Shown piece after piece: positions 1 to 60,867 of a DNA stretch of 60,867 nucleotides; position 1 is the stretch's first letter, and every line of letters begins with the position of its first letter. The notes beneath the pieces are model-generated. The model did not search any database. It was given only the letters and a program-made list of their open reading frames with translations, and was not told the DNA's origin. The translations under genes and the position numbers were made by a program. The stretch is from Nocardia sp. BSTN01. Lineage in GTDB: Bacteria; Actinomycetota; Actinomycetes; Mycobacteriales; Mycobacteriaceae. Location of the stretch: NCBI RefSeq assembly GCF_015354405.1, contig NZ_JADKYP010000045.1, forward strand, positions 1 through 60,867. Reading direction: 5' to 3'.

Positions 1-1281
1 GAAGCCGGAGCCACCGAAGGTCTGCAGCGAATCGGTCAGGTACTGGTAGGCCCGCTCCGAGCCGACACCCTTGACGATCGGCAGCAGCAGGTCGTTGACG
101 CGGAACGCGAGGTCCTTGTCGGCGCCCGAGACGAGCTGAGCGATGTCCTCGTTCTGGTGCGCGGCTGTGTAGAGGTAGATGGCGCGCAGGCCCTCGGCGT
201 AGGCCTTCTGCGTCATCAGCGAGCGGCGCACGTCCGGGTGGTGGGTGATGGTGACGCGCGGCGCGGTCTTGTCGGTCATCTGGGTCAGATCCGCACCCTG
301 CACCCGCTGCTTGGCGTAGTCGAGCGCGTTCAGGTAACCGGTCGACAGGGTCGCGATGGCCTTGGTGCCCACCATCATTCGGGCGTTCTCGATCACGTCG
401 AACATCTGCGCGATGCCGTCGTGGACCTCGCCGACCAGCCAGCCCTTGGCGGGCACGCCGTGGCCGCCGAAGGTGACCTCACAGGTGGCCGAAACCTTCA
501 GGCCCATCTTGTGCTCGACATTGGTGACGAACACGCCGTTGCGCTCACCCAGGGTCTGAGTCTCGAAGTCGAAGTGGAACTTCGGCACGAAGAACAGCGA
601 CAGACCCTTGGTGCCCGGGCCGGCGCCCTCGGGGCGGGCCAGCACCAGGTGGAAGATGTTCTCGAACATGTCGTCGGAGTCACCGGAGGTGATGAACCGC
701 TTCACACCCTCGATGTGCCAGGAGCCGTCCTCCTGCTGGATGGCCTTGGTGCGGCCGGCGCCGACGTCGGAACCCGCGTCGGGCTCGGTCAGCACCATGG
801 TGGCGCCCCAGTTGCGCTCGACGGCGATCTCGGCCCACTTCTTCTGCTCGTCGGTGGCGTTGTTCCAGAAGATCTGGCCGAACGGACCACCGGCGGCGTA
901 CATCGCGACGGCCGGGTTGGCGCCCAGGATCATCTCGTTGAGGGCCCAGACCACCGAACGCGGCGCGGGCAGGCCGCCCAGCTCCTCGTTCAGGCCGACC
1001 TTGTTCCAGCCGGCCTCTTCGTAGGCCTTGAAGGACTTCTTGAACGACTCCGGAATGGAGACGCTGTGGGTGGTGGGGTCGAACACCGGCGGGTTGCGGT
1101 CCGCGTCGGCGAAGGACTCGGCGACCGGGCCCTCGGCCAGGCGGCGTACCTCGTCGATGATGTTCTTGACCGTGTCGGTGTCCAGGTCACCGTAGGCGCC
1201 GGAATCCAGCACCGAGCCGATGCCCAGCACCTCGAAGAGGTTGAACTCCAGGTCGCGGACGTTGCTCTTGTAATGGCCCAT
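1..1281 (-). CDS. fadE5: FadE5-like acyl-CoA dehydrogenase, 3' end outside the window
   Basis: FAD-dependent alpha,beta-dehydrogenation of acyl-CoA in fatty-acid beta-oxidation. Only the first 427 codons are present. The reading frame runs off the left edge without a stop, and the family is about 610 residues, so roughly the last 180 are missing. The N-terminus '[20 protein letters not shown]' closely resembles mycobacterial FadE5 as I remember it. The flavin-binding stretch '[16 protein letters not shown]' and the middle-domain '[10 protein letters not shown]' are visible. The ATG start sits next to a divergent intergenic region shared with the sulfatase operon. The FadE5 subtype rests on recalled similarity; the acyl-CoA dehydrogenase fold is secure. 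Confidence 0.9.
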
Positions 1282-1404
1282 CTCTGTTACTCACTCTCCG
1301 TTGAGTTGGTGCGGGTCGGTGTGTGCCGTTCCCGCCCATGTGTCTCCACACCGGGTAGGCGAACGGAATATCCGCCGTCTACTCGCGGGTAACTTACACC
1401 GTAT

Positions 1405-1420
1405 ATTACCGATGAGTAAT
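1405..1420. promoter_or_regulatory. Possible operator in the fadE/sulfatase divergent promoter
   Basis: An inverted repeat ATTAC-N6-GTAAT lies in an AT-rich island of the 286-bp region between the divergent acyl-CoA dehydrogenase and sulfatase genes. Size and position suit a TetR-type operator. No cognate regulator is adjacent, so the role is inferred. Confidence 0.3.
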
Positions 1421-1567
1421 GGGCTTGGAAAGCGCTGACCGGGCGATGTGACGAGATGAACACGGCAACGGCAGCTCACCGCAATCACCCGTCCCGGGTG
1501 AGGTGCCCGCGGGCGGGTGCGGGCAGGGTTTCGGCAGGGTAGTTCACCTGCGCCGAAGGAGGCCGCT

Positions 1568-3106
1568 GTGCCGGATTCGAAGCCGAACATTCTGGTGATC
1601 TGGGGCGACGACATCGGGATCACCAATCTCAGCTGCTACAGCGACGGCCTGATGGGCTATCGCACGCCCAACATCGACCGGCTCGCCGAGGAGGGCATGC
1701 GGTTCACCGACTCCTACGGCGAACAGAGCTGCACGGCCGGGCGGGCCTCCTTCATCACGGGCCAGAGTGTCTATCGCACCGGCATGAGCAAGGTCGGGGT
1801 GCCGGGCGCCGGCATCGGTCTGTCGCCGGAGGACCCGACCATCGCCGAACTGCTGAAACCGCTCGGCTACGCGACCGGGCAGTTCGGCAAGAACCACCTC
1901 GGCGACCTCAACAAGTTCCTGCCGACGGTCCGCGGCTTCGACGAATTCTTCGGCAACCTGTACCACCTGAACGCGGAGGAGGAACCCGAACTACCGGATT
2001 ATCCGCACAAGGACACCTATCCGCGGCTGTACGAGCTGCAACGCCCGCGCGGGGTGCTGCATTCGTGGGCGACCGATGAGGACGACCCCACCGAGGACCC
2101 CCGCTTCGGGCGCGTCGGCAAGCAGCGCATCGAGGACACCGGCCCGCTGACCAAGAAGCGGATGGAGACGATCGACGAGGACGTGGCCGAGGCGTGCGTG
2201 GATTTCCTCACCCGCCAGCAGCAGGCCGGCACCCCGTTCTTCGTCTGGCTGAACTTCACCCACATGCATCTGCGCACGCATACGAAACCGGAAAGTGTCG
2301 GGCAGGCCGGATTCTGGCAGTCGCCGTATCACGACACGATGATCGACCACGACCGCAATGTGGGCCGTGTGCTCGATGCCCTCGACGAACTCGGGCTCGC
2401 CGACAACACGATCGTCATCTACAGCACCGACAACGGCCCGCACGCCAACACCTGGCCCGACGGCGCGACCACCCCGTTCCGCAGTGAGAAGGACACCAAC
2501 TGGGAGGGGGCGTTCCGGGTCCCGCAGGTGATCCGCTGGCCGGGCCATATCGCCGCCCGTTCGATCTCCAACGACGTAGTGCAGCACCATGATTGGCTGC
2601 CGACCCTGCTCGCCGCGGCCGGCGAACCCGATGTCGTCGAGAAGCTGAAACAGGGATTTGCGGTGGGGGACAAGACGTTCAAGGTTCACATCGACGGCTA
2701 CAACCTGTTGCCGTACCTCACCGGCGAGGCCGAACACAGCCCGCGGCGCGGCATGGTCTATTTCTCCGACGACTGCGATGTGCTCGGAATCCGGTTCGAG
2801 AATTGGAAGATCGTGTTCATGGAGCAGCGCAAACAGGGCACGCTCGGGATCTGGGCCGAACCGTTCACCCCGCTGCGGGTACCGAAACTGTTCAATCTGC
2901 GCACCGACCCGTTCGAGCGGGCCGATGTCACCTCCAACACCTATTGGGACTGGTTCATCGACCACGACTACATCGCCTTCTACGGGTCGGCCATCGCGAC
3001 GGCGTTCCTCGACACGTTCAAGGAATTTCCGCCGCGTCAGGAACCGGCCACCTTCACCATCAACCAGGCGGTCGCCAAACTGCACGACTTCCTCGCGCGG
3101 GATTGA
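1568..3106 (+). CDS. Arylsulfatase (formylglycine-dependent sulfatase)
   Basis: Hydrolyses sulfate esters using a post-translationally formed Calpha-formylglycine. The start is the GTG at 1568, preceded by AAGGAGG at 1556-1562; a longer frame from 1517 lacks this ribosome site. The protein has 512 residues, usual for the alkaline-phosphatase superfamily. Metal-binding Asp14/Asp15 occur in 'IWGDDIG', and the modification motif C55-T-A-G-R is followed by 'FITGQ'. The motif carries Ala where the textbook motif has Pro, as in one bacterial sulfatase subgroup. No signal peptide is visible, so it is probably cytoplasmic. The stop lies 2 bp before the HAD gene, and FGE, which would install the formylglycine, is two genes downstream. 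The natural substrate is unknown. Confidence 0.93.
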   Translation: MPDSKPNILVIWGDDIGITNLSCYSDGLMGYRTPNIDRLAEEGMRFTDSYGEQSCTAGRASFITGQSVYRTGMSKVGVPGAGIGLSPEDPTIAELLKPLGYATGQFGKNHLGDLNKFLPTVRGFDEFFGNLYHLNAEEEPELPDYPHKDTYPRLYELQRPRGVLHSWATDEDDPTEDPRFGRVGKQRIEDTGPLTKKRMETIDEDVAEACVDFLTRQQQAGTPFFVWLNFTHMHLRTHTKPESVGQAGFWQSPYHDTMIDHDRNVGRVLDALDELGLADNTIVIYSTDNGPHANTWPDGATTPFRSEKDTNWEGAFRVPQVIRWPGHIAARSISNDVVQHHDWLPTLLAAAGEPDVVEKLKQGFAVGDKTFKVHIDGYNLLPYLTGEAEHSPRRGMVYFSDDCDVLGIRFENWKIVFMEQRKQGTLGIWAEPFTPLRVPKLFNLRTDPFERADVTSNTYWDWFIDHDYIAFYGSAIATAFLDTFKEFPPRQEPATFTINQAVAKLHDFLARD

Positions 3107-3108
3107 CG

Positions 3109-4047
3109 ATGGCAGTCTCGCTGGAATCGTGGAACGACGGGGAAACCACCTCCGCCATCGTCGATTTCGTCGCGCGCGTCACCGATCGCGACGGGCCCGG
3201 GTATGTCGAACCGTCCGCACGTGTCGCGGTATTCGACAACGACGGCACGCTGTGGTGTGAGAAACCGATGCCGATCCAGCTCGATTTCACCATCCGGCGA
3301 CTGGCCGAAATGGCGATGCAGGAACCGGAATTGCGCACGCAACAGCCGTGGCGAGCGGCCTACGAGCAGGATCTGCAGTGGCTCGGCGCGGCGATGGTCA
3401 AGCACTATCACGGTGACGACGACGATCTGAAGTTGTTGATGGGCGCGGTGACTCGCGCTTTCGGTGAGATCACCGTCGAGGACTACGACGCGCGGGTGGC
3501 GGCATTCTTCGCCGACGCCGGTCACCCGACGCTCGGTCGTCCGTATCACGGCTGTGGTTTCGCGCCGATGGTCGAATTGCTGTGGTATCTGCGTGACAAC
3601 GGATTCACCACCTACATCGCCTCCGGCGGCGACCGGGATTTCATGCGCCCGGTCGCGGGTGATCTCTACGGTGTGCCGCCGGAACGAGTGATCGGCAGTG
3701 CGCTCGGGCTGACCTATCGCGAACAGGAAGGCCGCAGCGACCTGCTCTACAAATCCGCGATGGACTTCTTCGACGACGGACCGGAGAAACCGATCCGAAT
3801 CTGGAGCCGGATCGGCCGCCGTCCCATTCTGTCGGTCGGCAATTCCAACGGCGATCTGCCCATGCTGTCGTTCTCCGAACTCGCGGGCGCGCCGTCGCTG
3901 CGCATGCTCATCCTGCACGACGACGCCGAGCGTGAATTCGACTATGTCGCCGGCGCCGAGGATGCCCTCGCGCACGCGCGTCGCAACGACTGGACGGTGG
4001 TCAGCATGAAAAATGACTGGGCGCAGATCTTCACACCCGATTCGTAG
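3109..4047 (+). CDS. HAD-superfamily phosphatase (SerB-like)
   Basis: A 312-residue haloacid-dehalogenase-fold hydrolase, probably a phosphomonoesterase. Motif I is D43-N-D45-G-T in 'VFDNDGTLW'. Motif II appears as the Ser of 'YIASGGDRDF', and motif IV as 'SVGNSNGDLPML'. The insertion between motifs I and II is helical, as in phosphoserine-phosphatase-like members. It starts 2 bp after the sulfatase stop and precedes FGE by 9 bp, so the genes are almost certainly co-transcribed. The context suggests a substrate carrying both sulfate and phosphate, or removal of a phosphorylated product after desulfation; this is inference. The substrate cannot be read from the sequence. Confidence 0.85.
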   Translation: MAVSLESWNDGETTSAIVDFVARVTDRDGPGYVEPSARVAVFDNDGTLWCEKPMPIQLDFTIRRLAEMAMQEPELRTQQPWRAAYEQDLQWLGAAMVKHYHGDDDDLKLLMGAVTRAFGEITVEDYDARVAAFFADAGHPTLGRPYHGCGFAPMVELLWYLRDNGFTTYIASGGDRDFMRPVAGDLYGVPPERVIGSALGLTYREQEGRSDLLYKSAMDFFDDGPEKPIRIWSRIGRRPILSVGNSNGDLPMLSFSELAGAPSLRMLILHDDAEREFDYVAGAEDALAHARRNDWTVVSMKNDWAQIFTPDS

Positions 4048-4056
4048 GAACGGCCC

Positions 4057-4989
4057 GTGAATGTGAACATGTCGACCGCCACCGACGTACGGCAGATCCC
4101 CGCACAGACCTTCACCATGGGTTCCGACCGCCACTATCCGGAGGAGCGGCCCGCCCACCGGGTGGCCGTAGATGCCTTCGCCATCGAGGTTCGGCAGGTC
4201 ACCAACGCCCAGTACGAACGGTTCGTCGCCGAAACCGGATACCGCACCGTCGCCGAACGTCCGCTCGATCCCGCCGACTTCCCGGGGGCGCCGGTCGAGA
4301 ACCTGCAACCCGGCTCGATGGTATTCACCGGGACCTCCGGCCCGGTCGACCTGCGGCATCTGAACCTGTGGTGGCGCTGGACGCCGGGCGCCTCGTGGCG
4401 CCATCCCGAGGGGCCCGGGTCGTCGATCGTCGACCGGCCCGACCACCCGGTGGTCCATCTCGCGCACGAGGATGCCGCCGCCTACGCGATCTGGCGGGGC
4501 CGGGCGCTGCCGAGCGAGGCGCAGTGGGAAGCCGCGGCCCGCGGCGGTGTGGATGGCGCCGAATTCACCTGGGGAGAGGAGGGCGAAGCGGGTGATGCGC
4601 GACTGGCCAACTACTGGCACGGCGCCTTCCCGTGGCGTCCGGACCCCGGTTACGGTCGCACCGCTGCCGTCGGTTCGTACCCGCCCAACGCCTACGGCCT
4701 GTTCGATATGGCCGGCAACGTGTGGGAATGGACCGACGACTGGTACGCCGAACGTCATTCGGACGGCGGCGGGTGCTGCGTCCCGCGCAATCCGCGCGGT
4801 GGGGACCAGGAACGGAGTTTCGATCCGCGCCAGCCGCAGTTCCGGGTGCCGCGCAAGGTGATCAAGGGCGGTTCGTTCCTCTGCGCCGACAGTTACTGCC
4901 GCCGGTACCGGCCCGCGGCGCGGCGCCCGCAGATGATCGACACCGGCATGAGCCATATCGGCTTCCGGTGCGTGGCCGCGGCGAGCTGA
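4057..4989 (+). CDS. Formylglycine-generating enzyme (sulfatase-modifying factor)
   Basis: Copper-dependent oxidase that converts the sulfatase motif cysteine to formylglycine. The 310 residues cover the whole C-type-lectin-like FGE-sulfatase domain: N-terminal 'TFTMGSDRHYPEE', central 'GRALPSEAQWEAAARGG', 'FDMAGNVWEWTDDWY', and the C-terminal active site 'KGGSFLCADSYCRRYRPAAR' with Cys276 and Cys281 matching the two catalytic cysteines of characterised FGEs. The GTG at 4057 has an AGGAA ribosome site 6 bp upstream; an ATG four codons later is an alternative. Its place in the operon indicates the adjacent C-T-A-G-R sulfatase as the main client, although sulfatases elsewhere could also be served. 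Confidence 0.95.
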   Translation: MNVNMSTATDVRQIPAQTFTMGSDRHYPEERPAHRVAVDAFAIEVRQVTNAQYERFVAETGYRTVAERPLDPADFPGAPVENLQPGSMVFTGTSGPVDLRHLNLWWRWTPGASWRHPEGPGSSIVDRPDHPVVHLAHEDAAAYAIWRGRALPSEAQWEAAARGGVDGAEFTWGEEGEAGDARLANYWHGAFPWRPDPGYGRTAAVGSYPPNAYGLFDMAGNVWEWTDDWYAERHSDGGGCCVPRNPRGGDQERSFDPRQPQFRVPRKVIKGGSFLCADSYCRRYRPAARRPQMIDTGMSHIGFRCVAAAS

Positions 4990-5001
4990 ACGGCGATTAC
5001 C

Positions 5002-5616
5002 GTGGACCACGTGCGCATCGAGACGACTGCGGGGGATGCCGAGGTGGAGATCGAGCGGGGTACCGGCGATCGTTTTCTGCTGCTGCTCACCCACGGTTCC
5101 GGGGGCGGGGTGGAGGCCGGGGATCTGCTGGCCGTCCGCGATCGCGCGGTAGCGCTGGGCGGGGTCGTCGCGCGGGTGGTCCAGCCGTATCGAGTCGCCG
5201 GTCGGCGGGCGCCGGGATCGGCGACCGTGCAGGATGCGGCCTGGCTCGAGATCGTCGCCGCCCTGCGGGCACAGGTACCCGGCGTACCGCTGATCCAGGG
5301 CGGTCGCAGCAACGGCGCCCGGGTCGCCTGCCGGACCGCCGTGGCAGCCGGTGCGAAAGGCGTACTGGCGCTGTCTTTCCCACTGCATCCGCCCGGCAAG
5401 CCGGAGAAGACGCGGCGTGACGAACTGGTGGCAGCGTCCGCGCACGTCGATGTGCTGGTGATCAACGGCGAGCGCGATCCCTTCGGCATTCCGGATCCCT
5501 CCGATGCGGCCGAGGTGAAAGTCGTTCCTCGCCAGCCACATTCCTTCCGCACCGGATTCGATCTGATCGCGCAGACGGTGGAACCGTGGCTGCGCCGATG
5601 GACAACGCTGGATTGA
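5002..5616 (+). CDS. Small alpha/beta hydrolase, KANL3/Tex30-like
   Basis: A 204-residue single-domain alpha/beta hydrolase. The sequence shows the oxyanion-side 'LTHGSGGG', a nucleophile elbow 'GGRSNGAR', an acid in 'INGERDPFG' and a histidine in 'QPHSF', so the Ser-Asp-His triad appears complete. The family is related to dienelactone hydrolase and human TEX30/KANSL3-like proteins, whose bacterial substrates are largely unknown. The GTG start is 12 bp after the FGE stop, making it the last gene of the sulfatase operon, possibly acting on an ester or acyl product released there. Confidence 0.8.
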   Translation: MDHVRIETTAGDAEVEIERGTGDRFLLLLTHGSGGGVEAGDLLAVRDRAVALGGVVARVVQPYRVAGRRAPGSATVQDAAWLEIVAALRAQVPGVPLIQGGRSNGARVACRTAVAAGAKGVLALSFPLHPPGKPEKTRRDELVAASAHVDVLVINGERDPFGIPDPSDAAEVKVVPRQPHSFRTGFDLIAQTVEPWLRRWTTLD

Positions 5617-5740
5617 GCGGAGCCGAAAATCTCTGCGGACTACGAAATCTCAGGTCCCAGCTCCGGGAAGACCCCGATGTCGTGCCGCGATCCGGGAGGT
5701 AATTTCGACTGCGGTCGGGATTTCGAGAGGAGAGTGATCC

Positions 5741-6187
5741 ATGATCGCAGGCCCGATTCGCGCCGCTCGCCGTCCCGTGGCCGGTGTCGCACTGGCTGTC
5801 CTCGCCGCGACCGGTATCGCCGTCGCCGGGGCGGGAGCGGCCGAGGCGAGCGTTCCGTGTGGCGCGGCCCCGCCGTGCACTGCCGACGGCTTCGGCTCCG
5901 ACGGGTTCAACGCCCAGGGTGTCGACCGGTTCGGCCGCGATCGCTCGGGTTTCGATCGGTCCGGATACGACTCGTTCGGCCGCGACCGCTCGGGCTTCGA
6001 CCGGTTCGGTTACGACCGCTCCGGCTACGACTCGTTCGGCTACGACCGGTTCGGTTACGACCGCAACGGCTACGACCGGTCCGGATACGACCAATTCGGC
6101 CGGGACCGATTCGATCACCCCCGGGCGGATCCGCCCGCACAGTCCCACCGACCGGCGCCGCTACCCACCGGCAGCGCCGGACTGTGA
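5741..6187 (+). CDS. Secreted pentapeptide-repeat protein (YDRxG repeats)
   Basis: A 148-residue protein. Residues about 1-36 form a Sec signal peptide (basic start, long Ala/Val/Gly core, Ala-X-Ala end). A short Cys-containing linker 'VPCGAAPPC' follows, then about a dozen tandem five-residue units of the form [YFR]-D-[RSQ]-[SFN]-G at roughly residues 60-125, then a Pro-rich tail. The units are encoded by an approximate 15-bp DNA repeat at about 5930-6115. The ATG follows a GAGAGGAGAG ribosome site. I know of similar GYDRDG-type arrays in other bacteria but no assigned function; Asp-rich periodicity could suit metal binding or a fibrous envelope protein. Function unknown. Confidence 0.75.
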   Translation: MIAGPIRAARRPVAGVALAVLAATGIAVAGAGAAEASVPCGAAPPCTADGFGSDGFNAQGVDRFGRDRSGFDRSGYDSFGRDRSGFDRFGYDRSGYDSFGYDRFGYDRNGYDRSGYDQFGRDRFDHPRADPPAQSHRPAPLPTGSAGL

Positions 6188-6193
6188 GGCGTC

Positions 6194-6222
6194 GCCACCC
6201 CGGATCACGCGTCCGGGGTGGC
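6194..6222. terminator. Bidirectional hairpin terminator
   Basis: Perfect 11-bp inverted repeat (6194-6204 and 6212-6222, 7-nt loop, arms rich in CCCC/GGGG) between the convergent repeat-protein and methyltransferase genes, overlapping the last codons of the latter. No T-run, as is common for actinobacterial hairpins. Confidence 0.6.
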
Positions 6223-6906
6223 CGTCGCTTGCTCCTCCAGATCGGGCACGGTCGCGGTGGCGACCACGAGGGCGTCGATGGCGTCGCGCCCCTCGGTCTC
6301 GCGGATCACCCGCTGCGCGGTGTCGACCCGGATATGTTCTGCCGCAGCGAGATCCGTCACCACGTCGTCGGGAGTGAACAGGATCGCCGGATCCTGTGGC
6401 CCGCCGTAACCGTCGGCGATATTGGTGGTGTCGTGCCCGAGGACGAGAAGGGTGCCACCCGGGCTCAGCCGCTCGGCCGCCGAGAGCAGCAGGGTGCGCC
6501 GCTGTTCGGCCGGCAGGTGGATGTAGACGGCGAGAATCAGTTCGAACGGGCCGTCGATCCCGGCGCCGGCCAGATCGGTGACGTCCGCGCATTCCCAGTC
6601 GATCCGGCTGCGCACCGACCGCGACAGCCGCGAGGCGACCGTGCGCCCCTTGTCGATGCCGACCTGGGAGAAATCGACCGCCCGCACCTGCCAGCCGTGC
6701 GTGGCCAGCCACAGCGCGTGCCGCCCCTCGCCGCACGCCAGATCCAGGGCACGCGGCAATTCCGGTGGCTCTTCCCCGGGCGCGTCCGGCACCAGGTGGA
6801 CGCGGCGCTCCAATCCGAAGATGTGCTCGACGACCGTCGCGTTCGGCGGTGCGCCCCACACCAACTCGCTCTGCGCGTAGCGCTCGTCCCACTCGGCGGC
6901 GTCCAT
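6205..6906 (-). CDS. Class I SAM-dependent methyltransferase
   Basis: A 233-residue Rossmann-fold methyltransferase. Motif I is 'LDLACGEGRHALWLA', followed by the acidic end of strand 2 in 'VRAVDFS', 'CADVTDL' and 'FELILAVYIHLP'. The N-terminus 'WDERYAQSELVWG' is typical of the thiopurine/tellurite-resistance-like group, in which the first helix closes over SAM. The ATG start is clear. It is a single gene convergent with the repeat protein. The acceptor cannot be inferred; detoxifying S-, Te- or small-molecule methylation is possible. Confidence 0.87.
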   Translation of the reverse strand: MDAAEWDERYAQSELVWGAPPNATVVEHIFGLERRVHLVPDAPGEEPPELPRALDLACGEGRHALWLATHGWQVRAVDFSQVGIDKGRTVASRLSRSVRSRIDWECADVTDLAGAGIDGPFELILAVYIHLPAEQRRTLLLSAAERLSPGGTLLVLGHDTTNIADGYGGPQDPAILFTPDDVVTDLAAAEHIRVDTAQRVIRETEGRDAIDALVVATATVPDLEEQATATPDA

Positions 6907-6932
6907 GGGGCGAGTCTAGCCAGCGACAGCGC

Positions 6933-6964
6933 GACGCCCGGCCGGGCGGAACCGACCGGGCGTC
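6933..6964 (-). terminator. Hairpin downstream of the DUF4185 gene
   Basis: Perfect 9-bp arms (6933-6941 and 6956-6964, GACGCCCGG and its complement, 14-nt loop) 18 bp beyond the stop of the minus-strand DUF4185 gene. Probable Rho-independent-like terminator. Confidence 0.5.
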
Positions 6965-6981
6965 AGGCTGTTCGAGGCGAA

Positions 6982-8088
6982 CTACAGCGTCGTGCGCATC
7001 AGGACGACGTTGTACTGGCTGTGTACCGTGGTGAGGAAATACAGGTCCCGCCCGGTCTGGTACGGGAAGATCGAGGGGGCGTACGCGGTCGGCAATTCGC
7101 GCGTATCGATCAGCACCTCGGGCGGACTCCACAGCCCCTCCGGGGACGACGCCCGGCGCATCACCACCGAATTCCACGGATCGGTGGTCAGCATGACGAA
7201 CTGCCCGAGGTAGTCGTTCCACATCACCGACATCTCGGCTACTCCGCCGGTGATCGGGCGGGCGGCGTTCACATCGTTCTTGCGCCAGGCGCCGCCGTCC
7301 CAGTACTCGTATTCGGCGAGATTCTGGATGTCGTTCTCCCGCACGCGCGCGAGGTAGGCGAAATGATTGCGGCCCGACGGCGTGCCGTATTCGTACACCC
7401 AGCCGCCGCTCTTCACGAAGGCGTTCATCTGGAAGTTGGCATTGCCGCCCTCGTTGGGCCGGCGGGTGAAATCGAGGTCGGCCCAGGTTTCCCCGTTGTC
7501 GGCGGAAGCCGCCAGGCCCGAGTAGTTGGTGGTCCACTGGCCGACGTCGTCCCAGCTCTTCACCGACATCAGGCTCATGTACTGCACGCCGTTCACCGAG
7601 ATTCCCGCGGTCGGGATGCGGCTGATCTCGATGAACGGAATCTTGGGGCTGGGAATCAGGTCCCGCGCCTGGCCGAACACGTCGCGCACGGCGCTGTCGA
7701 AATAGATGCCGCCCGAGGGATCCTCGGTGTGACTGCGCACCAGGATATTGCTGCGCCACGCCCAGAAACTGCCGGCCAGCAGATTCGGCAACCCCACGCC
7801 GGCGGTATCGCCGAAGGCGGTGAGCATCTCGCCGCGGCCGTTGTCCCACATGATTCCCAGGTCGGTGCCGAGGACGTTGTAGTTCTCGGTGGCGTTCGGG
7901 CTGGCCATTCCGGTGACCTGGAATATCGCTCGCGAACGGCCGACCAGATTCGGTAATCCGGTGGTGCCGTTGAGAACCGGAATAGGATTGATGGCATTCG
8001 GGTTGGCGGCCGCGGGCGCGGTCACTGTCAGAAGTACGGCCGAGGCGCCCGCTATCGCGGACAGCAGGACGGATACGGTCTTGGACAA
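6982..8088 (-). CDS. Secreted DUF4185-domain protein
   Basis: A 368-residue exported protein. Residues about 1-28 form a signal peptide ending 'TAPAAA'. The rest matches the DUF4185 pattern common in Nocardia and Mycobacterium: 'DLGIMWDNGRGEMLTAFGDT', repeated Trp/Asp blade segments such as 'DNGETWADLDF', and 'PYQTGRDLYFLTTVHSQYN' near the end. The fold is presumed to be a beta-propeller related to glycoside-hydrolase-like proteins; catalytic activity has not, to my knowledge, been assigned. The ATG is at 8088. The gene is monocistronic, with hairpins on its downstream side. An envelope carbohydrate-binding or hydrolytic role is inference only. Confidence 0.82.
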   Translation of the reverse strand: MSKTVSVLLSAIAGASAVLLTVTAPAAANPNAINPIPVLNGTTGLPNLVGRSRAIFQVTGMASPNATENYNVLGTDLGIMWDNGRGEMLTAFGDTAGVGLPNLLAGSFWAWRSNILVRSHTEDPSGGIYFDSAVRDVFGQARDLIPSPKIPFIEISRIPTAGISVNGVQYMSLMSVKSWDDVGQWTTNYSGLAASADNGETWADLDFTRRPNEGGNANFQMNAFVKSGGWVYEYGTPSGRNHFAYLARVRENDIQNLAEYEYWDGGAWRKNDVNAARPITGGVAEMSVMWNDYLGQFVMLTTDPWNSVVMRRASSPEGLWSPPEVLIDTRELPTAYAPSIFPYQTGRDLYFLTTVHSQYNVVLMRTTL

Positions 8089-8238
8089 ATGCAGCCCTTC
8101 CCGTTCTCGCCGATGCGCCCCCGTTCACCGGCTTCGCTGGCAAAGTGTGAAAATGCTAACAGCGAATCGCAGCTAAAGGGGTTTTCTGCTCGAGTTTTCG
8201 GGTAATTCCCGGGTCGGCCGTGTGTCCCTTTGTCGGAT

Positions 8239-8982
8239 CTACCGACGGCCGAGCGCCTGCCGGACCAGAAGTGGTATCTGCGTGGCCCGTTCGATTCCCA
8301 GGGTGCGTCGGGTGCCCGCATGCCAGGTGCGCTCGAACAATTGTTTGGCGGCGGCGACGGCGGGCGCCGGGCGCGCCGCGATGCGATCGGCCAATGTCTC
8401 GGCATCGGCGCGCGGATCCTCGCTGACCTCGGTGATCAATCCGATGCGGGCGGCATAGGCGGCGTCGACGGGGTCGGCGGTCATGGTCAGCAGGAGCGCC
8501 TTGTCCGCGCCGATCAGGCGGGACAACGTGACCGCGCCCGACATATCCGGGATCAGGCCGTGCGCGACTTCCATCACGGCGAAATCGGAATCCGGTGTGG
8601 CGAAACGGATATCGGCGGCCAACGCCAATTGCAGTCCGCCGCCGAAACAATGGCCGTGCACCGCCGCGATCACCGGCTGCGGCAATCGCCGCCACGCCCA
8701 GCACGCCTCCTGAAAGGTATTGGTGCCCAACCACGGTAGCGGCAGGAAATTGCGCACGATACTCAGCGGGTCGCCGGTCGCCTTCGCGATATCCAGACCA
8801 CTGGAGAAACTGGGCCCGTTGCCGGCGAGGATGACGGAGCGAATCTCGTCGCGTTTTCCGATCACCCGTGCCACCCGCACGAGATCGTTCAACATGTCGA
8901 TGGTGAGCCCGTTGTGTTTGTCGGGCCGGTCGAGTTCGACGTAGGCACGATCACCGTCGAAGGTCAGGGATACGTCGCTCAT
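8239..8982 (-). CDS. Enoyl-CoA hydratase/isomerase family protein
   Basis: A 247-residue crotonase-fold enzyme acting on acyl-CoA thioesters. The oxyanion-hole segments are 'SVILAGNGPSFSSGLDI' and 'AAVHGHCFGGGLQLALAADI', where the Gly-Gly-Gly replaces the more usual GGG/AGG. The catalytic region 'FAVMEVAHGLIPDMSGAVTLSRLIG' contains a Glu equivalent to one of the two hydratase glutamates. The last approximately 60 residues form the helical trimerisation tail. The ATG lies at 8982, with the alpha/beta hydrolase gene upstream on the same strand. Hydratase versus isomerase activity cannot be told from sequence alone. Confidence 0.88.
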   Translation of the reverse strand: MSDVSLTFDGDRAYVELDRPDKHNGLTIDMLNDLVRVARVIGKRDEIRSVILAGNGPSFSSGLDIAKATGDPLSIVRNFLPLPWLGTNTFQEACWAWRRLPQPVIAAVHGHCFGGGLQLALAADIRFATPDSDFAVMEVAHGLIPDMSGAVTLSRLIGADKALLLTMTADPVDAAYAARIGLITEVSEDPRADAETLADRIAARPAPAVAAAKQLFERTWHAGTRRTLGIERATQIPLLVRQALGRR

Positions 8983-9018
8983 CGCTCACTCCGTACTGAT
9001 CGGGTCGGCCTCCCGTGG

Positions 9019-9804
9019 TTACCCGTGGGTAGGCATCTGCTCGAGGATCATCTTCGCGCAACCGGCCGGGTCGTCGTAGAACGGGGTGTGGCCGCTGCCC
9101 GGCAGGGTGACGTGCCGGGCCTGGGGAAGCCACTGCCGCGCCCGGCGGCTCTGCGTCCGATAGGTGAGCAGGATGTCGCGGTTGCCCCAGGCGATCGTGA
9201 CCGGAATGCGGGCGAGGCGCCCACCGTCGCGCAGCCGCGCGTGATCGAAAGAGGCCAGGGCCGAACGGAATCCGGGGGCGCCGAGGACGCCGTCCACGGT
9301 CGCCACCGCGGTCCGGGTGTCCAGCGCCCACGGCCGGCCGAACACGATGCTCAGGAAGGCGGTCCGCCCGGCCGGCGTGCCGAGGATGGCCGGCAGTTGC
9401 TTGCGCAGCCCCCGGCCCAGGGTGGCCGCGCGGCCGAGCGCCTGCTGACACCAGATGCGCCCGGCGTCGGACCAGAAGCCGATCGGTGAATACGCGGTCA
9501 CCGAACTCGCCACACCGCGGGCGCCGAGGTTCAGCGCGATCAGGCCACCCATGGAGTTGCCGGCGAGGTGGGGACGTTCCAGGCCCTGCTCGGTGAGGAA
9601 TGCGTGCACGGCGTCGGTGAGGGTGTCGACCGTGGTGTGCGGTAGCGGGTCGGACCCGCCGAAACCGGGAAGGTCGACCGCGATCACGTCGAAATGGGCT
9701 GCCAGCGAGTCGATGACCGGTTCCCACACCTGCCAGCGACTGCCGACGCCGTGGATCAGGACCAGTGGTTCACCGGTGCCGACCCGGTGATGGTTCAACA
9801 TCAT
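9019..9804 (-). CDS. Alpha/beta-fold hydrolase
   Basis: A 261-residue serine hydrolase. Visible elements are 'LVLIHGVGSRWQVW' (HG oxyanion motif), 'VDLPGFGGSDPLP', the nucleophile elbow 'LAGNSMGGLIAL', an acid in 'WGNRDILL', and the histidine in 'LPGSGHTPFYDDP'. The chosen start is the second of two adjacent ATGs at 9804, with GGGAG about 9 bp upstream; the open frame extends much further, but those codons overlap unrelated plus-strand genes. The stop is 36 bp before the enoyl-CoA hydratase start on the same strand, so the two may share a transcript. Substrate unknown; lipid or aromatic ester hydrolysis or meta-cleavage-product hydrolysis are possible. Confidence 0.85.
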   Translation of the reverse strand: MMLNHHRVGTGEPLVLIHGVGSRWQVWEPVIDSLAAHFDVIAVDLPGFGGSDPLPHTTVDTLTDAVHAFLTEQGLERPHLAGNSMGGLIALNLGARGVASSVTAYSPIGFWSDAGRIWCQQALGRAATLGRGLRKQLPAILGTPAGRTAFLSIVFGRPWALDTRTAVATVDGVLGAPGFRSALASFDHARLRDGGRLARIPVTIAWGNRDILLTYRTQSRRARQWLPQARHVTLPGSGHTPFYDDPAGCAKMILEQMPTHG

Positions 9805-9861
9805 TCGAAACTCCCGCACCGAGACTCGGACGCCGACGAGGAACGGGGACACCCTAGCAAT

Positions 9862-9874
9862 CATTGACGCAATG
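9862..9874. promoter_or_regulatory. Possible operator upstream of the alpha/beta hydrolase
   Basis: Palindrome CATTG-ACG-CAATG 58 bp upstream of the hydrolase start, in a relatively AT-rich part of the 249-bp divergent region shared with the lipoprotein gene. Dimeric regulator binding is inferred from symmetry only. Confidence 0.3.
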
Positions 9875-10053
9875 CCAACAGGGGTCGCAGACCCGCGGGC
9901 GCTGGATCTGTGCGGGGCGCCGTTGTGAAGGCTCCGTGTTCGCGACACTCGGACTGTTGTCCGGCCGCGTGATGCGGCAGTATCACCTGCGCGGTTCGTG
10001 TCCGGTTCCGCCGGAGCGCGCCATAGCTGATACGCCTGAGAATTGAGGAACAG

Positions 10054-10386
10054 TTGAGGATTTCGCTGATCGCCGCCGTCTGCATCGCCCTGCCGCTGCT
10101 GGGTGCGTGCGGCTCCGACAAGGATTCGGAGCCGACCGTCACCCAGGCCGACCTGTCGAAATCCCTGCAGTCCAGCGGCCTCAAGGATGCGAAACTCGCC
10201 GATTGCGCCGCCAAACTGTATGTGGACGAAGGTATTTCGCAGGACGGCCTGCGCAAGATGACCAAGCCCGGCAGCAATGCCCAGGTGGCCGACGGTTCGA
10301 TGGGTGGCCTGAGCAAGGAGGACTCCGACAAGGCGCGCGCGGCGACCCAGAAGATCGCGACCACCTGCGTCGCGGCGCCGCAGTAG
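10054..10386 (+). CDS. Small lipoprotein of unknown function
   Basis: A 110-residue protein with an n-region 'MR', a hydrophobic core and the lipobox L-L-G-A-C at residues 15-19, so it should be lipidated on Cys19 and anchored outside the membrane. The mature part is hydrophilic, contains two further Cys that could form a disulfide ('LADCAAKLY' and 'ATTCVAAPQ'), and has no domain I recognise. The start is a TTG at 10054 with GAGGA about 5 bp upstream; no better ATG exists in frame. It is encoded alone between the hydrolase (divergent) and the crotonase gene. Confidence 0.72.
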   Translation: MRISLIAAVCIALPLLGACGSDKDSEPTVTQADLSKSLQSSGLKDAKLADCAAKLYVDEGISQDGLRKMTKPGSNAQVADGSMGGLSKEDSDKARAATQKIATTCVAAPQ

Positions 10387-10459
10387 TACCGCGCGCCGAT
10401 CACCGATCGCTCGACGAATTCGACCGCCCGAACGCCTCCGGACCGATCTACCGTGGGGT

Positions 10460-11239
10460 ATGGCCACAGCGGAGTACCAGCACCTGCTCGTCGAGCGCAA
10501 CGGTGAGACCGTTCGCATCACGATGAATCGGCCGGACCGGCGCAATGCGCTCTCGGCCGAGCATCTGAGGGAGTTGTTGTCGGCATTTCGCTGGGCGGGC
10601 GGCAGTGATGCCAGCGGGATCGTTCTGGCCGCGAACGGTCCCGTCTTCTCCGCTGGGCACGATTTCGCCGATGTCGCCGCCCGTGACCTGCTCGGTGTCC
10701 GCGACCTGCTGACCCTGTGCACCGAGGTCATGTCGACCGTCGAGTCCCTGCCCCAGGTCGTGGTCGCGCGTGTGCACGGCCTGGCGACCGCCGCCGGATG
10801 CCAGCTGGTGGCCTCCTGCGATCTCGCCGTGGCCGCCGAATCGGCCGGCTTCGCTCTCCCGGGCGGTAAGGGCGGCTGGTTCTGCCACACCCCGGCCGTT
10901 CCGGTGGCCCGGGCGATCGGCCGCAAACGCCTGATGGAACTCGCCCTCACCGGCGATCCGATCGATGCTCGCACCGCCGCCGACTGGGGCCTGATCAATC
11001 GCGCCGTCCCCGACGCCGATCTCGATCGGGCGGTCGCCGACCTGCTCACCAGGGCCACCCGGGGCAGCCGGGCGAGTAAGGCGCTGGGTAAGCGGACGCT
11101 GTACGCCCAGCTCGACCGTCCGGAGGACGACGCCTACGCGATCGCGCTCGAGGTCATGGCCGCCGCGTCCCAGCTGCCCGGTGCGCGCGAGGGTATGGAT
11201 GCCTTTCTGAACAAGCGCACGCCGATCTGGCCGGACTAG
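10460..11239 (+). CDS. Enoyl-CoA hydratase-related protein (ECHDC3-like)
   Basis: A 259-residue crotonase-superfamily protein. It shows 'VRITMNRPDRRNALSAEHL', the oxyanion segment 'IVLAANGPVFSAGHDF' and 'RVHGLATAAGCQLVASCDLAVAAESAGFALPG'-region features. The usual glycine-rich 'GGG/GAG' oxyanion turn is here A-A-G-C-Q. The segment after it ('KGGWFCHTPAVPVARAIG') has no glutamate at the hydratase positions, as in the ECHDC3-like subgroup, so classical hydratase activity is doubtful. ATG start at 10460, about 70 bp after the lipoprotein stop. Likely to act on or bind acyl-CoA; the reaction is unassigned. Confidence 0.83.
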   Translation: MATAEYQHLLVERNGETVRITMNRPDRRNALSAEHLRELLSAFRWAGGSDASGIVLAANGPVFSAGHDFADVAARDLLGVRDLLTLCTEVMSTVESLPQVVVARVHGLATAAGCQLVASCDLAVAAESAGFALPGGKGGWFCHTPAVPVARAIGRKRLMELALTGDPIDARTAADWGLINRAVPDADLDRAVADLLTRATRGSRASKALGKRTLYAQLDRPEDDAYAIALEVMAAASQLPGAREGMDAFLNKRTPIWPD

Positions 11240-11259
11240 CCGGCCGTCGGCGGGGAGGG

Positions 11260-11292
11260 CGCCGATTCGGCCGCGATCGAGCCGAATCGGCG
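11260..11292. terminator. Bidirectional hairpin terminator
   Basis: Perfect 12-bp arms (11260-11271 and 11281-11292, core GCCGATTCGG, 9-nt loop) exactly between the convergent crotonase gene and the HesB-like gene. Well placed to end both transcripts. Confidence 0.65.
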
Positions 11293-11297
11293 TCGGC

Positions 11298-11597
11298 CTA
11301 GTGCCCCGCGGTGTTCGGGTCCTGCTGGGCGAGCACGAAGGTGCCCTGCCCGTCCGGGCCCAGTCCGGTGTCGAGAATCTTGTCGTCCAGGAAGTCGACG
11401 ACATGCTCGTCGAGGAAGACCCGCGGGCCTTCCGCATTGAGCACCTGATCCTGGTCCGACGGCCCCGCGGCTACTGCGAGCTGCAGTGTCTCGGCGCCGT
11501 CGGTGGTGGAGATGCGTAGTCCAGCATCGTCGGGCATCCCGTCCGCGGAGGTGATGGTGCGAACGGCCTCGATGGCAGTGGGCGTGATCATGAGCAT
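11298..11597 (-). CDS. HesB/IscA-fold protein lacking cysteines
   Basis: A 99-residue protein whose start 'MLMITPTAIEAVRTI' and overall pattern ('AGLRIS', 'VFLDEHVVDFLDDKILD') match the HesB/IscA A-type iron-sulfur carrier fold. True A-type carriers use three conserved cysteines; this protein has no cysteine at all, so it cannot ligate a cluster in the usual way. Such Cys-less members are common in Mycobacterium and Nocardia, where they are often listed as Fe-S biosynthesis or adhesin-like proteins without demonstrated function. ATG at 11597 is supported by GGAAAC upstream. Monocistronic, facing the crotonase gene. Confidence 0.7.
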   Translation of the reverse strand: MLMITPTAIEAVRTITSADGMPDDAGLRISTTDGAETLQLAVAAGPSDQDQVLNAEGPRVFLDEHVVDFLDDKILDTGLGPDGQGTFVLAQQDPNTAGH

Positions 11598-11986
11598 CTG
11601 TCCGGTTTCCTTCCGCCGTCGTCACAGGTCACGGTCGGTGCGATGGATCCGTGCCGCGGACCGGCCCTCCTACCCGGCCGCCTGACGTCCACGGCACCCA
11701 GCACCTCGGGAGGGGTAGCCACGATTCGCCTCGACTAACCTCTCGGCCGGAATCGGTACCGTACGGGGTCCTCCGGCGTTTCGCTCGCCGCGGTCGGAGG
11801 TATCTCGCCGAGCGGTGGATCGAGGTGACCGTCCGGCATCGACTTCGGCGTCAGCTGACGCGGACCCCGGCCGCGGAGATCGGCCGCTGGTGGTTCACCG
11901 GCAGCCGAAGTGCAAGAGAGGCAAGGGAATTCGTCTGGATGGGCGGGGCGCGCACCCGACGGGCGCTATCGCGGAGGAGAAGGGAG
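11598..11986. other. 389-bp intergenic region with no recognisable gene
   Basis: The region separates the HesB-like start from the tRNA 3' end. An open frame crosses it on the plus strand, but its translation is Arg-rich, has no domain and runs into the tRNA, so I regard it as chance. The promoter of the HesB-like gene must lie at its left end. I see no repeat or att-like duplication of the tRNA end. Confidence 0.5.
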
Positions 11987-12057
11987 AGCCGGTGACGGGA
12001 ATCGAACCCGCACTCTCAGCTTGGGAAGCTGATGTTCTACCACTAAACTACACCGGC
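11987..12057 (-). tRNA. tRNA-Gly (anticodon CCC)
   Basis: On the minus strand the sequence folds as a 71-nt cloverleaf: acceptor arm GCCGGTG/CACCGGC, D-arm containing 'TAGTTTAGTGGTAGAAC', anticodon stem TCAGC/GCTGA with loop TTCCCAA giving anticodon CCC, and T-arm 'GCGGGTTCGATTCCCGT'. The discriminator base is T, and CCA is not encoded. It reads GGG glycine codons. It lies downstream of the P450 gene on the same strand but beyond a hairpin, so it is probably transcribed separately. Confidence 0.97.
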
Positions 12058-12158
12058 TGGTGCGTGAGGCACTGCAGAGAAGATAGCAGAGGCCGTCCCC
12101 GAGGTCACAACTTCCCACCTAGAACGGCCCGCCCCCGATGGGCCGAGTCGCCACCAGG

Positions 12159-12186
12159 CCGGGCGGCCGTCGCGGCGGCCGCCCGG
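12159..12186 (-). terminator. Hairpin downstream of the P450 gene
   Basis: Perfect 11-bp GC arms (12159-12169 and 12176-12186, CCGGGCGGCCG and its complement, 6-nt loop) starting 17 bp after the P450 stop. Probable end of the minus-strand halogenase/P450 gene group, insulating the tRNA. Confidence 0.6.
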
Positions 12187-12203
12187 ACCGGGCGATGCGG
12201 TTG

Positions 12204-13487
12204 CTACATCACGGGCAGCGGCGGTGATTTCGGGAAGACGACCGGCAACGAGGACAGCGCACGGTGGAACGGGCCGGGCCGCCATTCCAGTTGTGCGGCC
12301 GGGACGGCCAACTGGATCTCCGGCAGTGCGTCGAAGAGTTGGTCGATGGCGTTCTGGACCGTCAGATAGGCCACCGATTTGGCGGGGCAGGCGTGCGGTC
12401 CGGTGCTCCAGGCCAGATGCGAGCGGTTGCCGATACTGCTCCCTGCGTCGCCGCGGATCTTCGGATCGTTGTTGCACGCCGCGAGGCTGATCAGAACCGG
12501 CTGGTTGGCGGGCAGCCACACGCCGTCGATCATGATCGGCTGCCGGGGATAGGTGGTGCAGAAGTTGGCCATCGGCGGGTCGTTGAACAGGATCTCGTCG
12601 AGGGCGTCGGTGGTGGACAGGTTGCGGCCCAGGATGTCGCCGAACCGGAATCGCTCATCGGTGAGGATGAGCATCAGCGCATTGTTGATGAGGTTGCGCT
12701 GGGCCTCGAAGCCCGCGCCGTAGAAGGACATCAACTGGGCGAACACCTCGACATCGTTGAGGCCGTTCGGGTGATGGGCCAGGTGTGAGGTGACGTCGTC
12801 GCCGGGCTGCTCGCGCCGGAACGCGATGAGTTCCATGAGCGCTTCCTTGAGCATGTCCATACCCTGTTGACCCCTGACGGTGTCGAACCGGGCGGCCATG
12901 CCGTTGGCGACTCGGGTCCCGATGTCGGCGGGGCAGCCGACCATCCGGTTGAGGACCTCGAGGACGAGCGGGAACGAGTACTGCATGACGAGATCGGCGG
13001 ATCCCTGCTCACAGAAGGAGTTGACCAGCGGAACGGCAACCCTTTCCACGATCGCGGGCACGCTGTGGAGGTCGATGTGGTCGATCGCGGTGACCGACGG
13101 AGCGCGGTAACGGGCATGGGACGCACCGGTGTTGTACCGGGCCGCCGGGTACCACTCCATCATCGGGCGCACGGGTGAATCCTGCGGAATGGTTTTCTGC
13201 CAGGTGCGCGGATCGGAGGGGAAGTGGTCCGGGTCGTTGAGGATGCGAACCGCGACGGAGTAGTCGATGACCAGGGTGGCAGCCACGCCGGGGGCGAGCT
13301 CGACGGGAACGAGGGAGGGGTACTGCCCTCGCATCTCGCGATAGGCGGCGTGTGGATCGGCGACGAATTCGGCTGTGTACATCGGGAATCGGTCGTCGTC
13401 GGCATCGAAGGGCGAGCCGTGCTGCACGGGGCATATTCCGGTCGCCGTGGTGTAAGGCTCGGGGAGGGGTGACTGTGGTGTGGTCAA
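12204..13487 (-). CDS. Cytochrome P450 lacking the ExxR arginine (CYP157-like)
   Basis: A 427-residue bacterial P450. The heme-thiolate signature is W360-S-T-G-P-H-A-C367-P-A, with Cys367 as axial ligand. The I-helix reads 'GAGFEAQRN', without the usual Thr/Ser after the acidic residue. The K-helix ExxR, which normally locks the heme pocket, is E298-I-L-F301, with Phe replacing Arg; loss of this motif is known for the Streptomyces CYP157 family. The TTG at 13487 is chosen because GGAG lies 8 bp upstream and the family homology begins just after it; a longer frame exists. It is downstream of the halogenase, lyase-like and antiporter genes on the same strand but separated from them by 264 bp. 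Redox partners are not encoded nearby. Confidence 0.87.
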   Translation of the reverse strand: MTTPQSPLPEPYTTATGICPVQHGSPFDADDDRFPMYTAEFVADPHAAYREMRGQYPSLVPVELAPGVAATLVIDYSVAVRILNDPDHFPSDPRTWQKTIPQDSPVRPMMEWYPAARYNTGASHARYRAPSVTAIDHIDLHSVPAIVERVAVPLVNSFCEQGSADLVMQYSFPLVLEVLNRMVGCPADIGTRVANGMAARFDTVRGQQGMDMLKEALMELIAFRREQPGDDVTSHLAHHPNGLNDVEVFAQLMSFYGAGFEAQRNLINNALMLILTDERFRFGDILGRNLSTTDALDEILFNDPPMANFCTTYPRQPIMIDGVWLPANQPVLISLAACNNDPKIRGDAGSSIGNRSHLAWSTGPHACPAKSVAYLTVQNAIDQLFDALPEIQLAVPAAQLEWRPGPFHRALSSLPVVFPKSPPLPVM

Positions 13488-13751
13488 AGACGGGACTCCA
13501 GACGGATGGAACAGAAATTCGACGAGAGCTCGGCGGGTGCGGCACGTGACGCACTCACATGGGCGGTACGAGGAAGACTGTGTGCCGGACCGTCTCGACG
13601 CCCACAGATCTGCAGACTTCGATGACCTGTCGTGCGGTGCCTGGCGGTTCGCCCACGCAAGCAACATAGCAGCGACGCGGCGACGGTGTCTGCGAACGTG
13701 GGAGTAGGGTGCCGCCGCCGGCGTCGGGAGTCGATCGGATGTGCTTGTGGG

Positions 13752-15029
13752 TCAGTGCTTTCCGCTCATATCCGGCGTCTGCACCGCCGCGACCGCCGCG
13801 CCCGGATCCGGGAGGTGCTCCGAGTCCGGTGTGTGCGGCGGACGGGACGACAGGTCGCCGCCGCGAGATATGCCGAGCAGACGGAGCATCGGCGCCGTCG
13901 AGGCGGTCGTCACCAGTGCCATCATCACCAGCAGTGAATACAACTGGGTGCCGATGAGGCCCGTGGTCAAGCCCACGTTCAGAATCACCAGTTCGGTCAG
14001 ACCTCGGGTGTTGAGCAGCGCTGCCACGGCGGCGGCCGCCCGCGACCGCATTCCGGTCAGCCGGCCTGCGACGTAGACGCTGCCGACCTTTCCCACCACG
14101 GCCACACCGATGACCACGACCAATTCGCCGATCGAGGTCGCGTCGACCGAGCCGAGATCGACGGCCAGCCCGGCGATCACGAAGAAGCCGGGCATCAGCA
14201 GGAGGCACAGAATTCGCACACCGGACTCGACCGTCCGGCGGCGTTCGCGCGGGAAGATGACACCGAAGGCGAAAGCGCCGAAGATCAGGTGCAATCCGAT
14301 CCATTCGGTGATCGCGGCGAGCCCGAGTGCACCACCCACGCCGAGCGCGAGCATCGTCTGCTGGGTGCCCGATTCCGAGATCCGGGCCAGCAACGGTCGC
14401 ACGAACCACCACAGCAGGCCGACCAGCGGGAGGAGCAGGACGAGCCGCCACCCGGCGCCACCCGGGTGTGCGAGTGCGAGCACGACGGCCAGGACCGACC
14501 ATGCCACGACGTCGACCAGCGCCGCGCAGGCCAGGCTGAGCTGTCCGATCTCGGTGCGAACCAGATTGCGGTCGTGCAGGATTCGCGCCAGAACCGGGAA
14601 AGCGGTCACCGCCATCGCACAGCCGACGAACAGGGCGAAGTGAAGCCGGTTGCCGGTGGTGTGGCGTGCCAGGACGGTGACCGCGACCGCGCTTCCCAGC
14701 GCGAAGGGGATCGCGTAGGCCGCCGCCGACACCGCGGGTATCGAACGGCGGGCACCGCGGAAGATCTCCCGATCGAGTTCCAGGCCGGCGACGAACATGA
14801 ACACGGCCACCCCGATATTGGCGAGCAGCGACAGATACGAGCGTCCGGCTTCGGGAAACAGGGTGGTGGACAGGTGATGTCCGATGACGGTGGGACCGGC
14901 GAGGATTCCGGCCGCGATCTCGCCGATGACCGGTGGCTGCCCGATCTTTTCGGCGAGCCGACCGAGCAGGTGTGCGGCCGCCATGATGAGAACCAAGTCG
15001 AGCAGGACCGTGATGGTGGGAGCGGGCAC
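13752..15029 (-). CDS. Cation/proton antiporter, CPA2 (Kef/NapA) type
   Basis: A 425-residue integral membrane protein with about 12 hydrophobic segments, opening 'LDLVLIMAAAHLLGRLAEKI' and carrying the family signature 'GEIAAGILAGPTVIG'. Other conserved parts are 'FMFVAGLELD' and 'LNTRGLTELVILNVGL'. It has no C-terminal RCK/TrkA-N nucleotide-binding domain, ending instead in a short hydrophilic Pro/Asp tail. The GTG start at 15029 directly abuts the stop of the chorismate-lyase-like gene, so the two are translationally linked. CPA2 proteins exchange Na+ or K+ for H+; in this setting a role in product or acid tolerance is inferred. Confidence 0.88.
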   Translation of the reverse strand: MPAPTITVLLDLVLIMAAAHLLGRLAEKIGQPPVIGEIAAGILAGPTVIGHHLSTTLFPEAGRSYLSLLANIGVAVFMFVAGLELDREIFRGARRSIPAVSAAAYAIPFALGSAVAVTVLARHTTGNRLHFALFVGCAMAVTAFPVLARILHDRNLVRTEIGQLSLACAALVDVVAWSVLAVVLALAHPGGAGWRLVLLLPLVGLLWWFVRPLLARISESGTQQTMLALGVGGALGLAAITEWIGLHLIFGAFAFGVIFPRERRRTVESGVRILCLLLMPGFFVIAGLAVDLGSVDATSIGELVVVIGVAVVGKVGSVYVAGRLTGMRSRAAAAVAALLNTRGLTELVILNVGLTTGLIGTQLYSLLVMMALVTTASTAPMLRLLGISRGGDLSSRPPHTPDSEHLPDPGAAVAAVQTPDMSGKH

Positions 15030-15662
15030 TCAGATCTCCTCGAAGGCATCATCGGGCAGAGCCGGTTCCGGCTGCGGACCGGTCGCGTGTGCGGGTGGGA
15101 CGACCGCGGGATGGAAAACTTCGCGGATATAGCACACGGGATGGCGGCCGAGCGTCATGATGTATGCCCTGGACGCACTGGGCCGGCCGTCCGGCCACGG
15201 CCGCAGGCCCGCCCAGAGCAGGCGGCGGCGCTGGGGCAGGCCGCGGGTGAGCAGGCCGTGGCCGATCGGCATCCGGAGATCGTCGATGCCGCTGGCGGCG
15301 GCCGACTGTGGCACGGCCACAACGTAATTGATCGACACGGTCGCCAGCGCGGGGGTGACCAGACGGGAGCGCCGGACCAGCGCGCCCTCGGCATCCCGCA
15401 GCCGGAGTTCGTCGATGATGAATGTGGGCAGTGTTCGGGGCGGAACCTGGTGCTGGCGCAGGACGTGCACGCTCAACGTCGTCTCGAGGATGTGTTCGAG
15501 CGCCGTCGTCGTGAGGCCCTCGCCCGACAGCAGGGATCGGGTCGTGGGGTGGTGGAATCGCTCGATCTGCGTGGCCGGGTTCGTCCGGAATCCCGGCCCG
15601 CTGGGCGTCGGTTCGCTCAGTGGGCCGGGGACGGATCCTGTGACGGTCACTGTCGACTCCAC
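15030..15662 (-). CDS. Chorismate-lyase-like protein (UbiC/Rv2949c fold)
   Basis: A 210-residue protein that aligns by eye with chorismate pyruvate-lyases, which release pyruvate from chorismate to give 4-hydroxybenzoate. Matching elements, in order: 'LTTTALEHILETTLSVHVLR' against the UbiC N-terminal helix and strand, 'VRRSRLVTP' providing the substrate Arg (UbiC Arg76), 'IGHGLLTRGLPQRRR' matching the PLGRxLF segment, and 'GRHPVCYIREVFHP' matching the SGKPLLLTELFLP end with its catalytic Glu. Residues 1-35 form an extra Pro-rich N-terminus. It lies 37 bp after the halogenase and abuts the antiporter. Assignment is from pattern matching; a related UTRA-like ligand-binding fold without lyase activity is the alternative. 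Confidence 0.68.
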   Translation of the reverse strand: MESTVTVTGSVPGPLSEPTPSGPGFRTNPATQIERFHHPTTRSLLSGEGLTTTALEHILETTLSVHVLRQHQVPPRTLPTFIIDELRLRDAEGALVRRSRLVTPALATVSINYVVAVPQSAAASGIDDLRMPIGHGLLTRGLPQRRRLLWAGLRPWPDGRPSASRAYIMTLGRHPVCYIREVFHPAVVPPAHATGPQPEPALPDDAFEEI

Positions 15663-15699
15663 GTCTCGGTTCGCACCGGGAGTCCTGGTGACGTCACCG

Positions 15700-17196
15700 C
15701 TACAGTGCGGCGCCGGCGCCCTTGCGGGGCGGTTGGACCGGGAGCGCCACGGCCTCGCGTTCGGCGTCGGAGCGCGGGCGGCTCGTCAGGCCGAACACCG
15801 GTTCGGTGGTGATGCGGATCTCGCCCATCGTGGTGTCGGACAGCGGATCACGCCAGTGGTCCCAGACCGGCGACATATCCAGTCCGCCCATGTACTTGAT
15901 GTTGACCCCGTCGGTGTCCGGGGCGGTGTGCAGGCGCTCCGCCTCGGAGACGATGACCTCGGTGCCGGTACGGTCCTGATCGCCCGTGGTCTCGCCGACA
16001 TCGGTCAGACCGGCCATGATCCGGGTGAACGACTGCTCGGGTGAATCGCCGTCGTGGACGTCGGTGAGCTTGTGCGCGTGCGCGAAGTATTCCTCGGAAC
16101 CGATGTAGTGCTCGTACATCCGGGAGACCAGGGAGAGGAACCGGGTGTAGCCGCGGCGGTAGGTGTATTCGTAGTACGCCAGCGCATCGGTCTCGGACAT
16201 CTCACCGCGCAGTGTGGTCGCGATCGCCGCCGCGGACACGAGCCCGGAATAGGTCGCCAGGTGGACTCCGGTGGACAGCAACGGGTCCAGGAAGCACGCC
16301 GCGTCGCCGACGAGGACGTAGCCGGGTCCGCAGAACCGGTCGGCGACATAGGAATAGTCCTGTTCGGCCCGCACGTCGGCGATCTGCTCCGCACCCTCGA
16401 GCATTTCGCACATCGGCTTGCTCTCCCGGATGGTCTCCAGGTAGTACGACTGGCGCGAATCGTGCGCGCGCAGCTTTTCCGCGGCCAGCCGCGCCGAGAC
16501 CACATAGCCGACGCTGGTACGACCGTCGGCGAGCGGAATGTTCCAGAACCAGCCGCCCTCCGGGGTCGACACCACGTTGATCGCGCCCTCCGGGCTGTCC
16601 GGGTGCAGATGGGCGCCCTTCCAGTACGACCAGACCGCGACGTTGCGGAAGGCGGGATGTTGGCGACGCATGCCGAAGTGTTTGGCCAGCAACCCGTCTC
16701 GGCCGGTGGCGTCGACGAGGAAGTCGAATTCGGCGGTGTGGACGGTGTCGTCGCCGGCCTTGACCCATTCCGCCGCGGTGGGACGCTCACCGTCGAACAG
16801 GATGTTCTTGACGGTCGCCTGTTCGATGACCTGCGCGCCCTGGTCGGCGGCGTTGCGCAACAGGAGGTCGTCGAAGGCGGCCCGGTCGACCTGCCAGGAC
16901 CATGCCTCGGCATCGACGAGCTTGGACCAGTCCAGCAGCCAGGTGTCGTTCTGCCACTGGAAGTAGCCGCCGCGTTTGATCTGGAAGCCGTGTGCGGCGA
17001 CCTTGTCGTAGGCGCCGGATATCCGCAGCGTGGACAGGCACGAGGCCAGCAGTGATTCTCCGATGTGGTAGCGCGGGAACGTATCCCGCTCCAGGAGGGT
17101 CACCTGCACGCCGGACCGTGCGAGCAGTGCGGCGGCGGTGGACCCCGCCGGGCCGCCGCCTACCACCAGAACGCGCGGAATTTCGTTGTTCCCCAT
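15700..17196 (-). CDS. FAD-dependent halogenase, phenol/pyrrole (variant B-like) type
   Basis: A 498-residue flavin-dependent halogenase. FADH2 and O2 form hypohalous acid, which halogenates an activated aromatic ring. The N-terminal dinucleotide site is G13-G-G-P-A-G-S-T, followed by 'FPRYHIGESLL'. K74 in 'FQIKRGGYF' is the candidate halogenating lysine. The halogenase-specific W-x-W-x-I motif is W216-F-W218-N-I220, which separates it from FAD hydroxylases. 'GDAACFLDPLLSTGVHLA' closes the FAD domain, and a C-terminal helical extension follows. These features fit phenol/pyrrole halogenases rather than tryptophan halogenases. ATG at 17196 with AGGGAGTT upstream. First gene of the minus-strand group; a flavin reductase is not encoded nearby. 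Confidence 0.9.
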   Translation of the reverse strand: MGNNEIPRVLVVGGGPAGSTAAALLARSGVQVTLLERDTFPRYHIGESLLASCLSTLRISGAYDKVAAHGFQIKRGGYFQWQNDTWLLDWSKLVDAEAWSWQVDRAAFDDLLLRNAADQGAQVIEQATVKNILFDGERPTAAEWVKAGDDTVHTAEFDFLVDATGRDGLLAKHFGMRRQHPAFRNVAVWSYWKGAHLHPDSPEGAINVVSTPEGGWFWNIPLADGRTSVGYVVSARLAAEKLRAHDSRQSYYLETIRESKPMCEMLEGAEQIADVRAEQDYSYVADRFCGPGYVLVGDAACFLDPLLSTGVHLATYSGLVSAAAIATTLRGEMSETDALAYYEYTYRRGYTRFLSLVSRMYEHYIGSEEYFAHAHKLTDVHDGDSPEQSFTRIMAGLTDVGETTGDQDRTGTEVIVSEAERLHTAPDTDGVNIKYMGGLDMSPVWDHWRDPLSDTTMGEIRITTEPVFGLTSRPRSDAEREAVALPVQPPRKGAGAAL

Positions 17197-17816
17197 AGCA
17201 ACTCCCTGGAACTGCGTACGAACGGACGGTGCGCCGGAACGGCTACCGGACCGGGTCCGGATGGCATGTCCTACGACAAAACCCGAAACCTCCGTAGCCG
17301 CTTGTTAACTCGAACTCGGCACACGGGAAATCAGTTTATCAGTAGTACTTGAATCCTCAAGGGAAACAGCAAGTTTCGATGCAAGTTCATATCGGTTTGG
17401 AGTAGCTAGAAAATAGCTGCTGACGATACGAAAATGCCGCTGTCTGTGATGCGCGGCCGGGGGTCACGACAGGGGACGCGACGTTGCGTTACGTGAGTGC
17501 CGTTTTCGGCGAGCAAAGTGAAAGGGGCGGTGACGACGGCCCGAGACGGGGCAGCGGTCCCAGTTCGGTCACATCCGGCATCACCCCACTTCCACCGACT
17601 CATCCAGAGTAAGGCCTGTGTCCGGTTCCCGCGTGGCATCCGCCGGATTCCGGCGTCTCCCGTCCAGGTACGCCCTGGTCGCGCGGTATGTGACGCAGAA
17701 TCGTTGGGGCCGAACGAGATTGCGGTATGCGGGCGACCTGACGGGCACCCGGGCCGGGCCGCGGTCGCCGTGCGTCAGGGCGCTGACACACGGCACCGCG
17801 ACCCGTGCCGGTGGCG
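17197..17816. promoter_or_regulatory. 620-bp intergenic region upstream of the halogenase operon
   Basis: No convincing gene; the only frames lack a ribosome site or domain. The stretch 17320-17430 is markedly AT-rich for this genome and is the likely halogenase promoter. It contains a direct repeat GCAAGTT at 17369-17375 and 17381-17387 (12-bp period), about 180 bp upstream of the start, which could bind an activator. The right end holds the downstream region of the minus-strand MetE-like gene. Confidence 0.45.
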
Positions 17817-18926
17817 CTAACCGGTGGTCGTCTCGGCGGTCAGTGCTGCGGTCGTCTCGGCAGCGCGCTGCGCGTCCGCAACACTGCAGCGGCCGAGACC
17901 GCACGCGGTCGCGACGCCGAACGCGGTGCGCCCGGCCGCCTGTTCGAACAGTTGCAGAGCGTGAGCGCTGTCGTCGGCGGAATCGGGTGACACCACCCCC
18001 GCGATGACGTTCCAGTCGGGGTCCAACCGGCGCAGGGGCGCATAGAACGCGGCGTCCCGCGGCGCGGGTTCGGCACCGAACGCACACGGAATGTGCACCG
18101 CCGGAAAGGGAGTGCCGTGTGCGCGCAGGCGGCGGGCGGTGTGCTTCAGCAGGGTGACCGCGGGCGCCAGCGAACGCGGGCTGAGCAGCGCCTTGTGCTG
18201 GTAATCGCCGTAGCACAGGTGGACCACCGCCTGTGCCCCGATCTCGTGTATGCCGGTGAGTACCCCGGCCAGCTGGCGAGCCAGCAGCGGCCCCGCCGCC
18301 CATTTCGCGCCCAGTTGGTCGGCCTTGACCATGCCCAGCAGCGCGAACGGTGATTCGACCTGCCAGACCACGCGATCGCCGTAGCGCGCGTTCACCTCCG
18401 CGATCTCGTGCAGTGCGGCCTCGGTGAACACCGGCAGATGCCGCAGCGCGGCCGCGATGAGATCGGAGCGGCGCAGTGCCGGACCGAGCGGGAAACCGTT
18501 CGACACCGCCGCACCGGCGAAGACGAACATCGCCAGATCCAGCGGATTGGGTTGGCTCAGTTGCAATCTCGTCCCGTCCAGTTCGGGCCGTCCGGCGCGC
18601 ACCTCGTCGAAGGCGGCTACCACGGCGCCGATGCGGTCGAGCCGGTCCATCGCCACGTGCCGCGGTTCCAGCTTCGCCCCCGGGCGCAAGCCGTAACTCG
18701 GGAAATCACTGTAGTCGGCGTAATCGCCGGTGCGGACGACATCGAAGACGTCCTCGTGCTCTCTGCGCCGGCGGAGGTAGTCGAGGATCCAGTCCGGATC
18801 CAGATCACAGGGCAATCCGGTCACGGGATGGCCCGCACTGCGATCGGCGAACCACTGCAGCACCGCAGCATCCCCGGTCATCAACTCGGCTGGAACACTT
18901 CCGACATAATGCGCACACCTGGTCAT
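17817..18926 (-). CDS. MetE-like (UroD/MetE superfamily) TIM-barrel protein
   Basis: A 369-residue protein resembling the C-terminal catalytic half of cobalamin-independent methionine synthase. H236-L-C238 in 'VVHLCYGDYQ' and C342 in 'ATACGLGRCS' match the His-x-Cys and distal Cys that bind the catalytic zinc in MetE. The usual homocysteine-binding N-terminal half is absent, and the length suits a single barrel. Such stand-alone proteins can be thiol methyltransferases. ATG at 18926; the stop is followed by the long halogenase intergenic region. Upstream on the same strand, with a 115-bp gap, are the rhodanese and cysteine-dioxygenase-like genes, suggesting a sulfur role. Methyl donor and acceptor are unknown. 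Confidence 0.7.
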   Translation of the reverse strand: MTRCAHYVGSVPAELMTGDAAVLQWFADRSAGHPVTGLPCDLDPDWILDYLRRRREHEDVFDVVRTGDYADYSDFPSYGLRPGAKLEPRHVAMDRLDRIGAVVAAFDEVRAGRPELDGTRLQLSQPNPLDLAMFVFAGAAVSNGFPLGPALRRSDLIAAALRHLPVFTEAALHEIAEVNARYGDRVVWQVESPFALLGMVKADQLGAKWAAGPLLARQLAGVLTGIHEIGAQAVVHLCYGDYQHKALLSPRSLAPAVTLLKHTARRLRAHGTPFPAVHIPCAFGAEPAPRDAAFYAPLRRLDPDWNVIAGVVSPDSADDSAHALQLFEQAAGRTAFGVATACGLGRCSVADAQRAAETTAALTAETTTG

Positions 18927-19041
18927 CGCACTCCTCGTAATTCCGTTTGCCCGTCTACATTCTCAGCCAGATCGTTTGCAGGTGAAAGAATTCCGGGAAC
19001 CGTGAGGTAGGCGCGGTGCTGCGAGGGAGGTGCCGGCGGTG

Positions 19042-19434
19042 CTACGGAACGGCGGGGGTGCCGCCGGGAGCTACCGGCAGGCCGGCCGCCTTCCAGGCCC
19101 GGAACCCGCCGATCAGATCGGTGGCGCGGCCCAGTCCGAGACGCTGTGCGTCCGCGGCGGCCAGGCTGGAGGCGTACCCCTCGTTGCAGACGATGATGAC
19201 CTCGGTATCGGACGTCAGGTCCGGGAGCCGATGCGCACCGCCGGGGTCGAGCCGCCATTCCAGCACGATGCGCTCGACGACGACCGCGCCCGGGATCTCA
19301 CCCTCGGCGAGGCGGTCGGCGTACGGGCGGATATCCACCACGAGGGCGCCCTCGGCCGCCCGGTGCGCGGCGGTGACGGGCTTGACGCGGTTCAATCCGG
19401 CGCGTGCCCGGGCGAGCAGATCCTCGGCGCTCAT
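19042..19434 (-). CDS. Rhodanese-domain protein
   Basis: A 130-residue single rhodanese domain. The active-site loop is C83-N-E-G-Y-A-S in 'VIIVCNEGYASSLAA', the six-residue loop typical of sulfurtransferases. The N-terminal 'ALVVDIRPYADRLAEGEIPGA' is the standard start of the domain, and the end is 'LIGGFRAWKAAGLPV'. ATG at 19434 (MSAEDLLARA) is the first start consistent with domain length. It lies 46 bp after the cysteine-dioxygenase-like gene on the same strand, so the pair probably moves sulfane sulfur and oxidises cysteine-derived sulfur. Donor and acceptor are not known. Confidence 0.9.
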   Translation of the reverse strand: MSAEDLLARARAGLNRVKPVTAAHRAAEGALVVDIRPYADRLAEGEIPGAVVVERIVLEWRLDPGGAHRLPDLTSDTEVIIVCNEGYASSLAAADAQRLGLGRATDLIGGFRAWKAAGLPVAPGGTPAVP

Positions 19435-19480
19435 ACCGTCACTCCTCGGCGATCGGGCGATGAAGGGGCTACCGGCATGG

Positions 19481-20005
19481 TCACACACCGGTGAAATCCC
19501 GCAGCGACCGGTATTCGCGGACCGGTCGCAGCGGTGGCGAGTACGCGTGCACCGTGGTGGCCGGCCGAGCGCTGCGGTTGTGCAGCTGGTGGGCGCGTTC
19601 GGGGCCGAACGCGATCGTGTCGCCGGCGCGGCGACCGGCCGAGCGTACCGGGCCGGTGGGGTAGCGATAGTCCTCGTCGAGTTCGCCGATCGAGACGGTG
19701 AACGAACCCGACGCACCGCCGTGGTCGTGCGGCTCGGTGCCTTGTCCGGGCGCCCACGACAGCAGCCACAGTTCCACGCCCATCGTCAGCGCGAGCCGGG
19801 TCCACCAGCGCCGCGTGGTGTCGAACCGCACGATATCCAGCAGCGGTGTCGCCAGTTCGCTCGCCACCACCGCGGTGAGCTCGTGCAGTTCGGCCGGTGT
19901 CCACAGCGTGCGCTCGGCCACCACGGCATCGCGGAGTAGCGGCACGTCGACGCCCGGATGAATATCTTTCGCGTGCTCGAGTCGCACAGGCACGGACGTC
20001 GTCAC
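19481..20005 (-). CDS. Cysteine dioxygenase family protein
   Basis: A cupin-fold non-heme iron dioxygenase of 174 residues, probably oxidising cysteine or a related thiol to its sulfinate. Iron ligands appear as H93 and H95 in 'EPHDHGGASGSF' and H139 in 'AHQLHNRS'. The tail 'TTVHAYSPP' holds the conserved Tyr that stabilises substrate. The GTG at 20005 gives the usual 'MTTSVPVRL' start with AAGGGG 5 bp upstream; a GTG at 20077 would add 24 residues. It heads a probable minus-strand transcript with the rhodanese and perhaps the MetE-like gene. The bacterial family also contains mercaptopropionate dioxygenases, so the substrate is uncertain. Confidence 0.82.
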   Translation of the reverse strand: MTTSVPVRLEHAKDIHPGVDVPLLRDAVVAERTLWTPAELHELTAVVASELATPLLDIVRFDTTRRWWTRLALTMGVELWLLSWAPGQGTEPHDHGGASGSFTVSIGELDEDYRYPTGPVRSAGRRAGDTIAFGPERAHQLHNRSARPATTVHAYSPPLRPVREYRSLRDFTGV

Positions 20006-20313
20006 CACTACCCCTTCCACACCGCGGTCACGCGAATTCTTCGCCGCCACACCCGGTTTGCCACCATCCAGACTCACCGTGAGCGAAACTCCGCGGGCCG
20101 CGCCGAGGAACGAGTGGCGGGACGGACACGTGAACGAGACACCGTGTCCGACTGCCTGCGTCCCGATAATCGATTCCTGGTTTATCCGCGAGCGGCCCGG
20201 CTTCGAATCATTAGGTGTTACGCCGGTGGCAGAGGTGTTCGTCGCGACGGCGTGACGTCAGCTGCTGTCTCGCCGAATCACCGCGGTGATCCGGCCACGG
20301 ATGAGGTGCTCGG
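20006..20313. promoter_or_regulatory. 308-bp divergent region, no gene seen
   Basis: Lies between the cysteine-dioxygenase-like gene (minus) and the DUF6325 gene (plus). Short open frames inside it have no ribosome site or domain. The AT-richer stretch around 20165-20220 is the likely promoter area for the plus-strand gene. If the dioxygenase starts at 20077, the region shortens to 236 bp. Confidence 0.4.
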
Positions 20314-20766
20314 ATGACCAGTGCTGCCGGAATCGATGGGATGGGACCGATCGACTATCTCGTCATCGAGTTCCCCGCGGGCCGCCCGCCGGACGGTTCG
20401 GCATTGCCGGTGCTGCGCGATCTGGTCGGCCGGGGCATCATCCGGGTACTGAATCTGGCGTTTCTCCGGAAGGAGGGCGACGGGTCGCTGACCGGCATCG
20501 ATATCGCCGATATCGGACTCGAGTGCGAAGCGAGCGTGGCCTTGTTCGCGGAGGAGACGACAGGTGTGCTCGACGACGGCGATCTGCGGGAGGCGGGCGC
20601 CGCATTGCACCCCGGGCGTTCGGCCGCCGTTCTGATCTACGAAAACACCTGGGCCGCACCGCTGTCGGTGGCCTTGCGACGCAACGGCGCCGAAACGGTC
20701 GCGGCGGGTCGCATTCCGGTCGAGGCTATTCTGACGACCATGGACAGTCTCGACGACAAGAACTGA
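20314..20766 (+). CDS. DUF6325-family protein
   Basis: A 150-residue protein with the opening 'GMGPIDYLVIEFP' and the later 'LLIYENTWAAPLSVALRRNG'-type region (here 'VLIYENTWAAPL') that mark a small, widespread actinobacterial family. It has no signal peptide or membrane segment. Related proteins are often annotated as possible membrane-associated or stress proteins, but I know of no demonstrated function. ATG at 20314, with GAGGTG about 9 bp upstream. Ends 10 bp before the convergent VOC gene. Confidence 0.7.
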   Translation: MTSAAGIDGMGPIDYLVIEFPAGRPPDGSALPVLRDLVGRGIIRVLNLAFLRKEGDGSLTGIDIADIGLECEASVALFAEETTGVLDDGDLREAGAALHPGRSAAVLIYENTWAAPLSVALRRNGAETVAAGRIPVEAILTTMDSLDDKN

Positions 20767-20776
20767 CACCGGCGAT

Positions 20777-21163
20777 TCAGCTGCCGAGGACGTGGAGGCG
20801 CACCTCGTCGGTCCATTGCACGTACTCGACCCGCGTCCCGTCGGGGTGGCGGGCGTAGACGACCTCGCCGGTGGCGGAGGTGACCGGCTCGCCGAGGATC
20901 GAGCCGCCGACCTCGGCGAGGAAGTCCGGGAGCGCGCCCAGATCGTCCACGATCACCGGGCCGACGGTGCCGCGATATCCGTCGATCGCCGCGTCCGGCC
21001 CCGCGACGACGAGAAAGCTACCGACAGCGGCGATTTCGGCCTCCTCGAAATGAAAGCCGAGGTCGGCCGGCGCGCCGACGAGTCGTTCGTAGATCGGCAG
21101 AGCCGCATCCATATCCGCGACGAACAGACGGGCGTAGGTCTCGAGAATTCGCACGCCTCGCAC
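20777..21163 (-). CDS. VOC (glyoxalase/bleomycin-resistance fold) protein
   Basis: A 128-residue vicinal-oxygen-chelate protein: 'ILETYARLFVADMDAALPIYERLVG' opens the first beta-alpha-beta-beta-beta module, and 'EVVYARHPDGTRVEYVQW' closes the second. A candidate metal-ligand Glu lies in 'RVEYVQW', but other ligands are not obvious, so it may bind rather than convert ligand. Starts at GTG 21163 or GTG 21154; neither has a strong ribosome site. Divergent from the HxlR regulator with only 55 bp between, the usual layout for a regulator and its target. Confidence 0.8.
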   Translation of the reverse strand: MRGVRILETYARLFVADMDAALPIYERLVGAPADLGFHFEEAEIAAVGSFLVVAGPDAAIDGYRGTVGPVIVDDLGALPDFLAEVGGSILGEPVTSATGEVVYARHPDGTRVEYVQWTDEVRLHVLGS

Positions 21164-21218
21164 GCTACGGTCGATCCCTACGCTGGGTAAGTACGCACTT
21201 CCAGGTGAGAGGTAGGCG

Positions 21219-21575
21219 GTGAGCGGGACCGAGCAGGAGCAGGCGGCGGCTGTCGCACGCCGAATCTTCGCAACCCTGTCCACCAAGTGGGCGCTGGCCG
21301 TGCTGGAGGCGATCGGTGACCGGGAGTGCCGGTTCGCCGAACTGCACCGCGCCGTCGAGGGCATCAGCTACAAGATGCTGACCCAGACGTTGCGCACTCT
21401 CGAAGCCGACGGCATCGTCGCCCGCTACGACCACCACACCGCGAATCCGCGCGTCGACTATTCGCTGACCGCGGCCGGGCTAGACCTGCTCGCCACGGTC
21501 CACCAGCTGTGCACCTGGTCGCGCGCGCATCTGCGCGAGTTGCTCGACGAGGCGCCCGAGCAGGCGGGCACGTAG
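21219..21575 (+). CDS. HxlR-family transcriptional regulator
   Basis: A 118-residue winged-helix protein. 'LSTKWALAVLEAIGDRECRF' and 'AVEGISYKMLTQTLRTLEADG' form the DNA-binding helices, and 'YDHHTANPRVDYSLTAAG' is the wing; these are diagnostic for HxlR/DUF24 regulators, which often sense quinones or reactive aldehydes. There is no conserved N-terminal sensing Cys here; a Cys occurs in 'RECRF' and another in 'LCTW'. GTG start at 21219 with GAGAGGTAGG just upstream. Probably controls the divergent VOC gene. Ends before a hairpin. Confidence 0.9.
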   Translation: MSGTEQEQAAAVARRIFATLSTKWALAVLEAIGDRECRFAELHRAVEGISYKMLTQTLRTLEADGIVARYDHHTANPRVDYSLTAAGLDLLATVHQLCTWSRAHLRELLDEAPEQAGT

Positions 21576-21597
21576 CCCGGGTCCCGCGGTAACGGCC

Positions 21598-21629
21598 GGT
21601 CGAACGCGGATCGTCACCCGCGCTCGACC
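21598..21629. terminator. Hairpin between convergent HxlR and DJ-1/PfpI genes
   Basis: Twelve-base arms with one mismatch (21598-21609 and 21618-21629, core GGTCGA...CGCGG, 8-nt loop) in the 100-bp convergent gap. Likely bidirectional terminator. Confidence 0.5.
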
Positions 21630-21675
21630 GAAGCGGTGCGAGGCCGTGCTGCTCCCGGCCCGGCACCGAAACCCG

Positions 21676-22281
21676 TCACCGCACGTTGGGCTCGTCCGCG
21701 AGGTAGGGCGGGGCCGGCTCGTACTGCATGTGTTCACGCACCCGCCGGGCGTGATCGCGGCCGTGCAGGGCCCCGATCAGCCACAGCGCCATATCGATGC
21801 CCGCCGAAATGCCTTGGGAGGTCACGAGATCGCCGTCCACGACGTACCGGCTCCCGGTCACCACGGTGACGTCGCCGCGGGCCTGGAGCGATTCGTGGAA
21901 CAGGCGGTGCGTGGTGATGCGCCGTCCGGTCGCCAGACCCGCCTTGTGCAGCAGGAACGCCCCCGTGCACACGCCCGCGGTCCAGTCCGCCCCGGCCGAG
22001 GTGGTGCGAATCCAGTCGACCAGGGCCGGATTGTGGACCTGGACGCGGGTGCCCTGGCCGCCGGGCACCAGCAGCACGTCGAGGGCGGGGTGGTCGTCGA
22101 AGGTGTGGTCCGGCAGAACGCGCATGCCGTTGACGCAGCGGATCGGATCGGTGCGTTCGGCGATCAGCACCGCGCGGTCCTGGTACTCGCGCAGCATCGC
22201 CGAGACCATGAACACCTCCCACGGCCCCGCGAAGTCGAGTTCCTCGACGTCCTCGAACAGCAGTACCCCATATGTCGTCAT
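21676..22281 (-). CDS. DJ-1/PfpI-family protein (isonitrile hydratase-like)
   Basis: A 201-residue class I glutamine-amidotransferase-fold protein. The conserved Glu is in 'LLFEDVEELDFAGPWEVF', and the nucleophile Cys in 'TAGVCTGAFLL', followed by a His-region 'TTHRLFHESL'. The sequence type is that of isonitrile hydratase and of the N-terminal domain of GlxA-like regulators, but no HTH domain follows. ATG at 22281 overlaps the MMPL stop as ATGA, so the two are translationally coupled. A hydratase, chaperone or glyoxalase role cannot be decided; coupling to an exporter facing a biosynthetic operon suggests self-protection or tailoring. Confidence 0.85.
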   Translation of the reverse strand: MTTYGVLLFEDVEELDFAGPWEVFMVSAMLREYQDRAVLIAERTDPIRCVNGMRVLPDHTFDDHPALDVLLVPGGQGTRVQVHNPALVDWIRTTSAGADWTAGVCTGAFLLHKAGLATGRRITTHRLFHESLQARGDVTVVTGSRYVVDGDLVTSQGISAGIDMALWLIGALHGRDHARRVREHMQYEPAPPYLADEPNVR

Positions 22282-24554
22282 GAACGTGGTTCCTCCGAGA
22301 GCTGACGTGGATCGGACGATTCGATGCTGCCCGGCGCTCGCCGCACCGGGCCCTCTTCCCGCCACTGATGACGGTTGTGCCAGCGCGCCAACGGTTTCGG
22401 CGCCCACCAGTTGGCGCGCCCCATCACCTTCATGAAGGCCGGCACGAGAAGTATGCGAACGAGGAAGGCGTCCGTCAGCACGGCCAGCGTCAAGCCGAAG
22501 CCGAGGCCGCGGGCGAACGACACCTGCGACACCATCATCGCGGCGAAGGCGATGGCCATGACGGTGGCGGCGGCCGTCACGATCCGTCCGCTGCGGGCGA
22601 GCCCCACCGCGACGGCCTGCCTGCTCCCGGCGTCGGAGCGATCCGAGCGCAGCCATTCCTCGCGGATGCGGGAGAGGACGAACACCTCGTAGTCCATGGC
22701 GAGGCCGAAAGCCATGCAGCCCAGCAGAATCGGCATCGTCACCACGGTGCGCCCGATGGCGGTGGTGCCGAGCCCGCCCAGGTGGTGATCCTGGAACACC
22801 CACACCATCGCGCCGATCGCCGCGGTCAGCGACAGGACGTTCATGACGATGGCCTTCAACGGCAGCACGACACTGCCGGTCATCATGAACAGCAGTGCGG
22901 CGGTGGCCAGCACCATCAGGGTCAGCGCGAGCGGTAGCCGGTCGCTGATGCCGTGCACCGCGTCCAGATCGCGTTGGGTCAGGCCGCCGAACAAGGTTTC
23001 GCCCGGCGCCGCAACGGCTTTGAGTTCGGCCAGCTGGTCGCGCCCGGCCTGCGAGAACGGGTCCTTCGTCGTCTGTACCGTCAGATACGCCGCATCCGCA
23101 TGGGCGGCCGCATCCGTCGCCCGGGTCGAGACCACCTGCCCCTTCGCGACGGTGGCGCCGGGGGATTGCACGGCGACGACCCCGTCGACCAGAGACAACC
23201 GCTGGGCGTAGGCGGTCAGCTCGGTGGCGGGCGGGGCGGCGTCCGGGAACACGATCGGGGTTCGCCCCTGGCTGTCCACCGGGAACTGCGCGCGCAACAC
23301 GTCACCGGTCTGTCGCGACTGCGTACTGCCCGGCAGCGCCCGGTCGTCGGGATAGCCGAACCGCGCTCCCAGCAGCGGCAGGCTCAGGATCACCAGGAGT
23401 CCGGACACCAGCACGATCACCGGGACGGCCCGGCGCATGGCGAACATCGCGCCCCGATACCAGGCGGTGCGCACCACCTCGGGAGCCGTCGCGCCGGAGC
23501 GGCCGAACAGCCGCCGGATCGGCGGCCGGACGTCGAGGCCGTCGAGCCGGTCGCCGAGTACGACGATCAGCGCCGGCGCCACCACCAGCGCGCCGATCAG
23601 GCAGAACGCGATGGCGCCCAGACCGCCGAAGGCCAGCGAACGCATGAAGTACATCGGGAACACCAGCATCACCGACATGGCGATGCCGACGGTCAGCGCC
23701 GAGTACGCCACGGTCCGCCCCGCGGTGTTGAGCGTGCGGATCAGCGCCTGCTCCGGTGTCAGGCCGGCGGCCTTCTCCTCGCGGAAACGGCTGATGATGA
23801 ACAGCGTGTAGTCGATGGCCAGCGCGAGGCCCAGGGCTTGCGCGACGTTGACCGCGAAGACCGCGACATCGGTGAACGACACCAGGATTCGTAACCAGGC
23901 CACCGATCCGGCGAGTGCGAACATCGAGATCGCGAGGGGCACCGCGGCCGCCAGGACGCTGCCGAACACCCACACCAGCACGATGAAGGTCAGCGGGATG
24001 GCGATCATGTCCATCTTCACCGCGTCCACCTGCGACTGGTGGTTCAGCTCGTACAGCGAGACCGCCTGACCACCGGCGGTGACCGTGACGCCGTCGCGAT
24101 CGCCGATCAGGGGGGTGGCGATGTCGTGGGCACGCTGCATGGCGTCCTTGTCGGTGCCCGCCACCAGACCGGCGATCAGCCCGGTGCGTCCGTCCCGGCC
24201 GGCCAGTGCCGACCGTTGCTGCGCCGGTTCGTCCCAGTAGGAGACGACCTGGTTGACCTGCGACGACTGATGCAATGCGGCGAGGATCGCCCCGGCCCGG
24301 TCGCGGGCGGGCGCGCTGTCCACACCGTCCGGCGCGGTGACGGCGAACACGAGGGAGAAACCGCCGGCGCCGAAGCGATCGGACAGGATCCGCTCGGCTC
24401 GGGAGGATTCGGCATCGGGTGGGTCGTAACCGCCGGCCGGTAGCTGTGTGAGCACCGAGGTGCCGAAGCCGCCGGCCAGCAGCAGGAACAGGAATGCGGC
24501 GATCAGGGTGATGCGCGGCGCTCGCAGTACGACCGCCGCCAGGCGGGTGAACAT
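22278..24554 (-). CDS. MMPL-family RND lipid exporter
   Basis: A 758-residue inner-membrane RND transporter with the two-fold MMPL layout: TM1 'LITLIAAFLFLLLAGGFG' type segment near residue 20, a periplasmic loop, five TM segments at about 180-340, a second periplasmic loop and a further TM bundle to residue 710. The conserved 'AIDYTLFIISRFREE' (first repeat) and 'AMDYEVFVLSRIREEW' (second repeat) carry the proton-relay Asp-Tyr pairs. ATG at 24554 with GGGAG 5 bp upstream. It faces the eight-gene carrier-protein operon across a 126-bp promoter region and overlaps the DJ-1 gene. MMPL proteins export lipids or siderophores; export of the neighbouring pathway's product is inferred. Confidence 0.92.
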   Translation of the reverse strand: MFTRLAAVVLRAPRITLIAAFLFLLLAGGFGTSVLTQLPAGGYDPPDAESSRAERILSDRFGAGGFSLVFAVTAPDGVDSAPARDRAGAILAALHQSSQVNQVVSYWDEPAQQRSALAGRDGRTGLIAGLVAGTDKDAMQRAHDIATPLIGDRDGVTVTAGGQAVSLYELNHQSQVDAVKMDMIAIPLTFIVLVWVFGSVLAAAVPLAISMFALAGSVAWLRILVSFTDVAVFAVNVAQALGLALAIDYTLFIISRFREEKAAGLTPEQALIRTLNTAGRTVAYSALTVGIAMSVMLVFPMYFMRSLAFGGLGAIAFCLIGALVVAPALIVVLGDRLDGLDVRPPIRRLFGRSGATAPEVVRTAWYRGAMFAMRRAVPVIVLVSGLLVILSLPLLGARFGYPDDRALPGSTQSRQTGDVLRAQFPVDSQGRTPIVFPDAAPPATELTAYAQRLSLVDGVVAVQSPGATVAKGQVVSTRATDAAAHADAAYLTVQTTKDPFSQAGRDQLAELKAVAAPGETLFGGLTQRDLDAVHGISDRLPLALTLMVLATAALLFMMTGSVVLPLKAIVMNVLSLTAAIGAMVWVFQDHHLGGLGTTAIGRTVVTMPILLGCMAFGLAMDYEVFVLSRIREEWLRSDRSDAGSRQAVAVGLARSGRIVTAAATVMAIAFAAMMVSQVSFARGLGFGLTLAVLTDAFLVRILLVPAFMKVMGRANWWAPKPLARWHNRHQWREEGPVRRAPGSIESSDPRQLSEEPRS

Positions 24555-24680
24555 AAGGCTCCCAAAGGTTGCGGGGCGGGCTCCGGCGGGTTGCACGCCC
24601 GCCGGGGCGTCAGTAGCATTCCGGAAGTCTCTCCTACTTATAAGTTATTTGTAGCATCGTGTTCCAGAATGGAGAAGCTG
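24555..24680. promoter_or_regulatory. Divergent promoter with ACTTATAAGT palindrome
   Basis: The 126-bp region between the MMPL gene and the carrier-protein operon holds a perfect 10-bp palindrome ACTTATAAGT at 24636-24645 in an AT-rich patch, plus a direct repeat GTAGCAT at 24613-24619 and 24651-24657 flanking it. This is a plausible site for one regulator controlling both directions. No regulator gene is directly adjacent. Confidence 0.45.
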
Positions 24681-25556
24681 ATGGTCGAAGCGGTCACCGC
24701 GGAGAAGATCGACGCCTACGACCTCGGATATATCGCCGGCAGCAGGCTGGAGACCGAGGACGGCGTGCACATCTACTACGAGCGCTACGGCATCGAATCG
24801 CCGACGACGATCGTGCTCATCCCGAACCTCTTCCTGATCGCCCCCCTGTGGCGCAACTTCAGCGCCGAGCTCGCGACCAAGTACTCCGTCGTCTCCTACG
24901 ACATGCGCAACAAGGGGGCGTCGACGCAGGTCGACGGGGTGGTGGACTTCGAGCGGCACATCCACGACCTGCGCGCCGTACTCACCCACCTCGGGGTCGA
25001 GCGGCCCTATCTGGTCGCCTCGTCGGACTCGACGCTGCTGGCCCGGGAGTACGCCCTGGCCTATCCGGACGAGGTCGGCGGGCTCGCGCTGTACGGCCCG
25101 GTCTTCAACGCGATCGGCGGCCGGCGGCGGCGCCGGCTGATCCAGGCGTGGCTGTCGACGGTGACGAACGTCGGCCCGACGGCGCTGTTCAACGAGATGT
25201 ATCCACTCATCTACTCGCACCACACCGTCGAATTCGGTGGCTCGCCCGCCTATCTCGCGCTGAAGGAACGATTCATCGCGTTGAGTTCGCAGCAGCAGTT
25301 GATCACCAACCTGAAGACGTCGCTGACGGTCAGTGACGAACCGGACCGCCTGCGCCAGATCGCCTGTCCGGTCCTGCTTTCCGCCGGCGAGAACGACTTC
25401 CAGACCTCCGCGGCGATGATGGGCGAGGTGGCGGCCATCATGCCCGATGCCGAAGTGGAGGTGATCCCGAATTCGGGCCACGCGCCGTACTTCGAGGCCA
25501 CCGCCGAATTCGAGGCCTCGATCGACCGGTTCGTCCGCGCGACACTCGCCCGCTGA
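24681..25556 (+). CDS. Alpha/beta hydrolase, first gene of the carrier-protein operon
   Basis: A 291-residue alpha/beta hydrolase. 'IVLIPNLFLIAPLWRNF' replaces the usual HG oxyanion motif, and the nucleophile elbow is the atypical A-S-S-D-S ('YLVASSDSTLLA') rather than G-x-S-x-G. An acid is present in 'LLSAGENDF' and the histidine in 'PNSGHAPYFE', so a triad is possible. ATG at 24681 is chosen for GGAG at 24671-24674; upstream ATG 24669 overlaps that site. It leads an operon with an AMP-ligase and ACP, so thioester release or substrate trimming is a reasonable inferred role. Confidence 0.82.
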   Translation: MVEAVTAEKIDAYDLGYIAGSRLETEDGVHIYYERYGIESPTTIVLIPNLFLIAPLWRNFSAELATKYSVVSYDMRNKGASTQVDGVVDFERHIHDLRAVLTHLGVERPYLVASSDSTLLAREYALAYPDEVGGLALYGPVFNAIGGRRRRRLIQAWLSTVTNVGPTALFNEMYPLIYSHHTVEFGGSPAYLALKERFIALSSQQQLITNLKTSLTVSDEPDRLRQIACPVLLSAGENDFQTSAAMMGEVAAIMPDAEVEVIPNSGHAPYFEATAEFEASIDRFVRATLAR

Positions 25557-25578
25557 CCGTCGCGGCCGAGGTCGAATT

Positions 25579-27006
25579 ATGACTACTTTCGACACCCTCC
25601 TGACCGGGTGGGCCGCCGATTTCGGTGACCGCACGGCGGTCGGCGACGGCGTCTCGGGCGGATACAGCTATCGCGATCTGGATGCGGCGGCTCGCGACGC
25701 GGCGGCCTGGCTGCACCGCGTCGTGCCGCGTCCGCCGTTTCTGCTCCTGCCCGGTAATACGCCCGACGACGTGGCATTCCTGCTGGGCGCCCTGCGGTCG
25801 GGCCTGGTCCCGTTGATCGGCGATCCGGCGTGGAGCGAACGCGAGATCGAGGACACCGCCGGCCGCACCGGCGCGTCCGTCGTGATCTCGGGACGGCACG
25901 GTGACAACCTGCCCGGCTACCGTTGCCGGGGCGGTGCGATCCGTACGGTGCGGCCCGGTGCCGGCGAGAACGACTGTGCCACACACGATCTGACCGACAT
26001 CGACTTCGGCCGCTTCACCTCCGGCAGTTCCGGCGCGCCGCGCTGTCTGGGATTCGGCAGTGCCGCCATGATCAATGCCGCGACGGCATGGCGCACCGCG
26101 ACCGGGCTCGACGCCGACGACTCGGTGATGTGTTTCGCCTCGCTCAACAACGGGCTCGCCTTCAACACGTCGTTACTACCGGTCTTCGCCTCGGGCGCCA
26201 CCCTGATCCTGCCCGGCGTGAGCCCGATTCCCTCACAGCTGCGCAGCGCGCTGCGTGACGCGGCGCCGTCGGTGCTGGTGGCATTTCCGTTCATCTACGA
26301 GGTGCTCGCGAAACGCGATCTCAGCGCGCTCACCTCGCTACGCCTGCTGGTGAGCTCGGCCGCACCGCTGTCGGCCGATGTCGAGCGCCGGTGGTCCGAG
26401 GCGGTGGGACGGCCGGTGTGCAACTACTACGGGCTGGCCGAAGTCGGCCCGGTGACCTTCAACGACGGCCGGACCGCGGGAGCGCTGGGCCGGGCGCTGC
26501 CCGGGGTGGACATCGCCACCCACCGGACCGGCGGCGCGGACGACCCGTCCGCGCGTATCGCGGTCCGGACGCGGTCGATGGCCACCCGGTACCTCGATCC
26601 CCGGCCGCCGGAATTCGGCAGCCATCTCGACGCCGACGGCTACTTCCGCACCCAGGATCTCGGATACCTCGCCGACGGCGACCTTTTCGTCACCGGCCGC
26701 GCCGACCGGATCGTCAACATGGCCGGACGCAAGATCGATCCCGGCGAGATTTCGGAGGTGCTGCAGCGCCATCCCGCCGTCACCGGCGCCCTGGTCCGCG
26801 GGGAGGGCGCCGGATCGGACACCGTGCTGTGCGCGTATGTGGAATCCGCCGCCGTGACGCGCGACGAGCTGGTCGAGCACTGCCGGAAATACCTGGCCCC
26901 CTTCAAGTTTCCGCAGCGCTGGTCGATCGTGCCGGTGTTGCCCCGATCCTCCGCGGGCAAGATCATGTCCGCCGGACTGGCAGCGATAGGAACAGCTTCG
27001 CGATGA
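25579..27006 (+). CDS. AMP-dependent acyl/aryl ligase (class I adenylate-forming)
   Basis: A 475-residue adenylating enzyme that activates a carboxylic acid as acyl-AMP and transfers it to a thiol. Core motifs: P-loop 'RFTSGSSGAPRCLGF' (147-159; Arg replaces the usual Lys), 'YYGLAEVGPVTFND', 'YFRTQDLGYLADGDLFV', hinge 'GRADRIVNMAGRKIDPGEI', and K461 in 'PRSSAGKI'. There is no Asp at the amino-acid-binding position after 'SLNNGLAF', so an aliphatic or aromatic acid is more likely than an alpha-amino acid. It is short for an NRPS module and has no fused carrier. Its TGA overlaps the ATG of the ACP gene, strongly suggesting that the ACP is its partner. Confidence 0.9.
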   Translation: MTTFDTLLTGWAADFGDRTAVGDGVSGGYSYRDLDAAARDAAAWLHRVVPRPPFLLLPGNTPDDVAFLLGALRSGLVPLIGDPAWSEREIEDTAGRTGASVVISGRHGDNLPGYRCRGGAIRTVRPGAGENDCATHDLTDIDFGRFTSGSSGAPRCLGFGSAAMINAATAWRTATGLDADDSVMCFASLNNGLAFNTSLLPVFASGATLILPGVSPIPSQLRSALRDAAPSVLVAFPFIYEVLAKRDLSALTSLRLLVSSAAPLSADVERRWSEAVGRPVCNYYGLAEVGPVTFNDGRTAGALGRALPGVDIATHRTGGADDPSARIAVRTRSMATRYLDPRPPEFGSHLDADGYFRTQDLGYLADGDLFVTGRADRIVNMAGRKIDPGEISEVLQRHPAVTGALVRGEGAGSDTVLCAYVESAAVTRDELVEHCRKYLAPFKFPQRWSIVPVLPRSSAGKIMSAGLAAIGTASR

Positions 27007-27263
27007 ACCACGCAGAGATCATGAGCACTCTCAAATCCCTGATCGTCAAGGAGTCGGGTGGGCAGATCGACGAGTCGGATATTCAGGGCGGCCCCGAATC
27101 GCTGCGCCGCCTGGGACTCAATTCGCTGGCGACCCTGCGCATTCTGGTGGCCGTCGAGGACGAGTTCGGCATCGAGTGGGACGACGATGTCGACGAGGCG
27201 GTCATGAGCGACGTGCAGGTGATGTGCGACCACATCGCGGACAAGCTGGGCATCCCGGCCTGA
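27003..27263 (+). CDS. Discrete acyl carrier protein
   Basis: An 86-residue carrier protein. The phosphopantetheine attachment site is S41 in 'LGLNSLATLRILV', with Asn in place of the usual Asp before Ser. 'VAVEDEFGIEWDD' after it gives the acidic helix II/III surface that docks partner enzymes. The ATG overlaps the ligase stop (ATGA). In the operon it probably carries the acyl chain past the dehydrogenase-like, nitroreductase-like and monooxygenase enzymes encoded downstream. No phosphopantetheinyl transferase is encoded nearby. Confidence 0.93.
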   Translation: MNHAEIMSTLKSLIVKESGGQIDESDIQGGPESLRRLGLNSLATLRILVAVEDEFGIEWDDDVDEAVMSDVQVMCDHIADKLGIPA

Positions 27264-27294
27264 CCCGCCCACCGAGCCGAAATCAGGAATCGCC

Positions 27295-28035
27295 ATGACA
27301 TCGAGCGCAACGCCCGCGCAACAGCGGCTGGCGGTCAATCTCGCCCTCGGCAGTCTGCAGTTGTCGGATACCGGGCACGACGACTTCAATCAGGGCCAGA
27401 TATCGGCCCGCCTGCCCCGCACCGACCATTTCTTGATCAAGAGCGCGCTGTGCGGCTTCAGCGAGGCGACGCCGACGGACATGATCCTCGCCGACGTCGA
27501 TCCGCAACGGCCGGTGCATCGCATGGCGCCGCCGGAACTTCCCCTGCACCAGGCGATCTACCGCGCCCGGCCGGACGTGAACGCGATCGTGCACAGCCAC
27601 GCGCCCAACACCTTGGTCTTCGGCGCTCTGGATGTGGAGTTGGCCGCACTCTCGCATGACGCCGCGCCGTTCGTCGACCGCTGCCCCCGATTCACGTCGA
27701 CCAGCAACACCATTCTCGACATCGAGACCGGCCGGGCCGTCGCGCAGGCGCTGGGCACCGCCCCGGCGGCCTTCCTGCGCAACCACGGCGGCGTGATCGT
27801 GGGGCGCACGCTGCGCCATGCCGTGGTCGCCGCGCAACTGCTGGAACGCGCCTGTGAACTGCAACTGAAGGCCCTGGCCACCGGGGTGAAGTTCTTCAGC
27901 TCGACCGGCAGCGACATCGACGCGAAAAACGACTACATCTACAGCGATATCGCGGTGAAGAGCTACTGGGATTACGGGGTGCGGGCGATGGAACAGCGCC
28001 ACCCGCACGTGCGGGACTGGGTGGTGGCGCCGTGA
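27295..28035 (+). CDS. Class II aldolase/adducin-family protein
   Basis: A 246-residue zinc-dependent aldolase-fold protein. It has Glu81 ('PPELPLHQAIY'), His100 and His102 ('VHSHAPN') and His164 ('LRNHGGVIVG'), matching the catalytic acid and three metal ligands of fuculose-phosphate aldolase. The full ligand set suggests an active enzyme for retro-aldol, decarboxylation or epimerisation of a hydroxy acid or sugar. ATG at 27295, 31 bp after the ACP stop. Placed inside a carrier-protein operon, it may make the small precursor or cleave an aldol-type intermediate; the substrate is unknown. Confidence 0.88.
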   Translation: MTSSATPAQQRLAVNLALGSLQLSDTGHDDFNQGQISARLPRTDHFLIKSALCGFSEATPTDMILADVDPQRPVHRMAPPELPLHQAIYRARPDVNAIVHSHAPNTLVFGALDVELAALSHDAAPFVDRCPRFTSTSNTILDIETGRAVAQALGTAPAAFLRNHGGVIVGRTLRHAVVAAQLLERACELQLKALATGVKFFSSTGSDIDAKNDYIYSDIAVKSYWDYGVRAMEQRHPHVRDWVVAP

Positions 28036-29381
28036 TCCGCATGGAACGGGTGCTGCGCCGGCAACAGCTCGACAGTTCCGCCTCCAAGGTCCGGCCCGTC
28101 TTCGGGCGGGTGCGGTCGGCGTCGTTGCGCGGGCCGGCCGTGCGCACGCCCGGTGACGACCGGCTGCGGACGCTGCAGCGACTGCTGGAATCCGGATACG
28201 GCTGCACGACCTCCGAGGGCGGCCGGATCCGCCGCCGCGCGCCCTCCGCGGGCGGGTTGTATCCGACCGAGGTGGTCTGCGTCGTCGCCCTGGAGGGGCA
28301 CTGGACGGCACTCGCCTACGACTTCCACCGCCGGCTCTTCCGGGAACTGGCCCGCATCGACCGCGATATCGTGACCGCCGTCTGCGCCGCCCGCGACGAT
28401 CAGGCCATCGTCGTGGTGACCAGCACGCTGTGGCGGACCTTGCAACGCTACGGATTTCGCGGCTACCGCTACTGCCTGCTCGACGCGGGGATCGTGATGG
28501 GCACCCTCGCCCAGGTGTGCGGCGCCGAGCGGCGCACGGTGAGCTATCCGGACAACTGGTCGCTGGCGCAGATCCACGAATCGCTCGCCCTGCCCGACAG
28601 CGAGATCGTCGCCTGCGCGGCGGTCGTGGACTGCGCCACGGCGGCGGCCGGTGATGTCGAGCAGCACCCCGATATCGTCACCGGGCCGGCCGTCTGGCAG
28701 CAATCACCCATGCTGGCAGCGGAATTGGAGCGGACGATCCGGCTCGACCGAGCCATGCGGGTGGCCGAGTCGCCGCACGATTGCCTGGTGCCCGTGGCGG
28801 CCGCCGCCGAGGTCCCGGCCGATCTTCAGGATCTGCTGGCCCGGCGCCGTTCGGCCCGGGGCCTGCGGCGAGGGCAGTTGGACTACGAACGCTGCGCACC
28901 GCTGTTCCGCGCGATCGGCGCGGCGCTGACGGACTGGCCGCAACGATTGCGTGACAGCATCGTCGTCGGTGTCGCCGTACGCGATGAGCGGGCCCGGACG
29001 GCCGCCGTCCGGCGGGCGGTGCCGGAGCCGGTGCGAGTCGCCGGCATCGGCCACCTCTCCGATTCGGCCGTGGCGGACCTGTTCGGCGGCCAGGCGCTGA
29101 TGGCCGACGCCGATCTGTTCCTGATCGCCGGAATGCGTTCGGACAGTGCGGAAGACGCCGTCGCGATGTTTCGCACCTGTCTGCTGCAGATCGGCCTGCT
29201 CACCGCCACGCTGCAACTGCTCGCCGTGCGCGCGGAGGTGGGGCACACGGTGGTCGGCGGATTCGACGACGAACGGCTGTCGACGGTGTTCGGCCACACC
29301 ATCACGCCGCTGATGGCGATCGCCTTGGGCACCGCGAATCAACTGACGACGAAGAACGACACGCTGAGGAGAACATCGTGA
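28032..29381 (+). CDS. Tandem nitroreductase-fold protein, SagB-like
   Basis: A 449-residue FMN protein of two nitroreductase-like halves. The first half (about 45-220) carries the SagB/McbC-type motif 'RRAPSAGGLYPTEV' at 68-81 and 'YCLLDAGIVMGTLAQVC', which form the FMN site. The second half (from about 245) has 'LARRRSARGLRRGQLD' and a C-terminal 'LLQIGLLTATLQLLAVRAEV'. SagB-type enzymes oxidise azolines to azoles in peptide natural products, but no precursor peptide or cyclodehydratase is present here, so an oxidation on the ACP-bound intermediate is more likely. GTG at 28032 overlaps the aldolase stop; ATG 28041 is an alternative. Confidence 0.83.
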   Translation: MIRMERVLRRQQLDSSASKVRPVFGRVRSASLRGPAVRTPGDDRLRTLQRLLESGYGCTTSEGGRIRRRAPSAGGLYPTEVVCVVALEGHWTALAYDFHRRLFRELARIDRDIVTAVCAARDDQAIVVVTSTLWRTLQRYGFRGYRYCLLDAGIVMGTLAQVCGAERRTVSYPDNWSLAQIHESLALPDSEIVACAAVVDCATAAAGDVEQHPDIVTGPAVWQQSPMLAAELERTIRLDRAMRVAESPHDCLVPVAAAAEVPADLQDLLARRRSARGLRRGQLDYERCAPLFRAIGAALTDWPQRLRDSIVVGVAVRDERARTAAVRRAVPEPVRVAGIGHLSDSAVADLFGGQALMADADLFLIAGMRSDSAEDAVAMFRTCLLQIGLLTATLQLLAVRAEVGHTVVGGFDDERLSTVFGHTITPLMAIALGTANQLTTKNDTLRRTS

Positions 29382-30400
29382 CCGGATATCTGGTCGACGG
29401 CGCCACCGAATTGCTCGGAGCCGCATTGATTCTGGAACTGCTGGACAGCACGGATCGGCCCGTCCATGCCGCGGCCGCACCGCATACCGGTGACGTCGCG
29501 ACGGTGTTGCGGGCCGCCGCGAGCGCATACGGATACGACGGCGAGAACGGCGACGGTTTCCTCGATCGCCACGCGGAACGGCTGCATATCGCCGAGAGCG
29601 CACAGGCCGCGCTCGCCTCCGGGACGATCGGCGAGGTCTGGCACTGCCCGCAGCGTGTGGTCGTCGAGGAGGAACTGCCCGGCGGGAATGTCGCCGTCGA
29701 CGTCGAGGCGGCCCGCGCGCTGCTCGCCGCCGCCGAGGCGGCCGGAGTGGCCCGGTTCGAACTGCTCGGCACGGCCTATGTGTCCGGGTCGGGTAACGAA
29801 TTCGAACGCAGCCAGATCACGATCGAACAGCTCGCGGGTGCGTCGGCGCTGACGAGCCGCATCTGGCGGACCGGCATCGTGACCGGTCACAGCCGCACCT
29901 TCGAGGCCGTGGGCACCTCGCCGTTCTACGGTCTGCTGGACGCGATCGCCCGCACCAAGCACGGGGTGGAAGCCCTGGTCGGCTCGCTGATGAGCATGCG
30001 CGCCATGGCGATCGCGCTCGATCCCGCACTCGAGCTGAATCTGGTTCCGGTCGATGCGGCGGTCGCCGCGATCGTCACCGCCTCCCGCGATTCCGGGGCC
30101 GGCGCCCCGGTCGTCCACGTGACCAATGCGCGGACCGTCACCCTGGGCCAGGTGCTGGCCGCGGCCTTCGACGCCCTGCGGATGGCGGCGCCCGACTACG
30201 TCGAGTCCACCGGGTCGTGCCTCGGCTTGGAAGAGTTGTGCGATGCCGAAATCCGCTCCTACGGTTCATGTTTCACCGTATCGAAGGAGTTCGTCGGTGG
30301 TGGTGCGTCCACCGGTGGCGCGCTCGATGTCGAGATCTCGCCCCAGGTGCTCGCCGGGCTCTTCCGGGCTCGCGCCGGGCTCGTCGAAGCGGGGCGCTGA
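29378..30400 (+). CDS. Degenerate extended SDR, thioester-reductase-like
   Basis: A 340-residue protein resembling the NAD-binding domain of thioester/fatty-acyl reductases (male-sterility/Lys2 type). The dinucleotide motif is G8-A-T-E11-L-L-G14, with the middle Gly replaced by Glu. 'LGTAYVSGSGNEFERSQ' matches the region that normally holds Y-x-x-x-K, but Tyr is Phe142 and Lys is Gln146. 'IWRTGIVTGHSRT' and 'LVPVDAAVAAIV' are well conserved, so the fold is intact while chemistry looks lost. GTG at 29378 overlaps the nitroreductase stop. It may be a binding or scaffold protein, or an enzyme with altered catalysis. Confidence 0.75.
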   Translation: MTGYLVDGATELLGAALILELLDSTDRPVHAAAAPHTGDVATVLRAAASAYGYDGENGDGFLDRHAERLHIAESAQAALASGTIGEVWHCPQRVVVEEELPGGNVAVDVEAARALLAAAEAAGVARFELLGTAYVSGSGNEFERSQITIEQLAGASALTSRIWRTGIVTGHSRTFEAVGTSPFYGLLDAIARTKHGVEALVGSLMSMRAMAIALDPALELNLVPVDAAVAAIVTASRDSGAGAPVVHVTNARTVTLGQVLAAAFDALRMAAPDYVESTGSCLGLEELCDAEIRSYGSCFTVSKEFVGGGASTGGALDVEISPQVLAGLFRARAGLVEAGR

Positions 30401-30401
30401 G

Positions 30402-31508
30402 GTGGGCTTCGACCGCGAGGCCTTCACCACCATCGCCGATACGCTGAACCCGGAGGAGGTCGCCGCCCAGGAAGCCGCCGGGGCCCACCCGGGCGAACTC
30501 TTCCGCGCGCTGCTCGACACCGGGCTTGCCGAACTCGTCATCGCCGGTGCGCCGGGGTCCGGCGACCGCTGGGCCTTCTGCTCGGCGATCTCCGACCTCG
30601 CGCAGCGCTGGGTCGGCCTGGCGGAATCCATTCACTACCAGGTGCTGTCGATCTGCGCCTTCGCCGAATCGGGCTCGCCCGACCAGCATTCACGCTATCT
30701 CGAGGCCATGTGCCGCGGCCGGCTGATCGCCTCGAACTGCTTCAACGAGGCGGGGGCGGGCTCGGATCTGGCGGCGATGCGGACCTCGGCCCGGCGCACC
30801 GACGACGGCGACTACGTCCTCGACGGCACCAAACAGTGGATCGGCCACGCCCAGATCGCCGACCTGCTGTTCGTCTACGCCAAAACCGCCGATCGCGGTC
30901 TGCGCGGGATCACCTGCTTTCTCGTGGACGCGCATGCGCCCGGTATCACGGTCACGCACCGCCCGAAAACGACCGGCGCCGGCAGCCTCCCGTCCGGTGA
31001 TATCCGCTTCGACTCGGTCACGCTGCCGGCCGACAGCGTGGTGGGCCGGGTGAACCGCGGCATGCTCGCCGGCGAGAGCCTGTTCACCCAGGGCCGGTTG
31101 GGGGTGGCCTCCTGCGCGGTCGGCCTGGCTCGCGCAGCGATGGGCCGGGCCGGCGCCTATGCGGCCGAACACCACCAATTCGGCAGTCCGATCATCGATT
31201 TCCAGGGCGTCGCGTTTCCGCTCGCCGAGATCAGCACCGATATCGCGGCGAGCGCGGCGCTGCTACGGGCGGCGTGCGCCGCGGTCGAAGATCAACGTCC
31301 GGACGCGCAAGTGCTTGCCGCCCAGGCGAAACTGCACGCGACCCGCACGGCCCGGCGGGCCACCGACACCGCCATCGGCACCCTCGGCTCGCGGGCCTTC
31401 GACGCGGCCGAACCGGTCCTGCGGTGGGCTTCCGAAGCGCATCTGCTGGAAGTGGTTCAGGGCACGCCGCAAATCCAGAAGATCGCCATCGCGGCGCAAT
31501 TACGTTAG
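30402..31508 (+). CDS. Acyl-CoA-dehydrogenase-like flavoprotein without the catalytic Glu
   Basis: A 368-residue acyl-CoA dehydrogenase fold. 'NEAGAGSDLAAMRTSA' and 'GTKQWIGHAQIADLL' bind FAD and substrate; 'EHHQFGSPIIDFQGVAF' is the C-domain signature. The usual base in 'YEGT' is Gln353 ('VVQGTPQIQ'), and the alternative isovaleryl-type position ('FTQGRLGVAS') has Gly, so neither known catalytic glutamate is present. In ACP pathways such enzymes oxidise carrier-bound acyl groups (for example prolyl to pyrrolyl). The GTG at 30402 lies 1 bp after the preceding stop; a longer frame from 30126 overlaps the SDR gene and is unlikely. Confidence 0.85.
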   Translation: MGFDREAFTTIADTLNPEEVAAQEAAGAHPGELFRALLDTGLAELVIAGAPGSGDRWAFCSAISDLAQRWVGLAESIHYQVLSICAFAESGSPDQHSRYLEAMCRGRLIASNCFNEAGAGSDLAAMRTSARRTDDGDYVLDGTKQWIGHAQIADLLFVYAKTADRGLRGITCFLVDAHAPGITVTHRPKTTGAGSLPSGDIRFDSVTLPADSVVGRVNRGMLAGESLFTQGRLGVASCAVGLARAAMGRAGAYAAEHHQFGSPIIDFQGVAFPLAEISTDIAASAALLRAACAAVEDQRPDAQVLAAQAKLHATRTARRATDTAIGTLGSRAFDAAEPVLRWASEAHLLEVVQGTPQIQKIAIAAQLR

Positions 31509-31517
31509 GAGCCAACG

Positions 31518-32654
31518 GTGCTGCCCACCTCTTTCGGATGTTTCACCCTGCCATTCCATCCGCCCCGGCAGGACCCCTTCCACTCGCTCGGCGACGATAT
31601 CGACCTGGTGTTGCTGGCGGAGGATCTCGGTTTCGACGAGATCTGGATCGGCGAGCACCACGCCGGTGGGTGGGGCACCTTGACGGCGCCCGACCTGCTG
31701 ATCGCGGCGCTCGCCCGGGAAACCCGCGCCATCCGCCTGGGAACCGGGGTCGTGCCGCTGCCGTACCACCACCCCGTGCACGTGGCCGAACGAATCCTGC
31801 TGCTGGACAACCTCACTCGCGGACGTGCGCTGCTCGGCTGCGGCCCGGGAGCCTTCGTGCAGGACATGGAGATGATCGGCGTGGACCCGGCGCAGGTGCG
31901 GCCGCACTTCGCCGCGGCACTGGAAACGGTGACGGCGCTGGTGCGCGGCGAGACGGTCGACGTGCACACACCATGGTTCACCGCACGAGAGGCCCAGTTG
32001 CAGCTGCGGCCGTATCGCGAACCCGTCGAGGTCGTCGTGGCGAGTTCGCTCGGCGACCCCGCGATCGAACAGCTGGCCGGCACCGGCACGCACCCGCTGG
32101 TGAATCTGACGCCGCCGTGGGGTGCGCTGCGGGCCGGTATGGTCGGCGATCCGATCGGTCAACTGGCACAGCGACTGTCGGTGCTGCGAGAACGCGCGGC
32201 GGGGCCGATCCGCCTGAATGTCTTCGTGCACGTGAGCGACTCGCGCGAAAGCGGTATCGACGAGATCTTCGAGGGCTGGATGCGGCAGCGCCTCGAGCTG
32301 TACCGGGGCACGCTCGGCATGCCGGTGCCCGGATCGGAGAGCGCGGGCCGGTCCGCACTCGAGGCGTTGATCGACGCCGGGGCCTTCATCGTCGGGCCGC
32401 CGCAGAGCTGTGTCGAGCGGATCACCGAATTGTCGACGCGGCTGGGCGGTCTCGACACCCTGATCCTGTTCGTGCCGGGGTGGGTGCCGAACCCGCTGCT
32501 GGAACGTAGTCTGCGCGCCTTCGCTCGCGAGGTGGCACCGGCACTGCGCGGCTGGCACGCGGGTGTCGAGAAATCCCTGGCAGCGGCCACCGCCGGATCC
32601 GCTCGGCGCGCCGAGTTGCGGGCAGCCATGGCGAACGCGCCCGTCGGCGTCTGA
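31518..32654 (+). CDS. Luciferase-like (LLM) flavin-dependent monooxygenase
   Basis: A 378-residue bacterial-luciferase-fold oxidoreductase using FMNH2 or F420H2. Features are 'LVLLAEDLGFDEIWIGEHHAG' (the E-H-H motif), 'IRLGTGVVPLPYHHPVHVAERI', 'GRALLGCGPGAF', and 'FIVGPPQSCVERI' near the C-terminus. Chain length and the EHH motif fit flavin monooxygenases such as alkanal-type enzymes, but F420 use cannot be excluded. GTG at 31518 has GGAG 9 bp upstream, 9 bp after the dehydrogenase-like stop. It is the last gene of the operon, ending 17 bp before a strong hairpin. Oxygenation of the ACP-linked or released product is the inferred role. Confidence 0.9.
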   Translation: MLPTSFGCFTLPFHPPRQDPFHSLGDDIDLVLLAEDLGFDEIWIGEHHAGGWGTLTAPDLLIAALARETRAIRLGTGVVPLPYHHPVHVAERILLLDNLTRGRALLGCGPGAFVQDMEMIGVDPAQVRPHFAAALETVTALVRGETVDVHTPWFTAREAQLQLRPYREPVEVVVASSLGDPAIEQLAGTGTHPLVNLTPPWGALRAGMVGDPIGQLAQRLSVLRERAAGPIRLNVFVHVSDSRESGIDEIFEGWMRQRLELYRGTLGMPVPGSESAGRSALEALIDAGAFIVGPPQSCVERITELSTRLGGLDTLILFVPGWVPNPLLERSLRAFAREVAPALRGWHAGVEKSLAAATAGSARRAELRAAMANAPVGV

Positions 32655-32664
32655 TCGGCGGCGG

Positions 32665-33210
32665 TCAGGCTCCTCCCGCCAGGCGGGAGGGGCCACCGCC
32701 GTCGCGGCCGATCGCCTGCAGTACGCGCCAGCCGTCGCCGACCCCGCCGAGGCAATAGTCGCGCGGAAGTTCCACGCGGTCGAGAAGGACGGTGTCCACA
32801 TCGGCCCGAGGGGTGGCCCTGGCCTTGGCGACGGCCACGCCGGGTGCCGTCATATCGCAGATGAAGCAGGTGAGGCCGTCGTATCCGGTCGCGGCCGGAT
32901 CGGTGCGTGCCAGCAGCAGGCCCCAGCGGGGTGCGTGCCTGCGGACGCCGAGCAGTTTGGTGCCGATGACGGACCAGTACCCGCCCATCCAGCAGGCTCT
33001 GGTCTGGACATCGGCCAACTCGGGGCCGGAGGCGAATTCGTCCAGTAGTTCACACCATTCGGCCCCCTGCGCCAGCGGCCGGGGCCAACCGGCCGCGCGT
33101 TCGTGCGCGAGATAACGTCTGATCCGGTCCCCGGCGTCACCGGTTCCGGCGGTACGGCGACGAATGCGGAACGCGGTGAGTTCATGGTGGTCTGCCGACG
33201 CGGTGGGCAT
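32665..33210 (-). CDS. Stand-alone acyl-CoA-dehydrogenase middle domain
   Basis: A 181-residue protein corresponding only to the central beta-barrel domain of acyl-CoA dehydrogenases: 'WMGGYWSVIGTKLLGVRRHA', 'GLTCFICDMTAPGVAVAKAR', 'DTVLLDRVELPRDYCLGGVG'. The N-terminal helical and C-terminal FAD-binding domains are missing, so catalysis as a dehydrogenase is not possible alone. The ATG at 33210 has an excellent ribosome site, GAAGGAGGG, and the frame is open, so it looks expressed rather than decayed. Residues 1-60 do not match the family. It is divergent from the GntR gene and convergent with the operon. Regulatory or partner role versus remnant is open. Confidence 0.65.
   Translation of the reverse strand: MPTASADHHELTAFRIRRRTAGTGDAGDRIRRYLAHERAAGWPRPLAQGAEWCELLDEFASGPELADVQTRACWMGGYWSVIGTKLLGVRRHAPRWGLLLARTDPAATGYDGLTCFICDMTAPGVAVAKARATPRADVDTVLLDRVELPRDYCLGGVGDGWRVLQAIGRDGGGPSRLAGGA
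32672..32690. terminator. Perfect hairpin ending the carrier-protein operon
   Basis: Nine-base perfect arms CCTCCCGCC/GGCGGGAGG separated by one base, 17 bp after the LLM stop. It is also coding for the last residues of the convergent small dehydrogenase-like gene. Likely bidirectional terminator. Confidence 0.6.
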
Positions 33211-33294
33211 CGTTCCCTCCTTCGAATCACAGCCATTCTCGAAGCCCCCGGCCGTGCCCCGCTCGTCGCTTGTGAACGAACCGGCGTCCGGTCC

Positions 33295-33313
33295 GCTGGA
33301 CGAACTATCCAGC
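33295..33313. promoter_or_regulatory. Operator site 1 (GCTGGA-N7-TCCAGC)
   Basis: Perfect inverted repeat with 6-bp arms and a 7-bp spacer in the 190-bp divergent region of the GntR gene and the small dehydrogenase-like gene. The same TGGA-N7-TCCAG element recurs upstream of the DapB-like gene at 34877-34892, so it is a good candidate GntR operator with autoregulation. Confidence 0.55.
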
Positions 33314-33400
33314 ACCGCCGGTAACGAAGACCGCATGCCCCGGTCTCTAGGCTGAAGGCAGTTGTCGGACGAGCGGTGGAACCGGACAGGAGAACGGTGG

Positions 33401-34150
33401 GTGGCGGCAGTACGCAGTGAGGGCTCGCCGGGCAGGTCCCGCAGGCAGCGATCCCAGCTCTCCGACCAGGTCGCTCACGAACTCAGGGCCCGGATCATGG
33501 CGGGCACGCTGCGCCCCGGGGACGCGATCCACCTGGAGGACACCGCTGCCGAACTCGACGTCAGCATCACACCGTTGCGCGACGCGCTGCTGACCCTGCG
33601 CGGCGAGGGTTTCGTCGAACCCGGCGCGCGCCGCGGCTTCGTCGTCAGCGAACTCAGCCGCGACGACGTCATGGATGTGTTCTGGCTGCAGCGGCAGATC
33701 GCGAACGAATTGGCCCGCCGCGCGGCGCGCCGGCTCACTCCGGAGGTGTCACAACGGCTCGACGACCGGATCGGCTCGTTGCGCGCGGCGGTCGCCGGCG
33801 GTGATGCCGAGGCGATCTCCGATGCCGAGTTCGCCTTCCACCGCGAACTCAACCATCTGGCGCGCGCGCCGAAACTGGCGTCGTTCCAATTGAAGATGGG
33901 CTGGTACGCACCGCATCGCCTGTATTCGGCCGATCGTTCCTGGGGTGAGTTCGCCGTCGCCAGTCACGAGCGGCTGGTCGCCGCGATACGGCGCGCCGAT
34001 ATGGACGAAATCGACGCCGAGACGCGGGTGCTGTTCGCCGACGCGGCTCAGCGCCTGCTCGCTCATCTGGATCGGGTCGGGATGTGGGGGGAGGCCGCCG
34101 ACGAGTCGGGCGCCGATTCCGGGGACGGCCGCTCGGCGATGCGTTCGTAG
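33401..34150 (+). CDS. GntR-family regulator with FCD ligand domain
   Basis: A 249-residue FadR/FCD-type regulator. The winged helix is 'VAHELRARIMAGTLRPGDAI' through 'VSITPLRDALLTLRGEGFVE'. The FCD domain shows the metal/ligand pattern 'EFAFHRELNHLA' and 'SHERLVAAIRRADMDEIDA'. Chosen start is GTG 33401, with AGGAG 8 bp upstream; TTG 33362 would add 13 residues. FCD regulators sense acids or amino acids. Its 3' end overlaps the convergent DapB-like gene by 88 bp. Two matching palindromes (33295 and 34877) point to control of itself, the small dehydrogenase-like gene and the DapB-like gene. Confidence 0.9.
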   Translation: MAAVRSEGSPGRSRRQRSQLSDQVAHELRARIMAGTLRPGDAIHLEDTAAELDVSITPLRDALLTLRGEGFVEPGARRGFVVSELSRDDVMDVFWLQRQIANELARRAARRLTPEVSQRLDDRIGSLRAAVAGGDAEAISDAEFAFHRELNHLARAPKLASFQLKMGWYAPHRLYSADRSWGEFAVASHERLVAAIRRADMDEIDAETRVLFADAAQRLLAHLDRVGMWGEAADESGADSGDGRSAMRS

Positions 34151-34806
34151 AGTTGTGCGGCGGTGAACCAGCCCGCGGGCAGCCGCACCAACTCCCCGGC
34201 CAGCCGCAAGGCCCCCAGTGCCGCCGCCCGGATGTCGCGCACGGAATGGTTGAGCTCCAACGTTTCCGGGCCCGCGGTGAAGACGACGTGATGGTCGCTG
34301 ACCATCGGTCCATACCGCACGGAGGTGATGTCGGCGTGCCCGCCCATCGTCTCCCGGAGCAGGCGTGCGGTTCCGGACGGGGCATCGCGTTTGGTGGTGG
34401 GGTGACGATCGAGGATCGTCGTCTCCATATCGTCGCTGATCGCCCCCGCCAGCTGCGCCGCCAACGCCGCCGTCCGCATCTGAATCCAGTGCAGCGGACT
34501 GAGATTCGTGGCCAGGGCGACGGGAATCTCGGCGCTCAGTTCGCGCAGCAGGCGCAGCCGCTCACTGCCGGGATTCGAGACGCAGTACAGCAGGGGAGAA
34601 CCGGTGCGCCGGCACAGTTCCGCCGTAACATCCAGTGCCGCAGGGCTGCTCGCGTCCACGACGACATCCGGACGCTCGACGCCGATCCGCCGGCCGCGGG
34701 ACCACACCTCGGCCACGATCGGCAGCCCGCACCGCGCGCATTCGCGGGCGACGGCACTACCGAGCCGGCCGGTGGATCCCACGATGGCGACCGTGTTCAC
34801 ATCCAT
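34063..34806 (-). CDS. DapB-like dihydrodipicolinate reductase paralogue
   Basis: A 247-residue NAD(P)-dependent reductase resembling 4-hydroxy-tetrahydrodipicolinate reductase. The N-terminal Rossmann motif is 'VAIVGSTGRLGSAVARE', and the catalytic segment 'DRHPTTKRDAPSGTA' includes His135 and Lys139 plus the dipicolinate-binding S-G-T. No other lysine-pathway gene is nearby, and regulation by a GntR protein suggests a secondary, probably imine- or keto-reducing, role rather than housekeeping lysine synthesis. ATG at 34806; a candidate GntR site lies 71 bp upstream. The last 88 bp overlap the convergent GntR gene. It is not certain that the housekeeping dapB is elsewhere. Confidence 0.82.
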   Translation of the reverse strand: MDVNTVAIVGSTGRLGSAVARECARCGLPIVAEVWSRGRRIGVERPDVVVDASSPAALDVTAELCRRTGSPLLYCVSNPGSERLRLLRELSAEIPVALATNLSPLHWIQMRTAALAAQLAGAISDDMETTILDRHPTTKRDAPSGTARLLRETMGGHADITSVRYGPMVSDHHVVFTAGPETLELNHSVRDIRAAALGALRLAGELVRLPAGWFTAAQLYERIAERPSPESAPDSSAASPHIPTRSR

Positions 34807-34876
34807 GGGCGGCGACGCTACGGCCGCGGCGTGGGCGGCGCCATGGCGGAGTCGGCCGATCCGCGCGCCGCGTTAT

Positions 34877-34892
34877 TGGACCGAACATCCAG
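34877..34892. promoter_or_regulatory. Operator site 2 (TGGA-N7-TCCAG)
   Basis: TGGACCGAACATCCAG matches site 1 at 33297-33312 in both half-sites and in spacer length, with similar spacer bases. It lies 71 bp upstream of the DapB-like start in the 113-bp gap after the PucR gene. Confidence 0.5.
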
Positions 34893-34919
34893 TGCCACAG
34901 TCTTTTCCGTGATGCATCG

Positions 34920-36167
34920 CTATCCGGGGCCGGTGTCGCCGGCGGATTCGTCGATGCCCAGCGATGCCGCGCATCGCAATGCGACCTCGAGCTCCAGGCG
35001 CCGCGCCTCGATGGGATGACCGAGTAGGTGTTCGATGCGTTCGAGGCGGTACCGGACGGTGTTGCGATGCACCCCCAGTTCGCGGGCGGTGGATTCCACA
35101 CTGCACATCCGCTCCAGATAGCACCCGAGGGTCTCGCGGAGCCGGGCCAGCGCCGCCCCCGGCCCCGACAGGGCACTGAGTTCGCGCTCGACGAAGGCGT
35201 GCATCGCCTCGGCGTCCTGGCTGACCAGGTAGTCGAGTTCGACCGAGTCGTAGAGCACCATCCGGCCGGTGCGTCGCCGCATACGCTGAATGCGTTGCGC
35301 CGCCAGAGATTCGAGATGACTGCGGCGAAATCCGGCCAGTCCGGACGCGGGGCGGCCGAAGGCGAGTCGCATCGAACCGGTCGCGGCCAGGCCGGACAAC
35401 TCCGGGGTGGCGCACCGGTTGGTGCGGGCCCAGGCCCACACGGTGCGGCTTCCGCCCGCCAGGGCGAAACTGCCGCGCGCGTCGAGCTGTGCCGCGATGC
35501 GCTGGGCGGCCCGTTCGAGGTCGGCGAGGCTGCCGGGCGCGTCGTCGTCGAGCCACAGCAGATAGGCCAGGTGGACGTCGTCGAGGCAATATCCGAGCCG
35601 CAGTTCGGCCACCGCGGGATCGATGACCGACCCGGACACGATCGCGCGCACCGTCTCGCGGCGGCGGGCGAACCGGCCGGACTGGTCGGGGGCGTGCTGG
35701 GTGGCGAAGGTCGGGCTGAGTTGTTCGACGCAGGTGCCTGCCCAGTCGGTGACGCATCCGGCCGCGTGCCGGACCAGCTCACGGGTGGCGTCGGCGTCGA
35801 GGGAGGCCAGGCTGATCTGATCGGTCAGGACCCGGATCATCGCCTGCTGTCCGGAACGGTAGATGCGCAGCAGGACCCGCAGGTCCATGCCGTTGTGCGC
35901 GATCGACTCCGCGAGCACGTACGCCTCGTCCGGGAGTTCGGTGGGGGTGGCGCCCGTCGCGAGGTTGGGCAGCATGATCCGGCCCAGGGCCAGCGTGCTC
36001 GCGTGCAGATTGGCGCGCAGCGCGGGCGTATCCATCTCCGGCACGTCCCGCAGGATGTGGCCGTCGGTGTAGGCGACGATCGACTCGAGTTGCTTGTGAT
36101 CGAGTAGGTCCGGGATCAGGCTGTCCAGCCATGCGCGGGCCTCGCGTCCGATCGTCGCACCGGTCAT
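34920..36167 (-). CDS. PucR/CdaR-type transcriptional regulator
   Basis: A 415-residue regulator: an N-terminal all-helical sensory part ('DLLDHKQLESIVAYTDGHILRD'-type region), a central GGDEF-like CdaR section ('VRAIVSGSVIDPAVAELRLG') and the C-terminal PucR HTH 'CSVESTARELGVHRNTVRYRL'. Such proteins often activate catabolic genes lying divergently. ATG at 36167 with GGGGGT upstream; the frame is open further upstream but without support. It is divergent from the aldehyde dehydrogenase operon, and two perfect palindromes lie in the shared promoter region. It could also influence the DapB-like gene downstream on the same strand. Confidence 0.9.
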   Translation of the reverse strand: MTGATIGREARAWLDSLIPDLLDHKQLESIVAYTDGHILRDVPEMDTPALRANLHASTLALGRIMLPNLATGATPTELPDEAYVLAESIAHNGMDLRVLLRIYRSGQQAMIRVLTDQISLASLDADATRELVRHAAGCVTDWAGTCVEQLSPTFATQHAPDQSGRFARRRETVRAIVSGSVIDPAVAELRLGYCLDDVHLAYLLWLDDDAPGSLADLERAAQRIAAQLDARGSFALAGGSRTVWAWARTNRCATPELSGLAATGSMRLAFGRPASGLAGFRRSHLESLAAQRIQRMRRRTGRMVLYDSVELDYLVSQDAEAMHAFVERELSALSGPGAALARLRETLGCYLERMCSVESTARELGVHRNTVRYRLERIEHLLGHPIEARRLELEVALRCAASLGIDESAGDTGPG

Positions 36168-36257
36168 CACACCCCCATCCGCGAGTCGTGTCGATGCGAA
36201 CCGGCTCGCAGCAGCCATTGCCGAAAGGAGTGTGCGGGACTCGCTTTCGAATGTCAG

Positions 36258-36302
36258 GCAGCTTACCAAGCTGCGACTCCCGTGTGAAGGCATGTGCCTT
36301 CA
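36258..36302. promoter_or_regulatory. Two palindromes in the PucR/aldehyde dehydrogenase promoter
   Basis: GCAGCTT-ACC-AAGCTGC at 36258-36274 and TGAAGGCA-TG-TGCCTTCA at 36285-36302 are both perfect inverted repeats, 10 bp apart, in the 266-bp divergent region. Their size and pairing suit dimer binding by the adjacent PucR protein or another regulator. Confidence 0.5.
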
Positions 36303-36433
36303 GTCCAAGATCGGCGCCCGGAATTGGGCCGATTCATCCAAGCCGATGTCCGCGCATCCATGCCAGGCTCGCCCGAACGGCACGGCTACGAGGACCGAGC
36401 CGATTGCCCGCGATATGGCGCACAGGAGCAGAC

Positions 36434-37999
36434 GTGTCGAAGATCGAAGCCACGCCCGGGGTCGACGGTGTGAACGGAAAGGCGCCGGCGACACCCGCGA
36501 CCGAAATCGAAGTGCGGAATCCGGCATCCGGTGAGCTGGTGGGAACGGTGGCGATCGCGTCGGCCGAGGATGTGGCCGAGGCGACCCGGGCGCTGCGCCG
36601 GGCCCAGCCGGCCTGGGAGGCCATCGGTCCGGGCGGCCGGAAGAAGTGGCTGCTGAAATTGCAGGACTGGGTGATCGACAACGCCGAGGAACTGGCCGAC
36701 GCCATCCAGTCCGAAACCGGCAAGCCGCGCATCGACGCCCGAGTCGAAATCGCCTTCACCGTCGACCAACTCGGATACTGGGCGCGCAACGCCGCGAAAT
36801 TCCTCGCCGACCAGTCCGCGCCCCCGCATACGCCGCTGATGCGGGTGAAGCAGCTGACCACGGTGTACCAGCCGTACCAGGTCGTCGGTGTGATCACGCC
36901 GTGGAACTTCCCGCTCGGCATGGGCATCGCGGACGTCGTGCCCGCGCTGGCGGCCGGCGCCGCGGTCCTGCACAAGCCCTCGGAGGTCACGCCGCTGACG
37001 CCGCTGGTGCTGCAGCGCGGCTGGTCCGAGATCGGTGCGCCGGCGGTGCTCGCCGTGGTCTCCGGGGCCGGTGCCACGGGTGCGGCCCTCATCGACAATG
37101 TCGACTACGTGCAGTTCACCGGTTCGGTGCCCACGGGCCGCAAGATCGGCGTCGCCTGCGCCGAGCGGATGACGCCCTACAGCCTCGAGCTGGGTGGTAA
37201 GGATCCGGCGATCGTGCTCGCGGACGCCGATCTGGACCGCGCCGCCTACGGCATCGCCTACGGCGCGCTGGTCAACGGCGGGCAGCTGTGTATCTCGATC
37301 GAGCGGGTGTACGTCGAGGCGGCGGTCCACGACGAATTCGTCGGCAAGCTGGTCGCCCACGTGAAGGAGCTGCGTCAGGGCCAGGACGATCGCAGCAACT
37401 CCTTCGATCTCGGCCCGCTCGCCACGGCCGCCCAGATGCAGATCGTGAAGCGGCACGTGGACGAGGCGATCGCCGCCGGGGCGACCGCGCTGACCGGTGG
37501 AAAGCCCACCGGCACAGGCACTTTCTTCGAGCCGACGGTCCTCGTCGACGTCGACCAATCGATGTCGTGCATCACCGAGGAAACCTTCGGACCCACCATT
37601 CCGGTGGTGAAGGTGGCCGACGAGGCCGAAGCCGTTCGGCTGTCGAATGATTCGATCTTCGGGCTGTCGGCGTCGGTGTGGACCGGAAATCGCGCCCGCG
37701 GTCAACGCATCGCGCGCGAGCTCGAGGCCGGTGCGGTGAACATCAACGATTCGGTCATCAATCTGTTCAATCCGACCATCCCGCACGGTGGTTGGGGACA
37801 GTCCGGTACCGGCTACCGCTGGGGCGGCGCGAACGGCCTGCGCAAGTACTGCCGCGCGAAGGCGATCACCGCGCCGTCGCTGCCGACCCAGAAGAAGGAA
37901 ATGCTCTGGTTCCCGTACTCCCCGTCCAAGTTCGGCTTCATGGAGGCGGCGATGCGCGCGATATCGGCGCGGGGTCGGCGGCGCTTCGGGCCGCGCTGA
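36434..37999 (+). CDS. NAD(P)-dependent aldehyde dehydrogenase (succinate-semialdehyde type)
   Basis: A 521-residue aldehyde dehydrogenase. It has 'VITPWNFPLGMGIADVVPAL' (cofactor-binding Asn), 'FTGSVPTGRKIG', 'LELGGKDPAIV' with the general-base Glu, and the catalytic Cys in 'NGGQLCISIERVYVE'. The C-terminus has an extra basic tail after 'GLRKYCRAKAI', typical of a mycobacterial subgroup. Start is GTG 36434 with AGGAG about 6 bp upstream. It is divergent from the PucR regulator and precedes an F420-type LLM gene. Substrate is probably a semialdehyde or long-chain aldehyde; not resolved. Confidence 0.92.
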   Translation: MSKIEATPGVDGVNGKAPATPATEIEVRNPASGELVGTVAIASAEDVAEATRALRRAQPAWEAIGPGGRKKWLLKLQDWVIDNAEELADAIQSETGKPRIDARVEIAFTVDQLGYWARNAAKFLADQSAPPHTPLMRVKQLTTVYQPYQVVGVITPWNFPLGMGIADVVPALAAGAAVLHKPSEVTPLTPLVLQRGWSEIGAPAVLAVVSGAGATGAALIDNVDYVQFTGSVPTGRKIGVACAERMTPYSLELGGKDPAIVLADADLDRAAYGIAYGALVNGGQLCISIERVYVEAAVHDEFVGKLVAHVKELRQGQDDRSNSFDLGPLATAAQMQIVKRHVDEAIAAGATALTGGKPTGTGTFFEPTVLVDVDQSMSCITEETFGPTIPVVKVADEAEAVRLSNDSIFGLSASVWTGNRARGQRIARELEAGAVNINDSVINLFNPTIPHGGWGQSGTGYRWGGANGLRKYCRAKAITAPSLPTQKKEMLWFPYSPSKFGFMEAAMRAISARGRRRFGPR

Positions 38000-38054
38000 T
38001 CGTCCACCGCTGCGGGCCGAAATATCGGTCCGGCAGCGGCTGTTGTGCAGGGTT

Positions 38055-38948
38055 GTGAGCAATGGCGAGGTGAAGATCCGGTTCGGGGTCGGGACGGGTG
38101 CGGCCGCCGATCCGGACGATCTGGCGGCGCTGGTGGATCGGCTCGAGGCGGCGCGGGTGGACTCGCTGTGGTTCTCCGAACTGGTCTTCGCGCCGGCCGT
38201 CGATCCGACGGTGGGGATGGCGTTCGCGCTGGCCCGCACGAGCCGTCTGAAAGTCGGTACCTCGGTCGCGATTCTGCCCGGTCGCCATCCCGTGCTCGTC
38301 GCCAAGCAGCTGGCGTCCCTGGCCGTCCTGGCTCCGAAGCGGGTGCTGCCGGTGTTCGGGTTACAGCCCGCGGGGCCCGGGGAGAAGGAACTGTTCCCGG
38401 TGCCGGGGCCGCGCGGCGCCGTCTTCGACGAATCGCTGCGCCTGCTGCGAGACGTATTGCGCGCCGACGAGGTCGATTTCGACGGTGACTACTTCACCGT
38501 TCGCGCGGCGACGGTCGGAAAGCGGCCGGCCCGCCCGCTCGACATCTGGCTCGGTGGTCGCGCGCCGGGCGCCTTCCGCCGCATCGGCCGATACGGCGAC
38601 GGCTGGCTGGGCAGCTTCGTGACCCCGGCCGAGGCGGCGGCCGGAGTCACGGCGATCAACGCGGCGGCGGCCGCGGCGGGCCGGGAGATCGAAGCCGACC
38701 ACTTCGGCATCACGCTGTTGCTCGCGGAGAACGGCATCCCGCCCGAACTGGCGGCACGGATCCGTGCGCAGCGACCGGGTGCCGATCCGGGCGATGTGAT
38801 CGCCGGGAGCTGGGCGGACCTGCACCGGCTCGTGGACGGGTATCTCACGGCCGGACTGAGCAAATTCGTGGTGGTGCCGGCCGACGGCACGATATCGGCG
38901 GAATTCGTGGACCGGTTTGTCACCGAACTGCTGCCGCGTCAGAACTGA
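38055..38948 (+). CDS. LLM-class F420-dependent oxidoreductase
   Basis: A 297-residue luciferase-fold oxidoreductase. The pattern 'KIRFGVGTGAAADPDDLAAL', 'DSLWFSELVFAP', 'RLKVGTSVAILPGRHPVLVAKQ' and 'IGRYGDGWLGSFVTPAEA' is that of F420-dependent members of Mycobacterium and Nocardia, in which the aligned acidic residue replaces the FMN phosphate ligand set. GTG 38055 is used; GTG 38070, giving MKIRFGVG, is equally plausible because neither has a strong ribosome site. It follows the aldehyde dehydrogenase by 55 bp on the same strand. Substrate unknown; F420 rather than FMN is inference from family resemblance. Confidence 0.87.
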   Translation: MSNGEVKIRFGVGTGAAADPDDLAALVDRLEAARVDSLWFSELVFAPAVDPTVGMAFALARTSRLKVGTSVAILPGRHPVLVAKQLASLAVLAPKRVLPVFGLQPAGPGEKELFPVPGPRGAVFDESLRLLRDVLRADEVDFDGDYFTVRAATVGKRPARPLDIWLGGRAPGAFRRIGRYGDGWLGSFVTPAEAAAGVTAINAAAAAAGREIEADHFGITLLLAENGIPPELAARIRAQRPGADPGDVIAGSWADLHRLVDGYLTAGLSKFVVVPADGTISAEFVDRFVTELLPRQN

Positions 38949-39006
38949 GGACACGCGGTCGGCTCCTCGCCGGGGACACGGGACACAGGGTGTGCTGCGG
39001 GAGCCG

Positions 39007-39951
39007 TCACGGCACGTCGACGACGAGCTTGCCGGCGTTGTGCCCCTCGTCGAGCTGTTCGTGGATCGCGACGATGTCGTCGAGCGGCATCGTCTTCGCG
39101 ATGCGCGGGTGGACGAGGCCGCGCTCGAACAGCGGCGTCATCTCGGTGAGCCGACGGCGTTCACGGCTGAGGAAGATGCCGTAGAGCGTCTGGTTGCGCT
39201 GGTAGAGATCGTCGAGCCGGCCTTCCGGTCCCAGAATGGTGGCGATGCGCCCGCCGCCGCGGGTGGCGGCGCAACTGCGGCCGACATTCTCACCACCCAC
39301 GGTGTCGAGAACCGCGTCGACGCCGAGGCCGTCGGTGTGCGCACGGGAGACCTCGACGAAATCCTCGCTCTTGTAGTCGATCGGGGTTACGCCGAGATCC
39401 CGCAGCAGCCCATGATGATCGGCTCCCGCGGTGGCCAGCACGGTGGCGCCGGCCGCGCGGGCGAACTGCACCGCGAACGTGCCGACACCGCCGGATCCAC
39501 CGTGGACCAGCACCGTCTGTCCCGGGCGCACAGCGAGCCGGCGCACGATCGCCTCCCATGCGGTGCCGCCGGCCAGCGGAATCGCGGCGGCCTCCGCGAA
39601 CGACAGGGTCGTGGGTTTCGGCGCCACGATCGCCGCGGACGCCACGTGGTACTGGGCATAGGCGCCGCCGCCCGAGGCCAGTTCCGACGTGTAGTACACG
39701 GCATCGCCGACCGCCACGTCGGTGACTCCGTCGCCGACCTGTTCCACCTCGCCGGCGACATCGCTGCCGATCACGGCCGGTAGCGCCAGGTTCGGATTCG
39801 CCAGTCCGCGGCGGATGATTCCGTCCACCGGGTTCGCGCTCGACGCCCGGACTCGCACCAGCACCTCACCCGGTCCCGGACGCGGCGTGTCGACGTCCCG
39901 AACGGCCAGCGCGTCCGGACCACCGAATTCCCGCAGCACCGCTGCACGCAT
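39007..39951 (-). CDS. Zinc-independent quinone oxidoreductase (MDR superfamily)
   Basis: A 314-residue medium-chain dehydrogenase/reductase. 'MRAAVLREFGGPDALAV' opens the GroES-like domain, 'VLVHGGSGGVGTFAVQFARAAG' is the NADPH-binding A-x-x-G-x-x-G region, and 'DAVLDTVGGENV' follows. Zinc-ligand cysteines are absent, as in NADPH:quinone reductases. ATG at 39951. It lies 24 bp downstream of the semialdehyde dehydrogenase on the same strand, so the two are probably co-transcribed. Quinone or enone reduction is expected. Confidence 0.92.
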   Translation of the reverse strand: MRAAVLREFGGPDALAVRDVDTPRPGPGEVLVRVRASSANPVDGIIRRGLANPNLALPAVIGSDVAGEVEQVGDGVTDVAVGDAVYYTSELASGGGAYAQYHVASAAIVAPKPTTLSFAEAAAIPLAGGTAWEAIVRRLAVRPGQTVLVHGGSGGVGTFAVQFARAAGATVLATAGADHHGLLRDLGVTPIDYKSEDFVEVSRAHTDGLGVDAVLDTVGGENVGRSCAATRGGGRIATILGPEGRLDDLYQRNQTLYGIFLSRERRRLTEMTPLFERGLVHPRIAKTMPLDDIVAIHEQLDEGHNAGKLVVDVP

Positions 39952-39975
39952 ATGCGCATCTCCTCCTTCGAACGG

Positions 39976-41436
39976 TCAGCCCGCGACACCGGCGGATGCG
40001 GCCTTGCGGGGCAAGGAGCGGATCAGTTTGCGATTGGCGAAGCCGAACATGCCGAGTTCGGACAGTTCGCGGCCGAAACCGGACTGCTTCACCCCGCCGA
40101 AGGGCAGATCGGCCTGCGAGGAGGTCGGATGGTTGATCCACACCATGCCGCTGTCGATCTGCTCGGCCACCGCTCGCGCGCGGTCCGGGTCACTGCTGTA
40201 CACGGTGGCGCCGAGACCGAACTTCGAGGTGTTCGCCAGCTCGATCGCCTCGCGTTCGCCGCCGACGCGGTACACCACCGCGACCGGGCCGAACAGCTCC
40301 TCGGAATAGGCGCGCATCTCGGGGGTCACATCGGTCAGCACCGTCGCCTCGACGAAGGCGTCCCGCCGCCCCGGCGCGGGTACGTCCGGTCGGCCGCCGC
40401 CGGTGACCACCGTGGCGCCCTTCTCGCGCGCATCCTGAACCTGTTCCAGCAGGTCGTCGGCGGCCTTCGTCGAGGACAGCGGTCCGAGTGTGGTTTCCGG
40501 ATCCGACGGATCGCCGGGGCGCAATGCGCCGAACCGTTCGGCCAGACCGGCCACGAAGCGGTCGCAGAGTTCGTCCGGAACGATGAAACGCTTTGCGGCG
40601 ACGCAACTTTGACCGGTGTTCGCCATTCGCCCGGTGGTCGCCGCATCGATCGTGTCGTCCAGATCGTCGGCATCGAGCACGATGAACGGGTCGCTGCCGC
40701 CGAGTTCGAGCACGCATTTCTTGACGTGCCGCCCGGCGATCTCGGCCACCGACGCACCGGCGGCGTCGCTGCCGGTGAGGGATACCCCCTGGACAGCGGG
40801 GTGGGCGAGGACGTGCTCGACATCCGAGATCCGCAGGAAGACGTTGGTGTAGACCCCTTCGGGTGCGCCGGCGTCGGTGAAGATCTTGTGCATCTCGATC
40901 GCGGTGAGGGCGCAGATCTTCGCGTGTTTGAGCAGAATCGTGTTGCCCAGCACCAGATTCGGCGCAGCGAACCGCACCACCTGATAGAGCGGGAAGTTCC
41001 ACGGCTCGATACCGAGCAGCACTCCCAGCGGCGCGTTGACGACCTGGGCTTCACCCTCGTCCACCGGCAGCGCGGTGGGCTGCAGAATTCGCGGTCCGTT
41101 CTCGCCGTAGTACTGCAGGATGCTCGCCGCGAGGTCGACCTCGAACTCGCTCTCGGAAATACGTTTGCCCATCTCGCGGGTGATCAGCCGGGCGAGGTCG
41201 TCCTTGCGTTCGCGCATCAGATCGGCCGCCGCGGACACCACCCGAGCGCGCTGCTCGACCGGTGTCGCGCGCCACGACCGGTACGCCTGGTCCGCGCGTT
41301 CGAGCAGGGCATCGAGTTGCTCGGTCGCCAGATAGGGCAGTTCCGCGAGGGTTTCGCCGGTATAGGCGTCGATCGTCTCGAACGGTTCGGCGTCGGGACC
41401 CGAGGCGCTCATCGGCTGGACGTTGGTCGATGTCAT
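39976..41436 (-). CDS. gabD: NAD(P)-dependent succinate-semialdehyde dehydrogenase
   Basis: A 486-residue aldehyde dehydrogenase of the GabD1/GabD2 type. It shows '[19 protein letters not shown]', '[18 protein letters not shown]', '[17 protein letters not shown]' with the base Glu, and the catalytic Cys in '[14 protein letters not shown]'. Oxidises succinate semialdehyde to succinate, feeding the TCA cycle; mycobacterial members are NADP-preferring. ATG at 41436. Downstream on the same strand is the quinone oxidoreductase; upstream lies a strong hairpin after the TauD gene, so this is a separate transcript. Confidence 0.9.
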
Positions 41437-41544
41437 CGGTCACCACTCCTCGTACGACGGAAGCCGACCCGGTCGGTGTCGGCCGGTGTCAAGGGGTGGC
41501 TACCCGCCCACGGCGCACGAAACATCCGCCGGGATGCGGGGCTG

Positions 41545-41574
41545 CGGCGGCCCACCGGGCGGGGTGGGCCGCCG
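41545..41574 (-). terminator. Hairpin downstream of the TauD-like gene
   Basis: Perfect 12-bp arms (41545-41556 and 41563-41574, CGGCGGCCCACC and its complement, 6-nt loop) beginning 5 bp beyond the minus-strand stop. Probable terminator. Confidence 0.65.
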
Positions 41575-41579
41575 ATTCC

Positions 41580-42566
41580 TCAGGAGACCTTGACGTTGGC
41601 CTCGGTCGTGAACTCCTCGCCCGCGATGATCTGCGAGACGAAGCCGTCCGGGCCCACCGGGCGGTCGCCGACCACGGTCACCCGGTGCAGGGTCCGGGTC
41701 ACGTCGAGGTGGCCGAGGTCTTGGGGGCCGAGGTGGGCGGTCGAGCGGTTGTCCCAGACGGCGACGCTGTTGGCGTCCCAGCGGAACCGGACCGTGTACC
41801 GGGGGCTGCTGAGGTGGCCGAAGAACAGCTCGAGGATCTTGGCGCTCTCGACGGGAGAGACCCCGGCGATGTGGTCGGTGAAGCCGGGGTTGACGAACAG
41901 CGCCCGCTCACCCGTTTCGGGATGCACGCGCACCACCGGATGTTCCGAGATCAGCAGATTGTCGTTGATCCGGCGCGCGTAGGCCTCGTTGTCGTCGAAC
42001 TTGCGGCCCGCCGAGAACCGGTGCACCGCGGTGAGTCCGTCGGCGAACGCCCGCAGCGGCTCGGACAGACCCTCGTATGCCGCAACGAGATTCGTCCAGG
42101 TGGTGTCGCCGCCGAATTCCGGAACCACCTCCGAGCGGAGGATGGAGATGGCCGGCGGGTTCACCGAGGCCGTCACATCGGTGTGCCAGCCGCTGTAGTA
42201 GCTGTACTGGCGCTCCTGGGAGTCCGGTCGTGCCGAGCCGTAGCGCCGCTCGTAGACCTGGGGATCGATGGTCAGGATCTGCGGGGCATCGCTGGGCGGC
42301 GCGTCCTCGTGCGGATGCGCGTGGGTGAGCTCGCCGAAGCGGCGGCCGAACTCGATCTGCTCGGCGTGGCCGAGGTGCTGGTCGCGGAAGAACAGCACCT
42401 TGTACTTCAGCAGTTTGCGGCGCAGCCGCGCGACGGTCTCGTCGTCGAGTGGCTTGCTCAGATCCAATCCACCGATTTCCGCGCCGATATGCCCGGCCAC
42501 CCGTTGCACGGTGAAGGCGCCGTCATTACTTTCGGTCGTTTCGTTCTTTTCGACAGCCAGTGTCAT
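41580..42566 (-). CDS. TauD/TfdA-family Fe(II)/2-oxoglutarate dioxygenase
   Basis: A 328-residue dioxygenase, probably cleaving an alkyl- or aryl-sulfonate or sulfate ester with release of sulfite or sulfate. Facial-triad residues are His128 and Asp130 in 'SGWHTDVTAS' and His278 in 'WDNRSTAHLG'; the 2-oxoglutarate Arg is in 'RTLHRVTVVG'. 'VLFFRDQHLGHAEQIEFGRRFG' is the family start. ATG at 42566 has GGAG 13 bp upstream. It is divergent from the ROK regulator and the SsuABC-like transport operon, which supports a sulfonate role over other TauD substrates. Confidence 0.92.
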   Translation of the reverse strand: MTLAVEKNETTESNDGAFTVQRVAGHIGAEIGGLDLSKPLDDETVARLRRKLLKYKVLFFRDQHLGHAEQIEFGRRFGELTHAHPHEDAPPSDAPQILTIDPQVYERRYGSARPDSQERQYSYYSGWHTDVTASVNPPAISILRSEVVPEFGGDTTWTNLVAAYEGLSEPLRAFADGLTAVHRFSAGRKFDDNEAYARRINDNLLISEHPVVRVHPETGERALFVNPGFTDHIAGVSPVESAKILELFFGHLSSPRYTVRFRWDANSVAVWDNRSTAHLGPQDLGHLDVTRTLHRVTVVGDRPVGPDGFVSQIIAGEEFTTEANVKVS

Positions 42567-42903
42567 GTCACTACACTCCATCGCATTCGGATGCACCGGG
42601 CCGGGAGTCGCCATTGGTGCGGGAGATATCGTGGGGCGCAATGATTTCCGATCCCCACGACGGCTCCGATGATAATTTCGGAACCACTTCCGCCGCACTT
42701 GTTGCCGTCGCCGTGATTTCAAATATCCGCGTTATTTATTTTTCCCGGCAAAGAAATTCCGGGCGGTTCTACAATGGCATCCCGGCGCGCTGCTCGGCCG
42801 ATTTGTCCTAGTTCGGATCACGCTGATGCGGAACGGTGCCGAACGTCGCCCGGTCTCGTAGGGTCGGCCGGAGACGTATGGGGACCAGACGGGACCGAGG
42901 CCT
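42567..42903. promoter_or_regulatory. 337-bp divergent promoter of the sulfonate locus
   Basis: No gene. The segment 42710-42765 is the most AT-rich part (including TTATTTATTTTT at about 42732-42743) and holds an inverted repeat CCCGG-N10-CCGGG at 42744-42763, a candidate site for the ROK regulator encoded next to it. It should serve both the TauD-like gene and the ROK gene. Confidence 0.45.
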
Positions 42904-44115
42904 ATGAGACCGGCGAGAGGGTGGCCGACGGCCGCGGGCGCGGTACTCCGCGCGATCTTGGGATTGGGTGGCGCATCGCGTTCGGTCGTCGCCGCCCACG
43001 CGGGGCTGTCCCCGGCGACGGTGACGAGTCAGACCCGGGCGCTGCTCGAGGCGGGTCTGCTGCGCGAATCGCCCCCGGTGGACCGCTCGCAGCGGGTGGG
43101 CCGGCCGCATTCGCCGCTGGAGCTCGATCGCCGGAATGCGGTGGCGGCCATCCATTTCGCGGCCACCCAGACCCGGGTGGCGGTAGTCGACATCGCCGGC
43201 GCCATCGTCGCCGGTGCGCTGGTCCCGCATCGCACGCTCGAGGGAGCGGATCTGGTCGCCGACGCCGCCGACGCACTCGCCGCGCTGCGCCGCGATCTTC
43301 CGGAGGGCACTCGCCTGTCCGGGGTCGGCGTCGCGACCGGGGGCTGGGTCGATCCGGAAGCCGGCGTGGTGCTCTCGCACCCGCTGCTGCGGCTCGAAGA
43401 CACGCCCGTCCGGGACGTGCTGGTGCGGCTCACCGGCCTGCCGGTCGAACTGGACAGCCATGCCCGCGCGATGGTGCACGCGGAACAACTGTTCGGCGCT
43501 CTGGATTTCGATGCCTCGGCCGCCGTGCTGTTCGTCGGCAATGTCATCGATGCGGCCTTCGCCGTCGACGGCCGGGTCCACTACGGCCCCGGTTCCTCGG
43601 CCGGCTCGCTGGCCACGCTCGTACCGTCCGACCTCGGTCCGGATGGCCCGGGCCCGCTCGACACCTATTCCGACCGTTCGCTCGAACGGCGCGCGGCCGG
43701 TTTGGGGCTCACTGCGCAGCCCACGATTCCGGCGCTCATCGCCGCCGCCGAAACCGATCCACGGGCCCATGCCCTGTTCGAGGATCGGGCTCGCGGACTG
43801 GCCGCGGTGGCCGCCGCGCTGCTCGATGTGCTGAATCCGGAGACGCTGATCATCACCGACCGGGCCTTCACCGGCCTGCCGGCGGTGCGCGCCACCTACT
43901 TCGACGCGATCGCCGCGCGAGCGCAGGTGCGTTCCGCGCGGCACCGCATCATCGGCACGTCGTTTCCCGACCGCTCGCTGGAGACCGCCGCCGCGGCGGT
44001 GCTGCTGCATCGCCTCTACGCCGATCCGCTCGCCGTCGCACCGGACGGGTTCGGTGCGCACCGGAAGGAGGAGTCCGGGTCGCGGTTCGAGTCACCGCAG
44101 TTCGAGTCTCGGTAA
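42904..44115 (+). CDS. ROK-family transcriptional regulator
   Basis: A 403-residue protein: N-terminal winged HTH ('GGASRSVVAAHAGLSPATVTSQTRALLEAG') followed by a sugar-kinase-like ROK domain. The ATP-site D-x-G-G-T is degraded to 'DIAGAIVAG', and the ROK zinc motif C-x-C-G-x-x-G-C is absent, so it is a ligand-binding repressor rather than a kinase. ROK regulators that control sulfonate or sulfate-ester use occur in actinobacteria. ATG at 42904. It precedes the substrate-binding protein by 53 bp of AT-rich sequence, and probably represses the TauD and transport genes when sulfate is available. Confidence 0.88.
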   Translation: MRPARGWPTAAGAVLRAILGLGGASRSVVAAHAGLSPATVTSQTRALLEAGLLRESPPVDRSQRVGRPHSPLELDRRNAVAAIHFAATQTRVAVVDIAGAIVAGALVPHRTLEGADLVADAADALAALRRDLPEGTRLSGVGVATGGWVDPEAGVVLSHPLLRLEDTPVRDVLVRLTGLPVELDSHARAMVHAEQLFGALDFDASAAVLFVGNVIDAAFAVDGRVHYGPGSSAGSLATLVPSDLGPDGPGPLDTYSDRSLERRAAGLGLTAQPTIPALIAAAETDPRAHALFEDRARGLAAVAAALLDVLNPETLIITDRAFTGLPAVRATYFDAIAARAQVRSARHRIIGTSFPDRSLETAAAAVLLHRLYADPLAVAPDGFGAHRKEESGSRFESPQFESR

Positions 44116-44168
44116 TTTTAAGTAGACCGAATATTGTGGGCCGCAAGAGAATTCGCGACGATCGATAG

Positions 44169-45254
44169 ATGAGAAAGCTCATCGAAACGCGACCGTCCAC
44201 GCGTAGGATGCGCCTCACCCGCAGGGTCGGTGCGGCGTCGTTCGTGGTGCTGGTCGCCGCCTGTGCCTCGTCGGCCTGTGCGACCTCCGGAGGGTCCGCC
44301 GACTTCAGCAAACCGCTACCGACCAGCGTGCCGCCGGGCACCTCGCTGAAGATCTCGGCCACGGATATGAAGGTCGCCCTGACCAGTAGCGGCCAGATCG
44401 ACAAACTGCCCTTCACCGTGCCCGATTGGCCGAATGTCTCCGCCGGCCCGGATGTGATCCAGGCCTTCAAGGGCGGCGCGGTCGAGTTGGCCAGTAATGC
44501 CGGAATACCGTCCATCCAGGCACACGCGCAGGGCCTCGACACCCGCATCGTCGCCGTGCTGTGGCGCAGCACCCCCAACTACGGCCTGGCCACCGCCCCG
44601 GGCAGCACTATCCACAGCCTGCAGGACCTGCGCGGTAAGAAGATCGCCTTCTCACCCGGCCAAGCCCAGGGCGGTGTGGTGCTGCGGACTTTGCAGCAGG
44701 CCGGGCTGACAACCTCCGACGTCACACTCGTGCAGCTCAACAGCCCGCAATTCCTCACCGCGCTGCAGGGCAAACAGGTCGATGTGGCGCCGCTGGCCGA
44801 GCCGTCGCTGACGAAATACCTCGCGCAGTATCGATCCGAGGGTGCCGGGACGGTGCCGTCCGACGCGGTCGACGCGTTGAGCATTCTCTGGGCGCCGACC
44901 GCGGTGCTGGCCGACGACAACAAGCTCGCGGCCGTCACGGAATTCGTCAAATTCTGGGCGCGCGCGAAGGTCTGGGAATGGGAGAACCAGGACCGCTGGA
45001 TCGCCGACTACTACGTCAAGAATCAGGGCGTGAGCGAGGCCGACGGCCGCCGCATCATGGCCACGACCGAACGGCCGTATTTCCCGGATAACTGGGACAA
45101 GTCGATCGACTGGGAACAGCAGACGATCGACTTGATCACCTCCTCGGGTGCCTTCGGAAAATCCTTCGACGCCCATCAGTTGTTCGATCGGCGATTCGAG
45201 AAGATCGCCGCCGACGCGGTGGCTCCGCAATATCGCACCAAGGCACAGGGGTGA
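44169..45254 (+). CDS. Sulfonate/nitrate-type ABC transporter substrate-binding lipoprotein
   Basis: A 361-residue exported lipoprotein. The hydrophobic core ends in a lipobox-like A-S-S-A-C-A within residues about 30-37. The mature part is of the SsuA/NMT1-like fold: 'VPDWPNVSAGPDVIQAFKGG', 'LASNAGIPSIQAHAQGLDTR', 'LRGKKIAFSPGQAQGGVVLR', 'QLNSPQFLTALQGKQVDVA'. It binds an aliphatic or aromatic sulfonate outside the membrane and delivers it to the permease encoded next. ATG at 44169 follows an AT-rich 53-bp gap. Taurine, alkanesulfonate or sulfate-ester specificity is unresolved. Confidence 0.9.
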   Translation: MRKLIETRPSTRRMRLTRRVGAASFVVLVAACASSACATSGGSADFSKPLPTSVPPGTSLKISATDMKVALTSSGQIDKLPFTVPDWPNVSAGPDVIQAFKGGAVELASNAGIPSIQAHAQGLDTRIVAVLWRSTPNYGLATAPGSTIHSLQDLRGKKIAFSPGQAQGGVVLRTLQQAGLTTSDVTLVQLNSPQFLTALQGKQVDVAPLAEPSLTKYLAQYRSEGAGTVPSDAVDALSILWAPTAVLADDNKLAAVTEFVKFWARAKVWEWENQDRWIADYYVKNQGVSEADGRRIMATTERPYFPDNWDKSIDWEQQTIDLITSSGAFGKSFDAHQLFDRRFEKIAADAVAPQYRTKAQG

Positions 45255-45258
45255 CCCG

Positions 45259-46113
45259 ATGACCGTCGTCTCCGCACATCTTCCCGCTCTCGGCGCGCGC
45301 CCCGCCGTCGCCGCGGGCTTCACCGCCCGGCCCGCGCGCCGCCGTCTCGGCCTGCGCCGGCAGATCCCGTTCGCGCGGCTGGTCGGTGTGGTTCTGCTGC
45401 TCGCCGCCTGGTCGGCGGGGGCCTATCTCGGACTCCTCGATCCACGCAAATTGTCCGCCCCGTGGACGGTGGTGACGACCGGGTGGGACTTGCTCACCGA
45501 CGGTCGACTGCTCACCGATATCGCGGTGTCCATGCAGCGCGTGGCCACCGGGGTGTTCCTGGGCATTCTGATCGGCACCACCCTCGCGCTGATCGCCGGC
45601 CTGTCGCGGGTCGGAGATTCGTTGGTGGACGGCGTGGTTCAGCTCAAACGCTCGATTCCCACGCTGGGCCTGGTTCCGCTGATGATTCTCTGGCTCGGTA
45701 TCGGCAACGGTTTCAAGATCGTGCTGATCATGCTCGCTGCCGCGGTGACCCTCTACGTGCCCGCGCATTCCGCACTGACCGGTATCGACCGGCGGCTCGT
45801 CGAACTGTCGGAGATCCAGGGCGTTTCCCGCTTCGACTTCATCCGGCAGGTCGTGATTCCCGGATCGCTGCCGGGGTTCTTCCTCGGACTGCGGCTCGCG
45901 GTGAATACGTCGTGGCTGGTGCTGGTGGTGGTCGAGTCGGTCAACGCGACCGACGGTCTGGGAAAGATGATGCAGGACGCCCAGAACTACGGCCAGGCCG
46001 ACGTCATCCTCGTCGCGCTCGCCGTCTACGGAATTTTCGGCCTGGCATGCGATTCCGGAATCCGGATCCTGGAGCGAAAGGTGCTGTCGTGGCGGCAAAC
46101 ACTGGCGGACTGA
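45259..46113 (+). CDS. ABC transporter permease, SsuC-like
   Basis: A 284-residue binding-protein-dependent permease with about six membrane segments. The conserved cytoplasmic EAA-like loop is 'ELSEIQGVSRFDFIRQVVIPGSLPGFF', read as residues about 183-205, and the N-terminal basic region 'RPARRRLGLRRQIPFARL' precedes TM1. ATG 45259 lies 4 bp after the substrate-binding gene stop, preceded by GGGGTGA; a longer frame overlaps that gene. Its 3' end overlaps the ATPase gene by 25 bp. Forms the sulfonate importer with its neighbours. Confidence 0.92.
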   Translation: MTVVSAHLPALGARPAVAAGFTARPARRRLGLRRQIPFARLVGVVLLLAAWSAGAYLGLLDPRKLSAPWTVVTTGWDLLTDGRLLTDIAVSMQRVATGVFLGILIGTTLALIAGLSRVGDSLVDGVVQLKRSIPTLGLVPLMILWLGIGNGFKIVLIMLAAAVTLYVPAHSALTGIDRRLVELSEIQGVSRFDFIRQVVIPGSLPGFFLGLRLAVNTSWLVLVVVESVNATDGLGKMMQDAQNYGQADVILVALAVYGIFGLACDSGIRILERKVLSWRQTLAD

Positions 46114-46829
46114 CCCCCGACCCCGGTGCGGGGGTGCAACTGAACGGGCTGACTCGCAGATTCGGCGGCCGAGCCGTACTCGACACCGTCGATCTGACCA
46201 TCCCCGAGGGCCAATTCGTGGCGCTGCTGGGCAAGAGCGGATCCGGCAAGTCCACGCTGCTGCGGGCGCTGGCCGGCATCGATCACGGTGTGGCGGGCGA
46301 AGGCCTGTTGCGGGTGCCGGACCGGACGTCCATGGTGTTCCAGGATTCCCGGTTGCTGCCGTGGAAGCGGGTGCTGCCCAATGTGCTCTACGGTCAGCCC
46401 CGTTCCCGTCGGGCCGCGGCCTCCGCGCTGCTCGGCGAGGTCGGCCTCGCCGGACGCGAAAAGGCATGGCCGGGCGAGCTTTCCGGCGGCGAGCAGCAGC
46501 GTGCCGCGCTGGCTCGCGCCCTGGTGGGCGAGCCGGAACTGTTGCTGGCCGACGAACCCTTCGGCGCCCTGGACGCGCTGACCCGCATCCGCATGCACGC
46601 CCTGCTGCGCCGCCTCGTCGCGGCTCATCGCCCGACCGTGCTGCTGGTGACCCACGACGTCGACGAGGCCATCACCCTCGCGCAGCGGGTGCTGATTCTG
46701 GACCGCGGGCGCATCGACGTCGATATCGATATCGATATCGACGGCCCGCGCGATCCGGCGCAACCGCAGTTCCAGCGGATCCGCCGCTCGCTGCTGAGCG
46801 CGCTGGGCGCCGATCCGATCGCGGCCTGA
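46089..46829 (+). CDS. ABC transporter ATP-binding subunit, SsuB-like
   Basis: A 246-residue ATPase of the nitrate/sulfonate/taurine importer group. Walker A 'GKSGSGKST', Q-loop '[15 protein letters not shown]', signature 'LSGGEQQR', Walker B '[12 protein letters not shown]' and the switch His in 'LVTHDVDEA' are all present. Start GTG 46089 overlaps the permease gene. Near the C-terminus an Asp/Ile repeat (D-V-D-I-D-I-D-I-D) is encoded by three GATATC-type repeat units at about 46720-46742. Drives uptake through the neighbouring permease. Confidence 0.93.
46720..46742 (+). repeat. Hexanucleotide (GATATC)n microrepeat inside the ATPase gene
   Basis: Three consecutive GATATC units, themselves palindromic, flanked by GACGTC/GACGG. 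They encode alternating Asp-Ile. Copy-number change would alter protein length by two residues per unit without shifting the frame. Confidence 0.75.
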
Positions 46830-46868
46830 GCGCCGATCATCCACTACCGGAAAGACTGTCGAACCCCG

Positions 46869-48212
46869 ATGAGCAGAACCCTGCACTTGAACGCATTCCT
46901 GATGTCGACCGGCCACCATGAGGCGTCGTGGCGGCTGCCGGAATCGGACCCGTTGGCGCACCTGAATATCGAGCACTACATCCATCTGGCGGAAACGGCC
47001 GAGCGCGGCCTCTTCGACTCGATCTTCTTCGCGGATTCGCCGGTGCTGCAGGGTGATCCCGGCCGCCGGCCGGTCGGCAAGCTGGAGCCGACGATTCTGC
47101 TGACCGCGATCGCATTGCGCACCCGCCGCATCGGCCTCATCGCCACGGCCTCGACCAGCTACAACGATCCCTACAATCTGGCGCGGCGATTCGCCTCGGT
47201 GGACTGGGTGTCCGGCGGCCGGGTGGGCTGGAATATCGTCACCACCGCGGGTGCCGACGCGGCCCGCAACTTCGGCCTCGACGACGTTCCCGACCACCGG
47301 CTGCGCTACGAGAAGGCCGCCGAATTCGTCGATGTGGCAACAAAGCTCTGGGACAGTTGGGAGGACGACGCCTTCATCGGCGACAAGGAACTCGGCATTC
47401 ACTCCGACCCGGACAAGGTGCGCGAGATCAACCATATCGGCGAGTTCTTCCGGGTGGCGGGGCCGCTCAATGTGCCGCGGTCGCCGCAGGGGTATCCCGT
47501 TCTGGTGCAGGCCGGTTCGTCCGAGGACGGGAAGGGGTTCGCCGCCCGCTACGCCGAGGCGGTCTTCACCGCGCAGCAGACCCTCGAGGACGGCAAGCAG
47601 TTCTACGCCGATCTGAAGGAGCGGGCGCGCCGGCTCGGACGCGACCCCGACACCGTCAAGATCCTGCCGGGCATCGTCCCGGTGATCGGCGACACCGAAG
47701 CGCACGCGCGGGAACTCGACGACGAACTGACCCGCCTCATCCAGCCGGAATACCAGCGCCGCACCCTCGCCGAGCGGTTCAAGCTGCCGGTGGAGGCGCT
47801 GGATCTGGACAGCGAACTGCCCGCGGATCTCCCGACCGAGGACGAGATCCAGGGCGCGAAGAGCCGGTTCACGCTGATCGTCAACCTCGCTCGCCGCGAA
47901 CGACTCACGGTCCGTCAGCTGATCGCGCGCCTCGGTGGCGGTCGCGGGCACCGGACCTTCGCGGGCACCGCGGAACAGGTCGCCGACACCATCCAGGAAT
48001 GGTTCACCGACGGCGCCGCCGACGGATTCAACGTGATGCCGGCCGCCCTGCCCTCCGGGCTGGAGCGGTTCGTGGACGAGGTGGTGCCGATCCTGCAGGA
48101 ACGCGGCCTGTTCCGTACCGAATACGAGGCGACCACCTTGCGCGGGCACTATGGATTGGCGCGTCCGGAGAACCGGTTCGCCGTGGCCGCCGATGCGGCG
48201 ATCGCGCAGTGA
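46869..48212 (+). CDS. NtaA/SnaA/DszA-type FMN-dependent monooxygenase
   Basis: A 447-residue LLM-superfamily monooxygenase using FMNH2 supplied by a separate reductase. The signature start 'LHLNAFLMSTGHHEASWRLP', 'GLFDSIFFADSPVLQ', 'TASTSYNDPYNLARRFASVD', 'GGRVGWNIVTTAG' and 'VLVQAGSSEDGKGFAARYAE' match the nitrilotriacetate/dibenzothiophene-sulfone group. In a sulfonate transport operon, oxidative C-S cleavage is the likely role. ATG at 46869 follows the ATPase by 39 bp. The stop overlaps the GTG of the fused ABC exporter. A dedicated flavin reductase is not seen nearby. Confidence 0.92.
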   Translation: MSRTLHLNAFLMSTGHHEASWRLPESDPLAHLNIEHYIHLAETAERGLFDSIFFADSPVLQGDPGRRPVGKLEPTILLTAIALRTRRIGLIATASTSYNDPYNLARRFASVDWVSGGRVGWNIVTTAGADAARNFGLDDVPDHRLRYEKAAEFVDVATKLWDSWEDDAFIGDKELGIHSDPDKVREINHIGEFFRVAGPLNVPRSPQGYPVLVQAGSSEDGKGFAARYAEAVFTAQQTLEDGKQFYADLKERARRLGRDPDTVKILPGIVPVIGDTEAHARELDDELTRLIQPEYQRRTLAERFKLPVEALDLDSELPADLPTEDEIQGAKSRFTLIVNLARRERLTVRQLIARLGGGRGHRTFAGTAEQVADTIQEWFTDGAADGFNVMPAALPSGLERFVDEVVPILQERGLFRTEYEATTLRGHYGLARPENRFAVAADAAIAQ

Positions 48213-51200
48213 GCCGGACGGATTCGGCTGCCGATCAGGGGTGGGTGCGATATCTGCTGCATCGATGTCTGTCGCATCCGCGTGCCGTCGCGGGTGCGGT
48301 CGCCGGCGCCCTCGGTAGTGCCGTGCTGACCGCGGCACTTCCTCTGGTGGTGCGCCACGTCGTCGATACGCTGGGCGATTCCCGGGTACCGCTGGCCGCC
48401 GCCGTCACCGTCCTGATCGTCATCGGTGTGCTCCGGTTCGGGCTGTCGATGCTGCGCAGGGTGTGCTCGTCGACGCTGTCGCTGGGCGTCCAGTTCGATC
48501 TGCGGTCGGATCTGTTCGCCGCGCTCGTGGGGATGCCCGGGCGCGAACAGATGGCGGTGTCCACCGGACAGGTGGTGAGCCGCGCGATCAGCGACATCAC
48601 GCTGATTCAGATGTTCCTGCAACTGATTCCGATCGTCACCGGCAACGCCGCGCTGCTGGGGGCGGCACTGGTGTTGATGGCGACGATGTCGTTGCCGCTG
48701 GCGGGTATCGCGCTGGTGCTGCTGCCGGCCCTGTGGTTCGTCACCCGGCGCTCGCAGCGAGAGTTGTTCCCCGCCAACTGGGACGCGCAGGCCCAGGCGG
48801 CGGAGGTGGCGATGCGGGTGGAGTCCGCGGTCGCCGGTGTCCGCGTGGTCAAGGGGTTCGGGCAGGAGCGCCGGGAGACCGGTGAGCTGGAGCGGCGCGC
48901 CCGTGACCTGTTCCGGTCACGGCTGCGCGTCGTGCGGCTCACCAGCCGGTTCACGCCCGCGATGGCGGCGCTGCCGGCGCTGGGCCAGGTGTTCATCTTG
49001 GTGGTGGGAGGTCTGCTCGCCCTCCACCAGAGCATCAGCCTGGGCACGTTTCTGGCGTTCATGACGTATCTGGGTTCGTTCGTGAGCCCGGTGCGGCAGT
49101 TCTCGACACTGCTCACGGTGAGCCAGCAGGGGAAGGCGTCACTGGATCGGGTGCGCGAGGTCATCGATGCGGGCCCGGGCCGGGAGGCGGCCGTGGTCCC
49201 CCCGATCGCCGCGGCCGCCGCGCCGCCGCGGATCGACCTGTCCGGGGTGAGCGTGCGAATCGGCGACACCGCGGTTCTCGACCACCTGGACCTGACCATC
49301 ACCGCCGGTGCGACGGTGGCGCTGGCGGGCGGCGCCGGATCCGGGAAATCGACTCTGACCGCACTGCTGCCGCGGCTGATCGATCCGGATGCCGGGGTGG
49401 TGCGGCTCGACGGCGTGGATGTGCGCGAGATGCCGGATCTGCGCGGCCGGGTGGCCATCGTCTTCGAGGACACGCACCTGATGGCCGATACCATCCGGGC
49501 GAATGTGGCCTACGGCCGTCCGGAGGCCACCGACGATCAGGTCTGGCACGCGCTGTATCTGGCCGCGGCCGACGACTTCGTCCGGCGGCTGCCCGAACAG
49601 CTCGACACCCCGATCGGCGAACGGGGGCAACGACTTTCGGGCGGGCAGCGGCAGCGACTCGCGCTGGCGCGGGCGCTGATCACCGACGCCCCCGTGCTGG
49701 TGCTCGACGATGCGACGTCCGCGATCGATGCGAAGGTGGAGCAGACCATCTTCGAACGCATCGCCGCCGAGGTTCAACACCGGACGACAGTTGTTGTGGC
49801 ACACCGAGTGTCGACACTCGCCCTGGCCGATCGGGTGGTGATACTGGACGAGGGCCGGGTCGCGGAATCGGGCACCTTGGCCGAGCTCCAGGAATCCGGA
49901 GCCCTGTTCGCGACGCTGTTCACACCGCCGGATGTCGCGGACATCGGTGCGACACTGCGCAGTACGACCGACGGTGTGCCGACCGAGATCCTGTGGGCCG
50001 AACCCGCCGAGTACGGCGACGAGAGCCGCACCCTGGAGCAGATGGCGCGGGCGTTCTCCCACCATGCGGCCGGGGCGGGCGGTTTCGCGCGCGGCGGCGG
50101 CATGATGACCTCCGCACCGCCCAGCGGTGATGTGCAGGCCCTCATCGACGCGCTGCCACCGGTAACCGGTGAACCCGAGGTGTCCGCAACATTCACTCGC
50201 ACAGCCGATCCGGATTTCGGGCTGCGCCGGTTGCTGCGGCCGTTCGCCGGTCCGCTGCTGGCCGGCCTGGGCCTGGTCGCATTGGACGCGATCGCGCAGA
50301 TTCTGATCCCGGTCCTGGTGCGCTACGGCATCGATCGGGGTGTTCTGGTCGGCGCGCGGGACGTCCTGCTCGGCGCGGCGGCGCTCGCGGCCGCGGTGGT
50401 ACTCGTCGACTGGGCGATCAGCGTCGCGCAGGTGCGGGTGACCGGGCGAGCCGGGGAACGGCTGCTGTTCGGCCTGCGGGTGAAGACGTTCGCCCAGCTG
50501 CAACGGCTCGGCCTGCAGTACTACGAACGCGAACTGGGTGGCCGGATCATGACCCGCATGACCACCGATGTCGACGGTCTGTCCACCTTCCTGCAGACCG
50601 GACTGTCGACCGCGCTGACCTCCTCGCTGACCATAGGCGGCGTGGTGATCGCACTGCTGGTGATCGACGCCCGGCTGGCCGTGGTGGTGCTGGCGCTGAT
50701 GCCGATCCTCCTCGCCGCCACGGTGTGGTTCCGCCGGCTGTCGGTGCCCGCCTACAACACGGCGCGGGACAAGGTCAGCGCGGTCAACGCCTATCTGCAG
50801 GAGAACGTCGACAACATCAAGGTCACGCAGGCCTATCGCAGGGAAGGGTTGAACCAGGCCAGGTTCGACCGGCTGTCGTGGGAGTACCGCGACGCGCGGC
50901 TACGCAGCCAGACCCTGATGGCCGTGTTCTTCCCGTTCATCGAATTCCTGTCGGTGGTCGCGACGGCCGCCGTCCTCGCCGTGGGCGTGCATCAGGTGCG
51001 CGGCGCGGCGCTGAGCGCTGGGACGCTCATCGCGTTCCTGCTCTACATCGATCTGCTCTTCGCCCCGATTCAGCAGCTCTCGCAGGTGTTCGACAGTTAT
51101 CAACAGGCGGTCGTGGGTGTCGATCGGCTCGGCCGGTTGTTCGCGGTCGAGGTCGCCACCCCGCAGGCGGCGCGGCCGCAGGCGGTGCACCGCGTCGACG

Positions 51201-51964
51201 GTGCGATCGAGGTCCGGGACGTGAGCTTCCGGTACCGGCCCGAGGACGCCGCCGTCCTGCACGACGTGACGTTGCGTATCGAACCCGGGCAGCGGGTCGC
51301 GCTGGTGGGCGAGACCGGAGCCGGAAAGTCCACGCTGGTCAAACTCCTGGCCCGCTACTACGACCCGAGCGGCGGGCGAATCCTGGTGGACGGCACCGAT
51401 ATTCGCGAGTTCCGGCTCGAGGACTACCGCAAACGACTCGGCGTGGTGCCGCAGGAGCCGTACCTGTTCGGCGACACCGTGCGCGACGCCATCGCCTACG
51501 GAAAAGCGGACGCCGATCCGGCGGAGATCGAATGGGCGGCCCGGGCGGTCGGAGCCCACGAGATGATCGCCGGACTCGACCACGGCTATCACCACCCGAT
51601 CGGACCGCAGGGCAGGCTGCTGTCCTCCGGGCAGCGGCAACTGCTCGCCCTGGCCCGAGCGCAACTCGTCGAACCCGACATCCTCATCCTCGACGAGGCC
51701 ACCGCCTCCCTCGACCTCGCCACCGAGGCCCGGGTCCGCGCGGCCATCGACGTGCTTACCGCCGGCCGCACCACGATCGTGGTGGCACATCGGCTGGCGA
51801 CCGCGGCGGATTCCGACCTCGTCGCGGTGATGGTGGGCGGCCGATTGGCGGAGGTCGGCCCGCACGCGGAACTGCTGCGCGCGGACGGAACCTACGCGGC
51901 GCTGTGGCGGGCGTATGTGGGGGCGTCGCGAAGCGAGGACGACCGCGAATCGGCGCGGTTGTAG
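48209..51964 (+). CDS. Fused four-domain ABC exporter, Rv0194-like
   Basis: A 1251-residue TMD-NBD-TMD-NBD exporter, the same order as the Mycobacterium tuberculosis multidrug exporter Rv0194. First TMD about 15-310, NBD1 about 345-580, a low-complexity linker with '[12 protein letters not shown]', second TMD about 675-960, NBD2 to the end. NBD1 has Walker A 'GGAGSGKST', but the Q-loop Gln is Glu420 and the catalytic Glu is Asp501 ('LVLDDATSA'). NBD2 has a canonical Walker B ('[12 protein letters not shown]', Glu1163) but an 'LSSGQ' signature. One composite ATP site is therefore degenerate and the other canonical. GTG 48209 overlaps the previous stop as GTGA. Substrate unknown. Confidence 0.92.
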
Positions 51965-52032
51965 AGAGGCGGCGCGGCGCGGTTCGCTGTGCGGGTGCGG
52001 GCCCGCGAACACGGGTTACTAGGCTGACCGCC

Positions 52033-52632
52033 GTGCTGCTTTCCGATCGCGACATCCGTGCCGAGCTGGCCGCCGGGCGGCTCGGGCTGGAACCGTTCGA
52101 CGAGAAATTGGTTCAGCCGTCGAGTATCGATGTGCGGCTGGATCGAATGTTTCGAGTGTTCAACAACACTCGCTACACCCATATCGATCCCGCGCAACGC
52201 CAGGACGAACTGACCACCCTGGTCGAACCCGACCAGGGTGAACCGTTCGTCCTGCATCCGGGCGAATTCGTCCTCGGTTCGACGCTCGAGGTCTGCACCC
52301 TGCCCGACGATCTGGCCGGACGCCTGGAGGGTAAATCGAGCCTCGGCCGGCTCGGCCTGCTCACTCATTCCACGGCGGGATTCATCGACCCGGGTTTCAG
52401 CGGTCACATCACGCTGGAGTTGTCGAATGTCGCGAATCTGCCGATCACGCTGTGGCCGGGGATGAAAATCGGCCAGCTGTGCCTGTTCCGCCTGAGCAGC
52501 CCCTCGGAACACCCCTACGGCAGCGCGGCGGCCGGCTCGAAATATCAGGGTCAGCGCGGGCCCACACCCTCGCGGGCGTATATGAACTTCCCGCTGCCGG
52601 AGGATTCGATTCCGCAACCCGCGGAGTCCTGA
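52033..52632 (+). CDS. dcd: dCTP deaminase
   Basis: A 199-residue trimeric dUTPase-fold enzyme. Mycobacterial Dcd is bifunctional, converting dCTP to dUMP. The sequence shows '[20 protein letters not shown]', '[20 protein letters not shown]', the conserved '[26 protein letters not shown]' as motif blocks '[12 protein letters not shown]' and '[20 protein letters not shown]', and C-terminal '[13 protein letters not shown]'. The start is GTG 52033. It is separated from the ABC exporter by 68 bp and convergent with the NCS1 permease, with a large hairpin between. UDP-glucose dehydrogenase follows a few genes on. Confidence 0.96.
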
Positions 52633-52677
52633 ACAGCACCCTTGCTGGAAGCGTGGTTGGGCTGGGGCCTGAACTTT

Positions 52678-52735
52678 TCGTGCAAACCTCGCCGGAAATC
52701 GGCGAAAAACGTCGGAATCGGTGAGGTTTGCACGA
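52678..52735. terminator. Large hairpin between convergent dcd and NCS1 permease genes
   Basis: Seventeen-base arms with a single G/T wobble (52678-52694 and 52719-52735, core TGCAAACCTC/GAGGTTTGCA, 24-nt loop) in the 159-bp convergent gap. Suits a bidirectional terminator, although its long loop and AT-containing arms differ from the GC-only hairpins elsewhere, so a protein-binding site is an alternative. Confidence 0.55.
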
Positions 52736-52791
52736 TTGATTCAGCCATGCCGAACCCGGATCGGCGGGCATGTCGCCGACCGGGCCGGGCG

Positions 52792-54435
52792 TCAGCTCGG
52801 CGGCAGCACGTGCGCGCCCGACTTGTCCGTCGACAATGCCAGTGAGCTGATGTATTGGATTTCGCCCTCCGGCCCGGGGACCGCGGAGGCGATCATGTCG
52901 GGGCGTTCGAAGTCCATTCCGGTGACGTGGCAGGTGAGGGTTTCACCGGAGGGGTTGCCGTGTTCGTCGAACATGTCCAGCTCGATTCCGTCGTCGCCGC
53001 GGCGCAGGTAGTACTTACCCCGGGTGAGGACGGCGGTGAGCGGGGTGGCGACGAAGGCGATCACGACGGCGACGATCGGCGAATACGGTTTCAACGCCGC
53101 ACCGAAGACGCCGAAGAAGGTCATGATCGACAGCACCGCCGACAATCCGAAGCCGACCAGGCCCACCGGATTGAAGTTGTAGAGCATGCCGCGCCGGAAT
53201 TCGGGCTGTTTGGGCGAGAGCTTCAGCAGATACTTGTTGACCGCGATATCCGTTGCGACGGTGACGATCCAGGCGATACCGCAGTTGGCGTAGAAGCCGA
53301 GGATGTCGTTGAGGAAGTCGAACATATTGGCTTCCATCAGGATCAGCGCGATCGCCAGATTCACCCCGAGGAAAACCAGCCGGCCCGGATAGGTCTTGGT
53401 GACGCGGGTGAACGAGTTGGTCCACGCCAGCGAGCCCGAATAGGCGTTGGTCACATTGATTTTGATCTGTGAGATGACCACCAGCACCACCGCGAGCGTC
53501 ATCGCCAGCCAGGACGGAACCATATCGCGATAGATCTCCAGGAACTGATGCACCGGCTGATTCGCGATGTCCTGTGCTCCCGGCAGATTCGCGATCAGAT
53601 AGACGGCGAGGAACAGGCCGACGACCTGTTTGACGGCGCCGAAGACCACCCAGCCCGGGCCGGCCAGCAGCATCCAGCCCCACCATTTGCGCGCGTTATC
53701 CGGGGTTTTCGGTGGCATGAACCGCAGATAGTCGATCTGCTCGGCGATCTGCGCGATCAGTGACAGACAGACACCAGCGGCCAGCAGCGCACCGGAAAGG
53801 CTCACGCCCGCACCGTCCTTACCGCCGTAGGCGAAGAACGAGTCGATCGATTCGGGGTGGCGGATCAGCAGGAACGCGAACGGCAACACCATCAGCAGCA
53901 GCCACAGCGGCGTCGTCCAGACCTGTAGTTTCGCCAGCGTATTCATGCCGTAGACGACCAGCGGGAAGATCAGCACCGTGGAGAGCAGATAACCCAGCCA
54001 CAGCGGAATGTGCAGGCCCAGATTCAGGCCCTGCGCCATGATCGATCCCTCGGTGGCGAAGAAGATGAAGGTGAACGAGGCGAACACCAGGTTGGTGATC
54101 ACCGAACCGTAGTAACCGAATCCGCTGCCGCGGGTGATCAGATCCAGATCGATGTTGTAGCGGGCGGCATAGTAGGCCAGCGGAAATCCGGTGATCATGA
54201 TGATGATCGCGAAGATGCCGATGCCCAGCAACGCATTTCCGGTGCCATTCGCGATACCGATGTTGGCGCCGATGGAGAAATCCGCGAGATAGGCGATACC
54301 ACCCAGCGCGGAGACGCCGACCACGGCCGGACTCCATTTGCGATAGCTGCGGGGCGCGAAGCGCAGCGTGTAGTCCTCGAGGGTTTCCTTCGTCGCGGCG
54401 GCGGCGGTCGCCGGACGGGTTTGCACATCAACCAC
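52792..54435 (-). CDS. NCS1-family purine/cytosine permease
   Basis: A 547-residue transporter of the cytosine/purine/allantoin/hydantoin family, with 12 predicted membrane segments. Typical parts are 'FAPRSYRKWSPAVVGVSALG', 'GSGFGYYGSVITNLVFASFT', 'ATEGSIMAQGLNLGL', 'INVTNAYSGSLAWTNSFTR' and 'NFNPVGLVGFGLSAVLS'. A soluble tail of about 65 residues follows the last TM segment ('GDDGIELDMFDEHGNPSGET' onward). GTG at 54435 has GAGGAG about 9 bp upstream. No purine- or pyrimidine-catabolism gene is adjacent, so the substrate is open. It is divergent from the M48-like gene. Confidence 0.92.
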   Translation of the reverse strand: MVDVQTRPATAAAATKETLEDYTLRFAPRSYRKWSPAVVGVSALGGIAYLADFSIGANIGIANGTGNALLGIGIFAIIIMITGFPLAYYAARYNIDLDLITRGSGFGYYGSVITNLVFASFTFIFFATEGSIMAQGLNLGLHIPLWLGYLLSTVLIFPLVVYGMNTLAKLQVWTTPLWLLLMVLPFAFLLIRHPESIDSFFAYGGKDGAGVSLSGALLAAGVCLSLIAQIAEQIDYLRFMPPKTPDNARKWWGWMLLAGPGWVVFGAVKQVVGLFLAVYLIANLPGAQDIANQPVHQFLEIYRDMVPSWLAMTLAVVLVVISQIKINVTNAYSGSLAWTNSFTRVTKTYPGRLVFLGVNLAIALILMEANMFDFLNDILGFYANCGIAWIVTVATDIAVNKYLLKLSPKQPEFRRGMLYNFNPVGLVGFGLSAVLSIMTFFGVFGAALKPYSPIVAVVIAFVATPLTAVLTRGKYYLRRGDDGIELDMFDEHGNPSGETLTCHVTGMDFERPDMIASAVPGPEGEIQYISSLALSTDKSGAHVLPPS

Positions 54436-54573
54436 GATCTACTCCTCATCGTTCCCGCGCTCGGCGCGGCCTTTCGAGGGTGCAGGCCCGATGTGGTGTC
54501 CGTTTTGCCGCTCGGTTACCGCCGTGTAACGCCCCGCGACGTGCGGTTTTGCGCTCTCCCTTTACCGTGGTGC

Positions 54574-55626
54574 ATGACCTTTGACTCGACAGCGAAGGCG
54601 AACGACCCCGGTGCGGGCGCGGCCATCCGGCCCTCAGCGACCGACCGGATCCGCTCCTGGACGGCGCTGGTACTGGCCGCCGCACCCACCGCGGCGATCC
54701 TCACGGTGGTGCTCTACGGGCTCGGTTTGGCGATGGGCTTCGGCACCCTCGGCATTCTCGCCATCGTGTGGTTGGTGGTGTGTGTGCTCGTCGCGGTGGT
54801 GTGCTTCCTGGGCGCCGAGCGGCGGTGGGTGTCGGCGCGTTTCGGAGTGCGCGCGCCCACCCCCGGCGAGCGGCACGCGCTGACGACGGCGTGGGAGCGG
54901 GTGTCCCGGCGATCCGGCATCGCCTCCTCGTCTCATTCGCTGTGGATCCGGGAGAGCGAGCGTGAACTGCTGCTGCCCCGGCGGATGATCGCGGTCCCCG
55001 CGGCCGTACTCGGTGCGCCGCCCCGGGAACTCGAAGCGGTGCTCGCCCGCGAGCTCGGGTATCGGTCCGAGGGGCGGGTGGCGTTGTGCCAGTTCGTGTT
55101 CCGGTACTTCAATCTGCCGCTGGTGTGGCTGGAGCGGGTGTTGCTCTCGGGCCCTGCCGCGGTCGGAGCATGGCTGACGCGGCGGATGACACCACCGGCG
55201 GCCCGGATCTTCGGTATCGGCTGGAGTGCGGTCAGCCGGGTGCTGGTCGCCTGCCCGGCGATCGCGGCGACCACCGTGATCGTGGGGCTTCCGGCCGCGC
55301 TGCTGCTGCGTATCGCTCCGGAGGTGGCGGCCTGCGCTCTCGTGCCGGTCGTGCGCCGCATCGACTACCGGGCCGACCGGGCGGCCGTCGACCTGGGCTA
55401 CGGTACGGATCTCGGTGTGGCGCTGCAGGAACGCCGGGCGGAGTCCGACGACGCGGCGGCGCTCTACGCACTCTCGGTGTCCGCGTACGCGCCGCGCACC
55501 GCGGTCGACGAGCGGGTCCGCCACATCCGTGACCGCATGGACGAGCGGGTGCGTATCGCCGGCCATTCCGGGCCGGTGCTTCCCGAAGGTGGTGCTACAC
55601 AATTTTTTCCGAGGCCCGATCGGTGA
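54574..55626 (+). CDS. Membrane protein resembling M48 peptidases with a degraded active site
   Basis: A 350-residue protein with membrane segments at about 30-80 and 205-255. The central region follows the HtpX/M48 layout: 'LRRMIAVPAAVLGAPPRELEA'-type block, then 'EAVLARELGYRSEGR' where HtpX has H-E-x-x-H, and a distal 'DYRADRAAVDLGYG' matching the ExxxD zinc-ligand region. Here both zinc histidines are replaced (R159-E-L-G-Y163), so metal-dependent proteolysis is not expected. ATG at 54574. Divergent from the permease by 138 bp and convergent with the DUF218 gene. Possible pseudo-protease; function unknown. Confidence 0.7.
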   Translation: MTFDSTAKANDPGAGAAIRPSATDRIRSWTALVLAAAPTAAILTVVLYGLGLAMGFGTLGILAIVWLVVCVLVAVVCFLGAERRWVSARFGVRAPTPGERHALTTAWERVSRRSGIASSSHSLWIRESERELLLPRRMIAVPAAVLGAPPRELEAVLARELGYRSEGRVALCQFVFRYFNLPLVWLERVLLSGPAAVGAWLTRRMTPPAARIFGIGWSAVSRVLVACPAIAATTVIVGLPAALLLRIAPEVAACALVPVVRRIDYRADRAAVDLGYGTDLGVALQERRAESDDAAALYALSVSAYAPRTAVDERVRHIRDRMDERVRIAGHSGPVLPEGGATQFFPRPDR

Positions 55627-55697
55627 GGTGGCGGATCGGCCGGTGAGTGAGCCGGAGGTCGTGGAGCCGGTGCCGGGGATCGACGGGCGTCGCCGGT

Positions 55698-56234
55698 TCA
55701 GCAGTCCTCGAAGGCGGCTTTGACGTATCCCGAGGACTGGTACAGGTACTGATAGGCCCACCGTGCCACCCCGATGCGCGGATGCGCGTCGACGAGCAGA
55801 ACCTCACCGCCCCAGCACTTTCCGAGCACATATCGGGCGCGGGAGATGTGCGGAGTGAAGGTCACCACGATCACGCGCCGCCAGTTCTCCCGTGCCGCGC
55901 GGGCGGCCAGTTCGCGTCCCTCGCCGCGCGTGGTGCGCGGGTCGGGGTCGAAGCAGCTCACGCGGAAGCTGTATCCGCCGTGACAGATTCGATTGATCAG
56001 CGGGGAGTGGTCGTAGGGATCGGAGAACACCACCTGCGGGGCGTAACCGTCGTGGGCCAGGCGCAGCGCCAGCTCCTCGCGGCCGTCGTGCGCGCCGCCG
56101 AGGACCAGGATGGCATCGGCCGGGCGCGGTGCGTCGGTTCGCGGCCGCACGTACACCGGCCACAGCGCCGCCACCGCGACGGCGAGCACGAGCACCACTC
56201 CCACCGCACCGCGCAACCACCACCGTTTTCGCAC
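55698..56234 (-). CDS. DUF218/YdcF-like membrane-anchored protein
   Basis: A 178-residue protein with an N-terminal signal anchor ('RGAVGVVLVLAVAVAALW', residues about 7-25) and an extracytoplasmic DUF218 domain: 'PADAILVLGGAHDGREELAL', 'GYAPQVVFSDPYDH', and 'VIVVTFTPHISRARYVLGKC'. DUF218 proteins (SanA/YdcF/ElyC) are linked to envelope and peptidoglycan-precursor metabolism in other bacteria. Start GTG 56234. Divergent from the UDP-glucose dehydrogenase by 124 bp, suggesting an envelope-polysaccharide context. Confidence 0.83.
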   Translation of the reverse strand: MRKRWWLRGAVGVVLVLAVAVAALWPVYVRPRTDAPRPADAILVLGGAHDGREELALRLAHDGYAPQVVFSDPYDHSPLINRICHGGYSFRVSCFDPDPRTTRGEGRELAARAARENWRRVIVVTFTPHISRARYVLGKCWGGEVLLVDAHPRIGVARWAYQYLYQSSGYVKAAFEDC

Positions 56235-56358
56235 TCTGCGATGGTAAGTGGTCGGCGAATGCGCTGATCGGCGGCGGTTTCTCCCTGTACACCCACTGTT
56301 GCCTGCGCCCTCGCCTCGTGGACGCGGACCGGCCATACCCGGCGCGTATCAATCGACT

Positions 56359-57681
56359 ATGCGTCTGACGGTATTCGGGACGGGATATCTGGGAGCCACC
56401 CATGCCGCCTGCATGGCCGAGCTCGGTCACGAGGTGCTCGGGGTGGACATCGACCCCGGCAAGGTGGCCAAATTGTCCGACGGCGTCGTGCCGTTCTACG
56501 AACCCGGCCTGGAAGCGGTGCTGCGCCGCAACCTCGACGCCGGGCGACTGCGCTTCACCACCTCCTACGAGGAGGCGGCCGCGCATGCCGACGCCCACTT
56601 CCTCGGCGTCGGCACCCCGCAGAAGAAGGGGGAATACGGCGCGGACCTGAAATATGTCCACGCCGTGGCCGATTCGCTGGCGCCGCTGCTGGAGCGGCCG
56701 TCGGTGCTGATCGGCAAGTCGACGGTGCCCGTCGGCACGGCCGCGGAACTGGGCCGCCGGATGCGATCCCGGGCCCGCACCGATGTCGAGGTCGCCTGGA
56801 ATCCGGAATTCCTGCGGGAGGGGTTCGCGGTGCGCGACACCCTGCGGCCCGACCGGCTGGTACTCGGTGTCGACGGCGAACGCGAGCGCGCCGACTGGGT
56901 GCGAGCGCAGGTGCGCGAGATCTACGCCGACCTGATCGCGGCGCAGGTGCCGTTCCTGCTCACCGATCTCGCCACCGCGGAACTGGTGAAGGTGTCGGCC
57001 AACGCGTTCCTGGCCACCAAGATCTCGTTCATCAACGCCGTCTCCGAGGTCTGCGAGGCCACCGGGGCCGATGTCACGATGCTGGCCGACGCGCTGGGCC
57101 ACGACGCCCGCATCGGCCGGCGATTCCTCAACGCCGGGCTGGGTTTCGGCGGGGGTTGCCTGCCCAAGGACATCCGCGCGTTCATGGCCCGCGCGGGGGA
57201 GCTCGGCGCCGATCACGCGGTCGCGTTCCTGCGTGAGGTCGACAACATCAATATGCGCCGGCGCACCAAGGTGGTCGATATGGCGGCCAAGGCGTGCGGC
57301 GGTTCGCTGCTGGGCGCCAACGTGGCGGTGCTGGGCGCGGCCTTCAAACCGGAATCCGACGATGTGCGCGATTCGCCCGCGCTGAACGTGGCCGGAATGA
57401 TCCAGCTGCATGGCGCGGTGGTCACGGTCTACGACCCGAAAGCGCTGGAGAACTCCCGTCGCGTCTTTCCGACGCTGAATTACGCGACCTCGGTGGCGGA
57501 GGCGTGTGATCGGGCGGATGTCGTGCTCGTTCTCACCGAATGGGACGAGTTCACCGCACTCTCGCCGCGCGACCTCGAGCCGGTGGTGCGCGGGCGTTCC
57601 ATCATCGACGGACGCAACTGTCTCGAGCGCGCCGCGTGGACCGCCGCGGGATGGGTGTACGCGGGACTCGGCACGTCGTAG
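56359..57681 (+). CDS. udgA: UDP-glucose 6-dehydrogenase
   Basis: A 440-residue NAD-dependent enzyme converting UDP-glucose to UDP-glucuronate for envelope polysaccharides. N-terminal Rossmann motif 'VFGTGYLGATHAACMAELGH', 'GKSTVPVGTAAEL', 'WNPEFLREGFAV', the catalytic Cys in 'GFGGGCLPKDIRAFM', and 'VLGAAFKPESDDVRDSPAL' in the C-terminal domain are all present. ATG at 56359. The proximity of dcd resembles the M. tuberculosis Rv0321/udgA neighbourhood as I recall it, with extra genes inserted here. The gene symbol is assigned on that basis. Confidence 0.93.
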   Translation: MRLTVFGTGYLGATHAACMAELGHEVLGVDIDPGKVAKLSDGVVPFYEPGLEAVLRRNLDAGRLRFTTSYEEAAAHADAHFLGVGTPQKKGEYGADLKYVHAVADSLAPLLERPSVLIGKSTVPVGTAAELGRRMRSRARTDVEVAWNPEFLREGFAVRDTLRPDRLVLGVDGERERADWVRAQVREIYADLIAAQVPFLLTDLATAELVKVSANAFLATKISFINAVSEVCEATGADVTMLADALGHDARIGRRFLNAGLGFGGGCLPKDIRAFMARAGELGADHAVAFLREVDNINMRRRTKVVDMAAKACGGSLLGANVAVLGAAFKPESDDVRDSPALNVAGMIQLHGAVVTVYDPKALENSRRVFPTLNYATSVAEACDRADVVLVLTEWDEFTALSPRDLEPVVRGRSIIDGRNCLERAAWTAAGWVYAGLGTS

Positions 57682-57835
57682 TGTGGCGGGAGCCAGGTAG
57701 AGTGGCGGCGCCCTGCGGCATGCGCATCGGGCCCGTTCATGGCGGCCTGGGAACGCTCGCACGGCCCAGCGCAGGCCGTCGGGGGCGGTGGCCGGGGCCT
57801 ACCGGTCGTGAAGCGTGAAACGAGATGGGCGGCAG

Positions 57836-59224
57836 ATGAGTTCGGTACTGGGAGTTTCGGTGGGGGCCGGCGCCATTCGCGTCGCGATCCCACATCCCGG
57901 TAACTCCGCCGAACGATTCGTCGCCACCGCCTACGACGTGCAGGCGATGCCGGTCGCCGAACAGCAGTCCATGGACGATGTGGCCGCCCAAACCGTCGGC
58001 GCCGTCTTCGGTTCCGCACCCGAGATCGCCGCGACCGCGCTGGCCTATCGCAACGAACAGCATGCGCGCACGCTGCGGGGCGCCCTCGCGCGCCGCCAGC
58101 TCACCAACTACGAACTCGTGCCCGAGGTCGCGGCGGCCCGGGAATTCCTGCGCGCCACCGGTGAACTGCAGGGTTATCGCACGGTCGCGCTCTACGACCT
58201 CGGTAGTTCCGGCCTCTCGGTCAGCGTGATCGACGTCGAGTCCGGAACGGTGAGCCACAGCGAGCGCACCAGCGATATCAGCGGCGACTATCTGGATTCG
58301 CTGATCCGCGAACAGCAGATCGCCTCCGGCCGGATCGAACATCCGCCCACCGCACAGGGTTTGGCGGCCCTGGACGGCGTGTGCCGGCAGGCCAAGGAGC
58401 AGCTGTCGAGCACCACGGCGGTCGCGGTGCCGTCCGAGCACGGCCTGGTGTTGTTGTCGCAGGAGAACTTCGAAGCGCTGATCATGCTCGCCGTCGAATC
58501 CTCGGCGCGCATGACCCGCGATGTGATGATGCGCTCCGAACAGGCCGTGCAGGCGGTCTTCGTGATCGGCGGTTGCGCCCGGATACCGCTGATCGCGCGC
58601 ATTCTGGAGCGGTGGATGGGGATGCCGGTGCTGGTGCCCGCCGACCCGGAGACGGTGATCGTGCGCGGCGCGGCACTGCTCGCCCGCCCCGCCCAGGTGG
58701 CCGCACCCGCGCCCGTTCCGCAGGCTCCCGGGCCCGGATCCGCCGACGACACCGTGCAATTGGCGCCGGTGTGGCTGTCCGAGGATGCGCTGCGCCGCGC
58801 GCGCAAACGGAACAAAGCCCGCGCCGCGAGCACACTCGGCGGCAAGGTGGGTGCCGTCGGTGCCGGTCGTCGCCGGGAGTTGAGCGTGGCGGGGGTGGCG
58901 GTCGGTGCGCTGGTCGTCGTCGCCGCGCTCGGGATCGGGCTCGGCTGGGGACAATCGGTTCTCCGCGGCGATTCCCAGAGCAACACCTCCGCCTCCACTT
59001 CGGTGCCCGTCGCGCCGCCGCGCGCCTCCGCGGACCCCTCGGTCGCGCCGACCACCGATGCCACCAACGCCTCGGTGGCCGCGCCCACTCCGAACTGGCA
59101 GGCGCCCACCACCACGACCACACCTCCGCCGCCGGGGCCGCCGACCATCGTCGTCCCGGGCCTGCCGCCGATCGTGGTGCCGACCATTCCGCCGCTGCTG
59201 CCGCCGTTCCCGCCCCGGCAGTAG
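57836..59224 (+). CDS. Membrane-anchored Hsp70/actin-like ATPase-fold protein
   Basis: A 462-residue protein. Residues 1-285 follow the Hsp70 nucleotide-binding domain: degraded phosphate-1 loop 'VLGVSVGAGAIRVAI', 'LYDLGSSGLSVSVIDVESG' (phosphate 2) and 'VFVIGGCARIPLIARIL' (adenosine loop). No peptide-binding domain follows. Instead there is a basic linker, one membrane segment ('VAVGALVVVAALGIGLGWG', about 358-376), and a Ser/Thr/Pro-rich tail ending in Pro-Pro repeats, which should be outside the cell. ATG 57836 is preferred over GTG 57815. Related proteins are common in Nocardia and Mycobacterium; a signalling or envelope-sensing role is inferred. Confidence 0.82.
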   Translation: MSSVLGVSVGAGAIRVAIPHPGNSAERFVATAYDVQAMPVAEQQSMDDVAAQTVGAVFGSAPEIAATALAYRNEQHARTLRGALARRQLTNYELVPEVAAAREFLRATGELQGYRTVALYDLGSSGLSVSVIDVESGTVSHSERTSDISGDYLDSLIREQQIASGRIEHPPTAQGLAALDGVCRQAKEQLSSTTAVAVPSEHGLVLLSQENFEALIMLAVESSARMTRDVMMRSEQAVQAVFVIGGCARIPLIARILERWMGMPVLVPADPETVIVRGAALLARPAQVAAPAPVPQAPGPGSADDTVQLAPVWLSEDALRRARKRNKARAASTLGGKVGAVGAGRRRELSVAGVAVGALVVVAALGIGLGWGQSVLRGDSQSNTSASTSVPVAPPRASADPSVAPTTDATNASVAAPTPNWQAPTTTTTPPPPGPPTIVVPGLPPIVVPTIPPLLPPFPPRQ

Positions 59225-59308
59225 GTGGTTTCGCCGCTGTCGCAGCAGGCGGTTCCGTGAATCGGATTAGCCTGTTCCTCACCTATCGGCAGGCCCGAGG
59301 AGTGTGAG

Positions 59309-59797
59309 ATGCCCCCTGTTCAGGTCGCGGTCTGTGGGCCGCGCGACTGCACGGATGCCGAGGCCGACACCGCGCGGGAGGTCGGGCGGCTGCTGGCTCG
59401 GGCCGGCGCGATCGTGTTGTGCGGCGGCGGAACCGGGGTGATGGCGGCGGTCGCCGAGGGGGCGTCGGCCGCAGGCGGCCTGGTGATCGGAGTCCGGCCG
59501 GACACCGGCCGAACGGGTGTGTGTGACGGTCTCTCCGCCGTCGTGTACACGGATATGGGCGAGGCGCGCAACGCGATTCTGGTCCGGTCGGCGGATGCGG
59601 TGATCGTGGTGGGCGGTTCCTGGGGAACGCTGTCGGAGTTGGCACTCGCCAATCGACGTGGGGACGTGCCGGTGGTGTCGATCGGTGGATGGCAGATCCT
59701 CGATGCCGAGGGTCGAACGGTCGAGGGGAGTCACCGGGCGGCGAATGCGGCCGAGGCGGTCGCATTCGCCGTGTCAGGTGCTCGGCCCGGCGGCTGA
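59309..59797 (+). CDS. LOG-like nucleotide-binding protein (TIGR00725 family)
   Basis: A 162-residue Rossmann-like protein related to the LOG/lysine-decarboxylase-like family. It shows 'VQVAVCGPRDCTDAEADTA', 'IVLCGGGTGVMAAVAEGA', 'ARNAILVRSADAVIVVGG' and 'GSWGTLSELALA', matching the P-G-G-x-G-T-x-x-E active region of LOG phosphoribohydrolases with Ser-Trp in place of Pro-Gly. Cytokinin-type activity is not assumed; a nucleotide-ligand role is likely. ATG at 59309 with GAGGAGTG upstream. Convergent with folE 8 bp later. Confidence 0.85.
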   Translation: MPPVQVAVCGPRDCTDAEADTAREVGRLLARAGAIVLCGGGTGVMAAVAEGASAAGGLVIGVRPDTGRTGVCDGLSAVVYTDMGEARNAILVRSADAVIVVGGSWGTLSELALANRRGDVPVVSIGGWQILDAEGRTVEGSHRAANAAEAVAFAVSGARPGG

Positions 59798-59805
59798 CCC
59801 TCGCC

Positions 59806-60399
59806 TCATGGCGCGATTCCGGTGAGGGAGAAGAACTCCTGACGGGAGCGGGCGTCTTCGCGCAGTGTGCCGAGCAGGGTCGAGGTGACCGTGGTCGTGC
59901 CCGCGGCCTGGACTCCGCGCAGGGTCATGCAGGTGTGTTCGGCCTCGATGACCACGCCGACGCCCTTGGGCTCGAGGTGTTCGGTGAGCCAGTCGGCGAT
60001 CTGCTTGGTCAGCCGCTCCTGGACCTGCGGTCGGCGGGAGAAATGTTCGACGATGCGGGCCAGCTTCGACAGTCCGAGAATGCGGTCGCCGGGCAGATAC
60101 CCGACGTGGGCCACACCCACGAACGGCAGCAGATGGTGTTCACAGACCGAGCGCAACGGAATGCGGCGGGCCAGCACGAGTTCGTCGTAACCCTCCTCGT
60201 TGGGGAAGGTGGTCAGGTCGAACGAGCGCGGGGTGAACAGTTCGGCGTAGGCGCGCGCCATCCGGCCCGGCGTGGCCTGCAGATGTTCGCTGTCGAGGTT
60301 GACGCCGAGCGCGGTGAGGAAGGTGCGAGCGGCGTCCTCGGCGACCGGTAGGTCGATGGCGCCGGTGTCGTGGACGACGTGTAACGCGGGGACGGACAC
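59806..60399 (-). CDS. folE: GTP cyclohydrolase I
   Basis: A 197-residue enzyme that opens GTP to 7,8-dihydroneopterin triphosphate, first step of folate synthesis. Zinc/active-site residues lie in 'RSVCEHHLLPFVGVAHVGYLP' blocks, namely the Cys and His of 'CEHHLLPF' and the second Cys in 'EAEHTCMTLRGVQ'. 'GLSKLARIVEHFSRRPQVQERLTKQIA' region is well conserved. Start GTG 60399, one base past the stop of the upstream membrane-protein gene, so they are co-transcribed. Other folate genes are not in the window. Confidence 0.96.
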   Translation of the reverse strand: MSVPALHVVHDTGAIDLPVAEDAARTFLTALGVNLDSEHLQATPGRMARAYAELFTPRSFDLTTFPNEEGYDELVLARRIPLRSVCEHHLLPFVGVAHVGYLPGDRILGLSKLARIVEHFSRRPQVQERLTKQIADWLTEHLEPKGVGVVIEAEHTCMTLRGVQAAGTTTVTSTLLGTLREDARSRQEFFSLTGIAP

Positions 60400-60400
60400 G

Positions 60401-60862
60401 CTAGCTCCCACCGACGCCGAGAGCGGTGAGCAGCACGAGTACCAGGGTCGCGACGGCCAGGACGCCGTGTCCGCCCACGATCGCCACCGGGAAATGCCGC
60501 TCGGCGGGTTCCGCGGTCTCGCTCGCCCCGGCCGGGTTCGCCGCCGCGTGGCTGACGGCGGCCTGGTTCGCGGTGCGGGCGCGGAATACCGGTAGCCAGC
60601 GGAAGAACATGACGAATCCGAGCAGCGCGACGGGCAGGAGCAGGACGAATCCGACCCACGCCAGGACGTCGTTGTCGATGACGAGGTAGACGATCCACAC
60701 GACCAGTCCGGCGGCGGCGAGCAGGAAGTGCCCGAAGACCACCGGTGGTGGCAGATGACTCGAACTTGGTTGTCGTGCACCGCCTTTGGTGATCCAGGTG
60801 GCGAGCAGGAAGAATCCTCCGCCGGCGGTGAGCAGCCAGAGGATCAGAGCCGCGATGCCCAT
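60401..60862 (-). CDS. Small integral membrane protein, unknown function
   Basis: A 153-residue protein with four hydrophobic segments at about 3-22, 43-61, 67-90 and 128-150, and a hydrophilic loop containing 'ASETAEPAERHFPVAIV'. I recognise no domain. The ATG at 60862 is 5 bp from the window edge, so a longer N-terminus cannot be excluded. It abuts folE on the same strand. Confidence 0.65.
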   Translation of the reverse strand: MGIAALILWLLTAGGGFFLLATWITKGGARQPSSSHLPPPVVFGHFLLAAAGLVVWIVYLVIDNDVLAWVGFVLLLPVALLGFVMFFRWLPVFRARTANQAAVSHAAANPAGASETAEPAERHFPVAIVGGHGVLAVATLVLVLLTALGVGGS

Positions 60863-60867
60863 GATGA

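Follow-up and report, generated by a model that had tools for sequence, protein, structure and literature searches.

A Nocardia carrier-protein operon and its six-gene core, apparently shared with the paulomycin cluster

Introduction

Paulomycin carries an isothiocyanate acid, paulic acid, which we take to be 2-isothiocyanatobut-2-enoic acid. The paulomycin genes pau33-pau37 and pau39 correspond to plm31-35 and plm37 of S. albus J1074, and those for a tandem SagB-like protein, a ligase, an acyl carrier protein (ACP), a DapB-like reductase, a class II aldolase-like protein and an acyl-CoA-dehydrogenase (ACAD)-like protein adjoin one another. In the paulomycin work, Pau33 and Pau36 received no assignment and Pau37 was allotted to a sugar; a printed proposal ties pau33-39 to paulic acid, naming Pau34, Pau35 and Pau39 and not Pau33, Pau36 or Pau37. 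The feeding data quoted in PMC4802897, for L-Met, L-Thr and alpha-ketobutyrate, may instead concern the 2-methylbutyrate side chain. Narrower resemblances are to the prolyl-carrier dehydrogenases PigA and RedW, with which the locus described here shares the trio of ligase, carrier and ACAD fold, and to the SagB-family azoline oxidases, BmdC (its oxidase domain) and McbC.

The locus is an operon of Nocardia sp. BSTN01, contained in a 60,867-nucleotide stretch of DNA that we call the window. By sequence comparison it is not a one-off: it shares a six-gene core with paulomycin, and that core is scattered among actinobacteria. Membership of the window in this paulomycin-type six-gene cassette is very probable. 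Our overall reading, which we think probable, is that a portable carrier-protein cassette, present in the window as a Nocardia subtype, makes a short ACP-bound acyl unit; that the unit is of the paulic type is a tentative suggestion.

The operon and its neighbourhood

Eight genes (A-H) lie end to end on the plus strand from 24681 to 32654, as the original prediction had described; no gap between them exceeds the 31 bp from C to D, the B/C, D/E and E/F junctions overlap by 4 bp, and F and G are 1 bp apart, given the start chosen for G. Its family calls for A-H and for the divergent MMPL and DJ-1 genes agree with Pfam and NCBIfam profile results. Gene A (24681-25556; PF00561, 56.3 bits) encodes an alpha/beta hydrolase, a candidate thioesterase or acyltransferase, that retains the nucleophile Ser and the distal His in all four sequences aligned and is found in all five window-type loci. 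It is followed by B, a free-standing acyl-AMP ligase with the motif NGLAFNT (25579-27006; PF00501, 124.2 bits); C, a free ACP of 86 aa with the site LGLNSL (27003-27263; PF00550, 26.5 bits); D, a class II aldolase-family protein (27295-28035; PF00596, 123.1 bits); E, a tandem SagB/nitroreductase-like flavoprotein (28032-29381; PF00881, 41.9 bits); F, a thioester-reductase-like SDR (29378-30400; a weak NAD_binding_4 match); G, the ACAD-like protein (30402-31508; PF00441, 96.3 bits); and H, a luciferase-like (LLM) monooxygenase (31518-32654; PF00296, 133.9 bits). PKS and NRPS domains were absent among the block genes scanned, as predicted.

The divergent pair is genuine. The MMPL-family exporter gene (22278-24554, minus strand; PF03176, 223 bits) has a frame open to 24596 and a conserved ATG at 24554; the L035 copy, 79% identical, begins at the equivalent Met. 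Co-directional with it is a gene for a DJ-1/PfpI-family protein (21676-22335, minus strand; PF01965, 94.8 bits), 79% identical to its counterpart in the distant Nocardia G255 and without a match within the G317 stretches searched. The promoter region shared with gene A (24555-24680) contains a TATAA-TTATTTGT block and a GGAG ribosome site, both conserved in a four-sequence alignment and both kept in L035 upstream of the A start, the ATG at 24681; a promoter scan of this region found no sigma-70 consensus. At the other end, the predicted hairpin (32657-32703) is also real, with a folding energy of -49.9 kcal/mol (z -4.2) for the 71 nt around it. It lies between the convergent genes H and I and, for want of a T run after it, is missing from the terminator scan.

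Beyond the hairpin lie I, a short stand-alone piece of the ACAD middle domain (32665-33213, minus strand; PF02770, 19 bits, below cut-off), matched in all five window-type loci; J, a GntR/FCD regulator by Pfam (33362-34150, plus strand), present in G255 and without a match within the G317 stretches searched; K, the DapB-like reductase (34063-34806, minus strand; PF05173, 57 bits); L, a PucR-type regulator, also by Pfam (34920-36293, minus strand); and M, a succinic-semialdehyde-dehydrogenase (SSADH)-like ALDH of uncertain N terminus (36131-37999, plus strand; PRK09407, 479.6 bits against a cut-off of 521), 84% identical to the G255 copy and 78% to that of G317. The block is inherited as a unit: the DJ-1 and MMPL genes, A-H, the short ACAD-like gene, and the GntR, DapB-like, PucR and ALDH genes are all in G255. 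A rhodanese and a cysteine-dioxygenase-like gene also lie near the block; neither was found in L035.

One could read the operon as catabolic rather than biosynthetic, with acid activation, ACAD, aldolase and SSADH-like ALDH steps under GntR and PucR regulators, and the conservation of J (in four of the five window-type loci) and of L and M (in all five) with the operon favours this. It is nevertheless very improbable, given the dedicated ACP, the patchy distribution, the place of the cassette in a paulomycin-type antibiotic cluster and the adjoining exporters.

A six-gene core and its distribution

The core consists of B (ligase), C (ACP), D (class II aldolase), E (tandem SagB-like), G (ACAD-like) and K (DapB-like). 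Gene K lay outside the range originally considered, and the earlier reading omitted both K and the recurrence of the gene set. Of the 29 cassette-type loci, 25 proved on a recount to have all six families (18 of 22 in a first set and 7 of 7 in a second), the other four being short of at least one core gene. None of 12 controls, which surround SagB matches of lower score, has all six; weak ligase matches turned up in two of them and weak LLM matches in two. Because the profile seeds were drawn from the same loci, the core-family scores are high partly by design; the controls were non-seeds. With its own sequences among the seeds, the window scores 477 bits for E, 351 for K, 625 for B, 107 for C, 438 for D and 554 for G. 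The original prediction had allowed that its eight genes might fail to co-occur in related genomes; the core recurs.

The SagB profile separates two groups of scores in Nocardia and in Streptomyces-group genomes alike: 9 of 392 Streptomyces-group genomes match at an E-value of 1.2e-76 or better, the next match being at 9.9e-25, and 14 of 151 Nocardia genomes at 8.8e-70 or better, the next at 2.2e-24. These prevalences are lower bounds, because the genome searches score few candidates per genome; of 19 Nocardia matches the 14 high-scoring ones were taken up as loci, the five lower-scoring ones being left out, as was a match in G138 from a separate search. With the window's own SagB protein as query, 10 of 251 family genomes gave matches, four of which are not cassettes (L050-L053). 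The DapB profile matches 157 of 296 class-level genomes, which we take to be mostly ordinary DapB.

Pairwise, the identity matrices of the six core proteins correlate at 0.74-0.98 over 25 of the 29 loci (L066, L067, L068 and L133 left out), values inflated because near-identical relatives are included. Sequence comparison shows the six genes travelling together across actinobacterial families, within a paulomycin-type cluster too; K belongs to the pathway of the operon. The six do not form a single-strand run in the window, K lying 1.4 kb past H on the minus strand; this layout varies, and the DapB-like gene also stands apart in L132 and in G317, where it is about 11 kb beyond H. Among the matches listed in the open-licence literature, no description of the gene set as a general module was found, and the text of a paper on co-evolving modules (PMC6395733) does not mention paulomycin, kedarcidin or nitroreductase. 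The cassette provides a search handle, an NGLAFN ligase with five partners, for finding clusters in which no PKS or NRPS module accompanies it.

The link to paulomycin

Locus L127 is a paulomycin-type cluster that carries the cassette. Together with its flank L134 it contains genes named by eye as elongation factor G, PDH beta, glycosyltransferase, PhzE, DAHP synthase, RmlA/RmlB and pyranose oxidase, with KASIII and ThiF-rhodanese genes recognised by similarity, a content like that of the published pau table. With the cassette present in such a cluster, the core is therefore pau33-37 plus pau39, and the combination of aldolase and SagB that the original prediction could not place belongs, with the ligase, ACP, ACAD-like and DapB-like genes, to this set. 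The prediction had also named, as an outcome against itself, correspondence to a cluster already characterised and of known product. This applies by half: the product, paulomycin, is known, whereas the role of its cassette genes is not.

Identities between the window and L127 are 59% for D, 38% for B, 38% for G, 37% for K and 27% for part of E, the SagB-like copies being only 20% identical over the aligned columns. The differences are also of content. Extra genes of the printed paulomycin cluster are those for a PPTase and for KASIII-like, ThiF-like and desulfurase proteins. Those of the window are A, F, H, I, the MMPL exporter and the regulators; its K is apart on the other strand, its SagB-like protein has Arg, and its ACAD-like protein has the Gln where L127 retains Glu. 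Paulomycin-like sulfur-transfer or acyl-transfer genes had no match in window-type loci.

Aldolase D is the best conserved core protein (48-59% identity to 20 non-window-type loci compared), with the motifs PPE[LI]PLH, HSHAP and NHG in 26 of 27 copies. A sugar role for it was set aside, as RmlA and RmlB matches are nearly absent near the cassettes: over 30 cassette stretches the queries gave a single match, RmlA in L066, and of 34 flanking stretches they matched L134 alone, which flanks the paulomycin-type locus itself. The cassette stretches reach about 10 kb and would by themselves miss the sugar genes of that locus. L066 has no gene D. Since the same set recurs without sugar genes detected nearby by RmlA/RmlB, the comparison places Pau33, Pau36 and Pau37 together in one carrier-bound pathway, and so suggests which paulomycin genes make paulic acid.

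The acyl-pocket motif NGL[AG]FN, present in all 29 cassette ligases, that of the window included, and in none of six other ligases matched by the same profile, suggests a common starting acid, and we think it likely that the cassette ligases do share one.

Residue changes in the oxidoreductases

The tandem nature of E is supported by a profile match to 3eo7, a putative nitroreductase of 511 aa, over positions 36-429; the first half matches the BmdC oxidase and McbC, with which it is homologous, and the second half ordinary nitroreductases. Unlike those azoline oxidases, E is free-standing and tandem, and it scores below the model for SagB peptide dehydrogenases (TIGR03605, 60.4 against 78.4 bits); a RiPP SagB system was set aside on that score. 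In its RKYG motif, Arg replaces Lys in all five window-type loci and in L064 (6 of 29 overall). K scores above the PF05173 cut-off at 57 bits, against 110 for the other DapB of the genome (C135), and departs from the DapB motif HH-x-x-K-x-DAPSGTA: it keeps the first His and the Lys, and the second His is Pro.

The resemblance of E to BmdC and McbC, and the first His and Lys kept in K, would fit a cassette that makes an N-heteroaromatic acyl-ACP, azole-like or pyridine-like, in which the aldolase and DapB-like proteins build or reduce a ring and the SagB- and ACAD-like proteins aromatise it. Kedarcidin contains a pyridine amino acid. Pau33 and Pau35 have been likened in print to its KedU31 and KedU34; among the matches listed in the open-licence literature, nothing on KedU31-34 was found beyond the pau table. 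Against such a ring, paulomycin, the only known product found beside the cassette, has none that needs it, and the scan of the block genes revealed no cyclisation domain; we regard the proposal as unlikely.

Gene F, as a thioester-reductase-like SDR, would be a candidate for releasing the product. Its catalytic Tyr and Lys are replaced by F and Q/S in the window, L013 and L035 copies, whereas both are kept in all eight other homologues aligned; it lacks the Tyr-x3-Lys pair that goes with TGxxGxxG in such reductases, it scores 20.8 bits against a TIGR01746 cut-off of 213.35, and G317 gave no match to it. Reductive release is accordingly doubtful and was set aside as a role for this pseudo-SDR; F is probably not a reductase. 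G, in turn, has QGT for EGT, the Glu of which is presumably the base of acyl-CoA dehydrogenases. Gln occupies this position in all 15 Mycobacteriaceae-type copies and Glu in all 10 other readable ones, and plain desaturation is thus doubtful in the window. Nor does G resemble PigA or RedW closely: its scores of 146 and 136 bits are far below the respective cut-offs, 500 and 650, and it has no Glu. A pyrrole-type trio was set aside on these scores. The prediction is thus supported in part: a small acid on a free ligase and ACP, modified by tailoring enzymes and with an exporter adjoining, is supported, whereas SDR release and simple desaturation are doubtful.

Expected catalytic residues lost from F, E and G, and I as an ACAD fragment, raise the prospect of a window-type cluster in decay or with altered chemistry, giving little product or a different one. 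The reading frames are intact, distant lineages have the losses in common, and conservation is good in D, B and the ACP site; this, too, seems unlikely.

H is found in 7 of the 29 cassette loci (five window-type, L064 and L132). Its best model is MupA/Atu3671 (TIGR04020), which, together with the co-occurrence of free ligase, ACP and LLM monooxygenase, recalls the BtrI/BtrJ/BtrO pathway known from butirosin; an amino acid would then be loaded onto the ACP, decarboxylated there and hydroxylated by H. The score is low, 83.9 against 244.45 bits, H was matched in a minority of the cassettes, and no PLP decarboxylase was found among the block genes scanned, so that a pathway of this kind is quite improbable.

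A proposed pathway and its variants

For the preferred reading, a cassette making a short ACP-bound acyl unit, the protein families point to the following scheme. Ligase B would load a short carboxylic acid onto ACP C; D would carry out a carbon-carbon cleavage or decarboxylation of the carrier-bound acid, E an FMN-dependent oxidation and G an ACAD-type reaction on the carrier, and K would reduce an imine-like intermediate with NAD(P)H. The common product would be a short acyl group on the ACP, bearing nitrogen and probably alpha,beta-unsaturated, of the type from which paulic acid arises in paulomycin. Cluster-specific genes would then take it over. The paulomycin-type locus offers a KASIII-like protein for this, seven other Streptomyces-group loci have condensation-type proteins, and 9 of 14 Nocardia loci have a conserved protein labelled GNAT-like, with MMPL. 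In the window, the acyl group would be oxygenated by H, with A responsible for its release or transfer and MMPL for its export.

More speculatively, and on balance doubtfully, a cassette for a reactive nitrogen-bearing acyl-ACP, a bacterial isothiocyanate precursor such as that of paulic acid, may have spread in actinobacteria and serve in Nocardia to cap exported lipids or small molecules, the window lineage having been rewired, by the Glu-to-Gln ACAD-like protein and the LLM oxygenase, towards a new product class.

The other Nocardia cassettes (L047, L048, L049 and L167-L172) share the six core genes, the MMPL gene and the ACAD Gln with the window. They differ in carrying the protein labelled GNAT-like, which has no Pfam match, and H and F had no match in them. 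Some have a class III aminotransferase and an SDR, with Tyr and Lys kept in the L047 copy, the sole one aligned; L048 (by model) and L171 and L172 (by eye) have instead a BioF/serine-palmitoyltransferase-like enzyme. Elsewhere, L131 and G1189 (L181), like L127, have a ThiF-rhodanese gene next to the cassette or in its vicinity, and L065 also has a KASIII match.

Relation to paulomycin

The pathway is a variant of a gene cassette that was sequenced with paulomycin but left unexplained there, and the variant is new. Six genes make up the cassette (B, AMP ligase; C, acyl carrier protein; D, class II aldolase; E, tandem SagB/nitroreductase-like protein; G, acyl-CoA-dehydrogenase-like protein; K, DapB-like protein); they are equated with pau33-37 and pau39. 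The gene content and protein lengths of the paulomycin cluster are in print (PMC4425429, PMC4802897); in the paulomycin paper, Pau37 is given to allose formation, and Pau33 and Pau36 carry no assignment. One cassette locus, L127, forms with its flank L134 a paulomycin-type cluster, judging from protein lengths and from gene content, for which most names were given by eye instead of by Pfam. Our own simple gene calls give 706 aa for elongation factor G, 345 for PDH beta, 426 for the glycosyltransferase and 289 for the thymidylyltransferase, versus 709, 345, 426 and 289 in print. PhzE, DAHP synthase and pyranose oxidase are also encoded there; the KASIII and ThiF-rhodanese proteins resemble ones whose Pfam families were checked in two other cassette loci, L065 and L131. 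Between the window and L127, identity is 59% for D, 38% for B and for G and 37% for K; E matches weakly, at 27% over part of the protein.

The aldolase-like protein might act on a sugar or in an acyl pathway. RmlA and RmlB queries against 30 cassette stretches, reaching about 10 kb, found no match except RmlA in L066, a locus without D; widened to 34 flanking stretches, they matched only in L134, the paulomycin-type flank. Because these sugar genes are nearly absent around the cassettes, flanks included, an acyl role would be the more likely one, and the wider flank search supports reading the cassette as an acyl pathway.

Distribution of the cassette

Six core profiles (E, K, B, C, D and G) were run against six-frame ORFs of 29 cassette-type loci: 14 from Nocardia, nine from the Streptomyces group, five found at order level (L064-L068) and L054. 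All six proteins occur in 25 of the 29 (18/22 in a first set and 7/7 further Nocardia loci, one of which has K apart). The four incomplete loci are L068, without G; L133, a 5.5-kb contig without G and with D partial; and L066 and L067, without D and with K and G weak. The identical search of 12 control loci, Streptomyces-group stretches of about 20 kb (one of 16.5 kb) around lower-scoring SagB-like matches, found K, C, D or G in none; ligase matches were weak and limited to two loci (96 and 64 bits, versus at least 488 bits for cassette ligases), and two loci gave a weak LLM monooxygenase match. Likewise, none of four non-cassette loci matched by SagB (L050-L053) has any of the other five core proteins. 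By the E profile, the cassette is present in at least 14/151 Nocardia genomes and at least 9/392 genomes of the genus of G735, presumed to be Streptomyces, with a wide gap in both groups between cassette genomes and weaker matches. Identity matrices of the six core proteins correlate at 0.74-0.98.

The Nocardia block

In the 7.8-Mb genome of this Nocardia, eight plus-strand genes, A (hydrolase) through H (LLM monooxygenase), span 24681-32654; successive genes overlap by 4 bp or are separated by no more than 31 bp. Their families agree with the original prediction, and the divergent MMPL exporter and DJ-1 genes, said to share the promoter, have a common conserved intergenic region. The hairpin placed at the operon's end is strong (32657-32703; z -4.2) and lies between convergent genes; it has no T run.

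The same block is found in two close relatives, N. kruczakiae and N. mikamii, with proteins about 89-98% identical (about 87-88% for F, the SDR). A distant Nocardia, G255, has the entire series: DJ-1, MMPL, A-H, an acyl-CoA-dehydrogenase fragment (I), a GntR/FCD regulator (J), K, a PucR regulator (L) and an aldehyde dehydrogenase (M, 84% identical to the window's). In a third lineage, G317 (50 kb covered, L173-L175), A, B, C, D, E, G, H, M and L lie within about 13 kb, together with I and one further gene in between; K lies about 11 kb past H, and F, MMPL, DJ-1 and J have no match in those 50 kb. As K is kept with the block in both G255 and G317, it is assigned by its neighborhood to the pathway, though outside the range first proposed. 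The ordinary second DapB of the window's genome, on contig C135, scores 110 bits versus 57 for K.

Several neighboring genes may be recorded here. Gene I (32665-33213, minus strand) encodes a 182-aa stand-alone acyl-CoA-dehydrogenase middle-domain piece, matched in 5/5 window-type loci. In G317 the gene is longer, continuing past the end of the G317 sequence covered. Rhodanese-like and cysteine-dioxygenase-like genes (19045-20077, minus strand) are also present in L013 and L014, with no match to the pair in L035, the G255 locus; a sulfur link to the cluster is possible but unsupported. At a distance of about 4.5 kb past DJ-1 lies a tryptophan-halogenase-family FAD-dependent protein (15703-17196, minus strand; PF04820, 135 bits).

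Conserved and altered residues

At the acyl-pocket stretch, all 29 cassette ligases carry NGL[AG]FN, found in 0/6 other ligases matched by the same profile; this points to a single starting acid common to the cassettes. In the ligase superfamily, Asn rather than Asp at the pocket position is an argument against the acid being an ordinary alpha-amino acid. Among the core genes, conservation is highest in D, and the motifs to which we assign metal and acid roles are kept in 26/27 copies. The first half of E, a tandem nitroreductase, resembles the NRPS oxidase BmdC and McbC. Of the DapB motif, K retains the Lys and one His; the second His is Pro, consistent with a changed substrate.

Two of the chemistries originally predicted are doubtful for the window. 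F has neither the Tyr nor the Lys of SDRs there or in L013 and L035, while both are kept in 8/8 other aligned homologues. G, described as dehydrogenase-like, has Gln for the Glu of its EGT motif, as do all 15 Mycobacteriaceae-type copies, of which a script read 14 and the L171 copy was read by eye; Glu is kept in 10/10 readable other copies. In E, Arg replaces the Lys of RKYG in 5/5 window-type loci and L064; the remaining 23 of the 29 loci have Lys. These changes in F, G and E make altered chemistry probable in the window lineage.

Two Nocardia loci without the cassette combine an A-like hydrolase, an F-like SDR keeping Tyr and Lys, and a ligase: L041 (6993-12837), which adds MMPL, and L043 (8139-12220), which adds a carrier-like protein (by eye). 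A and F may derive from loci such as these.

Partner genes

Partners differ among cassettes: a KASIII-like protein in L127 and L065; a condensation-type protein in L125, L126 and L128-L132, with a weak match for L132; ThiF-rhodanese in L127, L131 and L181, the flank of L130; and, in 9/14 Nocardia loci and L054, MMPL with a conserved protein labeled 'GNAT-like' by eye, which matched no Pfam family. We infer that a common acyl unit would be passed to different acceptors.

Two related cassettes (L131, 16412-17551; L130 of genome G1189, with its flank L181 from 10927) have ThiF-rhodanese on one flank or on the opposite one. Both also encode a condensation-type protein, and by eye their neighbors include ABC-exporter-like genes; these are candidate clusters for another isothiocyanate-type product. 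A BioF/serine-palmitoyltransferase-like enzyme accompanies the 'GNAT-like' protein and MMPL in cassettes L048 (model match), L171 and L172 (both by eye), suggesting a capped sphingoid-like lipid. Elsewhere in the window's own genome, on contig C99, a partial DapB-like protein of 146 aa (L124, 10840-11280) is 39.5% identical to K; the 20 kb covered around it hold no other core gene, except for a weak ligase-like match.
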